A DNA stretch of 41,704 nucleotides from the NCBI GenBank assembly GCA_023150345.1, contig JAKLLB010000029.1:1-41704 (forward strand), read 5' to 3'. The notes under the pieces are model-generated. The model made no database searches. It saw only the letters and a program-made list of their open reading frames with translations, and was not told the origin of the DNA. Of this stretch, positions 1 through 41,704 are shown piece after piece (within the stretch, counting starts at the first letter, position 1; every line of letters begins with the position of its first letter). This stretch comes from Aquabacterium sp. Lineage in GTDB: Bacteria > Pseudomonadota > Gammaproteobacteria > Burkholderiales > Burkholderiaceae_C. Position numbers and translations under genes: made by a program.

Positions 1-450
1 CCCCTGGAGCGTGGGGTCGAGCTCGGGGCTGGCCCAAGCGATGCGCTGCGCCACGTCGGCGAAGGTGGATGCGCGCGACACCACCTGGGCCTCCAGCTCC
101 ATGTAGCGGCGTACGTTGGCTTCGGTCGGCCGCATGATGGCGATGTGCCGGCGCTCCTCGAGGGCCTTCTGCAGGCGCTCGAACTCGACGACCTCCGGGA
201 GCTTCGCGGGCGACCGCCGCGGTGCAGTGGCGGCACTCGATGGCGTTGCGGCCTGCCGAGGTGCGGAAGCCGGTGGTTCGGGCGGAGGGATCTCCGACTC
301 CTCGTAGAAGTGCCAGCCGCGCCAGTTGTCGGACCAGTACGGCCGTCCGGGGTCTTGCGGCTGCGCCAGGGTGGCCGTCCCGCTGCCAAGCATGACAACG
401 AGGCAGAGTGCGAGCCGAACTTGGCGCGAGGCAGGGCGGCGCAGCGTCAT
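1..450 (-). CDS. traF: Conjugal transfer protein TraF, 5' part (runs off window)
   Basis: The minus-strand frame from the ATG at 450 stays open to the window edge and gives the first 150 residues. It begins with a signal peptide (residues about 1-32, ending in LAQ), then the segment YWSDNWRGWHFYEE followed by a proline-rich stretch, as in F-type TraF pilus-assembly proteins. The family is periplasmic and has a C-terminal thioredoxin-like fold, which lies outside the window. The start ATG overlaps the preceding stop codon as ATGA, so translation is probably coupled to the upstream gene. The order traN, small gene, traF matches F-type transfer clusters. Incomplete only because of the window boundary. 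Confidence 0.85.
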   Translation of the reverse strand, partial: MTLRRPASRQVRLALCLVVMLGSGTATLAQPQDPGRPYWSDNWRGWHFYEESEIPPPEPPASAPRQAATPSSAATAPRRSPAKLPEVVEFERLQKALEERRHIAIMRPTEANVRRYMELEAQVVSRASTFADVAQRIAWASPELDPTLQG

Positions 451-860
451 GGGCGCCGCCTCATGTCCATCAAGACGGGCGACCGCGGCGGCTGGCCGTC
501 ACGGCAGTAGTTGATGCCGAAGTCGATGGTCTGCCGCCGCGGTGCCTGCACGCCGCCAGCGCCGTAGTTCGGCAACTGCACGCCGTCTTGCCAGAAGCGC
601 ACGTTCAGGCGACTGCAGCCGGGCTGGGCGTAGCGCTTCTCGGTGCTCACGTCGATGTAGATCGGCGTCGTGGCGCTGAAGCGCTTCGAGATCGCGTCGG
701 CGACCTCGCCGACCAGGACCCCGTGGGCCTTGCCGTCGGGTGCGTCCAGGGCCGACAGCATCAGCTGCCTGGCATCGCGGACCTGCAGTCGTTCCTGAGC
801 CATGGCAGTGCTGACAAACAAGGCGCATGCGGCGCCGACCAGAACGGTGATGGCCCTCAT
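447..860 (-). CDS. Small exported protein of the transfer operon, unknown function
   Basis: This 137-aa protein starts with a clear signal peptide (MRAITVLVGAACALFVSTAMA), so it should be periplasmic. The mature part has two cysteines (in QPGCSRL and INYCRDG) that could form a disulfide, and ends in a basic proline-rich tail. I chose the ATG at 860 because it overlaps the traN stop as ATGA; a GTG at 866 would add two residues. Its own stop overlaps the traF start the same way. Sitting between traN and traF with tight coupling implies a role in pilus or mating-pair assembly, but I recognise no named family. Confidence 0.8.
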   Translation of the reverse strand: MRAITVLVGAACALFVSTAMAQERLQVRDARQLMLSALDAPDGKAHGVLVGEVADAISKRFSATTPIYIDVSTEKRYAQPGCSRLNVRFWQDGVQLPNYGAGGVQAPRRQTIDFGINYCRDGQPPRSPVLMDMRRRP

Positions 861-3328
861 TGGCACTTCCCCTGGCCGTAGTAGCAGGTGGGCACGCGGC
901 TGGCGCTGCCGGCCTGCAGCGCGTTGACGTTCGGCAGGGTCGGCACCAGCGACGCGTAGAACTCCGACAGGTCCATCGCAGCGAAGTTGAGCGCCTGCAA
1001 TTGCGCGACGGTGAAGCCGGAGCAGTCGGCGTTCTGCGCACCGCCCCAGCCCTTGCCGATCTGCGCGCGGCCCTGTTCATTGACGATGCGCGCCAGCATC
1101 GAGTTGAAGCAGCACTTCGAGGTGGTGTGCTCGACGCAGGACACGCACACGCCCAGGACCCGGAAGCAGGATGAGCACCAGGTGCCGATCGTGTGGCACA
1201 GCTTGGCGCCTTCCTTCATCGCCAGCTTCCCCTCGTCCTCGTTGCAGGACATCATCGAGAGGACGATGTAGATGATCACCGCGATGGCCAGCGTCCACGG
1301 GTCGAAGGCCACGACCAGACTGTCGCCGGCATACACGGCCACCGATCCAGCGGGCAGGGCGGCGCCATTGACCGCCACCGTCACGCCATAGGTCGTGAAC
1401 GTGCCGCTGAAGCCGCCGCCCATCAGCAGCGCCGAGATGCCCTGGTAGATGAACTGCTGGTTCTGCGAGTTCATCAGCACGTCGAAGACCAGACGCGAGC
1501 CGCCGCCGAAGATGCTCTGGTTCGTCATGCCGGCGCCGGCGCCGTCGGCGTAGCAGCAGTTCTTCAGCAGGCGGTCGCGGCAGCGGTTCTCCTCGCCCTT
1601 GAAGACCTGCATGCGGTCGGCGTCCAGGTAGATGCCTGCCTCGCGCCCGGCCTCGAGCATCGACATGCTGCGCGCAAAGTCGGGGTCGTTCGGCGCGCCG
1701 ATGTCGAAGCAGTTGCCGCTCAGGCAGAAGACGTTGGTCGGGCAGTTGCTGGCGGTGGTGACGGTCTCGGCGGGCACGGGGCAGCTGTAGCCGTCCTCGA
1801 ACACCTCGCACAGGCCGGTGACGGCATTGGTCTGCCGGCAAGTCGACGACTGCGGCGTGCAGCCTGCTGCCACCAGCGGTGCGCACTGGTCGGCCGACGC
1901 GCCGCCGCTGCACGACATGGTGCTCCGGTACTCCCAGCAGTCGCGGGTGACGGCCACGCCGTCGACGACCTTGGTCGCCGGGCCATCGGTGCAGACGGCG
2001 GGCGAGGTCGTGGTGCAGCGACCACCGACGTCCAGGGTCGGGCACTGGTCGTCCCAGCGGTCGGTCTCGGTGACGGTGGTGGCTGGCCGCGTGTAGGACA
2101 GGCGCATCGTCGGAATCGGGCCGAAGGCGGGGTTGGGCGCCCAGCCGATCACGGCCCGGTCGGCGTCGATGTTCCAGTAGGTGCCGGCCACGGTGCCCGT
2201 GATGTCGATGCCGGCGTAAGGCGTCCAGCCGGGAGCGGGCGCGTAGCACTTGGTGCCGTCCAGGGCGGTGGTGGTGCAGCCGCTGTCGCCCTGGCAGACG
2301 GTGTCCTGGATGTTGTCGCCGCTCTGCGTGCCGGCACGGCAGGCGGCGTAGACCTTGAGGAAGGGCTCGACGCTGGTGCAGCTGTAGCCGGAGTCGCCGC
2401 CACCGGTACAGACCTCGGCGCGCTCCGGGGCCACCATCGCAGTCAGGCTGCAGGTCGATCCGCTGCAGCTCTTGTCGGCCACCCAGACGGCCGTGCGGAT
2501 GGGCTGGCCGTCGATCATCGAGTAGGTGGTGTCGAGAACCGACACGATCTGCGGGAAGACGACCGGCGTCGTCATGTCCACGTCGAAGAAGCTGAGCGGA
2601 TTGCCGTCCTGGGTGACGCGGAAGTGCTGCGCGGTAACGGCGCGGTCGGGCAGGCACTGCACGTCCAGACCGGTGCGGCCGGAGGCCGCATGGGCGAACC
2701 AATCGCCCGGGTTGCAGCTGGTGGTTCGCGTCGTGCTGACGGTCAGGCTTCGGCTGCAGCTGTAGTTGCCGACGCCGACGTAGCGCAGGCAACTGCGTGG
2801 CTGCATGCCGGCGGGCACCGGGGTAACCGTGGTGGTGCAACCGCTGTAGTAGGCGGCCAGGCTGCCCAGCTCGGCCGATGGCGTACGGCCGATCGCGCGC
2901 GCGGCAGCGACGGCAGGGTCATCCGCGCCGACCGCCGTGCGCGGGGTGTTGGCCGAGGAGAAGGCGCCACGCTGCGCTTGGCAGAGCGGGTCGGTGGGGG
3001 TCAGAGCACAGGCAGATAGTCTCGCGCTGCCCTGCGACGACAGGTTGGGCTGGCGGTAGTAGCTGCGCTCGGGAGGGGTCGTCGTGTAGCCTGGCACCAC
3101 AGCGGTGGCGCCCGGGGTGGTGACGTTGCCGCGGGCAATCGGGTTCGCGGCCTGGCCGGCGGCGACCCCCTCCTCGTGCGGGCCGGCCACGGCGGCGGTC
3201 TGCGTTGTCAGGAAGCAGGCGGCGGTCATGCAGCCGACGAAGCGGCGCCACGGCGACGCGTGGCTCGCCGTCGATGGCGGCGGGGCAGGGCGGTGGCTAT
3301 CGGGGCCTGGCGGGGTGAGGAGAAGCAC
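857..3328 (-). CDS. traN: TraN, mating-pair stabilisation outer-membrane protein
   Basis: A very cysteine-rich 823-aa exported protein, the hallmark of F-type TraN, the outer-membrane adhesin that stabilises donor-recipient contacts. It has an N-terminal hydrophobic segment ending AVAGP (residues about 34-49), a long variable middle with many paired cysteines, and a C-terminal region with a hydrophobic stretch (LAIAVIIYIVLSMMSC) followed by a dense cysteine cluster and the conserved DCSGFT...LQALNFAAMDLSEF-type tail. The start is a GTG at 3328 with only a weak ribosome site; an internal ATG at residue 34 would still give a signal peptide. The cargo methyltransferase frame overlaps its first 103 bases. 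It is separated from trbC by about 7.6 kb of cargo. Confidence 0.92.
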   Translation of the reverse strand: MLLLTPPGPDSHRPAPPPSTASHASPWRRFVGCMTAACFLTTQTAAVAGPHEEGVAAGQAANPIARGNVTTPGATAVVPGYTTTPPERSYYRQPNLSSQGSARLSACALTPTDPLCQAQRGAFSSANTPRTAVGADDPAVAAARAIGRTPSAELGSLAAYYSGCTTTVTPVPAGMQPRSCLRYVGVGNYSCSRSLTVSTTRTTSCNPGDWFAHAASGRTGLDVQCLPDRAVTAQHFRVTQDGNPLSFFDVDMTTPVVFPQIVSVLDTTYSMIDGQPIRTAVWVADKSCSGSTCSLTAMVAPERAEVCTGGGDSGYSCTSVEPFLKVYAACRAGTQSGDNIQDTVCQGDSGCTTTALDGTKCYAPAPGWTPYAGIDITGTVAGTYWNIDADRAVIGWAPNPAFGPIPTMRLSYTRPATTVTETDRWDDQCPTLDVGGRCTTTSPAVCTDGPATKVVDGVAVTRDCWEYRSTMSCSGGASADQCAPLVAAGCTPQSSTCRQTNAVTGLCEVFEDGYSCPVPAETVTTASNCPTNVFCLSGNCFDIGAPNDPDFARSMSMLEAGREAGIYLDADRMQVFKGEENRCRDRLLKNCCYADGAGAGMTNQSIFGGGSRLVFDVLMNSQNQQFIYQGISALLMGGGFSGTFTTYGVTVAVNGAALPAGSVAVYAGDSLVVAFDPWTLAIAVIIYIVLSMMSCNEDEGKLAMKEGAKLCHTIGTWCSSCFRVLGVCVSCVEHTTSKCCFNSMLARIVNEQGRAQIGKGWGGAQNADCSGFTVAQLQALNFAAMDLSEFYASLVPTLPNVNALQAGSASRVPTCYYGQGKCQ

Positions 3329-4257
3329 GCCCCATGGTCAGCGGCGGCCCGGTCGGTGTCCCGGGGAAACGGTAGGTGAGAGAGTGGGGTTTCGAGGCTG
3401 GCCAAGCCTTGGCGAATGGCTGCGCCCCAGCGCTTTACCCCCTTCACGCCATTAGCCTTCGCCTTCAAGACGAGGGGCCCATCTTCCGCGCTTCCGATCC
3501 TCTCACGTGCGCACGCCCTCAATCGTTGCATTGCGGTTGACGAGAGCGTAGCGAACAGTTCACGCAGGCGCGGGCTCCCATGCGCGGTTCGCCAATACTC
3601 ATCGAAGCTCTCGAAGGCGCGGCTCACCTCGAACTGGCGGGTCTGCACGTCCGACAAGCCGGCGTTCTGCCAGAGATGCTCCGATGCCTGCAGCGTTGCC
3701 GTCCAGGCACTGGGTGGCGGCTGTGACCGGTAGCCTTCGGCATGCACGGCATCGAGAATTGGCTGCAGCGGAAAACCGCCGCCGGCAAGGTCCCAGTGAT
3801 AGGCGGCAATCGTCCCGCCGGCTTTGACCACACGCACCAGTTCGCGCACGCCTTGTGGCGGGTCTGGCAGGAAGAAGAGGACCAAAGCCATGACAGCCGC
3901 GTCGACGGACGCGTCCGGCAGCGGCAATGCCTGGGCATCCCCTTCCATGAAGCGAACTGAGGCAGTTGCCACCCGCTGGCGCGCGAAGTTCAGTTGGGCT
4001 GGAGCCGGGTCTACGCCAACCACTGACGCGGGATGTCGATGCAACACGAGCGACTGGGTGAACGAGCCATCACCGCAGCCGTCGTCAAGCCATGCCAAGC
4101 CATGCGGAAGCGCCAGCCAGTCCAGGAACGGCTGCGCCACCAGCGCGCTCCAACGTCCGATCATCAGTTCGTATGCGGCACCATCGTCGAACACAAATGG
4201 CGGCGGGGCAGGTGCCTCGGCGGGCCATGGCGCAGTTGCATTGTTTGACGGACTCAC
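3226..4257 (-). CDS. SAM-dependent class I methyltransferase with chimeric C-terminus
   Basis: A 343-aa frame with a UbiE-like methyltransferase core: motif I DDGCGDGSF (58-66), the acidic ribose-binding GVDP (about 81-84), and an AGGTIAAYHWDL segment after strand 5. Substrate unknown. GTG start at 4257 with GGGAGG nine bases upstream. The family homology ends near residue 275 (KANGVKGVK); the last ~68 residues are arginine-rich, look non-native, and run into traN in another frame. I infer that the natural stop was lost at an insertion junction near 3420-3435. It is divergent from the LysR gene with only 17 bases between start codons, so that regulator probably controls it. Confidence 0.8.
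   Translation of the reverse strand: MSPSNNATAPWPAEAPAPPPFVFDDGAAYELMIGRWSALVAQPFLDWLALPHGLAWLDDGCGDGSFTQSLVLHRHPASVVGVDPAPAQLNFARQRVATASVRFMEGDAQALPLPDASVDAAVMALVLFFLPDPPQGVRELVRVVKAGGTIAAYHWDLAGGGFPLQPILDAVHAEGYRSQPPPSAWTATLQASEHLWQNAGLSDVQTRQFEVSRAFESFDEYWRTAHGSPRLRELFATLSSTAMQRLRACARERIGSAEDGPLVLKAKANGVKGVKRWGAAIRQGLASLETPLSHLPFPRDTDRAAADHGACFSSPRQAPIATALPRRHRRRATRRRGAASSAA
3382..3401 (-). promoter_or_regulatory. 20-base motif upstream of traN
   Basis: CCAGCCTCGAAACCCCACTC on the minus strand; matches 17 of 20 bases of the segment at 25092-25111 upstream of the pilus operon. Located 54 bases before the traN GTG. Confidence 0.4.
3403..3417 (-). promoter_or_regulatory. 15-base motif upstream of traN, overlapping a palindrome
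   Basis: ATTCGCCAAGGCTTG on the minus strand, one mismatch to the copy upstream of flhD. It overlaps the 13-base palindrome GCCAAGCCTTGGC (3401-3413) and directly adjoins the 20-base motif at 3382-3401. Together they look like the native promoter/operator region of traN. Confidence 0.4.
3418..3435. other. Probable cargo/backbone junction
   Basis: The methyltransferase similarity stops at about 3432, while the element-type motifs upstream of traN begin at 3417. The insertion boundary therefore falls in these few bases. I see no mobile-element end or obvious target duplication here. Confidence 0.45.
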
Positions 4258-4274
4258 GCGACACTGCCTCCCAC

Positions 4275-5282
4275 ATGGACAAGCTCAAGGCGATTCAGTA
4301 CTTCCTCGCTGCTGCACAAGGCGGCAGTCTCTCGGCCGCGGCGCGACAGCAAGGCGTGACCTTGCAGGCCGTAGCGAAGCTGATCAGCTCGCTTGAAGCG
4401 GAACTCGGGGCCACGCTGTTCCAGCGCGGCAGTCGCGGACTCCAGCTCACCGCAGATGGCGCGCAGTACGCCGAAGCCTGCGCCCCATTGCTGGCCCAAT
4501 TGCAAGCGGCCGACGACGGCCTGCGGCAGGCGAGGCAACGACCACAGGGAACCCTGGTCGTCGGTGGCACACCGTTCCTTCTGCAGCACTGCATCGTCCC
4601 GGCACTGTCGGGGTTCCATGCGACCTATCCGGACCTGTCGCTCGACCTTCGCACCGTGCTGCACCTCGAAGAGCCAGCCGCGAAGGACTGCGACCTGCTG
4701 CTGTTGCATGGCTGGTTCGAGGCCGGCAGCTGGGTGCGCCGCGAACTGCCGGTGATGGCGCAGGTCACCGCAGCCACGCCGGAGTATTGGAAGCGCCAGG
4801 GCTTTCCCCGCCACCCGCGCGACCTCGCCGACCACAACTGCCTCAGCTACCGAAATCCCTACGGCAAACTGCTGGACCTTTGGCGGTACCGGCAGGCGGG
4901 GCCGCAGGGCGAGGTCGTCGAAGAGGTGGTGGTGCGAGGGTGGCTGACCTCCAACCACCGCGACAACCTGCTCGCGCTGGCCTTGGATCACGGTGGCGTG
5001 ATGCGCATCGCGCCGGCCACGGCGCAGGCGGACTTGGCGAGCGGCCGCCTGATCGCAGCGCTGCTCGACTGGGAGATGATGGACCCGCCGCCGCTGGCCA
5101 TGTACTTTCGACCCGAACTGCGCCGGACCTTGCGCCTGCGCGTGTTCGCCGACTTCGCTGCCGTGCACTGCACCGAGCTGGCCCAGATGACCAGCGCAAA
5201 GGGGGAGGCCAGCGTGGACGGGCGGCCGGCCTGGCACCACGGCAACAGCCGACGCGCCTCCAGTTGGTTGAGCCACCGCTGA
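4275..5282 (+). CDS. LysR-family transcriptional regulator (cargo copy 1)
   Basis: A 335-aa protein with an N-terminal winged helix-turn-helix (MDKLKAIQYF..., recognition segment SLSAAARQQGVTLQAVAKLI, residues 2-60) followed by the periplasmic-binding-protein-like effector domain. The frame is open far upstream, but the ATG at 4275 gives the canonical LysR N-terminus. It is divergent from the methyltransferase and convergent with the Bug receptor gene, ten bases away. Closely related in style to the LysR at 9651: both start MD[KH]L[KR]AI[QR]YF and share the unusual VAKLI core, so the two probably arose from one ancestor. Ligand unknown; a substrate of the neighbouring receptor is a natural guess. 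Confidence 0.88.
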   Translation: MDKLKAIQYFLAAAQGGSLSAAARQQGVTLQAVAKLISSLEAELGATLFQRGSRGLQLTADGAQYAEACAPLLAQLQAADDGLRQARQRPQGTLVVGGTPFLLQHCIVPALSGFHATYPDLSLDLRTVLHLEEPAAKDCDLLLLHGWFEAGSWVRRELPVMAQVTAATPEYWKRQGFPRHPRDLADHNCLSYRNPYGKLLDLWRYRQAGPQGEVVEEVVVRGWLTSNHRDNLLALALDHGGVMRIAPATAQADLASGRLIAALLDWEMMDPPPLAMYFRPELRRTLRLRVFADFAAVHCTELAQMTSAKGEASVDGRPAWHHGNSRRASSWLSHR

Positions 5283-5296
5283 GCCCCTGTGCTCAG
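5279..5296. terminator. Small symmetric hairpin at convergent stop codons
   Basis: CTGAGC (5279-5284) and GCTCAG (5291-5296) form a perfect six-base inverted repeat with a six-base loop. It spans the stop codons of the convergent LysR and Bug genes. No T-tract follows on either side, so it is at best a weak bidirectional terminator. Confidence 0.35.
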
Positions 5297-6255
5297 TCGA
5301 TGCTGGCGCCCGTCTCGCGGACGAACTGCACGTATTGTGCTTCCGCCTGAAGCATCAGCTCGCGCGTCTCGGCCGGCGACCTGAGGCCGCCGACGATGAG
5401 CAGGCGCTCCATCTCCTGCTTGAACTCGGTTGACTTGGCCGCATGCTGCGCGGCCGCAGCGAGGCGGTCGACCATGTCGGATGGCAGCCGCGGGGGGCCG
5501 AGCACGAAGTGCGCGGTGATCAGCGGGGCCGCGGAGACGCCGGACTCGACCAGGGTCGGCACTGTCGGCAGCGCGGGGATCCGCTCGGCCATGCTGCAGC
5601 CCAGCAGCGTCAGGCGGCCAGCTTTCACGTGCGGGATGCTCGCGCCCACCGGTATCACGGCGGCCTGGATCCGCCCTTCGAGCAGGTCGGGAAGCAATTG
5701 CGGCGCGCCTTTGTAGGGCACCCGCTCGAACGCGACGCCGAAGGTGCCGCTCACCTGTCCGGCCACCATGTCTTCCGAGACGTTGTTCGCCCCGCGCAAG
5801 AGCGGCTTCGGGCTGGCCTTCGCGTAGGCAACGAACTCGGCGAGTGACTTGACCGGCAGGCCAGCCGTCACCACCAGGCACTGCGTGTTGCCGCCAATCG
5901 CGGCGACTGGCGTGAACTCGGCAATGGACTTGTAGGGCGAGGCCTTGCTGAGGTGCGGCAAACCGGCGTTGGACGCCAGCCCGAAGAACAGCGTGTAGCC
6001 GTCGGGGGCGGCGTTCAGGACGGCGCCGGCTGCGATGCCCGTGTTGCCACCGGGCCGGTTTTCCACCAGCACTTCTTGCCCGAGGCTGGCGCTCATGCCT
6101 TTGGCGAGGACTCGGGCCGCCGCATCGCTCGGGCCTCCCGCAGGCGTCGGGACGATCAGGCGGATCGCCTTGCTGGGATAAGCTGTTTGCGCGCCCGACG
6201 TGGCCATCCACAACGTCAATGCGCCGACAACAACGCCTCTCGAGAATCCGTTCAT
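5293..6255 (-). CDS. Tripartite tricarboxylate transporter-type (Bug) substrate-binding protein, copy 1
   Basis: A 320-aa protein with a signal peptide (residues 1-22) and a typical Bug-family (TctC-like) fold: YPSKAIRLIVPTPAGGPSD at the N-terminus, ENRPGGNTGIAAGAV, and APDGYTLFF. These proteins capture carboxylates or related solutes in the periplasm. A ribosome site (GGAG) lies seven bases before the ATG at 6255. No TctA or TctB membrane genes are in the window, so this is an orphan receptor that may serve an unlinked transporter or a sensing role, as many betaproteobacterial Bug proteins are thought to. Convergent with the LysR gene. Confidence 0.9.
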   Translation of the reverse strand: MNGFSRGVVVGALTLWMATSGAQTAYPSKAIRLIVPTPAGGPSDAAARVLAKGMSASLGQEVLVENRPGGNTGIAAGAVLNAAPDGYTLFFGLASNAGLPHLSKASPYKSIAEFTPVAAIGGNTQCLVVTAGLPVKSLAEFVAYAKASPKPLLRGANNVSEDMVAGQVSGTFGVAFERVPYKGAPQLLPDLLEGRIQAAVIPVGASIPHVKAGRLTLLGCSMAERIPALPTVPTLVESGVSAAPLITAHFVLGPPRLPSDMVDRLAAAAQHAAKSTEFKQEMERLLIVGGLRSPAETRELMLQAEAQYVQFVRETGASID

Positions 6256-6334
6256 CTGCTACTCCGTGCTGTGGATGGGCACAGTGTTGCCGGGCAAGAT
6301 GCTCATGGGAAGTGCTCGGCAGGAAGAGGCTGAC

Positions 6335-6430
6335 TCAACTTTCGGTTCAGTCAGCACCATGAAGCTGACCATTCGCCCGGAACTGTCGATTGGTCTGAGG
6401 TTCCTGTTGCTGCATCAACTTCTGGTTCAG
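6335..6430. repeat. Two near-identical 16-base repeats 80 bases apart
   Basis: TCAACTTTCGGTTCAG (6335-6350) and TCAACTTCTGGTTCAG (6415-6430) match at 14 of 16 positions. The first is part of an imperfect palindrome, TGACTCAAC-N5-GTTCAGTCA (6331-6353). They lie in the 256-base region between the divergent Bug gene (start 6255) and the small membrane protein gene (start 6512). They could be regulator binding sites; no regulator is assigned. Confidence 0.45.
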
Positions 6431-6511
6431 AGTCGCCTCAACAAGTCGTGTCTTCTCGAAGCTGGCCCGCGTTCGGATGATGCGGCTCATCGACGTTGCG
6501 ATGAGGGCCAC

Positions 6512-6832
6512 ATGAACACGACAACTTCCGATGTTCGAGAACTCCCATCTGCCACAAGCACCTATCTCTCGGTTCTGACGTGGCTGTTCACGCTGTTCAA
6601 TTCGGTGCGGGTACTGGCCTACCTGCCAACCCTGGTGGCCATCTTTACCAGCGGCGACAGCAGCCAGCATTCGCTGCTGACCTGGGTCACGTGGGTTGGA
6701 GCCAATGCCACGATGGCGGCCTGGCTTTACGAACACAACGGGCGACACCTGAACCGAGCCATCGCCGTCAACGTCTGCAACTCGATGATGTGCCTTGCGA
6801 CATCGATCCTCATCGTGGCCTACCGACTTTGA
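6512..6832 (+). CDS. Small three-helix membrane protein, PQ-loop/SemiSWEET-like (copy 1)
   Basis: A 106-aa protein with three predicted membrane helices (about residues 20-47, 53-72 and 82-105). It is 57% identical over 89 residues to the protein at 7133-7456 on the other strand. Features resemble bacterial SemiSWEET half-transporters: about 100 residues, three helices, YLPT in helix 1 where SWEETs have a proline-containing FLPQ-like motif, SLLTW opening helix 2, and asparagine-rich NVCNS in helix 3. This family call is inference from pattern only. ATG at 6512 has GAGGG just upstream; the frame is open further 5' but without similarity to the paralogue. It is divergent from the Bug gene. Confidence 0.7.
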   Translation: MNTTTSDVRELPSATSTYLSVLTWLFTLFNSVRVLAYLPTLVAIFTSGDSSQHSLLTWVTWVGANATMAAWLYEHNGRHLNRAIAVNVCNSMMCLATSILIVAYRL

Positions 6833-7132
6833 CACACGGTTCCGGCTGCGGAGGCTGAATGCGGCCCGGGATCGGCGGTCAAGCGGCGGCCAGCACGGGC
6901 TGCTCCTGCAGCGCCCCGACGACCGGAACGGGTCGAGTCCACCCGTGTACGAAGGGCAACTCCCGGGCAGGCCAGCGTGGACGACTGGTCTGCGGCGGCG
7001 AACCTCGGTACCGGCCGGGCATGTCGCGACCCAAAAGTGCCAATCGAATGGCAGACAGTCGATGTCGGCTTGGAGGCCAGGGGCGCTGCGACAGGGCCTG
7101 TCCGCCGTAACGCGATCCGCGGGCGATACGAG
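6833..7132. other. Non-coding stretch between convergent paralogues
   Basis: Three hundred bases between the two convergent small membrane protein genes. Open frames here are short and lack any family signature or similarity to the paralogues. I see no strong terminator, tRNA or mobile-element end. It may mark the point where the two halves of the cargo block were joined. Confidence 0.4.
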
Positions 7133-7456
7133 TCAGAAGCGAAGAACGGCAATCAGCACCGTGGTGGTCATGCACATCGCGGAGTTGCAGGCATTGACGG
7201 CGACGGAGCGTGTGACTCTGTGCCCTTCCTGCTCGTAGAGCCAGGCCGCCATCGTCAGATTCGCGCCTGTCCAGATCAGCCACGTCAGCAGGGAGTGCTG
7301 CCCGGAGTCACCCACCGACCCGATCACCCACAGCGTTGGGAGGTACGACACCAGGCGGGCCGCATTGAACACGCCGAACAACCATGCCATCAAACTTAGG
7401 TACCGCGTGCGCAGCGGCGCCGAGGGCGCGGCGTGGACAGTCAGGTGGTTCTGCAT
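7133..7456 (-). CDS. Small three-helix membrane protein, PQ-loop/SemiSWEET-like (copy 2)
   Basis: A 107-aa paralogue of the protein at 6512-6832. The conserved blocks are YLPTL in helix 1, GDS-QHSLLTW leading into helix 2, TMAAWLYE at its end, and NACNS-MC in helix 3. The three hydrophobic segments and length suit a PQ-loop half-transporter, but this is inference. It is the last gene of a minus-strand unit Bug, O-methyltransferase, small membrane protein, starting 12 bases after the methyltransferase stop, so the three are probably co-transcribed. No signal peptide. The solute, if any, is unknown. Confidence 0.75.
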   Translation of the reverse strand: MQNHLTVHAAPSAPLRTRYLSLMAWLFGVFNAARLVSYLPTLWVIGSVGDSGQHSLLTWLIWTGANLTMAAWLYEQEGHRVTRSVAVNACNSAMCMTTTVLIAVLRF

Positions 7457-7468
7457 GCCACACCTGCG

Positions 7469-8533
7469 TCAGGTGCGCGCCGCGCCGCGGCGGACGTCCA
7501 GCACGCTCCACTCGGCGCTGGCCTCCCGCACGCCTTCAAGCACCAGGCCCGCCGCCGCGAAGAGACGGACGAACTCCTCGAGGCTGCGCTCGCGGCCGCT
7601 CAGGCTCACCAGCATGTTCAGGTCGGTTCGCGCGACCTCGCGGTCGCGGGTCGAATGCCCAGGAGCCTCCGGACGAACACGCTCGATCACCATCAGCCTG
7701 GCCCGGCTCGACATCGCCTCGAGGCAGCGCGCGAGGAGGCGTCGGCAAGCCTCGTCGTCCCAGTTGTGGAGCACGCTCTTGAGGAGGTACATATCGGCCC
7801 CGCCGGCAACGCTGGCGAAGAAGTCTCCCTCCTCGACCCGGCAGCGGTCTGCCACGCCCCAGTCCGCCATCAGCGCACTTGCGCCTCGCAGCGCCACGGC
7901 CTGATCGAGCAGAACGCCATGCGCCTCCGTCGCCTGCCGCAGGACGGCGCCCAGCAATGCGCCTTGCCCGCCGCCGACATCGACCACCGACCGGACCGCC
8001 CGCAGTTCGAGCGCCGCCACCAGGGCGGGCGTGGCATGCCGGGTCAGCTCGACCATGGCGTGGTGGAACACCTCGCTGGCCCGTGCGTCGGAGGCCAGCG
8101 CCTGGTAGCCACCCATACCGTGGTGCCTCTCGGGCCAGCTGGCGCCAGTGCGCACGGCCTCGGGCAATTCCGCCAGGCGCTGCCACAGGCCTGAGCCGGC
8201 GTGCTGGGCCCAATGGTGCAAGGATTGCGACGCATCGCGGCACAGCAGTCGGCCCATGCCCGTCAGCCTCCAGTGTCCGGCGGGCACCGACTCGCACAGG
8301 TCCAGGGCCGCCATCGCGCGCAACAAGCGAAGCAAGGCATCGCCGTGGCAGCCACAGGCCGCCGCCAGTGCGAGCGCGTCGGCAGGCCGCTGCGACAACC
8401 GGTCCGGCAAGCCGAGCGCACAGGCCGTCCGGATGACCTGCGTCGTCCAGGCCCCGTTGATCATCGCCAGGAGACGGGCCGCATCCTCGGCCTGGGTCGA
8501 CGCGGTCGCGCCCGCTGTGCACGCGTGAACCAT
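7469..8533 (-). CDS. O-methyltransferase family 2 (plant-caffeate / hydroxyneurosporene type)
   Basis: A 354-aa protein with the two-part layout of family-2 O-methyltransferases: an N-terminal dimerisation winged helix (residues about 18-105) and a C-terminal Rossmann domain with VDVGGGQG (184-191) for SAM binding. LKSVLHNWDD (251-260) supplies the expected catalytic histidine, His256. Known members methylate hydroxyls of phenolics, carotenoids, polyketides or phenazines; the substrate here cannot be told. The ATG at 8533 is nine bases after the upstream Bug stop, implying one operon with it and the small membrane protein. The cargo's other methyltransferase (3226-4257) belongs to a different family. 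Confidence 0.88.
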   Translation of the reverse strand: MVHACTAGATASTQAEDAARLLAMINGAWTTQVIRTACALGLPDRLSQRPADALALAAACGCHGDALLRLLRAMAALDLCESVPAGHWRLTGMGRLLCRDASQSLHHWAQHAGSGLWQRLAELPEAVRTGASWPERHHGMGGYQALASDARASEVFHHAMVELTRHATPALVAALELRAVRSVVDVGGGQGALLGAVLRQATEAHGVLLDQAVALRGASALMADWGVADRCRVEEGDFFASVAGGADMYLLKSVLHNWDDEACRRLLARCLEAMSSRARLMVIERVRPEAPGHSTRDREVARTDLNMLVSLSGRERSLEEFVRLFAAAGLVLEGVREASAEWSVLDVRRGAART

Positions 8534-8542
8534 GCCCGGCTC

Positions 8543-9517
8543 CTAGTCGGCTTTCAGGCCCGCTTCACGGATCAGGCGTCCGAACCGGGCGTGCTCGTCG
8601 CCGATGAAGGCGCCGAACTCCGCGGGCGAGAGCTCGCCCGCCTCGGCACCAGCCGACGCGAAGAACTGCCGCCCTTCCTCGGACGCCGCCACGCGGTTGA
8701 TCTCGCGGTTCAGGCGTTCGAGCACGCTGCGCGGCGTGGCCGCGGGGGCCGCGATGCCCGTCCACCCGATGTACTCGTAGCCCTTGACACCGGCTTCGGC
8801 CATCGTCGGGACCTGCGGCCAGACCGGCGCCCGACGAGATCCGGAGACGGCCAACACGCGCAGCGCACCCGACTGCACATGCGGCCGCAGCGGGGTCAGC
8901 CCTTCGATCGCCCAGTCGACCTGCGAGCCGAGCAGCGCCGTCAGCAGCGCCCCGCCGCCCTTGAAGGGCACGTGGACGGCCTCGATTCCGGCCAGGCGCT
9001 TGAACTGCTCGGCCGCAAGGTGCGGCGGCGTGCCGTTGCCATTGGAGCCGTAGTTCATGGCCCCGGGCCGGGCCTGGGCGCGAGCCACCAGTTCCGCCAC
9101 CGATTGCAGCGGCGAGCCGGCCGGCACCACCAGCGCGAGTTGGCCGATGCCGAAGCGCGCCACCGGTGCGAAGTCGGTCAGCGGGTCGTAGCTCACCTTG
9201 GCGAACAGGTGCGGATTGATGGCTGCGATGCCCTGGTGCGTGAGCAGCAGCGTGTGGCCGTCCGGCGTGGCCCGCGCGACCAGCTCCGCGGCCAGGTTGC
9301 CGCCCGCCGCGGCGTTGTTCTCGACCACCACCGACTGGCCGAGCGCAGCACCGAGCCGTTCGGCCAGCCAGCGTGCGCGGATGTCGGTGACGCTGCCGGC
9401 GCCGCCGGCGATCAGGCGGACCGGGCGGGTCGGCCACTCGGCCGCCTGGGCCGGCCACGCAACGGTCGCCCAGCCCGCGGCGATCAGATTCAAGAAGTGG
9501 CGACGCTGCAGATTCAT
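8543..9517 (-). CDS. Bug-type substrate-binding protein, copy 2, with Tat-like leader
   Basis: A 324-aa Bug/TctC-family periplasmic receptor. Motifs include EWPTRPVRLIAGG at the N-terminus, ENNAAAGGNLAAELV, TPDGHTLLL and NYGSNGNGTPPHLAAE. The leader contains a twin arginine (LQRRHFLNLI) before a short hydrophobic segment ending PAQA, so export could be by Tat. The ATG at 9517 is preceded by AGGGAG; the frame is open upstream but that part has no family similarity. First gene of a three-gene operon, divergent from LysR copy 2. As with copy 1, no TctAB partners are present. Confidence 0.9.
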   Translation of the reverse strand: MNLQRRHFLNLIAAGWATVAWPAQAAEWPTRPVRLIAGGAGSVTDIRARWLAERLGAALGQSVVVENNAAAGGNLAAELVARATPDGHTLLLTHQGIAAINPHLFAKVSYDPLTDFAPVARFGIGQLALVVPAGSPLQSVAELVARAQARPGAMNYGSNGNGTPPHLAAEQFKRLAGIEAVHVPFKGGGALLTALLGSQVDWAIEGLTPLRPHVQSGALRVLAVSGSRRAPVWPQVPTMAEAGVKGYEYIGWTGIAAPAATPRSVLERLNREINRVAASEEGRQFFASAGAEAGELSPAEFGAFIGDEHARFGRLIREAGLKAD

Positions 9518-9558
9518 GGGAACTCCCTGGTCATCCGATGGTGTGAATCTAGGCGGCG

Positions 9559-9587
9559 AACGCCCGGACCGGAATGCTCCGGGCGTT
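9559..9587. promoter_or_regulatory. Perfect 10-base inverted repeat in the divergent promoter region
   Basis: AACGCCCGGA (9559-9568) and TCCGGGCGTT (9578-9587) are exact reverse complements with a nine-base spacer. It lies between the divergent Bug and LysR genes, nearer the Bug start. Could be an operator or an mRNA leader hairpin for the Bug transcript. Confidence 0.6.
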
Positions 9588-9596
9588 GGCACACCT

Positions 9597-9613
9597 TTCA
9601 ACCGATGGTTGAA
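9597..9613. promoter_or_regulatory. LysR-type operator: palindrome TTCAACC-GAT-GGTTGAA
   Basis: A perfect seven-base palindrome with a three-base centre, positioned 37 bases before the LysR start at 9651 and 79 bases from the divergent Bug start. It contains the T-N11-A arrangement typical of LysR-family sites, so it is the best candidate for the recognition site of the adjacent regulator. Binding is inferred, not shown. Confidence 0.6.
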
Positions 9614-9650
9614 TGCCGGAGACTTCGTGCCAGCGTGACAGAGGAACCCC

Positions 9651-10646
9651 ATGGACCACCTTCGTGCGATCCGTTACTTCGCCTCCGCGGTCGAGGGCGC
9701 AAGCCTGTCGGCGGCGGCGCGCCGGCATGGCGTCAGCGTGGCCGCCGTCGCCAAGCTGATCGGCGCCCTCGAGGCCGACATGAAGATCCAGTTGCTGGCG
9801 CGCAGCGCCAGTGGTGTCGCGGCCACGGTACCGGGGCGTGCGTTCCTGGAGATGTCCAGGCCGGCCCTGGAGCAGCTGGACGACGCCATGGAGCAGGCCG
9901 CGGCCTCGGCCACCAAGGCGCAGGGAACGGTGGTCGTCGGCATTCAGCCGGTCATCGCCCAGGAAGTCCTGACGGCCGCGCTGCCCAAGTTCTGCGCGCT
10001 GTATCCCGACATCCAGATCGACGTGCGCTACTTCATGACCATGAACGAGCTGCAGGACCGCAGCCTGGATGCGATGCTCGTGATGGGCTGGCCGCAACAT
10101 GTCGGCGATCTGGTGGCGCGACCGCTCGGTGCGACGACATTCGTCGTCGTCGCATCACCCGGCTACTGGGCCGCGCACGGAACTCCGAAGCACCCGGCGG
10201 ACCTCGAGGATCACAACTGCCTGTGCATCCGCTCCAACACCGGTTCGGTGATGGACCTGTGGCACTTCAGGCGCGGCGCCGAACGGGTCTCGGTGGCGGC
10301 GCGGGGTTCGTTCATCGTCGACAACGCCCATCGCGACATGGTGCGCGACATGGTGCTGTCCGGCGTCGGGGTGGCACGTCTGCTCGACTGGCACCAGCGC
10401 CCGGGACGCGAGGTGGCGCGTGGCCTGCTGGTGCCGGCGTTGACCGACTGGGTCGTCGACGAAGTGCCGCCCGTCAATCTCCTGTACGCCCCCAGCGTTC
10501 GGCGCACGCCGCGCGTGCGCGTCTTCCTCGACTGGGTGGTGCAATTGTTCGCCGAGGTCGAGCGTGATCGCGTCAAACCTCTTCCCGCTACCGACATGCC
10601 GCGGTGGGCGAAGATGAAGCGTCGGCGCGCCTCGGAAACCAGCTAG
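9651..10646 (+). CDS. LysR-family transcriptional regulator (cargo copy 2)
   Basis: A 331-aa LysR regulator: N-terminal winged helix (MDHLRAIRYF, SLSAAARRHGVSVAAVAKLI, residues 2-60) plus a C-terminal effector domain. A ribosome site (GAGGAA) lies a few bases upstream of the ATG. It is divergent from the Bug/O-methyltransferase/small membrane protein operon and shares with it a 133-base region holding two perfect palindromes, so it very likely controls that operon and itself. It resembles the LysR at 4275 in both domains (for example PADLEDHNCL here against PRDLADHNCL there). A short inverted repeat (10650-10670) just after the stop may help termination. Confidence 0.9.
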   Translation: MDHLRAIRYFASAVEGASLSAAARRHGVSVAAVAKLIGALEADMKIQLLARSASGVAATVPGRAFLEMSRPALEQLDDAMEQAAASATKAQGTVVVGIQPVIAQEVLTAALPKFCALYPDIQIDVRYFMTMNELQDRSLDAMLVMGWPQHVGDLVARPLGATTFVVVASPGYWAAHGTPKHPADLEDHNCLCIRSNTGSVMDLWHFRRGAERVSVAARGSFIVDNAHRDMVRDMVLSGVGVARLLDWHQRPGREVARGLLVPALTDWVVDEVPPVNLLYAPSVRRTPRVRVFLDWVVQLFAEVERDRVKPLPATDMPRWAKMKRRRASETS

Positions 10647-10910
10647 ACGTCGCGGCAACGGACTCCGCGAGACCGGTCGTCCGGGATGACAACTCCTCGA
10701 AGCGTCGATGTTCGAGAGTGGCCGGCACTTTGAGCGCGAGCGACCGCTGTGCGGACGGCCAACGAGAAGTCCCCGGGTTGATCCGAAAGGCAGCTTCGGA
10801 GAACCGCGAGCGGCGGCTGAGGGTCGTCAGGATGTCATGCTCGACGCGGCCCGACCGTCCGCTGTCCGGGCGTTGCCGACTTTGGACGCGAACCGATGGA
10901 GGAGCGGCGT
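10647..10910. other. Non-coding stretch at the right edge of the cargo
   Basis: These 264 bases between LysR copy 2 and trbC contain no credible gene. An inverted repeat TCGCGG/CCGCGA (10650-10670) follows the LysR stop. The right cargo boundary must lie in here; I see no transposon end. Confidence 0.4.
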
Positions 10911-11612
10911 CTACCGCTTCGGCTGAGCTGAACCCTGCGAGCGCCGACTCAGGTACTGCATCGCATAGTCCAGGGTCACATCTCCAGCAACCTTCACAGA
11001 CTGCCGGGGCGAACCACACACGCGGGATGTACAGGCTTCCGTCCCTGCGCGTTCCATGACTAGGACGAATGTCGGCGTCCTCGTGATCCCATAGCGATCG
11101 AATGCTTCCGGATCGATCTGGACGGCAACACGGCGGCCGCCGATTAGCGCCTGCATGCGGGTCACCGTGTCTCTGATCGATCCGTTGACCAACCCCCGCA
11201 GCACGAGCGTCGCGCCCGCCCGCGCTGCCTGGTCGACTAAGCGCTGGAGCGTCGCCTCCGGCATCGCGAAGCTCACGAAGATCAGCACCTTCGGCCCTGC
11301 CTTGCCCGGAGCCATCGCCGATGCATGAGCTCCGTTCTGCACGTCGAAGCCCTTGGAGATGGCCTCGAGGTCGATGGGCATGCGGGTCGCCGGCTGCGGA
11401 AGGCTCTCGATGCGCGGTGTACCCGGAACCGGCACCTTCGCCAGCTCAGCCTCGGTCGGCATCCGATGCTGCTGGCGTGCGCGCTCTATGTCGGCGTCGG
11501 TGACGGCAGGTGGCGTCGCCGGGGCACCCAGCACGCTGCTGGCAAGAAGGAGCGCGGCGACCCCGGCGCCGAGCGCCCGGCCGATGAGCGTGGCCCTGTC
11601 AGTAGCCCACAC
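10911..11612 (-). CDS. trbC: TrbC, F-type pilin assembly protein
   Basis: A 233-aa periplasmic protein with a signal peptide (ALLLASSVLGAPA) and the F-type TrbC domain: PKVLIFVSFAMPEATLQRLVDQAARAGATLVLRGL, then a strand pattern reminiscent of thioredoxin folds ending TRTPTFVLV. TrbC acts with TraW in F-pilus assembly; some elements carry a TraW-TrbC fusion, here they are separate. The GTG start at 11612 overlaps the traU stop by 14 bases. In most F-type clusters traN follows directly, but here 7.6 kb of cargo intervenes, so trbC ends the operon. Confidence 0.88.
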   Translation of the reverse strand: MWATDRATLIGRALGAGVAALLLASSVLGAPATPPAVTDADIERARQQHRMPTEAELAKVPVPGTPRIESLPQPATRMPIDLEAISKGFDVQNGAHASAMAPGKAGPKVLIFVSFAMPEATLQRLVDQAARAGATLVLRGLVNGSIRDTVTRMQALIGGRRVAVQIDPEAFDRYGITRTPTFVLVMERAGTEACTSRVCGSPRQSVKVAGDVTLDYAMQYLSRRSQGSAQPKR

Positions 11613-12678
11613 AGCAGTTCCTCTTCCGAAACAGCATGAACGCGAAGTCCTCGCCGCGCACCGGGTACTCCTTGCCGGCGCCCCAGACGATGGTGCTGCG
11701 GCCGAAGGGCTGGCAGCAGCGGCCGCCGTCCTTGGCGGTGTTGGCCACCGGGTAGGTCAGCTGGGTCTTGTAGGCGGTCTTGTCCATGGCCGGCAGGAAG
11801 TAGGGCCCGCACAGGCCTGGCCGGCCATGCCAGCCCCAGGCCAGCAGCTCGCGGTGCATCTTGGCGGTCAGCCGCTGCGCGATGAGGGCGGCCGTTCGCA
11901 CGCCACCCATGTGGTACGGGACGTGGCCATCGAAGGGGTAGATGCCGCCCTGGCAGCCGGCGCACCAGAACATCTCGGCGATGCCGAAGCCCGCGGTCGC
12001 GGCCACGCAATCGGCCGCGCAGGCCGCCACCGCCACCGGGTTGGCGAACAGCACGCCCTCGGGGTTGAGGATGAGGGTCAGCTCGTCGTCGTTCCACAGC
12101 GGGTCCACCTCAGTCAGGTAGGCCAGGTCGAACGAGCCCCGCTCCAGGCACGGGAAGTCGGTCACCACCTCCAGCCAGTACAGAACTGGGTTCACGTAGA
12201 AGTGCGCCTGGTAAAAGCTGCCGCCGTCGCCATCGCCTTCAGGGCGTGTGAACCTTGCCGCCGCCGGCGCCGGGATGCCTGGGTCGAGGTCGATGCCGCC
12301 CAGCGACGCCAGGCAGAACGGCTTGCGCACGGCCTCCACGTGCCGGGCCGGCTCCCAGAACCCGATCGACAGGCCGATGGTGGGGTTCACGCCGCAGCTG
12401 CAGACCGGGTTGGACGGGTTGGGGATGTCCTCCTGCCCATCGAAATTGGCGATCGTGGCGCTGCCGATGCTGATCGGCAGGATGCAGCTCCAGCAGATCT
12501 CGGTGATCGGGTTGGGGAAGCGGCCAGTGCAGGTCAGGCTGTCGGCGGCCTGCGCGGGCGCTGCCCAGGGCAGGGCGGCAGCCAGCAACGCGCGGGCAAG
12601 CACCTGGCTGGCCCATCGGCGAAGCGCGGGCATCGTCTGTGCGGCAAGCCAGCGGATCAGGGCGGGCAGGGTGGTCAT
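11599..12678 (-). CDS. traU: TraU, F-type conjugation protein
   Basis: A 359-aa cysteine-rich periplasmic protein with a signal peptide ending PAQA (about residue 44). The family signature is strong: TGRFPNPITEICWSCILPI near the mature N-terminus, CGVNPTIGLSIGFWEPAR, the cysteine pairs around MFWCAGCQGGIYPF, and GRCCQPFGRSTIVWG near the end. TraU is needed for DNA transfer more than for pilus formation in F. The ATG overlaps the traW stop as ATGA; the trbC start overlaps its 3' end. Confidence 0.93.
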   Translation of the reverse strand: MTTLPALIRWLAAQTMPALRRWASQVLARALLAAALPWAAPAQAADSLTCTGRFPNPITEICWSCILPISIGSATIANFDGQEDIPNPSNPVCSCGVNPTIGLSIGFWEPARHVEAVRKPFCLASLGGIDLDPGIPAPAAARFTRPEGDGDGGSFYQAHFYVNPVLYWLEVVTDFPCLERGSFDLAYLTEVDPLWNDDELTLILNPEGVLFANPVAVAACAADCVAATAGFGIAEMFWCAGCQGGIYPFDGHVPYHMGGVRTAALIAQRLTAKMHRELLAWGWHGRPGLCGPYFLPAMDKTAYKTQLTYPVANTAKDGGRCCQPFGRSTIVWGAGKEYPVRGEDFAFMLFRKRNCCVGY

Positions 12679-13349
12679 TGCACGAGCACCTCGTCGACGC
12701 GCAGGCGCATGCCTTCCTGCGAGACCAGGGCGGGCACCTGCCTGATGCCGAAACGGCGGGTCAGCGTCCCCTGCTGGTCGTAGTACACCGGTACGCGCCA
12801 GGCCTTCATCAGGTCCAGGTACGAGCCACCGGTCAGGATGGGCTTGACCTTGCCGTCGTAGCGCGCGATCAGCTCGCGGGCCCGAGCGACCTGTCGTCCG
12901 TCACGGGCATCGAAGAACAGCAGCCGCTTGGACAGCGACACCACCTCCAGCGGGTTCTTGCGCGTTCCGGCCGGGAACAGCAGCCGGCCCTGCGCATCGA
13001 CGATGTTGCGGTCGAGCGTGAAGGTCGGATCGATGGTCCAGGACCGTGCAGTCTCGGTGCTTCGTACGCCCTCGACCGGGGCGGGCTGGCGTACTGCGGC
13101 CACACCGCGGTTGCGGGCCTCGTCGATCAGACGCTGCAGTTCACCCGTGCGTTCCTTGTCGCGCAGGCGCTGCTGGATGAACTCCAGCAGGTGGGGCTCG
13201 GCAATGCCGTAGGTCGGGCCGATGGTCCCCAGGTCCACGGCGTGGGCGGCCGTGCTCAGGATCGTTGCGACGACCGCCAGCAGGCACTGAATGACGCGCG
13301 CCGCCGGGCTGGTGCAACCTGCCCGAGGCATTGGCAGGTCGAACTTCAC
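12675..13349 (-). CDS. traW: TraW, F-type pilus assembly protein
   Basis: The frame is open far upstream, but the TraW homology begins with a signal peptide at CLLAVVATILSTAAHA, followed by VDLGTIGPTYGIAEPHLLEFIQ, the classic TraW opening. The domain continues with FPAGTRKNPLEVV and LLFFDARDGRQVARA and ends with RRFGIRQVPALV. I prefer the GTG at 13349 because it overlaps the upstream stop as GTGA, giving 224 residues; ATGs at 13370 and 13331 are alternatives. TraW is periplasmic and works with TrbC and TraU in pilus assembly. Confidence 0.88.
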   Translation of the reverse strand: MKFDLPMPRAGCTSPAARVIQCLLAVVATILSTAAHAVDLGTIGPTYGIAEPHLLEFIQQRLRDKERTGELQRLIDEARNRGVAAVRQPAPVEGVRSTETARSWTIDPTFTLDRNIVDAQGRLLFPAGTRKNPLEVVSLSKRLLFFDARDGRQVARARELIARYDGKVKPILTGGSYLDLMKAWRVPVYYDQQGTLTRRFGIRQVPALVSQEGMRLRVDEVLVQ

Positions 13350-13756
13350 CTTGCCGCCTTCCGGGTGCATGAGACCTGCTCGCCCAGCCGGGTCAGGCCC
13401 GGCCCGTCCTGGAGGTGGCTGGCCCGGATCATCGCCATCAGTAGCGGATCGCCGTCTCCTTCCGCCATCGCCTGTCGAAGCTCGCGGCTCGAAAGACTCC
13501 GGCGGCACCGGCGCTCGTGCGCCTGCAGATAGGCCTGCGCCCCTTGGTGTGCCGCAGGGGAGATCTGCTGGAGCAGCGCAAGGTAGTCGGCCATCGGCAC
13601 CTCGCCCGTGACGGCCAGCTCGGACGGTGTCTGTGCCAGAGCCGGCAAGGCCACAGCGAACGCGGTCACGGCGACAAGGGACGCCAAAGTGGCCCGGGAG
13701 GTCAGTCGGGCCAGGTGACGGGGCACCGGCCAACGCAGCATCGGATGCGGATCCAT
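13346..13756 (-). CDS. Small exported protein of the transfer operon, unknown function
   Basis: A 136-aa protein with a hydrophobic signal peptide (TLASLVAVTAFAVALPALA, residues about 24-42) and a mature part rich in alanine, arginine and glutamine, mostly helical in appearance, with two cysteines. It sits nine bases after the S26 peptidase gene and overlaps traW by four bases, so it belongs to the transfer operon. No family is recognised. A position between the peptidase and traW suggests a periplasmic accessory of pilus assembly, but this is context only. Confidence 0.72.
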   Translation of the reverse strand: MDPHPMLRWPVPRHLARLTSRATLASLVAVTAFAVALPALAQTPSELAVTGEVPMADYLALLQQISPAAHQGAQAYLQAHERRCRRSLSSRELRQAMAEGDGDPLLMAMIRASHLQDGPGLTRLGEQVSCTRKAAR

Positions 13757-13765
13757 GGCAGCCCC

Positions 13766-14308
13766 TCAGAACAGCGGCACCACGGTGCCCAACACCTGCT
13801 CGGCCCGCACGAGCCCGCTGCTGCGGTAGCGCGAATCGAACGAGTCCGGGCCGGTGCCCTGCACGTAGTAGTGGCCCGGCGGGATCACCGTCGGCGCAAT
13901 CGGCTCCAGCGGGCGCCGGTCGAAGGCCTGGGCCTTGGCCGTGCCGACGACGACACCGTTGACCGACACCGTGCGGCCGTACACCGTCACCACGTCGCCC
14001 GGCAGGCCGCGCACGACCTTGAAGAACGGCTGACCGTCCAGTCCGGGGTACGTGGCTCGCGCCTCGCCTGCAAACGAGAAGATGACGAACTCGCCGCGCT
14101 GCAGCGGATGCTCGCCGTGCTGCAGCCATGCCACCCGGTAGGGCAGGCTGCCCGTCCAGTTGAACAGGACCGGCACCCGCGGTGTCGGGTCGATGAAGAG
14201 CCGCGTGTAGGCAAAGGTCCAGATCGCGAAGACCGGCAGGTAGATGTACCAGCGTCGCCGCATGTGCGCCGCAAAGTCGATGGACTGGGTGCGAAGGCTG
14301 CGCTTCAT
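13766..14308 (-). CDS. trhF: S26-family signal peptidase of the transfer system (TrhF/TraF-RP4 type)
   Basis: A 180-aa inner-membrane serine peptidase. One N-terminal helix (residues about 20-38) is followed by NWTGSLPYRV, where Ser54 is the expected nucleophile, and FFKVVRGLPGD, where Lys97 is the expected general base. The C-terminal YYVQGTGPDSFDSRYRSSG box completes the S26C pattern. Family members process conjugative pilins or other transfer substrates; the pilin precursor encoded at 22324 has a long leader that could be a substrate. The start overlaps the trbI stop as ATGA. Confidence 0.85.
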   Translation of the reverse strand: MKRSLRTQSIDFAAHMRRRWYIYLPVFAIWTFAYTRLFIDPTPRVPVLFNWTGSLPYRVAWLQHGEHPLQRGEFVIFSFAGEARATYPGLDGQPFFKVVRGLPGDVVTVYGRTVSVNGVVVGTAKAQAFDRRPLEPIAPTVIPPGHYYVQGTGPDSFDSRYRSSGLVRAEQVLGTVVPLF

Positions 14309-14751
14309 CGGGCCTCCTGGGGGTCGTTCCTGTAGGGTGTCTGGGGATGGCCCAGCTTCTGCTGCAGCAGTGCCGTCAGATCGACGGTCCGCGGTGTCCG
14401 GCCGGCCACGGCGCTCTTCAGCACCACCAGGCAGGCGCAGTCGCGCGGCAGTTCCTCCAGCGCCGCCGGCAGCCGCTGCGAGAAGCTCCGGGCCAGCGCA
14501 AACGCCTTCTCGCGGTCAGCGTCGGTGGTGGCGCGGGTCAGGAGCTGGGTGAACTCGGCCTCCTTCTGCCGATACACCTCGCCGACATCGACGACGCCGA
14601 CGCGCTGGGCCGGACGCACCACCGCGCGGTCGTAGGCGGCCAGCGTGCCCAGCACGATCAGCAGAGCGAACGCCGCATGTAGGAGGATGGGCACCATGCC
14701 CACAGGTCCGGCCAAGGGTTGGCGAGGACTGGCGCTGGCGTCGACGTCCAT
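14305..14751 (-). CDS. trbI: TrbI, F-type transfer protein
   Basis: A 148-aa bitopic inner-membrane protein with one helix (residues about 18-40) and a periplasmic part opening VGVVDVGEVYRQKEAEFT, the signature of F-type TrbI. The remaining part is helical and includes FALARSFSQRLPAALEELPRDCACLVV. In F, TrbI affects pilus outgrowth and retraction. It starts 16 bases after traC and overlaps the peptidase gene by four bases. Not to be confused with the VirB10-type TrbI of IncP plasmids. Confidence 0.82.
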   Translation of the reverse strand: MDVDASASPRQPLAGPVGMVPILLHAAFALLIVLGTLAAYDRAVVRPAQRVGVVDVGEVYRQKEAEFTQLLTRATTDADREKAFALARSFSQRLPAALEELPRDCACLVVLKSAVAGRTPRTVDLTALLQQKLGHPQTPYRNDPQEAR

Positions 14752-14767
14752 GGGAGCCTCGCCAAAG

Positions 14768-17380
14768 TCACACCGCGTGCCCGCGCCGCCGCAGCAGCTC
14801 GGTGATCGCGTCGTCGATGCTCAGGCCCTGCGCCCGCAGCTCGTCGATCGGCGCGTTGTCCTCCAGCTTGTTGGAGAACAGCAGATGGGTCGCCGGGTCG
14901 AGGATGTTGCGCGCCACGCCTTCGCCCACCGGCGAGGAGATGTAGACCTCCGAGAACACGCCGGGCTCCGTGCGCAGCGAGTTGAGCAGCCGCTTCTTGG
15001 GCTCGTCCATCGACAGCCGCCCCTTGCGGTCGAGCATCTCGATCGACTCGGGCTTCTGCCGCAGCAGAAACACCCAGTCCGAGCAGTTGAAGGCCGCCTC
15101 CATCTGGGCCGATCCGTAGTAGTCGTCGGCACTCTGCGTGGCCGTGCCGAGCGATCCGCCGTACTTGCGGGCGCGACGTGCGGCTTCCTCGACCACGGCC
15201 GCCTTCACGGGGTCGTCGGCGCCGATGTCGCCCAGCTGCTGCTTGAGCTCGTCGATGAAGAGCACCTTGCGCCGGTTGCGCGTCAGGTACATCTCGCCGG
15301 TGATCTGGTGCAGCAGCAGGATGTTGACGACCGCATGCAGGTCGGGCCGGCGCTTCAGCTCCTCGTTCTCGATGACGACGAAGTCGTTGCCGAAGTCGAT
15401 GTTGTTGCGCCCCTCGAAGAAGCGCTCGTACTGGCCGCCGCGGGCGTAGGGGTTCAGCATCACGGCCAGGTCGCGGATGCGCGGGTCCTCGCGCACGCCC
15501 AGCTCCTCGATGGTGCCGGCCTTGAAGGCGTCGCGCAGCGCGGTCACCGTGAGCGCGTTGCCGTGATCGCGGAACAGCTTGATCACCATCGCCGAGATGG
15601 CCTTGTACTGGACCTCGTCCAGCGGCCGGGACATCGAGGCCATCTTGCAGATGGCCGGCACCAGCATGTCGATGTCCTCGTTGATGTCGACGATGTGCGT
15701 GAAGGGGTTGAGGCAGATGTCGACGTCGGGACGGAACTCGATGTACGTGCCCTTGGCCTTGCGGCACAGCTTCTCGAAGGACCGGCCGAGGTCGAGCATC
15801 CACACCTTGGCGTCGATGGCCCGGTAGGACCACGCCATCTCGTTCATCAGCACCGACTTGCCGGACCCGGGCGCGCCGATGATCGCGAAGTTGTAGTTGC
15901 CCAGGTCGTTGTCGAAGATGTCCAGCGTCATCAGCTGGCCGCGCCGGCCACCGAAGACCAGGGCCGGCGTGCGCGTGCCGCGCCACTCGGCGATCAGCGG
16001 CGCCAGGTGGATGGCATTGGCCATCGTCTTGCGCGAGACGCGGCGCATCTTGGCCAGGTCCTTGTGGAAGGCCTCCGACAGCGTCATCGGCAGGCTGGCC
16101 AGCAGCGCCTGCCGGTGCATGTAGACATCGGCGTTGAGCTGGAAGCCCCGGCCGCGCCAGATCGCGTTGGCGGTCTCCTGGGCGGACACGGCCTTCTCGG
16201 GCGGCGAGAAGATCGCCAGCTGGTGGTACAGGCTCACCAGGCTGCTGCCCACGTCGATGGCGTTGGCCGCCGCCGTCCAGTCCTGCAGCTTCTTGCCCAC
16301 ATCGGGCATCACCTCGGCCATCTTGCTGCGTGCGTTCTGGGTCGCGCGCACATGGTTGGCCGTGACCACGGACTTCATGACGTTGGGGTCGAGCACGTGT
16401 ACGCCCATGGTCAGCAGGAACGGCGCGCTGTACTGCAGCGCCGGCTGCATCAGGTCGCCGATCAGCGAGCCCATCTGCCACAGCGCAAAGCGCTCGGGGA
16501 AGGACTTGATCGAGTAGAAGCGTGCTTCCAGCGATCCCCCTCGGCCCTCTGCCTGACCTTCTTTCCAGAGGGTCAGGCCGGCAGGGTGCGGGTCCTGGAT
16601 GGTGTCGAAGTCGACGATCTGATCGCGGATCTCGCGGCCGTCGTCGTAGTGGAGGTTCGGCGCGTCGGTCTGGGAGACCCGGTCCGGGTTGGTGAACAGC
16701 GCACACCAGTTGATCAGGTCCGCAGCGTCGCAGACACGGCTGGGCAGCGACGCCGAGCGCAGCGTGGACGCCATGGACTCGCGCAGCGCGACCAGTTCGT
16801 CGCGCCGGGTCAGGTCGCCGGCCTGTTCCACGCCGCCGGGCACCGACACGCTCATCATCAGCCGGAAGTCGCGGATCGTGTAGTGGAAGCCGGTGGTCAG
16901 CGACTGCTGCGCACCGTGCAGCAGGTGCCCCACGCGCTGCCGCGCGAGGCGGTGGAACAGGTTGTCGTTGCGCGCCGGGCGACCCCAGTGCTTGGCCTTG
17001 TCGGCCTGGTCGGCATCCTCGACGCGCAGGTTGGCGTAGCGGCGCAGCTGCTCGCGGATGTGCGGCGATGCAAAGAGGTGGAACTGGATCCCGGTGGCTG
17101 GCGGGCAGGTCGAGTACAGCGAGATCAGCACCTCGGCCATGCGGTCGTCGGCGCCTGACTGCGGCATCAGCTCGAGCATGAAGCCCAGGCTGTCGCGGTT
17201 GACGAAGAGCTTCTCGTCGGCGAGGTAGGCCGAGTACGGCAGCCAGGACGCGAACTGCTCGGCCGGCGTGTCCGGAGGCGAGCCCAGGCCCAGCCAGCCC
17301 AGGCTGCCGTGGCCGGGGCGGCTGGCGCCGGGAAAGGCTGCGGATCGGGTCGAAGCGGTCGGGGCGAACGGAGTGGGCAT
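14768..17380 (-). CDS. traC: TraC, VirB4-family ATPase of the F-type secretion system
   Basis: An 870-aa cytoplasmic ATPase that energises pilus assembly. The N-terminal TraC domain contains the F-type motif LPYSAYLADEKLFVNRDSLG (residues about 47-66). The C-terminal ATPase domain has Walker A GAPGSGKSV (502-510), Walker B VLFIDELKQQ (about 705-714), and the later FNCSDWVFLLRQKPE segment. Length fits the family. It starts 39 bases after traV and precedes trbI. A long plus-strand frame opposite it is a GC-driven shadow. Confidence 0.95.
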   Translation of the reverse strand: MPTPFAPTASTRSAAFPGASRPGHGSLGWLGLGSPPDTPAEQFASWLPYSAYLADEKLFVNRDSLGFMLELMPQSGADDRMAEVLISLYSTCPPATGIQFHLFASPHIREQLRRYANLRVEDADQADKAKHWGRPARNDNLFHRLARQRVGHLLHGAQQSLTTGFHYTIRDFRLMMSVSVPGGVEQAGDLTRRDELVALRESMASTLRSASLPSRVCDAADLINWCALFTNPDRVSQTDAPNLHYDDGREIRDQIVDFDTIQDPHPAGLTLWKEGQAEGRGGSLEARFYSIKSFPERFALWQMGSLIGDLMQPALQYSAPFLLTMGVHVLDPNVMKSVVTANHVRATQNARSKMAEVMPDVGKKLQDWTAAANAIDVGSSLVSLYHQLAIFSPPEKAVSAQETANAIWRGRGFQLNADVYMHRQALLASLPMTLSEAFHKDLAKMRRVSRKTMANAIHLAPLIAEWRGTRTPALVFGGRRGQLMTLDIFDNDLGNYNFAIIGAPGSGKSVLMNEMAWSYRAIDAKVWMLDLGRSFEKLCRKAKGTYIEFRPDVDICLNPFTHIVDINEDIDMLVPAICKMASMSRPLDEVQYKAISAMVIKLFRDHGNALTVTALRDAFKAGTIEELGVREDPRIRDLAVMLNPYARGGQYERFFEGRNNIDFGNDFVVIENEELKRRPDLHAVVNILLLHQITGEMYLTRNRRKVLFIDELKQQLGDIGADDPVKAAVVEEAARRARKYGGSLGTATQSADDYYGSAQMEAAFNCSDWVFLLRQKPESIEMLDRKGRLSMDEPKKRLLNSLRTEPGVFSEVYISSPVGEGVARNILDPATHLLFSNKLEDNAPIDELRAQGLSIDDAITELLRRRGHAV

Positions 17381-17419
17381 GGTGCGTGCCTCGCAGGGAT
17401 GGCCGGAAGAGGTGTCAGG

Positions 17420-18139
17420 TCAGTCGTTGGGTTCGTTGCCATGCGGATCGACGGGCATCTGCGGCCGGCCCGCCGGAGGTGTCAGGCCGGGCAGGGACAG
17501 CGAACCAGTCGGTTGATCTGTCCGACCGGACTGGTTCGATGTCCTGGGGTCGCGCGACTCGGTGGCGCCGCCTGCCTGGCGCGCGGGTGTCGGCGGAGGC
17601 CGTAGCGGGGCGTAGGCATCGCGGATCTGCCGCTGCGCGTGCTCGACGAGCCACTGGCCATCGTCGACCCGGACGTAGACGTAGCCCTGGTCGTGGAGGT
17701 CGCGGTCGGCGTCTTCCCAGGGTTTGAACCAGAGCCGCAGGATGCGGGCCGACGACCGGAGCGGCATGGCCGTGGGCAAGGGCGGCGTCGATGGCGAGAC
17801 GGCGATGCGGGAGGCCGCCGCGCCTGCAGCGCCCGCCGCGGCCGCGCCGGTGATGCCCTCCGTCGCGCGCGGGGCTTGCGGCGTACCTGGGTTGGCACCG
17901 GCCGTTCGCCGCTGACTCGGCAGGTTGTTCTGCACGGCATTGGCGTAGGTGCCGGAGACGGAGTCGCAGGTCACGCCGTCCGGGGCCTTGCAGGCATAGC
18001 TGGAACTGCCGCTGAGACCGCTCATGCTCATGCAGCCGCTCAGCATCCAGGCCAGCAGCACCGACGCCGCGGCCAGTCCGGTGGCTGGGGCAGCACGCGA
18101 TGTCGGAACTGCGGGGAACTCGACGGCGGACTGCTTCAT
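17420..18139 (-). CDS. traV: TraV, outer-membrane lipoprotein of the transfer channel
   Basis: A 239-aa lipoprotein. The leader ends in the lipobox LSGC, with Cys36 as the lipidated residue, followed by the TraV hallmark [19 protein letters not shown] (residues about 49-67). The C-terminal part is proline-rich. TraV forms the outer-membrane core with TraK and TraB, like VirB7 with VirB9 and VirB10. I chose the ATG at 18139 because it overlaps the dsbC stop as ATGA and begins a proper lipoprotein leader; the longer upstream frame adds non-homologous residues. Confidence 0.9.
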
Positions 18140-19059
18140 GGCTTGCCCCCCGCCACCTGCGACACCTGCTGGAGGCGCGCGAGCAGCACGGCCCGGTCGA
18201 CGTAGCCGTCGGTGCGAGTGCCATCCGCCCAGACCAGGGTGGGCGTGCCCTGGACGGCGAGGCGTTGCGCGAGCGCGAGGTTGCGGTCGAGCGGGTTGTC
18301 GCACTCCGGGGCACGCTGCGCGGCCGGGTCACCCGCCGGCCTGAGCAGCGAGGTGTCGCCCTGCAGCATGAACTGGTGCCAGGCCTTCTCGCGGTCCGCC
18401 GCGCACCAGATCGAGACTGGGCGCGCGCGGCCCTGGAAGGGCACGAGGAAGGTGTAGATCGTCACGTCGTCCAGGCCGGCGAGCTCGGGCTCGAGCCGGC
18501 GGCAGAACGAGCACCCCGGGTCGCTGAAGACGGCGATGCGACGGTGCTCGTTGCCGCCGCTGCCTCGCACGGTCTTGATCGCGTCCGCCAGCGGCAGCTG
18601 GTCGAAGGCGATGGGTGCGTCGGGAGCCGGCACGCGGTCGGACTGCGTTGAGGGAACGCCCGCGCCGGCCGCCTGGCCGGCCTGCGCAGCGATGGTGGCC
18701 GCGCGAGCCAGTCTGGGGCCGGTGAGGTCCTGCATGGTCTGGGTGTCGAAGACCCGGCCGAAGATGAAGTAGCGCGGATTGCGCGGCGACACGTAGGCCA
18801 CGTTGCTGTTCATCCAGACCTCGTACAGGCCGGCCACGGGCGAGCGCTGCACCTGCGTGAACTGGGTGCCGGGATGGGCCTTGCGCAGAGCGGCCAGCAG
18901 CCGCGCCTCATCTGCGGCAGCGGCGGCGCCGGCGTGTCCTGCGGCAAGGGCCGCCAGACCGGTCATAAACCAGGCTGCGGGCCGGAGATGCCGGCCGGGA
19001 ACACGCAGGGCGGGGGAGGGATGGGCGAAGCCTGGTGAGGGCTTGTCAGTCGTTGGCAT
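18136..19059 (-). CDS. dsbC: DsbC-like thiol-disulfide isomerase of the transfer operon
   Basis: A 307-aa periplasmic protein. An N-terminal signal segment ends near residue 48, then a DsbC-type dimerisation domain (about 50-115), a linker, and a thioredoxin-fold domain with active site [11 protein letters not shown] (CxxC at 183-186) and the cis-proline [11 protein letters not shown]. Such proteins shuffle disulfides; the likely clients are cysteine-rich TraN and TraU. Dedicated DsbC genes are common in F-type elements such as SXT. The start overlaps the traB end by 14 bases and its stop overlaps traV by four. Confidence 0.92.
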
Positions 19060-20494
19060 CGTCGGAGACCTCCGGGCTGCTCGGGCGGACTGGAAGGGGC
19101 GCGGCGGCAGCGGCGCTCATCGGCACGTCGATGCGGACGCCCTTGGTGATGACGACATCGATCTCGCGGCCGGCGTCGACCTCGATGACGGGGAAGGTGT
19201 TCTCGGCCAGCTTGATGTAGTACTGGGCGAGCCGGTCGAGGGCGCGGCCGACACCGGTGCCGAGCCCGGCCCGGTAGGCGTCGGCACCCGAGGCACTGGT
19301 GATCGTTCCCAGCGGCGAGGTGCTGACGTTGGTGGATGAGGTCGCCAGGCCCTGGCCGATGCCGCTGACCACGCCAGCCAGCAGGGCGTTGGCCAGCATC
19401 TGGCCCTGCTTGGTGACCAGCCGGCCGCGCATGCCGACCTTGCCGTCCTCACCGTAGACGCTGCCCTGAATCTTCACTTCCAGGGTCGCGCCGTCGGCGC
19501 GGACACACGAGAGGTTCTCGGTGCGGAGGTAGGCCCGTTCGGAGCTGATGTCGCCGTAGCCAGCCGCGATGACGAAGCACTCGCGGTACTCGCCACGGAA
19601 GCGGTTGGGCAGCACCGCGTTGTCCGACAGGCGGATCAGCACCGGGTGGGGGTTGGATTGCGCCTGCCCGCCGGTGGGTGCGTCCAGCCCGCCGAGCAGC
19701 GTGCCGCGCGTGAAGCTCACGGGAAGCCAGGTCGACACCGTCCGAGGCTCGGCCGCCGGTGAGCCGGCACGCTCCGAAGCGCTGCCGCTCGTGCCGGGGA
19801 CGCCTTGCATGCTGCGATCGACCAGCGTGACGCGACTGATGGCCGGTGTCGCCGGTGCGGGATCGGCCGTCGGCAGCCCCGGCATGCCCGCCGGCAACTG
19901 TCGGCCGGCTGTGCCCGGGCCGTAGGTCGAAGGGAGCGGCAGGCTGGCCGCCGGCGGCAGCCCGGTCGGCGTCGTGCCGGCCGAGACCGACGGCAAGGCG
20001 GGTGGGAGTGGTGCCGGCACGGGCGGAACCGGGGCTGCGGCGGGCGCCGGAGCGGCGGCGCCCTGGGTCGCCTGCGTCGCCGAGGTCAGGCGCTGTTCCA
20101 GTTCCGCGAATCGCTGCATCGTGCGGGCCTCGAAGGCCTGGCGGTCGCGGTTGAGCCGGGTCTGCTCCTCGCGCTCGCTCTCGTACTGGGCGAGCTTGCT
20201 GCCTGCCGTGCCGACCCACTGGTCCACCGGGTTGACCTGCTGGCCGGGCGGCATGACGCCGATGTTGGTGACCGGCCCCGGCGCGCCGGCGGCGGGCTTG
20301 CGAGAACCTGACGACGACCCGGTGTCCGTGGACGCGAAGATGAGCCACAGCAGGCCCACGCCGGCGGCCACGATCACGCCCAGCAGCGCGAACTGGCGCT
20401 GGCTCGGCGTCATCCGCTCGGCCAGTTGCGCGCCGAGGCGGGTGGCCGACTGGCGAAGGGCGGCTGCGGAGGGTGGCAGGGGCGACACCATCAC
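19046..20494 (-). CDS. traB: TraB, VirB10-family inner-membrane channel protein
   Basis: A 482-aa protein with a cytoplasmic N-terminus, one membrane helix ([19 protein letters not shown], residues about 35-53), a coiled coil (about 100-135), a long proline/alanine-rich linker, and a C-terminal TrbI/VirB10-like beta-barrel domain ([45 protein letters not shown], ending in [18 protein letters not shown]). It bridges inner and outer membranes in the secretion channel. Coupled to traK by an ATGA overlap. Confidence 0.95.
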
Positions 20495-21423
20495 TGGCCT
20501 CCGCGGCGGATGACGAAGACGTTGGTGGTCTCGCCCGGACGCAGGTTGTGGTGCTCGACAGCCACGGCCAGCACCTGTCCACCCGACGGGCTGTCGGGCC
20601 GGTCGAACTCCTGCTCCGCCAGCACCATCACGGCCTGGCTCACGTTCTGCAGCAGGTACTTCTCACCCACCAGACCCCGGCCCTCGTAGCGCCGCATCAG
20701 CGAGAACCTGGCTTCCGCCCAAAGCTGGATGGGCTGGTTGAGCTCGTCCACACGGATGTCGGGCGGCACGCGGTCGGACGCCATCGCCAGGAGCAGCGTC
20801 TTCATCCCCCGGATGTGGTTGGGGGCGGTGCCCAGCGGTGTCTGCGAGCCCGCGGCGCCGGTCGGGGACTGCATCGCCTGCAGTGCCCGTTGGCTGGGGT
20901 CGCGGATGACGATGGTGTCCGCCGGGGTGTCTGCCTTGCGCAGCACCAGCGTGTAGGTGGCGTGCGCCGACGAGATGAACAGGTTGACCGGCTTGGGTGA
21001 GTCGCCGACCGGGCGGATGTAGATCTCGCCCTTGTCGCGGTCGCACTCCAGCACGATCTCCCCCGCGGGGTTCACGGCCGGCAAGGCGGCAGCTGGCTGC
21101 GCACCGTTGCTGGTGGAGGACGGCGCGGCGGGGCCGCAGTTGCTGGAATGGATGTTGCCGAACACGTCCGTGATCGCGGCGCCGTCGATGCGGATGCGCG
21201 TGGGTTCCTTGATCGACAGCACGGCCTCGACGGCCACGCCGTCTCGGGCGTCCAGCACCTGCAGCGCGGTTGCCGGCGCTGCGGCTGCGAGCAGGCCTGT
21301 CAGGGCCGCCCATGCGGCGACCGAACGGAACCAGCGGGGTGTCTGAGAACCTGGCGCCATGGCCACCGTCGCTGTTGGTGCAGCGTGGCGACGGCGCAGC
21401 GGCCGGGATTCACGGCGCGGCAT
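20491..21423 (-). CDS. traK: TraK, secretin-like outer-membrane channel component
   Basis: A 310-aa exported protein with a signal peptide ending PATA (about residue 53). The family core includes EPTRIRIDG near the N-terminus, GEIYIRPVGDSPKPVNLFISS, YTLVLRKAD with a VIRDP segment, and a C-terminal NVFVIRRGG. TraK is the F-type counterpart of VirB9. Cys96 and a second cysteine flank a serine/alanine-rich insertion. The start overlaps the traE end by 14 bases. Confidence 0.92.
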   Translation of the reverse strand: MPRRESRPLRRRHAAPTATVAMAPGSQTPRWFRSVAAWAALTGLLAAAAPATALQVLDARDGVAVEAVLSIKEPTRIRIDGAAITDVFGNIHSSNCGPAAPSSTSNGAQPAAALPAVNPAGEIVLECDRDKGEIYIRPVGDSPKPVNLFISSAHATYTLVLRKADTPADTIVIRDPSQRALQAMQSPTGAAGSQTPLGTAPNHIRGMKTLLLAMASDRVPPDIRVDELNQPIQLWAEARFSLMRRYEGRGLVGEKYLLQNVSQAVMVLAEQEFDRPDSPSGGQVLAVAVEHHNLRPGETTNVFVIRRGGQ

Positions 21424-21976
21424 GGGTCACCTCCTTGAAGGTCTTCAGGTGCATCCGGCCGCCGCTGTACGCGAAGCCCACCTCGTAGGCCTTGGCGTCA
21501 TTGGCTGTTTCCAGGCCGTTGACCAGCGTGCGCAGCCGGCCGCGAACGACGACGGTCTGGGTGTCCTCGCTGGGCACCAGCTGCTGCGGCATGAAGAAGG
21601 TGCTGGCGTTGATGCGCTTCAGCCGCGCCGCCTCCAGCTCCTGGCGGGTCTTGAGCTCGCCGTGCTGGTCGGGCTCCACATAGCCGAGCAGGATGTCCTT
21701 CTTCCAGTCGATGGAGGCCGGCGTCACGTCCAGCACAAGCCAGGCGATGAAGGCGCCCATCTGCTCGAGGTACTCGCCGCTGGCCTTGTCGCGCGAGACC
21801 CAGAAGGACTTGTTGATCGACGGCGGCACGACGACAGTGCGCACCGTGCCCAGCAGGTTGAGGATCACCACCAGGGCCAGCACATGGGCGGCGGCCAGCA
21901 GGCCCACGGTGAGCGCCAGGCCGCGGTTGCGGCGGCGCATCTCCTTGATGTCCCCGTTCAGGCGTTCGAAGTCCAT
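21410..21976 (-). CDS. traE: TraE, VirB8-like inner-membrane assembly protein
   Basis: A 188-aa protein with a short cytoplasmic N-terminus, one transmembrane helix (LALTVGLLAAAHVLALVVIL, residues about 20-39) and a periplasmic domain with VVVPPSINKSFWVSRDKAS, SGEYLEQMGAFIAWLVLDVTP and VRGRLRTLVNG, all typical of TraE/GspE-type F transfer proteins. It nucleates the assembly of the channel. Sixteen bases follow traL. Confidence 0.93.
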   Translation of the reverse strand: MDFERLNGDIKEMRRRNRGLALTVGLLAAAHVLALVVILNLLGTVRTVVVPPSINKSFWVSRDKASGEYLEQMGAFIAWLVLDVTPASIDWKKDILLGYVEPDQHGELKTRQELEAARLKRINASTFFMPQQLVPSEDTQTVVVRGRLRTLVNGLETANDAKAYEVGFAYSGGRMHLKTFKEVTHAAP

Positions 21977-21992
21977 GGTGGCGGCCTTGGGG

Positions 21993-22292
21993 TCAACCGA
22001 CCATGCGCCGGATGTGCGACGGCGGCGTGGCGCGCATTGCCGTCAGCGGGCTGGTGGGCAGGTGCCAGTACAGCCAGTGCACCGCGAAGGCCGGGTGCTT
22101 GTCGGCCTTGATACGGGCGATGGCGCGCGAGGTGAGGGCGCCGGCGGCCAGGCACAGCGCGAAGGAGAACTTCGAACCGGACATGTAGCCCATGAACAGC
22201 CCGAAGAGCAGGGGCGCGGCGACGTCGACGTCCCAGAAGCCGATCTTCCACTGGTCGTCCAGGCGGCGCGGGATGTAGGTGTCGGCGTGCAT
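21993..22292 (-). CDS. traL: TraL, small inner-membrane transfer protein
   Basis: A 99-aa protein with the TraL signature: YIPRRLDDQWKIGFWDVD near the N-terminus, two hydrophobic segments (residues about 25-55), then a basic stretch and the conserved HWLYWHLP. It corresponds to VirB3 and lies between traA and traE in the standard order. Length is normal. Confidence 0.92.
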   Translation of the reverse strand: MHADTYIPRRLDDQWKIGFWDVDVAAPLLFGLFMGYMSGSKFSFALCLAAGALTSRAIARIKADKHPAFAVHWLYWHLPTSPLTAMRATPPSHIRRMVG

Positions 22293-22323
22293 GCGGGCCT
22301 CGTGCTCGTCGGCTGCGCGTGCG

Positions 22324-22740
22324 TCAGATCACCGCACCCATGATCGCGCCCGCGATCACGAGGCCGACCGCTGCGAAGATGGCCAGCCCGACATAGAACA
22401 GCACCGGGCCGAAGTTGCGCAGCGCGGCCAGCGAGATGAGTGCGACCACGAAGCCGACGAAGCCGACGAGGGCCTTGATGCCCGGCCCCAGGCTCGCGAT
22501 CTGCGTCAGCGCCGAGGTGAGCGGGCCGGTGATGCCGGTGAAGGCGACCAGGTCGAGGGCGTAGCCGGGAAAGGCGACGCACAGGCCGAGTGCCATCAGC
22601 ACGAAGAGCGAGACCGGCGACAGCAGGCGCTTCGAGCGGTGGCTGCCGGCGAAGTGCTTCGTACCGGGGTCGTCGACGCCGTCGGTTGTGAGGGAGCCCG
22701 TGGCAGGGGCGGGATGCACAGAGGCGAGAGCGGTGTTCAT
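22324..22740 (-). CDS. traA: TraA-type conjugative pilin precursor
   Basis: A 138-aa precursor. A long leader (about 61 residues) ends in a hydrophobic segment and PGYA; cleavage there would release a mature pilin of about 77 residues with the two-helix pattern of F-type pilins (GPLTSALTQIASLGPGIKALVGFVGFVVALISLAAL, then a second hydrophobic helix to the C-terminus). It precedes traL as in F. The cleavage site is inferred; the S26 peptidase at 13766 or the host leader peptidase could act. Confidence 0.85.
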   Translation of the reverse strand: MNTALASVHPAPATGSLTTDGVDDPGTKHFAGSHRSKRLLSPVSLFVLMALGLCVAFPGYALDLVAFTGITGPLTSALTQIASLGPGIKALVGFVGFVVALISLAALRNFGPVLFYVGLAIFAAVGLVIAGAIMGAVI

Positions 22741-22891
22741 GGGAGTCCTCCGATGGTTCAGGGCTGGGAGACGAAGGTGGATGGCGGTGGCAGTCGGGTC
22801 GGGTGCGGGTGATCAGCGGGTCGGTGGCAGGGTTCAGGCCAGTGCGGGTAGGGCCGGGTGTGCAGATGAGGGTCGGGCGACTGCAGGCGCG

Positions 22892-23662
22892 CTACAGGTC
22901 CGAGGAAACACGCCAGAAGGTGATCTCGACCCGCCGGTTGCGCGCACGGCCTTCCGGGGTGTCGTTCTCCGTGGCGTAGCAGCAGACGCCGCGTCCATCG
23001 ACCTTCACCGCCGCGCCAGCCAGGTGCGGGTGGCCCGCCCGCAGGTACTGCGCGACCGCAGCAGCGCGCTGGCGGGCCAACAGGTCGTTGGCAGCCGCAG
23101 GTCCGACGTTGTCGGTGCGGCCCCGGATGTCGACGCGCCGGATGCCGTCGCCCGTGGCCGCGGCATCGATCAAGGCACGGGAAGCGGCCGTGAGCACCGC
23201 GCTCCCGAACGGAAAGCTCACGACGATCTCGGACACCAGCGGTTCGCCCGCGTCCTCGGGCCCGATCGCGGTTCGCGGCGCATGGGGCAGCGGTACCAGG
23301 GGTCCGGCGATCGCCAACGTCTCGCCGGGGCTCAGCGACTGTGCGATGACCGCATCCGAGCCCGGGGTGGAGTCAGCTCGCGCTTCAGCCGCTGCTGCAC
23401 GCGGCGGATCGACGGCCAGCGTCTTCGGCGTGACGACCGGGCAGGCGGGCGGCGCGCACGTGGCGAACCGAGCCTCGCGGCCGTGGTCCAGCTGGGCGAT
23501 CGACAGCCCAGTTGCGGCGCGCGCCGAAGTGGAGGGCGGCTGAGCGGCCTCTGGCCGCGAAGGGAGGGCGCCAGTTCGGGGTGCGCTGCACGACGACGCG
23601 GCGCCAATGGCCGTCACCGCAAGCACAGGCACGGCCAAGAGCCGAAGCGCACGTCGCGTCAT
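22892..23662 (-). CDS. OmpA-like peptidoglycan-associated lipoprotein
   Basis: A 256-aa protein with a lipoprotein-like leader ([13 protein letters not shown], Cys25) and a C-terminal OmpA/MotB peptidoglycan-binding domain (about 145-250) showing [27 protein letters not shown] and [10 protein letters not shown]. The middle is proline/alanine-rich. The ATG at 23662 overlaps the transglycosylase stop as ATGA; a longer upstream frame is out of context. It probably anchors the transfer apparatus to peptidoglycan. Some ICEs carry such a gene next to the pilin. Confidence 0.85.
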
Positions 23663-24252
23663 GGCGCCACCCTCGCAGCCAGGAGGATGGGCGCCGGTTG
23701 CGCCGCGTGCACAGACCGCTGCGGGCTCGCCGCGACGCGACGGGAAGCCGCGCCGCTGGCGGAAGGCAGCCGGCGGTAGACCTTCCAGGCGTAGCTGGCA
23801 CGCGCCGCCGTGCAGGCCTCGCCCTTGAGCTGGCTGCAGGCGGAGTTGTAGGCGCCGACGGCGTTCCAGGATGCACCGTGCCGAGCGAACGCGTCGGCCA
23901 GCAGCCACGCGCCGACGTGGATGTTCGTGCAAGGGTCGTAGAGCTGCGCCTCGCTGATGCCATGCCGCGCCAGCGTGGGAAGGTGGGAGCTGTTGATCTG
24001 CATGAGCCCGATGTCGTAGGAGCCCGTGCGCTGCAGATGCGATCGGTTCACCGCACGTGGGTCGAGGTTGGACTCGACACGCGCCACCGCGACCAGCAGG
24101 TGGGGCGACAGCCCGTAGCGCTGCGCCGCCTGCTCCCAGCAGGCCTGGGCCTGCAACGGCGCCCAGCCGGTGGCGAGCGCCGCCAGCAGCCAGGGTCCTG
24201 GCATCGGCCTGGTCAACGACCTTCGCGCGGGGAACAACAGCGGCACCTGCAT
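23659..24252 (-). CDS. Conjugative lytic transglycosylase (VirB1-like)
   Basis: A 197-aa exported enzyme of the SLT family that opens the peptidoglycan for channel assembly. A signal peptide ends QAQA (about residue 36); the catalytic glutamate is in [10 protein letters not shown] (Glu60), followed by [16 protein letters not shown] and GAYNSACS, which match the GLMQIN and AYN motifs. Paired cysteines near the ends of the domain are typical of VirB1-like proteins. ATG at 24252; a second ATG at residue 17 also gives a leader. Confidence 0.92.
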
Positions 24253-24463
24253 GGATCGACCCGTGACGTCTTTGTGGACAAGGCGACGCCGTTCCTATCG
24301 GCCAGGCGTGGCCGAGTGCGGGGCGTCGAGCGACGGGTGCGGACCGGCGAAGCGGTCAGGGTCGGAAGCGGGTGTGGAGCGGGTACTGAGCGGGTCCACA
24401 GGGAGGTGACCCGCGGCGCGTGTGGGGCGAAACCCCAGCACCACCGCGCCGTCACCTTTCGCC

Positions 24464-24979
24464 TCATCCGGGGCGGGACGGGCGCCCTCGCGCGGCGCGG
24501 TCGGCCATGTTCAGCCGGGCCTGGCGCAGCACCAGCGTGTCGGCGCCCTCGTGCTGGCGGCACAGGGCCACGCAGGCGGTGGTCAGCTGGTCGAGCTGGA
24601 ACTTGGGGTTGGGGTGGCGGTTGGCCGGCGAGCGCTGCACGGCCAGCAGCAGCTCGTACTGCGGGCGCCACATCGACTCGCGGCGCCTGGGCGTCAGCGG
24701 CGGGCGCAGCACCAACTGCGTGCCCAGGAAATCGAAGATCCGCGCTGGCGCGTCATCGTGCAGGAAGACCAGCGACACGCAGGCGCTGATTAGGTCCGGG
24801 AAGCGGAAGGTCGGCGAGACGTTGCCCTCGCTGCGCAGCACCGTGAACAGCCAGTCGTGCTCCTCGAGCCAGAGCCGGGTCTCGATGGTCTCCGGGTGTT
24901 CGCCGTCGTGGGCGCCGGAGCCGGTCTGGCCAGCCTGGGGGGCGGCGTCGCAGCGGGCAGCGGGCAATGCAGAGTACAT
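24464..24979 (-). CDS. Leader protein of the pilus operon; possible tandem ribbon-helix-helix
   Basis: A 171-aa protein, first gene of the minus-strand transfer operon. The ATG at 24979 has a GAGGA ribosome site. It contains two similar segments: residues 56-90 (PTFRFPDLISACVSLVFLH) and 124-158 (PKFQLDQLTTACVALCRQH), nine identities in the first 22 aligned positions. Each looks like a strand followed by two helices, the plan of ribbon-helix-helix DNA-binding folds. F plasmid TraY is a tandem ribbon-helix-helix protein in a similar position, so an analogous role at the origin or promoter is possible. This is a guess from pattern; no family is recognised with certainty. Confidence 0.6.
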   Translation of the reverse strand: MYSALPAARCDAAPQAGQTGSGAHDGEHPETIETRLWLEEHDWLFTVLRSEGNVSPTFRFPDLISACVSLVFLHDDAPARIFDFLGTQLVLRPPLTPRRRESMWRPQYELLLAVQRSPANRHPNPKFQLDQLTTACVALCRQHEGADTLVLRQARLNMADRAARGRPSRPG

Positions 24980-25091
24980 GGCGCGGTCCTCGTTCGGTGG
25001 CTTCAGGATCTGAAGGCCGTGCTCTGTCGAGCGCGTGACCGAAAGGGTAGGAGCCGGCTGCCGCCGCGGCGCCGCGGAATGGCGCGTTTGC

Positions 25092-25111
25092 GAGGGGGGT
25101 TTCGGGGTTGG
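25092..25111 (-). promoter_or_regulatory. 20-base motif shared with the traN upstream region
   Basis: On the minus strand this reads CCAACCCCGAAACCCCCCTC and matches 17 of 20 bases of CCAGCCTCGAAACCCCACTC at 3382-3401. Each copy lies upstream (113 and 54 bases) of the first gene of a transfer transcription unit, in the same orientation. Possible activator or promoter element. Confidence 0.4.
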
Positions 25112-25214
25112 TCGGATCGATCTCACAAGCGCGGGTAGTCGACTCGTCGGCGTCACATCAGGAGGGCTGGCAAGAGGCCGGCGGCTACACTCCCGCCCAG
25201 CCTACTGACCTGCC

Positions 25215-25700
25215 ATGAGTTCTCCCGCGCACCTTTACACCTTCGGCTACGAAGGCCTCGACATCGCTGCATTCATCGAGCGACTCAAGAGCGCCGGCAT
25301 CCGCAGCGTCGTGGACGTGCGCGAACTGCCGTTGTCACGCAAGCGCGGGTTCTCGAAGACGGCGTTCAACGAAGCGCTGACGGAAGCTGGCATCGCGTAC
25401 TTCCATGCACCTGCGCTCGGTTGCCCCAAGGACGTGCGCGAGCAATACAAGCGCGATCAGTCATGGTCGCGATACACCACCGGTTTCATGAAGCACCTGG
25501 GGCAGCAGCGGGCTGCGGTCGCCGAACTCGCGAAGCTGGCGAAGTCCACCAGCGCGTGTCTCGTGTGCTTCGAGGCCGACTTCAACTTCTGCCATCGCAC
25601 CTACGTCGCCCGTGCCGCGCATGCTGCGGGTGCGCCGTCGGTCATGCACCTCATGGCTAGAACAATGTGCTCTGACTCGGGTCTTCGGGCTGTGGCATAG
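25215..25700 (+). CDS. DUF488-family protein
   Basis: A 161-aa protein with the DUF488 pattern: YTFGYEGLDIAAFIERL at the N-terminus, VVDVRELPLSRKRGFSK, and the C-terminal CFEADFNFCHRTYVA box with a conserved cysteine and CHR. The molecular role of this family is unsettled; members often lie near restriction or DNA-modification genes. Here its 3' end overlaps, tail to tail, the 277-aa gene of the restriction operon by 44 bases. A TACACT hexamer 24 bases before the ATG may be part of its promoter. The last 15 residues (TMCSDSGLRAVA) look poorly conserved. Confidence 0.82.
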   Translation: MSSPAHLYTFGYEGLDIAAFIERLKSAGIRSVVDVRELPLSRKRGFSKTAFNEALTEAGIAYFHAPALGCPKDVREQYKRDQSWSRYTTGFMKHLGQQRAAVAELAKLAKSTSACLVCFEADFNFCHRTYVARAAHAAGAPSVMHLMARTMCSDSGLRAVA

Positions 25701-26490
25701 GCGGGTAGATTAGGCTCACCCCGAGCCACTGGTCTGGAAATCGGTGCATGGTGCCCATCAGGAGCATCAAGTCCTTTGCGAGCAGGTCTCGCTCCAGCTT
25801 GTCCCGGAACGGCGCTTCCCATCGGCTGCCATGTTGCCGGCGAGTGTTCCGGTAGAGCGCACACACCTCCCAATCAACCAGCTTGACCCTGACCGACTGC
25901 TGCGCATCCGCCGTCTGGTACTCGCAGTGGTAGTAGAAGTCGAACGGGATCTTCTCCAGCAGTCGGACCTGACGCTGATCTTCCTCGGCATCGAACAGGC
26001 TGTTCTGCTGCTGCATCTGTAGCAGCTTGGTCCGCTCGTCTGGCGTCCAGTCCGCGTTCTTCGTGGGCTTGATCTCGAGCGAGGTGATGCGGTTTGGCTT
26101 GAAGAGGGCGAGCGTGTTGCCTTGCGCCAGCCGCGTTTGCTCCATCGCGCCGAAGTCGGTGTAGACCGGCTGGCGCGCCAGTAGCGCCATGCGGGCGGGC
26201 CATCCACGCTTGCCCGCCTTCATCGGTTCAGCGTCACAGGCGATCGTGTCGACGAACATGCGATGGCTCTCCGGGCGGTGGTCGTCGCGAGCCTTCTCCA
26301 AGCGGACTTCGATCCATTGCCACTTGCGGAACTGCTGGTCATCGGCGACCAGCCGGAACGGCACCGGAAAGAGGCGAACGAGACGACCGCCAGCCGTGAG
26401 CCCTGCCACGCAGGATGTCTCGGCGTACTTCGCACTCGGCGATGGATAGGTCTTGCACAGGATCAGGACACGTTCGACGAACGAGGCCAT
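25657..26490 (-). CDS. Uncharacterised 277-aa protein of the restriction-modification operon
   Basis: Third gene of the minus-strand unit mod, res, this gene, starting 39 bases after res. It begins VERVLILCKTYPSPSAKYAETSCVAGL, a pattern I have a sense of from defence neighbourhoods but cannot name, followed by RLVRLFPVPFR, a tryptophan-rich KWQWIEVRLEKARDD, and a central DWTPDERTKLLQMQQQNSLF. The C-terminal part has WLGVSLIYPP. No signal peptide or membrane helix, so cytoplasmic. Convergent and overlapping with the DUF488 gene, which suggests the two travel together. Function unknown; a nucleic-acid binding or processing role is possible. Confidence 0.7.
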   Translation of the reverse strand: MASFVERVLILCKTYPSPSAKYAETSCVAGLTAGGRLVRLFPVPFRLVADDQQFRKWQWIEVRLEKARDDHRPESHRMFVDTIACDAEPMKAGKRGWPARMALLARQPVYTDFGAMEQTRLAQGNTLALFKPNRITSLEIKPTKNADWTPDERTKLLQMQQQNSLFDAEEDQRQVRLLEKIPFDFYYHCEYQTADAQQSVRVKLVDWEVCALYRNTRRQHGSRWEAPFRDKLERDLLAKDLMLLMGTMHRFPDQWLGVSLIYPPMPQPEDPSQSTLF

Positions 26491-26529
26491 GTGCCGCTCC
26501 GAGTCAGTGTCGTCCGGGTGGCCTGCGCA

Positions 26530-29046
26530 CTACTTGGCCAACTCCGCAAACAGATCGTCCAGCTGCGGATTGCTGGTCATCGGCAGCAGGCGCTTGATGG
26601 TCGATGCCTGGTTGATCTCCAGCCTCGCGTAGTGCTCGCCGCCCGCATTGCTGTGCTTGCGGATCAGCTGAATGCGGCCGAACAAGGCGCCATGCTTCTG
26701 TGCGAACCGGGCCAGACCGACCGCCTTCTCGAAGTTGTCCGAAAGGCTCGGGTCATGGGGTTCGAGGATGTCGACCTCGAAGGACGGGCCCTTCTTCCTG
26801 ACCACCACGAGGTCTGGAAACATCGGCCGGACGTCGCCGCCGGTGTCATAGGGGATCTCCAGGGACCAAGGCTTGCGGTCGACATTCCGCAGCCAACCCA
26901 CCACGTTCTCATTCGCAAGTTCTTCCTTGAGCACGCCCGCCTCCCAGGTGCCCAGCTCGGCCCGGAACTGCCCATTGCCTTCGACGAACAGGTGCCGATC
27001 CCAGATCGGATCCGCCGGCTTGCGACGGAAGTCAATCGAGTCGGGCAGATGCCAGGGCACCTCGTTCGGCGTGGCCGTGGCCAGCCGAAGCTTCTCGTAG
27101 GTGGCGCGCCGATGCTCCTTGAGCTTGTGGATGGACTTCTTGTGCTGGTCATACAGCACGTCGAATGCCGCGGCGGCAAGCTTCTCCAACTCGCCCATCT
27201 GGGCAGCGTCGCGAGCCAGCACGATCGCCTCGACCTTGACATCGACGGCATCGCGCTCCGCGTGCGCACGCCAGTACTCCATCTGCAAGCCATGGCTGAA
27301 GGCCCGGCCGGCTTCCTCGAACAGGCGATCGATGTCGACGCTGGACGCGCCGATCTGATACTCGGCGCCTGGTTCGGCGACCGTGGTCCCGTTCTGGACC
27401 GCCAGGGTACGCAGTCCCACATGCGTGATGGCCTTGGCCGCAGCTTCGAACGCGCCTTCCGCCATCAGCGCTGCGACCCGTTCGTCCATCCAGCTCACGA
27501 TCTGCACCTTGGCCTGGGCCCAGGCGTCCTCATCGATTTCGTCGACAGTCAGGCTTCGGGACATGGCCATGAACCGGCGCAATGGGCTCTGTGCACGCGC
27601 CGCGTTGACCCGGTAAGTCACGAGTTCATCGAGTGCAGCGAACAGGGCATCGGTCCCGTCGCGACGTTGGAGCACCACCAGATCGCGCCCGGAGCCGGTC
27701 TCGGCCGGTGGCACCTCCTCCTGGTTGTGCAGCGCTGCCACGACGCCCTGGACAGCCTGCGTGTCGAAGTACGGCAGGAACAGGTGCACGTCGTTCAATG
27801 CCGCGTCCTTCTCGATGCGCCGCGCCAAGGGCGTACGTACCATCCGACCCAGCAGTTGGGCGATGTACGTGTGATCCTCGGCACGCCGGAAAGACATCAT
27901 GACCTCCGCCCGTGGGCAGTCCCACCCGGTGGAGAGGCTGGTCTTGAAGAACACCACGCCGATGTTCTTGTCCGCATCGATGCGCGAGGCTTCGACCTTG
28001 CGCACGCGCCGGCCGCCCACGTCCAGGTCGCCGGTGTCGTGCAGGGCGTGCGCGACCTCGCCCTCATGGAGGCGACGCCCAATCGCGCTCTCGATCACGG
28101 TCAAGGCGTCGGCCAGGTCCGTCTTGGTCAACTGCCGATCGCTACCGTTCTCGACCTGCACGACCAGGACTGGCCAGACCGTAGCCTCCTGCTCATCCTT
28201 GCAGTACGCACCCCAGGCCATCGTCATCTGGTTCCAGCGGCGGGCGGCCTCTTCCAGCAGGCCCATCTCGGCGGTCGTGGCCGACTCCGGGTGATGGATC
28301 AGGATGCGGTCCTTCAGCAGGCCCGACTTCCGCACCTCCTCTGCCGGGATGGCCACCTTGTGCACCGTATGCGGGGCGTGCTCCAGCAGGTCCATGAAGC
28401 GCTTTGGTGTTGCCGAGACACCGATCACCAGCGGCATCTTCACCAGGCCCGTCTCCGCATGACCGAGCAGAAAGCGCTGCATCAGTGTCCGTGCCGCCTG
28501 CGCACCGCGGCCCGACGTCATGCCGCGGTGGGCCTCATCGATGACGACATAGAAGCGGTCGGGGATCGCGCGTGCCGTGTTGGTCAGCGTCTCCCAGATC
28601 AAGTGCTGACGGCCGTCGCCGCGATTCGTCAGGGGCTGGTTCACCGCCAGCTTCTGTGTGTTGATGAAGTAGACGCGCCCACCCTGCAGCTGAGGAGCGT
28701 CGAAGTGGGCGTCGATGGTGATCAGCTGGTTGACGCGGTAGACCTTGTCGGACTTGCTCTCGATCTTGAGCCGGGTCTGCTCGTTGAGTTCGGGCATGTC
28801 CGAGATCCAGAGGATCACGGCATCCGGCTGCGGTGCCCAGTCCAGCGGCCACGCGAGTTCGTCGTCGGGCTGGTCGAGGATGGCCTCGAAGAGCGCCGTC
28901 ATGATGATCGTCTTGCCGCTGCCCGTGGGCGCAGAGAATGCGATCGCCTGCGGGTTGTCGGTGGTGGCGAACTTGCGTGCCGCGACGATCTTGTCGCGCA
29001 GCTGATGGAGCGCGTCCCGCTGGAAGTCGAAGAGAGAGACCTTCAT
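26530..29046 (-). CDS. res: Type III-like restriction subunit (SF2 helicase)
   Basis: An 838-aa DEAD/DEAH-type translocase. Motifs: Walker A APTGSGKT (39-46), DEAH (170-173), SATP (211-214), STGWDCPRAEVMMSFR (about 372-387) and QLLGRMVRT (397-405). The C-terminal region has MFPDLVVVR...FEVDILEPHDPS (about 742-767), positioned like the PD-(D/E)xK nuclease of EcoP-type Res, but the lysine expected after the acidic residue is absent. It may be a variant nuclease or a nuclease-free effector. The ATG overlaps the mod stop as ATGA, so the two subunits are probably made together. Confidence 0.85.
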   Translation of the reverse strand: MKVSLFDFQRDALHQLRDKIVAARKFATTDNPQAIAFSAPTGSGKTIIMTALFEAILDQPDDELAWPLDWAPQPDAVILWISDMPELNEQTRLKIESKSDKVYRVNQLITIDAHFDAPQLQGGRVYFINTQKLAVNQPLTNRGDGRQHLIWETLTNTARAIPDRFYVVIDEAHRGMTSGRGAQAARTLMQRFLLGHAETGLVKMPLVIGVSATPKRFMDLLEHAPHTVHKVAIPAEEVRKSGLLKDRILIHHPESATTAEMGLLEEAARRWNQMTMAWGAYCKDEQEATVWPVLVVQVENGSDRQLTKTDLADALTVIESAIGRRLHEGEVAHALHDTGDLDVGGRRVRKVEASRIDADKNIGVVFFKTSLSTGWDCPRAEVMMSFRRAEDHTYIAQLLGRMVRTPLARRIEKDAALNDVHLFLPYFDTQAVQGVVAALHNQEEVPPAETGSGRDLVVLQRRDGTDALFAALDELVTYRVNAARAQSPLRRFMAMSRSLTVDEIDEDAWAQAKVQIVSWMDERVAALMAEGAFEAAAKAITHVGLRTLAVQNGTTVAEPGAEYQIGASSVDIDRLFEEAGRAFSHGLQMEYWRAHAERDAVDVKVEAIVLARDAAQMGELEKLAAAAFDVLYDQHKKSIHKLKEHRRATYEKLRLATATPNEVPWHLPDSIDFRRKPADPIWDRHLFVEGNGQFRAELGTWEAGVLKEELANENVVGWLRNVDRKPWSLEIPYDTGGDVRPMFPDLVVVRKKGPSFEVDILEPHDPSLSDNFEKAVGLARFAQKHGALFGRIQLIRKHSNAGGEHYARLEINQASTIKRLLPMTSNPQLDDLFAELAK

Positions 29047-31589
29047 GCCCGTCCTCCACGGATCTCGACCTCAGCGGAGGCGCGAGTCGCTCGCTCTTGG
29101 CTCTGATTGATCATGAAGTTGAGCAGGTAGTCCCTGTAGAGCTGCACGACCTGAAGGCCGGGGTTGGCTTTGCCAGCCACTTCACGAACGTCTTGAGCCA
29201 TGCTCTTGAAGGACTCGTCGGCGTCGGTGACGATGAACACGTGTGACAGGCCAGCACGCCCTGCCAGCGCCTTCAAAAGGCGGCCCATGCGGGTCTCTTC
29301 GAGCAGCACCACGAAGTTGGTGCCCTCGGGCGTGAACAGGGTCGGCTCGGGCTCGCCGCGCTTGAGCTCCGGCCGCGGCCCCATGGCACCCGCTTTCAGC
29401 CACAGCAGCGGCAGGATCTCGCGGAAGGCACGGCGCAACGACACGCGCTCGGGGTCGAGGAAGTCAAGCTTGAAGTAGGCGAGATTCGCGGCAAAGCCAG
29501 CGCTCATGGGCCGCTTCTCTTCTTCCGACACGAGCCAGGGGCCGAGCAGCTCCGCGACCTGCGCCTTCAGCTGATCGAATACGCGCTTGGCGGGCGTCAC
29601 GATGTAGATGTCGGTGATGTGCTCCTGACCGTCGAGCGCCTCCAACCAGGCTTCGGCCTCGGCCACATCGAACAGCACGCTGGCCTTGTGGTCCTCCGAC
29701 ACGATGAACGGGCACGGATCCTTGACCAGCGTTTGCGGTAGGCCGTCGATCAACGCCACGACCTGCTTCTTCTTGGCGGACGTACCGAGTGCTGTCGAAT
29801 CCAAGAAGCCAATCTGTGTGAAGCGCCTGGGCACTTCCCGTTCTACCGGGGTGCCCAAAAGGTACTCGCCCGACAGGACTGACCCGTCATCGCGCCGCCC
29901 CAGGATCGTGTTCTTGCTTCTGGGCCACGTCACCGAGCGACAGATGCCGAGAGACTCCCACTCGATGTCTCCAGGCTGATGACCGGCGGCTCGAAGCGTC
30001 TCCGCTTCATCCGCCGAAACCTCATTGTTAGTCACGAGAATGCATCGACGTCGGCCGTTGTCCCCCTCGTTGAGAAGATTTAGCGCATGCAAAGTGGTTG
30101 CGCTCCCGGCAAAGAAGTCCAGCACGAGGGCGTCTTGTTTCTCGTCAATGAAGAACCGCAGCGTATCCCGGACGGCGTACAAACTCTTTGGGAACGGAAA
30201 CTTCCGATCAGGAACGATGTCGCCCAATACTCTGGATCCGTATTGCGTCGCATCGTGTGTTGCAATTCTCCACTGACTGCCGGGCACGGCCCTTACGAAG
30301 GTTGAGTCGTTCTCGTCGACAATTAGTGATCCGTCAAGCGCGCGACCTAGTTCTTGAAACTCGCCACGTTGAATCTTGGCATACTCACCATCCTTCAATA
30401 TATATATCACGTAGCCGCGCTTGGCATTGCCGCCTATTCGCACGCGACCTTGCTTCATCCGATCTTTCAAAGTGTCCGGATACCACTGCCAGTTGCCTTC
30501 AGACTTGTTTTTCCGAATAGGCAGCAGTGTCACAAGGCCTGGCAGGTTTTCTGGTTCCGAGATGCCGGCGGGAAGTGGGTTGCCGACACTGGCGATTCGG
30601 GGGCCGTTTGGGTCGATGTAGATAGGATAGAAGAGCCCTGGGCGGTCTGAGCGCGCAGCATTGGTCCCTGACCTGCGCAGTAGGTCCCATCGAATACTGC
30701 CAGTATGCGTTCTCCCCTTTGCCGAGACCCACTCGCGTGCCAGTCGAAGCCTTGCCGGAGCCGCGCTGCCGAGCATTACGAAGAAGATGTACTCGTCACT
30801 GCGCCCAAAGCTGCCTGCTCTCGCCACGTTTGCAGGGTTGATCATGGTACTGACCATCTGCGTGCGTGCCTCCGGGAACTCACGCTCAATAAGCATCGCC
30901 AAATGATGAACCTCATGTTCATCGATTGTGACGATCAGGACACTTGATTCTGGGCGGAGTAAGCGTTTGGCAAGTGCCAGTCGGCGCTCCATGAACGCAA
31001 GCCACTTACTATGACGCCAGCCGTCGTTGCCGTCGACGTAGTCGTTGTTGTATTTCCAGTCGCGCGCGCCTGTGTTGTACGGGGGGTCGATGTAGATGCA
31101 GTCAACCTGTCCCGCGTACAGGTACTCGAGCAACTGCAGCGCGTGGTAGTTGTCGGCCTCGATCAAGGTGTGCCAAGGGGCGTCTGCCGGACCGTTGGCA
31201 ACAGCATCCACGGGAACCAGCGAAGGGAAGATCGGCTCACCGAACTGGCGTACCACGAGGAGTTCCTCGATGGGCCACTCGGCGGCAGCCGCATCATGTG
31301 CGGTTGCGCGGCCGGACACCTCTTCGGCCTCGTTCCCAGGCTTGATGCAGAGCGCGACGCCATCCTTGATCTTCTGCACCTGCCACACGTCCTTGATGGA
31401 CCCGTCGCGACGGCAAACCAGATCACCTCGCCGCGGCTTCGCCTTGTGCAGCGGCAGCAGTTCAGGAAGATGGTCCTCGAACACGAGTCCAAACTTCTTG
31501 TCCTTCGAAGCCTTGGCCCACTCAGCGGCAAGCCGGTCGCGCAGGCGGGGGTCGGTGACCTGCGAGATCAAGTCGTGGATGGCTGACAA
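29043..31589 (-). CDS. mod: Type III-like N6-adenine DNA methyltransferase, long form
   Basis: An 848-aa beta-class methyltransferase: motif IV DPPYNTG (168-174) precedes motif I DFFAGSATT (491-499). The roughly 300 residues between hold the target-recognition region, whose DNA (about 30000-30950) is visibly richer in A and T than its flanks. Residues after about 560 form an extension not found in EcoP-type Mod (about 650 aa), ending in YRDYLLNFMINQ. The start is a TTG at 31589, supported by GAGGAGG five bases upstream. It is the first gene of the mod, res, 277-aa unit. It would protect sites against the partner enzyme. Confidence 0.87.
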   Translation of the reverse strand: MSAIHDLISQVTDPRLRDRLAAEWAKASKDKKFGLVFEDHLPELLPLHKAKPRRGDLVCRRDGSIKDVWQVQKIKDGVALCIKPGNEAEEVSGRATAHDAAAAEWPIEELLVVRQFGEPIFPSLVPVDAVANGPADAPWHTLIEADNYHALQLLEYLYAGQVDCIYIDPPYNTGARDWKYNNDYVDGNDGWRHSKWLAFMERRLALAKRLLRPESSVLIVTIDEHEVHHLAMLIEREFPEARTQMVSTMINPANVARAGSFGRSDEYIFFVMLGSAAPARLRLAREWVSAKGRTHTGSIRWDLLRRSGTNAARSDRPGLFYPIYIDPNGPRIASVGNPLPAGISEPENLPGLVTLLPIRKNKSEGNWQWYPDTLKDRMKQGRVRIGGNAKRGYVIYILKDGEYAKIQRGEFQELGRALDGSLIVDENDSTFVRAVPGSQWRIATHDATQYGSRVLGDIVPDRKFPFPKSLYAVRDTLRFFIDEKQDALVLDFFAGSATTLHALNLLNEGDNGRRRCILVTNNEVSADEAETLRAAGHQPGDIEWESLGICRSVTWPRSKNTILGRRDDGSVLSGEYLLGTPVEREVPRRFTQIGFLDSTALGTSAKKKQVVALIDGLPQTLVKDPCPFIVSEDHKASVLFDVAEAEAWLEALDGQEHITDIYIVTPAKRVFDQLKAQVAELLGPWLVSEEEKRPMSAGFAANLAYFKLDFLDPERVSLRRAFREILPLLWLKAGAMGPRPELKRGEPEPTLFTPEGTNFVVLLEETRMGRLLKALAGRAGLSHVFIVTDADESFKSMAQDVREVAGKANPGLQVVQLYRDYLLNFMINQSQERATRASAEVEIRGGRA

Positions 31590-31594
31590 ACGAT

Positions 31595-31601
31595 CCTCCT
31601 C
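31595..31601 (-). promoter_or_regulatory. Strong ribosome-binding site for the TTG start of mod
   Basis: GAGGAGG on the minus strand ends five bases before the TTG at 31589. No ATG or GTG in frame nearby begins the conserved N-terminus, so this site decides the start. Confidence 0.6.
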
Positions 31602-31704
31602 GCTTCTTGTTCGGCCGTGTGGCCGTGAGCGTGATTGCAGTTGATACAGACGTCTTTGGTCTGGGGCGCGCCTCGACGTGCAGTTGAGCAGAGTTTGCCG
31701 GAGC

Positions 31705-33141
31705 TCATGAGTTCGATCCCGGCAGCTCAGTGGCGCCCATCCAATAGCAAAGCAGTGGCGCGGGCACTCGCATGACCTGCGTGCCAGCAGCCAGGCCCTG
31801 CATCAGGCCGAAGTCATCGAGCGACTTGGTGACGACGTAACCGCGCTCGATGCGTTTCGATTGGCACAGTTCGACCAGGCCCTTGAGTTCCCGAGCCCCG
31901 GTGTGCTGGGCGCGGTACTTCACCTCGAAGGGAATGAGCTCGCCGCCGACTTCGGCCACCAGGTCGACCTCGTGGTCGCGTTTGCCACGCCAGTAGCTGA
32001 AGCGGACGTTCTGTGCGTAGTACCGGGCAAACAGGTGCTTGAAGACCGCGGTCTCGGTGGCGACACCCAGCGCCGATGCGTCTTCGAGGATGGCCTTGCC
32101 CTTGAGCATGACGGCCGGCGCGATGGCGGCGTCGGCCAGATAGAGTTTGAACCGCGCGCGCAGCACGTCCTTGCCGTAGCCGAACGGGGCCAGGCGATAG
32201 ATCAGGTGCGTGGCCTCGAGCAGCTCGATGAAGTTCTGGGCAGTGGGGCGCTTGACCTCCAGGTTGGCGCACAGGTCCACCATGTCCAGCAGTCCGCCAT
32301 CGTGCATGCACAGGTAGAGGAACGTGTGCTCCAGGTCAAGCACGCGCCGCACGCCGAACAGCGCTGTCATGTCGCGCTTGAGCACCTTGTCGATGATGTC
32401 TTCGCGCAGCAGGCGCTGGGCCTGCGTGATGCTGTCCACCTGGGCGGTCTGGGGAAAGCCTCCGCGCACCAGGTACTCGTGGAAGTGGCCCACGTACGGT
32501 GCGGCCCGTTCCGTGACGCGGTAGAAGTCGGTGGCCTTCCAGTCGAAGAGGTCACGCAGGCTGCGAAGCCGCGGCAGGTCTGGCAGTTCCAGACGCTTGA
32601 TCTGCAGGTACTCGTAGAACGACAGTGTCGTCAGCCGGATGGTGTGCCATCGGCCCACGCCGGACTCCTGGTCGGCTTCCACCAAAGGCATTGCGGAGCC
32701 CGTGAACGCGATGCGCCGGTCCTTGCGGAAGTCGACCTGATGCTTGACCCAGGTGCCCCAGTCACGAATGAACTGGGCCTCGTCCAGCAGCAGGTACTCG
32801 GGGCCGTCGGCGCGCGGCTCGCGTTCGCGCCATGCGTCGATGACCGCATCGATGCCGGCCAGCTTGAGGATGGGATGGTCGAATGTTGCGTACAGGATGT
32901 TCGCGCCTGGCACACCACCGCGGAGCAACGTGTCGGCGGCCTGCAGCAGCAGCGTGGTCTTGCCGATCTGGCGTGCGCCGGAGAGCAGCACCGCTCTCGG
33001 TGCCGGTGGCTGCGTCATCCAGGCCTGAAGCTCGCGAAATGCCGCGCGGCGCCAGGTCGGCAGGTCGGCAATGGCTTCGCCCCTCCACCAGGGGTTGAAC
33101 TGGGCGAGGACGGCGACGAGTTCTTCTTTGGAGACCCTCAT
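31705..33141 (-). CDS. AAA ATPase with DUF4143 C-terminal domain
   Basis: A 478-aa protein of the AAA/DUF4143 family. Walker A is SGARQIGKTT (54-63) and Walker B EYLLLDEAQFI (115-125), followed by TGSAMPL (sensor-like). The C-terminal domain has EVDLVAEVGGELIPFEVKYR, with the spaced acidic residues and EVK of a PD-(D/E)xK-like fold. Such proteins are frequent in variable genome islands; their role is uncertain, with defence or toxin-like roles proposed. It has its own upstream region with an AT-rich, promoter-like stretch (33150-33210). It stands 115 bases before mod. Confidence 0.88.
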   Translation of the reverse strand: MRVSKEELVAVLAQFNPWWRGEAIADLPTWRRAAFRELQAWMTQPPAPRAVLLSGARQIGKTTLLLQAADTLLRGGVPGANILYATFDHPILKLAGIDAVIDAWREREPRADGPEYLLLDEAQFIRDWGTWVKHQVDFRKDRRIAFTGSAMPLVEADQESGVGRWHTIRLTTLSFYEYLQIKRLELPDLPRLRSLRDLFDWKATDFYRVTERAAPYVGHFHEYLVRGGFPQTAQVDSITQAQRLLREDIIDKVLKRDMTALFGVRRVLDLEHTFLYLCMHDGGLLDMVDLCANLEVKRPTAQNFIELLEATHLIYRLAPFGYGKDVLRARFKLYLADAAIAPAVMLKGKAILEDASALGVATETAVFKHLFARYYAQNVRFSYWRGKRDHEVDLVAEVGGELIPFEVKYRAQHTGARELKGLVELCQSKRIERGYVVTKSLDDFGLMQGLAAGTQVMRVPAPLLCYWMGATELPGSNS

Positions 33142-33177
33142 CCGCCGGATGGTACCAGCATGCGGCGTTTAGTTAAA

Positions 33178-33194
33178 GCACACTTGTACTGTGC
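33178..33194. promoter_or_regulatory. Inverted repeat in AT-rich region upstream of the ATPase gene
   Basis: GCACA (33178-33182) and TGTGC (33190-33194) flank a seven-base centre. It lies 37 bases upstream of the ATPase start in an unusually AT-rich patch (TTTAGTTAAAG, GATAATAG) between the ICE backbone and the island. Possible promoter/operator. Confidence 0.35.
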
Positions 33195-33246
33195 GTCGAT
33201 AATAGCGAGCTTTGGTGGTTTCTGGGGCTCTTGCGCACCGAGCAGC

Positions 33247-33870
33247 CTAGCCGCGACGGTGGAAGTGGGCGACCGACCGCCCCCAGAGCAGGGCCAGAGC
33301 GGACAAGCCCGCCGGTGCAACCAGAGGGTGAAGGGATGCCGGCAGCACCAGCGCGACGACGCCACCGCAGGTTAGCAGGATGGCCAGCGATGCATACAGC
33401 GCGAAACGCTCCGGATCGTGGTGCAGGAACTCCTTGGACTTGATCACTCTGCTGATTGCGCCGTCCGCGACCGCTGCGGCAAGGAAGGCGGCCATCCAAG
33501 GCAGCCACTCCAGCATCGCCGACAGCCTGAAGGCGGCCAGCAGCACGAGTGCATCGATCGCACGAAAGTAGCTGTTCCCGAACAGCCGCCGGTTGACGGA
33601 AGCCATCTCCCTCGCCACGGCGCCGTCCACACCGCTGGCCGCCGACGCACCGGCGGTCGGGGGAATGGGCGTTGCCTCTTGTGCCGCGCCCTGGAGGACC
33701 AGCGCCCGGTCGAGGATCCGCAGCGCAGGCGTCTCGCCCCAGAGCGCTTCCATCGCCTGGTGCTCGCTTCGGATCTGCGCCAGGAACCGTTCCGGCGGTT
33801 GCGCCGATGGCAGGTAGAGCACCAGCACCAGCAGACAGAGCAGGGCGGCGATGCTGACGATGCGGATCAC
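33247..33870 (-). CDS. traJ: TraJ-like ICE membrane protein (DUF4400)
   Basis: A 207-aa inner-membrane protein of the DUF4400 family, encoded directly after traD in SXT/R391-type and related ICEs. It has an N-terminal helix (IVSIAALLCLLVLVLYLP), a soluble stretch with HQAMEALWGETPALRILDRA, and three more hydrophobic segments (about residues 100-190). I chose the GTG at 33870, which overlaps the traD stop as GTGA. Probably works with the coupling protein. It closes the traI-traD-traJ operon next to the defence island. Confidence 0.85.
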   Translation of the reverse strand: MIRIVSIAALLCLLVLVLYLPSAQPPERFLAQIRSEHQAMEALWGETPALRILDRALVLQGAAQEATPIPPTAGASAASGVDGAVAREMASVNRRLFGNSYFRAIDALVLLAAFRLSAMLEWLPWMAAFLAAAVADGAISRVIKSKEFLHHDPERFALYASLAILLTCGGVVALVLPASLHPLVAPAGLSALALLWGRSVAHFHRRG

Positions 33871-35816
33871 GACGGTTGCCCCGTCATCGCAGCTGGAGTC
33901 CGGATCGCCTTCGGTGGCGTCGAACGTGTTGCTCTGGGTTCGTCCGCATCCGGGTCGAGGATCGGAAACCGCCCCTTGATGATCCGCCCGCCCGACACCG
34001 AGGCGAAGTACTGCAGGTTGGGCAGCTTGCCCAGCACGTCGGCCGGCACCATCTCCTCGAAGCTCTCGGTGAGCTGCGTCGAGTAGCTCGACGAGAAGTC
34101 GCCCAGGTGTGCGTCGGCGCCGCTGCTCAGGCCCACGCGCACCGAGTGGATCGCGGTCTTGCCGAAGGTCTCGACCACGAAGTCCTGCGTCGGCCGGTCC
34201 TTGGAGCGCAGCGCGATCAGGTTGTTCAGGTTGCCCAGCGCCATGCGCGCCGCGTCTTCGCTGCCCAGCCGCTTGGCCAGGTCGGCCAGCGTCTGCATGG
34301 CGCAGGTGGTGAAGATGCCACCCTCGGCGCCCTTGTTCAGGATCTCGATCAGCGGCTGGTTGATGACGTTCGACACCTCGTCCACGAAGAGCGAGATGCG
34401 CCGGTAGCCGCCCAGGTTGTAGCGCATGCCCGCACGCGCGGCCAGGTCGGCCAGGGCCAGTGCGCCGATGGCGGTGGCGACAGACGGGTCGGGCAGGGAA
34501 TCCAGGCACATGTACAGCACGTGGCCGGCGCGCTCGATCTTCTCGAAATTCATGATCGGCCTCGCATCACCACCGTCGAAGGGGTCGGGCGACAGGCTGC
34601 GGCCGAGGTCGCCCGACGTCAGCATCGAGAGCACCGGCAGCAGGTTGGCGGTGATCTTCTGGTAGTGCTCGCGGTTGTGGCGGAAGGTGCGCACCTGGGC
34701 GTCGAGCACCTTGTTGCGCTGCGACTGCGGGACGTGGTGCTCGTAGAAGGCGACCAGGGCCAGCAGGTCCGCACTGGCCGCCTCCGACGGGCGCTTCATG
34801 TTGCCGCGGTGCGCATCGTGCAGCAGCTTCTTCATTTCCGGCTGGTCGCGCCAGCTGGCGCCGAGCAGCCGCTCGTAGAAGCGGCGCAGCGTCGCTTCCA
34901 GCACGGGCTCGATACCGCCCTCGATGTACTTGGTGAGCTTGACCAGATTCGGCCGCTCCTCCAGTTCGACCAAGCCCTGCACGACCACATTCACGGCGTC
35001 CCAGCCGAAGGCGGAGAAGGCGCCGGCCGTGTCCGGCGGCATGATTGACTGGATCCGCGAGGCGATCTCGGTGGGCTTCTGCCAGTTGAAGGTGAAGTCC
35101 AGGCGCACGCCGGCTTCAGGGAAGGCGGGGTGGAACTCGAGGAAGGTGTCGGGCTCGCGCCAGTCCTCGCAGGCGCGCTGCGTGACGCGCTTCAGGCGGC
35201 GGCTGTTCTTGGGGTCGATGACGATGACTACGTCGCCGCGACGTACGGCCTGCGTCACCAGGTTGGCCAGCGCCACGCCCTTGCCCGACTGGGTGGTGCC
35301 GACCAGCAGGGTGCCGCCTTCGAAGTTCTGCAGCGGCCGGTGCAGGGCCACCTCGCGTGGCTCGACGCCATGGATGTAGGGCAGGCCGATCTCGGCATCG
35401 GGTTGCGGGCGTGCGTCGTAGCCCAGCACCTGAAGCAGGCGGGGCGACACGGTGAACTCGCGGTAGTCGACCTTGGCCAGTTCGTAGAGACGCTGCGAGT
35501 GGACGGGCCGCCACTCGAAGCCAAAGCCCAGGAACACCGCGTCAGGCTTCTCCGTCCAGCGGGCGACGGCCCGTGTGTTCAGCACCTGGATGCCGCGGCC
35601 GGAGAGCGAGGCGCGCAGCACCAGGGTGTGAACGCCCTGCGCCAGCCGCAGGACGCCCATCGCCAGGCAGAAAGCGGCGAGCGGGAGTGCGAGCTGTCGC
35701 GGGAGGAGGCCCAGCCCGCCGGTCACCGCGAAGAACAGCAGGGCGGATGCCCAGACGGCGGCGGCGTACACCTCGTAGGCGCGCCGCCAGGGCATCTCGT
35801 AGCGGCGCATCAGCAT
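33867..35816 (-). CDS. traD: TraD, type IV coupling protein ATPase
   Basis: A 649-aa inner-membrane ATPase that couples the relaxosome to the channel. Two N-terminal helices (about 14-35 and 40-62) precede the ATPase domain with Walker A GTTQSGKG (173-180) and Walker B ISLFVDEVSNV (474-484). The segments FGWDAVNVVVQGLV and IFTTCAMQTLADLAKRLG are typical of ICE TraD proteins. The start ATG at 35816 is one base after the mobH stop; a longer frame upstream is inside mobH and has no family similarity. Confidence 0.93.
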   Translation of the reverse strand: MLMRRYEMPWRRAYEVYAAAVWASALLFFAVTGGLGLLPRQLALPLAAFCLAMGVLRLAQGVHTLVLRASLSGRGIQVLNTRAVARWTEKPDAVFLGFGFEWRPVHSQRLYELAKVDYREFTVSPRLLQVLGYDARPQPDAEIGLPYIHGVEPREVALHRPLQNFEGGTLLVGTTQSGKGVALANLVTQAVRRGDVVIVIDPKNSRRLKRVTQRACEDWREPDTFLEFHPAFPEAGVRLDFTFNWQKPTEIASRIQSIMPPDTAGAFSAFGWDAVNVVVQGLVELEERPNLVKLTKYIEGGIEPVLEATLRRFYERLLGASWRDQPEMKKLLHDAHRGNMKRPSEAASADLLALVAFYEHHVPQSQRNKVLDAQVRTFRHNREHYQKITANLLPVLSMLTSGDLGRSLSPDPFDGGDARPIMNFEKIERAGHVLYMCLDSLPDPSVATAIGALALADLAARAGMRYNLGGYRRISLFVDEVSNVINQPLIEILNKGAEGGIFTTCAMQTLADLAKRLGSEDAARMALGNLNNLIALRSKDRPTQDFVVETFGKTAIHSVRVGLSSGADAHLGDFSSSYSTQLTESFEEMVPADVLGKLPNLQYFASVSGGRIIKGRFPILDPDADEPRATRSTPPKAIRTPAAMTGQPS

Positions 35817-35817
35817 G

Positions 35818-37533
35818 TCAGGGCTCCTCGTGCGCGGCCGGCTCGAAGGCGGCAGGGTCCAAACCATCGATGCAGGCTGGGGCAACGACCAGCCCGATGG
35901 TCGGCTCGCCGCGGAAGTCGGCCGTGACGGTGGCCGGGCCATCCCGTCCGGCATGTACCAGCAGGCCGACATCGGCCAGCGCCCGACCCGCCAGCGCGGG
36001 CTGCACGCCACGCCGTTCCAGTTCAGCCAGCGGCACGAACAGGCCGGCCGCGACAGGTGCGGCGGCCGCAGCGCTGCCGGGCCCATTGAGGGTGCTGACG
36101 ATGGCCGCGAGGGCATCGCGCACGGCCGGGTTCAGGCGCATGGGCGCGTTCAGCTTGAAGGTGGGCGCCGCGGCCTGCGACGGGGAGGGCGGAGGGGGCG
36201 GCGACTGGACTGCGAGGTCGGCGACGACAGCGGAGGGCGGTGCCGGGGTCTGCGAGGCTGGCGGCGGGGACGTGCGAGCTGCCGGTGAAGTGGCCACATC
36301 GGTGGCGTCGAGCAATGAGAACTGGGTGCCGGGCGGCGGTACGGGGGCTGGCGCCGGTGCAGTCGCTGGCGTCTTCTGTGCGGTCCGCATGGCGCCAGGT
36401 GGGCAAACCAACGAGATGGTCAGTGGCTCGGCCGGCGGCGTGACACCGTTCAGCAGGATCGCCGGCGATGCCAGCTTCACAGCCTCCGCGGCGGTCTTCA
36501 ACTCAGGCGGCAGGACGAACCAGGTCGAGGCGCCGTCCGGCTGCCGCACGAAGACCCCGGCCTCCAGAAGCAGATCGAGCATCGTCTCAGGCGCCTTCGG
36601 GATGCCGGCCAACTGATCGGCTTCGAGGAGTGCCTGAACATCGTGGGCCGCCTGCGGCCACAGCAGGAACAGCCCGTCAGGCCCCAGCCAGGCGCGCGAC
36701 TTCTCCCGGTTCGGGAACCAGCTGGGACTGCCGGATGCCAGTCGGCGCATGGCGTCGACCAGGTACCGCTCGAAGTGCGAGCCGAACTGAGGCACGCCGT
36801 AGCGATCGGCGTTGGCCTGCAGGTTCCGGTCGATCACCAGCGCAAAAGAACGACGCACCAGCGCGTCGAGGACGTTGTGGTCACGGTAGACCGGCTGCCC
36901 GCTGATGCTGGAAAGGAGGTGCGGGACGATGACGTTGTTGTCCTGCGCCAGGTACTGGAGCGTGGCTCCCGGCACGACCAAGGGCAGTGCGAACACGCCC
37001 AGGCCGCGCGACTCGGTGGCGTTCGGCCGCCAGCGAACGAAGTAGCGAGTGGCACTGCGCGATGCCAGCCAGTCACCCAGGGGGATGAGGAACTGCGGCC
37101 ACTCGCCGCCCGCCTCGTCGGTCACGATCAGGTGGCTGAGCACCCGGTGCAGTTCGCAACACAGGCCACCGATGAAGGTGGCCAGGCGCCAGCGCGGTTC
37201 AAGCTGGCGGCGCGCCGAGATCGTCGATCGTCCGGAGAAGATGTGCGCGTCGGTGCCTTGCAGGCTGTAGAACGCGACCTCCAGCCCGAGGTTCAGCAGG
37301 CCGGTAGGTGAGCTGAAGTAATTGTCGGCGGTGGCGGGGAGAAGGTGGACATAGCCGGCATAGCGCTGCAGCAGCGGTTGCACCTCCGCGTCGAAGGTGT
37401 CGCGGGACAGGCCGAAGCACAGGCGGATGCGGCTGACGAGGCCGTCGGCCGCTGCTAGCACGTCAGGGACGGGCAGGGCGGCGAAGCCCGGGTCGGACGC
37501 TGGAAAGGCTCCGTGGGAAGCTGACGAAAGCAT
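35818..37533 (-). CDS. traI: MobH-family (TraI_2) relaxase, variant
   Basis: A 571-aa protein encoded immediately upstream of traD, the position of the relaxase in MobH elements. The N-terminal domain matches ICE TraI_2 proteins: residues 69-89 (ADNYFSSPTGLLNLGLEVAFY), LEPRWRLATFIGGLCCELHRVLSHLIVTDE (111-140) and WPQFLIPLGDWL. In canonical MobH the histidine cluster and an HD pair bind metal; here those positions read DNYF, NLG and ELH. The C-terminal third is a proline/alanine-rich linker (about 375-470) followed by a TraI C-terminal domain (about 475-560). ATG at 37533. Expected to nick oriT, though the altered residues leave this open. Confidence 0.82.
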   Translation of the reverse strand: MLSSASHGAFPASDPGFAALPVPDVLAAADGLVSRIRLCFGLSRDTFDAEVQPLLQRYAGYVHLLPATADNYFSSPTGLLNLGLEVAFYSLQGTDAHIFSGRSTISARRQLEPRWRLATFIGGLCCELHRVLSHLIVTDEAGGEWPQFLIPLGDWLASRSATRYFVRWRPNATESRGLGVFALPLVVPGATLQYLAQDNNVIVPHLLSSISGQPVYRDHNVLDALVRRSFALVIDRNLQANADRYGVPQFGSHFERYLVDAMRRLASGSPSWFPNREKSRAWLGPDGLFLLWPQAAHDVQALLEADQLAGIPKAPETMLDLLLEAGVFVRQPDGASTWFVLPPELKTAAEAVKLASPAILLNGVTPPAEPLTISLVCPPGAMRTAQKTPATAPAPAPVPPPGTQFSLLDATDVATSPAARTSPPPASQTPAPPSAVVADLAVQSPPPPPSPSQAAAPTFKLNAPMRLNPAVRDALAAIVSTLNGPGSAAAAAPVAAGLFVPLAELERRGVQPALAGRALADVGLLVHAGRDGPATVTADFRGEPTIGLVVAPACIDGLDPAAFEPAAHEEP

Positions 37534-37708
37534 GGCGATTGCAGGCGAGCACCCGCGGCCATGTTGATGGACACGGTTGAACGCCGACACCTGAAAGGAT
37601 CACTCTCGGGCACGGCTTTCGACACCAGGCGTCGGCGGCAGGCCTGATCCGACATCGCTTGCGGTCGACATCGGGCGTGCGTCGTCCGCGTTCATACACC
37701 GCCATGGC

Positions 37709-37730
37709 GGGCTGCTGTCGGGCTGCTGTC
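37709..37730. repeat. Perfect 11-base tandem repeat between mobH and the HTH gene
   Basis: GGGCTGCTGTC occurs twice in direct succession (37709-37719 and 37720-37730), in the 248-base divergent region between mobH and the HTH gene, 52 bases before the HTH start. Could be a paired operator; a chance repeat is possible. Confidence 0.4.
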
Positions 37731-37781
37731 GTGGTCAGCGCCGTCGGTGCTTTCGATACTGCATGCCATCGATGTCCTACC

Positions 37782-38492
37782 ATGGAGAACTTTGTGATTG
37801 ACACCGCCGAAAGAGTGACGACCGCTCGCCTGCTGACCCCAGCCGAACTCGGCCTGTGCGTGCGGCTCTTCCGGGAGATGCGCCAGTGGTCTCAGGAGCA
37901 GTTGGCTGAAATCTCCGGGCTCAACGTCCGCACGATCCAGCGGGTCGAACAGGGCCTGGCGGCCACCCTGGACACGCGAAGGGCTCTGGCCGGTGCGTTC
38001 GAGTTCGAGGATCTGGATGTACTGAACAAGCCTTTCGCGATCCCGACGGAAGAGGAGATCAAGGCACAGAAGGCAAAGTTCGATCGCGAACACGTCACCT
38101 TGACTGCACTCCCGCTGACGACGGGGAAGCAGTTGGCCAAGCTCGCCGAAGCTCACATGATGGATCTGTCGGAGCCTGGGTTCGAGCTCGAGCGGGAGGC
38201 GGACGAGGCGTTCGCCGGATTGGTGGACTACTTCAGGGAGTACCGTGACTGCGCGGACCTCTACACCGAGTCGACCAAGTTCGAGGTGTACGACGAACTG
38301 CAGTCCCGCATCGATGGCCTGAAGGCGCTCGGCGTGTCATTGCGCTATGCCGAACGCAAGATGCAGGTGAAGTGGGGAACCGACCCCGATGCCAAGCCGA
38401 TGCCGGTAAGCGTTCTGTACGTTGTCGCTTTCCCGCTGGGCAAGGAGCCGGACCAGTTTGCGACACCGAAGTCCGGCGGCATCCGCTTGTGA
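37782..38492 (+). CDS. XRE-type helix-turn-helix protein
   Basis: A 236-aa protein with an N-terminal HTH_3 domain (about residues 25-68: LFREMRQWSQEQLAEISGLNVRTIQRVEQG). The rest, an acidic helical region with FELEREADEAFAGLVDYFREY and a C-terminal part with VSVLYVVAFPLG, is not recognised. The ATG at 37782 begins the conserved part. Divergent from the mobH-traD-traJ operon, so it may regulate transfer, or it may be a domain-fused stress or immunity regulator. Convergent with flhC. Confidence 0.78.
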   Translation: MENFVIDTAERVTTARLLTPAELGLCVRLFREMRQWSQEQLAEISGLNVRTIQRVEQGLAATLDTRRALAGAFEFEDLDVLNKPFAIPTEEEIKAQKAKFDREHVTLTALPLTTGKQLAKLAEAHMMDLSEPGFELEREADEAFAGLVDYFREYRDCADLYTESTKFEVYDELQSRIDGLKALGVSLRYAERKMQVKWGTDPDAKPMPVSVLYVVAFPLGKEPDQFATPKSGGIRL

Positions 38493-38592
38493 TGCAAATA
38501 GGACGCTGTGCCGTCCACGCCAGATCGGAATTGCTTCCTCTGTATCTCGCATCGCCATCCGACAGTGAAGGTCCTGCTGCGAACCGATTGGC

Positions 38593-39252
38593 TCAAGTCT
38601 GGCTTTCGCTCGTCGAGGACGTGCCAGCCTGCCCCGTCGACGAGCCGAAGGAACGCTGCAGCAGGACGAGCATCCCCAACTGCTCCGCACTCGGCGCAGC
38701 CAGCGGCTGCACCGGAAACGCCCCCTGCACCCGCGGGTCCGTGCCGTACCGCTGCACCAGCTTGCAGAACGGGCAGTGGTCGTTCGACCGCGCCACGGAG
38801 CCGAAGGCCGCCAGGAACTCGCTGTGGCAGGTCGGGCAGGTGACGAGCGAGAAGCTCCTCGTGTCGGTGAGCCACAGGCCATCCGTGTGCGCGGCCAGAT
38901 CGAAGGCGCGGTCGAAGCTGATGCGGTGCGGCGGCTGGCAGATGCCGACGTAGTGGCGGTAGGCGCCGACGAGCGCTTCGCCCGCAGGGAAGTCGGCGTC
39001 GCGCAGACGGCGGTACAGGGCCACGACGATCGAGGCCTCGGCGCGGTGGAGCAGGTTGGCGCCGTGGTACCACTCCGGGGAGTCCGGCGAGCGCCCTCGA
39101 GGCACGGCCATGCGGTCCGGGAAGAGCAGGCGCAGCGCCTCGCGGGGTGGCAGGCCCGTCAGATGGCCGATGGTGCGCACGCGTGCACCGCAGGCCGCGC
39201 AGGCCTTGGCCAGTGCCAGGGCGCGCAACTGGCGATCGACCCGCGACTGCAT
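38593..39252 (-). CDS. flhC: FlhC-family transcriptional activator (SetC-like)
   Basis: A 219-aa protein of the FlhC family. The zinc site is intact: CPTC and CPFC with cysteines at 139, 142, 160 and 163, close to the spacing of E. coli FlhC. It also has the N-terminal CAACGARVRTIGHLTGLP helix-turn-helix-like region and the ICQPPHRISFDRAFDLA segment. With FlhD it would form a heterohexameric activator. No flagellar genes are nearby; in SXT/R391 and IncA/C elements such pairs (SetCD, AcaCD) switch on transfer genes, so this is the probable master activator. It begins 24 bases after flhD. Confidence 0.9.
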   Translation of the reverse strand: MQSRVDRQLRALALAKACAACGARVRTIGHLTGLPPREALRLLFPDRMAVPRGRSPDSPEWYHGANLLHRAEASIVVALYRRLRDADFPAGEALVGAYRHYVGICQPPHRISFDRAFDLAAHTDGLWLTDTRSFSLVTCPTCHSEFLAAFGSVARSNDHCPFCKLVQRYGTDPRVQGAFPVQPLAAPSAEQLGMLVLLQRSFGSSTGQAGTSSTSESQT

Positions 39253-39276
39253 GGCGTATGACCGGGAAACTGGGCG

Positions 39277-39582
39277 TCAGGCTGCCGAACTGGCCGTCAC
39301 ATGGCGGGGGGCGTGGACCGCGGCCAGCGGTCGCGCCAGCGGCAGCGGCGTGTCGAGCAGGCTGACCAGGTCGCGGCGCGGCGGGAAGAGCGTGGCGTCA
39401 CCCAGGTTGGCCACGATGGCCATCAGCTGCTGGACGCTCATCGTGCCGAGCCGCTCTGCCTGCATGGCGTCGAGCGAGAAGCGGCAGCACGCCGCCGTTC
39501 GGTCGTGGAGGATGCCGTCGCGGATGGTGAGCAGCAGGGTCAGGTTGGCGATCTGCACATCGGAGAGCTGGACCTGGTTCAT
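39277..39582 (-). CDS. flhD: FlhD-family transcriptional activator (SetD-like)
   Basis: A 101-aa protein with the FlhD fold pattern: QIANLTLLLTIRDGILHDRTAACCRFSLD, then LGTMSVQQLMAIVANLGDATLFPPR, aligning with LLLAQRLIVQDKASAMFRL and [20 protein letters not shown] of enterobacterial FlhD. It is a little shorter than the usual 113-119. I chose the ATG at 39582, since the open frame upstream is non-homologous. It precedes flhC in one operon and should form the complex with it. Confidence 0.82.
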   Translation of the reverse strand: MNQVQLSDVQIANLTLLLTIRDGILHDRTAACCRFSLDAMQAERLGTMSVQQLMAIVANLGDATLFPPRRDLVSLLDTPLPLARPLAAVHAPRHVTASSAA

Positions 39583-39769
39583 GGTGCGTCCTCGCGTGGG
39601 GACCACGAGCCCGTGCAGGGCAGGGTGGAGGGGTTGGTCGATGGATGCGGGTCGTGTTGCGGTGGCTGAAGGAAGGGTTCCGGCGCTGTGCGGCCAGCAT
39701 AGGGTGGGCGACAGGTCGACTTCAATGGGCGGCGCGGGCCTGTGCATCTGCTTACCGAATTGCCACTCG

Positions 39770-39784
39770 CAAGCCCTGGCGAAT
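39770..39784 (-). promoter_or_regulatory. 15-base motif shared with the traN upstream region
   Basis: On the minus strand ATTCGCCAGGGCTTG, against ATTCGCCAAGGCTTG at 3403-3417. Same orientation relative to the downstream gene in both places (188 bases before flhD, 75 before traN). Confidence 0.4.
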
Positions 39785-39878
39785 TCCGGCGAATGCGTGA
39801 GCGCGACCGCATGACTCGATGTGCGGCGTGAACGACGCCCTTGTCGGGGCGCCGTGCAACGTCGGCGCCGGCACGTTC

Positions 39879-39904
39879 GGCGAACGGGGTTGCCCCCGCT
39901 CGCC
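39879..39904 (-). terminator. Hairpin downstream of the DUF932 gene
   Basis: GGCGA-A-CGGGG pairs with CCCCG-C-TCGCC around a four-base loop (two five-base stem halves with one mismatch). It lies 31 bases past the DUF932 stop. There is no T-tract, so it is a weak terminator candidate. Confidence 0.35.
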
Positions 39905-39934
39905 GTCGTGCCGGACTGCCTGCTCAGGCCGTGC

Positions 39935-40999
39935 TCAGATCGCTTCGGCCAGGCCCTTCCACTCGGCGGTGCCGAGCTCGATCAGCTTGCCGCCCAGCGC
40001 CTCGAACTCCGTGGCGCGGTCGTAGTCGTCGATCTCCTGGCTGTAGTGCGTCACCGCATTGACCAGCCCGTAGCCCGAGAGCTCGCCCTCGGTGATCAGA
40101 TGCCGCAGCACGCCCGAGCGCTCGACGTCGTTGAGCGTGTAGCGCTGGGCCAGCACCTCGACCGTCCTCACCGGGTCGCCGACGAGGGGGATCTTCAGCG
40201 TCTTCTGCAGCTTCTGCGCCGTCTGCCGGAAGCTCGCCTCCGACACCGCCGCCTGCACCACGTCGCGCACCTTCAGGAAGAAGGCCTTGTCGTCGGCACG
40301 CAGGGTGTCGTCCTGGTAGACCTGCAGGCCCTCGTCCTCGGTGCCGAGCGAACGGCCCACATGCGTCTTGCGCAGCGACCGGTCGGCCGCGATCAGGCCG
40401 TTGCGGCAGACCAGCCGGTACAGCAGCGGCTGCACCGACAGCGTGCCCTGGCCGACCTCGGAGTTCGAGATCACCACGCCGGCCTGCACCACGTCGCCCG
40501 GCGCCATCTCGTAGGTCAGGCGGGAGGTGATGCACTTCAGGTACATGCGCGTCTCGGTCAGCTCGACCGACTCGAAGCGCACGTCGGGCAGCTGCTGCAG
40601 GATGGGCAGCACGCTCTCGGCGAGGTCGAAGTTGTCGAGCCGGCGGTAACGGTCCGACAGCACCGCGCGCACCTGGCCGTCCAGGGTGCGCAGCATGCGC
40701 CGGTCGTCCTCGCTCTGCAGCCAGGTGTTGACGTTGCGGTCCAGCAGCACCGGTTGTTCCTCGCGCATGCGCTCGAAGTACGCGTGCGGGATCTTCAGCT
40801 TGTCGGCCAGCTGGCGGCGCGCCAGCGGCGTGACGCCGTAGCGCACCGGGTTGCCGGCTTCATTGACGACGATGTGCGTCTGACCGTCGTCGCCGGTGCT
40901 GTGGTGCACCAGCTGCGACGGCACGATCAGGTCCTTCTTCGAGTGCAGCTGGCGCTCCAGTTCCTGGGCCAGGCTCACGAGGGTACGTCCGCTCTTCAT
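39935..40999 (-). CDS. DUF932 phage/plasmid-like protein
   Basis: A 354-aa protein of the DUF932 family, found widely on plasmids, phages and ICEs; its function is unknown. Recognisable features are GVTPLARRQLADKLKIPHAYFERM, AVLSDRYRRLDNFDLAESVLP, and RLVCRNGLIAADRSLRKTHVG (C-terminal half). The ATG at 40999 has GGAGAAAG just upstream, and the longer open frame before it is not conserved. Cytoplasmic. It stands alone between flhDC and a Toprim gene, in the maintenance part of the element. Confidence 0.88.
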   Translation of the reverse strand: MKSGRTLVSLAQELERQLHSKKDLIVPSQLVHHSTGDDGQTHIVVNEAGNPVRYGVTPLARRQLADKLKIPHAYFERMREEQPVLLDRNVNTWLQSEDDRRMLRTLDGQVRAVLSDRYRRLDNFDLAESVLPILQQLPDVRFESVELTETRMYLKCITSRLTYEMAPGDVVQAGVVISNSEVGQGTLSVQPLLYRLVCRNGLIAADRSLRKTHVGRSLGTEDEGLQVYQDDTLRADDKAFFLKVRDVVQAAVSEASFRQTAQKLQKTLKIPLVGDPVRTVEVLAQRYTLNDVERSGVLRHLITEGELSGYGLVNAVTHYSQEIDDYDRATEFEALGGKLIELGTAEWKGLAEAI

Positions 41000-41413
41000 G
41001 ACTTTCTCCAATCGGGTTGGGGTGGGTGAGAAGCGGGGACGGCACGGCCCACGTCGGGGCACGGGTCCCCGCAGTGGGTTGACGACGACAACTCGCCGGA
41101 TGCAGCGCGTCCTGGGTAGGTTGACGATGCCTCGGCGAGGCAGGGGCGCGACTTCGGTGACACGGGTGTCGCCATCGATCGCGCGGGATCTCCAGGGCTG
41201 CCTTCGTGGCGCCGTTTGGCGTCACCTGGTCTGGCAGCTACCAGTCGGGAAACGACGGGGGGAGCCCGCCGGCCGCATGGCCGACTGCGCCTGACCTTTT
41301 CGCCGGCACCGGCAGGTCGTGGCGCAGGGCATGCGCCGACCCGTCCAGTGCCGCTGAAAAAGCGGGTGCGGCCCGCCGTGGCTCGCCGCACCCCAAGCTT
41401 CATGACCTCTGCC
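41000..41413. other. Non-coding region between the Toprim and DUF932 genes
   Basis: These 414 bases hold a terminator for the Toprim gene at the right end and the ribosome site of the DUF932 gene at the left end. Short GC-rich open frames in between have no family features. The middle has several short inverted repeats (for example GGTGACAC/GTGTCGCC near 41156-41175) but nothing I can name. Confidence 0.5.
41356..41393 (-). terminator. Rho-independent terminator of the Toprim gene
   Basis: GGGTGCGGC (41364-41372) and GCCGCACCC (41385-41393) form a perfect nine-base stem with a 12-base loop. On the minus strand it is followed at once by GCTTTTT, the expected T-tract. It lies 21 bases past the Toprim stop. 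Confidence 0.75.
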
Positions 41414-41704
41414 TCAGCCACCGAGGGCCACCCGGTTGCCCGAGGCCCGGTCGGCCGACGACGATGCGGTCGCCTGCCCCCGGCCCTGGTCGGGGCCGGT
41501 GGCACGCTGGCACCACACATCGGCCCAGTCCGTGCCCGCATGGCGCGGCACGAACACCCGCACCTGGCGCGGGCCGGTGGTCTTCTCCTCCCGCTTCAGC
41601 CGCCGCGCGAGCGCGTAGGCGAAGCACTGGCCAGCGAAGTCGCCACCGGCGTCGTTGTCCGCATAGATGCAGACCTCGCGCACGGTGTCCGGCACCCAGA
41701 GCTT
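41414..41704 (-). CDS. Toprim-domain protein (DNA primase-like), C-terminal part
   Basis: The frame is open to the window edge, giving the last 96 residues. The segment VREVCIYADNDAGGDFAGQCFAYALARRL followed by VRVFVPRHAGTDWADVWCQ matches the Toprim_3 pattern: a DxD-type acidic pair after a hydrophobic strand, then a second strand leading to P...DWADV. In plasmids and ICEs such domains are usually the C-terminal part of a zinc-finger primase/helicase. The N-terminal part lies beyond the window. A clear terminator follows. Confidence 0.8.
   Translation of the reverse strand, partial: KLWVPDTVREVCIYADNDAGGDFAGQCFAYALARRLKREEKTTGPRQVRVFVPRHAGTDWADVWCQRATGPDQGRGQATASSSADRASGNRVALGG

Follow-up and report, generated by a model that had tools for sequence, protein, structure and literature searches.

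The gap between traN and trbC in this F-type transfer region holds two sets of the same four gene types: a LysR regulator, a Bug receptor, a SAM methyltransferase and a membrane protein of about 106 amino acids, here called S (Table 1). The sets are best read as two independently circulating modules that met in one cargo slot. We put at about even odds (probability roughly 0.5) the fuller reading that both are solute-capture-and-modify modules, independent of each other, each joining a regulator from one LysR clade, an orphan Bug, S and a small-molecule-modifying enzyme. The window, that is, the whole stretch of DNA analysed, is one entire contig (41,704 bases) of a draft genome with 251 contigs. 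A preliminary description of it had recognized the two sets and their place as cargo in the transfer region, both of which we confirm, and knew of no described system with this composition; literature searches likewise listed no description of the combination.

Table 1. Genes and boundaries of the traN–trbC cargo slot in the window.
Feature	Position	Strand	Evidence
traN, F-type mating-pair stabilisation protein, flanks slot on the left	857..3328	-	Pfam PF06986 E 7e-50; NCBIfam NF009012 1258 bits
Left junction	3428..3440	.	backbone common with L092 stops at 3428; set-1 homology starts at 3439-3440
MT1, class I SAM methyltransferase (Methyltransf_11)	3440..4257	-	PF08241 E 8e-23
LysR1, set-1 regulator, in module-associated LysR clade	4275..5282	+	PF00126/PF03466; tree
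Bug1, TctC-family periplasmic solute receptor	5293..6255	-	PF03401 E 4e-45
S1, membrane protein of 106 aa with three helices, predicted SemiSWEET-like fold	6512..6832	+	AF2 and fold comparison
Set-1 tail beyond S1	6833..6940	.	homologous to L021, L022, L024 (89% nt); not to L004
S2, the other small membrane protein, at the end of the Bug2-MT2-S2 run	7133..7456	-	aa identity and tree
MT2, O-methyltransferase with dimerisation domain (Methyltransf_2)	7469..8533	-	PF00891 E 1e-37; PF08100
Bug2, TctC-family receptor, Bug lineage other than Bug1's	8543..9517	-	PF03401 E 2e-67; AU test
LysR2, divergent set-2 regulator, same LysR clade as LysR1	9651..10646	+	domain matches; tree
Right junction zone	10647..10816	.	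backbone common with L092 back at 10816
trbC, F-type pilin assembly protein, flanks slot on the right	10911..11612	-	TIGR02742 E 2e-32

The insert spans about 3430-10815. On either side of the slot, two sister elements (loci L092 and L093) are 95-97% identical to the window in DNA sequence, yet the slot itself holds Kiwa (KwaA/KwaB) in one and a gasdermin with a peptidase in the other; the KwaB is also matched in Pfam. The left junction cuts the 3' end of MT1, whose open frame extends to 3226, and the stretch before 10816 on the right matched nothing among the loci compared except the window's own copies. Scanning the region for promoters and terminators gave no excess over shuffles. The traN–trbC gap is best read as a cargo slot of an F-type element lineage in Burkholderiales. 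In SXT/R391-type conjugative elements, cargo that varies and frequently includes defence genes sits at fixed points among the transfer genes; the slot described here is alike in this respect, but lies between trbC and traN in a Burkholderiales element lineage.

Because two sister elements hold Kiwa, with its Pfam-matched KwaB, and gasdermin in the same slot, the module may itself be an anti-phage defence system. We consider this very unlikely. PADLOC, applied to three of the eight proteins, matched MT1 and MT2 to a generic methyltransferase-type entry (mad2) and left Bug1 without a match, and a 702-kb contig of Ideonella alba (L022) carries set 1 in full. LysR-Bug pairs of known role typically serve nutrient uptake.

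The two sets appear to have separate histories. The preliminary description had inferred a single module that was duplicated, diverged and lodged in a transfer operon, but trees and an AU test reject local duplication, the gene orders of the sets differ, and the relatives of either set at other loci are far closer to it than the adjoining set is. LysR1, for example, is 87-91% identical to the set-1 LysRs of L004, L021 and L022 and 38% identical to LysR2, the S tree places S1 and S2 beside different S genes, and by trees and AU test the paired genes are not each other's closest relatives. The proposed paralogy holds for the LysR pair, which falls in a single clade (support 100/99 in the LysR tree), and for the S pair; within each of these two pairs the members have a common ancestor. 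It fails for the Bugs: one clade uniting the pair with their kin is rejected (AU p 0.003), and two other Bugs of the same genome match Bug1 better (146 and 140 bits) than Bug2 does (133 bits). Deep groupings in the Bug tree are uncertain, since it was built by a quick method and has long branches. MT1 and MT2 were correctly placed in different families and are mutually unrelated. Before the LysR and Bug trees were built, loci repeating another locus were removed (ten locus prefixes); 'module' in these trees denotes an S or methyltransferase gene nearby.

Set 1 was found complete in four further loci (L004, L021, L022 and L203) and set 2 in three (L035, L041 and L204). MT1 shares 73-77% amino acid identity with its copies in L021, L022 and L004 (dN/dS 0.15-0.17), and S2 58-65% with those of L041 and L035 (dN/dS 0.28-0.39). 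Pairwise dN/dS was 0.07-0.10 for LysR1, 0.15-0.18 for Bug1, 0.15 for S1, 0.28-0.30 for MT2, 0.19 for Bug2 and 0.12-0.14 for LysR2, so that all eight genes lie within 0.07-0.39, below 0.4. In L004, Tn3-family terminal inverted repeats (774-810 and 11366-11402) and a TnpA surround set 1; since the bases beside the two repeats differ (GTAAG and AACAA), no target duplication is seen there. A search of the window for the 22-nt repeat end of this element, allowing up to three mismatches, found none, and an intact Tn3-family transposon was accordingly rejected as the form of set 1 here. Plasmids were likewise rejected as carriers: PLSDB gave S1 one distant match (33%) and LysR1 none at E 1e-60.

Linkage of these gene types extends well beyond the window. 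Nine loci besides this one, of which eight belong to other genomes, link all four, and among the distinct LysR-clade genes examined 52 of 53 lie near a Bug. At the 36 places scored with a LysR-clade profile, a Bug lies within 2.3 kb in every case and within 500 nt in 33, with a methyltransferase at 15 and a glycosyltransferase at 6 within 2.6 kb; the profile comprised 11 rows chosen from Bug-adjacent genes, and 7 of the 36 places are such seeds. Scoring in each genome covered the top five candidates of a first look, so there are at least 36 such places and further members of the clade may exist. S is patchy, with a match in 7 of 60 relatives. Counted outwards from S at 56 S loci, Bug matches per successive kilobase number 23, 4, 2, 2, 0, 1 and 0 (alignment A3 holds 53 of these loci, with L024, L048 and L060 left out). 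An enzyme is present at 11 of 13 LysR-clade places with S compared with 10 of 23 without it (Fisher p 0.03, kinship ignored). The accompanying enzyme varies, drawn from two methyltransferase families, a glycosyltransferase matching EryCIII-like_C and UDPGT, and an amidohydrolase, while LysR, Bug and S remain together.

LysR and Bug genes are among the commonest in Burkholderiales, and their grouping in a cargo slot could be coincidental; between 27 and at least 37 scored matches to Bug1 occur in 18 of 20 other members of the genus. We disfavour such a loose assembly as improbable given the complete sets in fixed order at four and three other loci, the single LysR clade (100/99) and the dN/dS values below 0.4.

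SemiSWEET and SWEET structures occupy Foldseek ranks 1-13 for the AF2-predicted structure of S, and S is accordingly predicted to have a SemiSWEET-like fold, but it lacks the sequence marks of that family. Both S1 and S2 read YLPT, with PT where the SemiSWEET family has PQ in the first helix; PQ is present in the S of L068, as it is in the proteins of L019 and L020, which are distant. S1 has no Pfam or NCBIfam match above cut-off and S2 no Pfam match at E 1e-3. PQ-loop matches 2 of 55 S family members, the best at E 0.013 and 15.7 bits, where the curated cut-off is 22. MtN3_slv is absent from the seven Pfam families listed for ten S members and from the best 25 listed for 55, and an S profile compared with solved-structure sequences gave a best E of 0.54. 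A K_trans match for S1 alone (Pfam E 0.004, below cut-off) was treated as chance. S1 and S2 thus differ from the SemiSWEET/PQ-loop carriers, as presented in the parts of PMC5972207 covered, in having PT rather than PQ and PQ-loop matches below cut-off.

Bug1 and Bug2 look like orphans. No TctA or TctB gene was found among the open frames of the insert, and the one TctA found in the host draft genome lies on another contig (G000:C218), against 13 Bug-like matches. Both receptors belong to the TctC family (PF03401) of the TTT systems, but in place of an adjacent TctA they are linked to a SemiSWEET-fold protein, as predicted, and a tailoring enzyme. There are partial precedents. In the parts of PMC12344293 covered, a TAXI binding protein of Bordetella pertussis lacks the membrane partner customary for such proteins and is coupled genetically to an unrelated carrier, GltS, a similar arrangement; the proteins there are a TAXI receptor and GltS, whereas here they are a Bug and a three-helix protein, and those parts mention neither a LysR nor an enzyme. 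Orphan Bug69 and Bug27 homologues are linked to nadQ and nadC in the covered parts of PMC11452294, where an orphan Bug is likewise accompanied by a metabolic enzyme and a regulator, but with NAD genes rather than the LysR clade, methyltransferase and S found here.

The preliminary description had proposed a solute-sensing or solute-modifying role, which the wider survey makes more likely. In the reading we favour, the Bug would catch a small periplasmic solute, S would let it through the inner membrane, the enzyme would modify it in the cytoplasm (methylating it here and, in sister modules, glycosylating or hydrolysing it) and the LysR would turn the genes on in response to the solute or its product. 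We infer the substrate and the order of events, as well as passage of the solute through S and its cooperation with the Bug. For at least some orphan Bugs, S is a candidate for the role of membrane partner.

The same parts could instead serve detoxification, with the LysR and the Bug receptor recognizing a harmful environmental compound, methylation, glycosylation or hydrolysis inactivating it and S exporting the product. The exchanged enzymes are of small-molecule tailoring types, including the EryCIII-like_C/UDPGT glycosyltransferase, and the module rides on mobile elements, among them a Tn3-family element with a ParD-type antitoxin. We hold this fairly unlikely, as a periplasmic receptor suits capture more than export and some LysR-clade members adjoin genes read as catabolic. 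Alternatively, the orphan Bug might be a regulatory receptor outside transport, with S and the methyltransferase loosely attached. LysR regulators work in the cytoplasm, however, and so could not read a periplasmic Bug without an intermediate, and none is seen in either set. S is also tightly packed, starting 12 nt behind MT2 and, in L204, overlapping the methyltransferase end by one base. A sensing module therefore seems unlikely, although orphan receptors have been proposed possibly to serve sensing and signalling (PMC5994714, in the parts covered).

Capture and modification by two separate modules remains our preferred account, and the paired sets point to an undescribed way to catch and chemically alter a small molecule. 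The traN–trbC slot of this F-type lineage accepts both defence systems and apparent metabolic cargo. Bordetella and some other bacteria encode dozens to hundreds of Bugs, for most of which no membrane partner can be detected (PMC11452294 and PMC5994714, in the parts covered). The recurrent, tight link of Bugs to one LysR clade, S and a tailoring enzyme provides a concrete candidate for how orphan Bugs hand on their solute, one that is testable in named strains such as Ideonella alba 4Y16 and Hydrogenophaga aromaticivorans D2P1.

The traN-trbC stretch of the window holds eight genes, and the gene calls confirm that these form two sets, each composed of a SAM methyltransferase (MT), a LysR regulator, a TctC-family periplasmic solute receptor (Bug) and a small membrane protein of about 106 residues (S). 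In set 1 the order is MT1(-), LysR1(+), Bug1(-), S1(+), with MT1 and LysR1 divergent and 17 nt apart, LysR1 and Bug1 convergent, and 256 nt between the divergent Bug1 and S1. Set 2 reads S2(-), MT2(-), Bug2(-), LysR2(+), its Bug2-MT2-S2 genes forming a packed run (gaps of 9 and 12 nt) from which LysR2 diverges across 133 nt. Relatedness between the sets extends to LysR (38% identity), Bug (33%) and S (55%), and not to the methyltransferases. MT1 lacks a normal end; its similarity to other copies stops at 3439-3440, past which the reading frame crosses the backbone as far as 3226. dN/dS was 0.07-0.39 for all eight genes, each against two or three relatives, and highest for S2 and MT2, so both sets have been maintained as working genes along the compared lineages; the values do not establish that MT1 is active with its end lost.

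The preliminary description proposed that one module had duplicated, diverged and lodged in a transfer operon. Our trees do not bear this out: both members of each LysR, S and Bug pair fall with genes of their own type from other loci, and local duplication is rejected. The two LysRs do share a clade, inside which set-1 and set-2 types are joined weakly (86/23), but a single group of the 13 set-1 and set-2 type Bugs was rejected (AU p 0.003). The expected co-occurrence of the four gene types in other loci was found for both sets. A second set 1 lies on contig C7 of the same genome (L004; S 80%, Bug 79%, LysR 87% and MT 74% identical), within a Tn3-family element bounded by end repeats of 37 nt; the bases adjoining these repeats are not the same at the two ends and hence show no target duplication. 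Set 1 is also complete in L021, L022 (Ideonella alba) and L203, and L159 and L199 have all of it but S. Set 2 is found whole in L035 (Hydrogenophaga aromaticivorans), L041 (a Methylibium MAG) and L204. L056 and L067 (Dechloromonas) have the four gene types as well, arranged differently. In a Zoogloea MAG (L029), parts of set 1 adjoin a set-2-like group.

A TraN search of 250 genomes of the family (threshold E 1e-60) matched 15, own genome included. Three other genomes, all of other genera, carry TraN at 97-98% identity. L092 and L093, two of the three, are 95-97% identical to the window in DNA sequence on either flank of the gap and hold different cargo inside, and we therefore see one lineage with three elements and three cargos at one site. 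The third, L080, ends 347 bases beyond the shared stretch, too soon to be informative. More distantly, other unrelated genes adjoin traN in L094 (TraN 69%; 4.6 kb covered, ending before trbC), by eye a PIN-type toxin pair and a WD-repeat protein, and L095, L096 and L097 (56-57%) have space for trbC and little more. The slot of the sister elements is a defence-carrying hotspot (gasdermin and peptidase; Kiwa). The window itself has a second likely cargo stretch, and its G+C drops to 0.55 at 30-31 kb.

Positions of elements, cargo stretches and gene groups
Sequence	Position	Content
L004 (C7)	774-11402	Tn3-family element: TnpA (Tn3 transposase), ParD-type antitoxin, complete set 1, DUF3701 integrase, DUF7685/7686/7713 protein
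L092	14152-16109	Slot cargo: peptidase U41 family protein, bacterial gasdermin (PADLOC)
L093	3591-5122	Slot cargo: KwaA and KwaB of Kiwa (PADLOC; KwaB also PF16162)
L029	2-4283	Set-1 LysR/Bug pair next to set-2-like Bug/LysR group plus S; order LysR(+) Bug(-) Bug(-) LysR(+), as in window
L213	7785-10135	Two tandem LysR-clade genes beside Bug and glycosyltransferase
Window	26530-33141	Second likely cargo stretch
Window	26530-29046	Type III restriction-like pair, weak REase_III (PADLOC)
Window	29043-31589	Type III restriction-like pair, strong MTase_III (PADLOC)
Window	31705-33141	PDC-S01 family protein (PADLOC)

In a tree of 64 LysRs, 29 rows lie near S or a methyltransferase, and 28 of them (all except L030) fall in one clade (100/99), which also takes in two other Bug-adjacent LysRs. 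A profile built from 11 clade members (threshold E 1e-85) matches 9/399 genomes of the order and 20/399 of the family, own genome in both counts. Its 36 places, seven of them seeds, have Bug within 2.3 kb in every case and within 500 nt in 33; among 53 distinct clade genes, 52 have Bug within 2.6 kb. Near these 53, a sample biased towards S because it was partly gathered through S, lie a methyltransferase in 20 cases, a glycosyltransferase in 11 (that of L076 matches EryCIII-like_C and UDPGT in Pfam), an amidohydrolase in three (PF04909 in L034) and S in 29, with Bug alone beside 13. An enzyme is present in 11/13 profile places with S versus 10/23 without (p 0.03, uncorrected). The enzyme is exchangeable: in L160 a set-2 type methyltransferase (40%) stands with a Bug and a LysR that share 79% identity with the C7 copy and 76% with LysR1, respectively. 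Elsewhere, clade members adjoin gene pairs and extra Bugs (L190, L192, L194, L195); the pairs, read by eye as hydantoinase subunits, hint at catabolic solutes. Directly ahead of S in 11 loci (L036, L039, L043, L046, L048, L049, L055, L059, L061, L062, L063), three of which also have Bug, is a member of a family of small secreted proteins with called lengths of 141-196 aa; a similar-looking protein beside the LysR-clade/Bug pair of L211 has no Pfam match.

The individual parts are already known. In a search of open-licence papers we met no description of the LysR/Bug/S/enzyme combination, of its repetition with exchangeable enzymes, or of two such modules side by side.

Bug receptors require a membrane partner. 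The draft genome yielded one TctA against 13 Bug-like matches, so Bug1 and Bug2 look like orphan receptors, and by our reading S is the sole inner-membrane protein in either set. S may be the membrane carrier for the Bug-bound solute, which the enzyme would alter after entry, with LysR governing expression of the set. A precedent for pairing a receptor with an unusual carrier, as proposed here for Bug and S, is TAXI-GltS, which by that paper's own account still awaits experimental verification (PMC12344293). We hypothesize uptake by trapping, which both the exchange of enzymes and their excess where S is present would fit.
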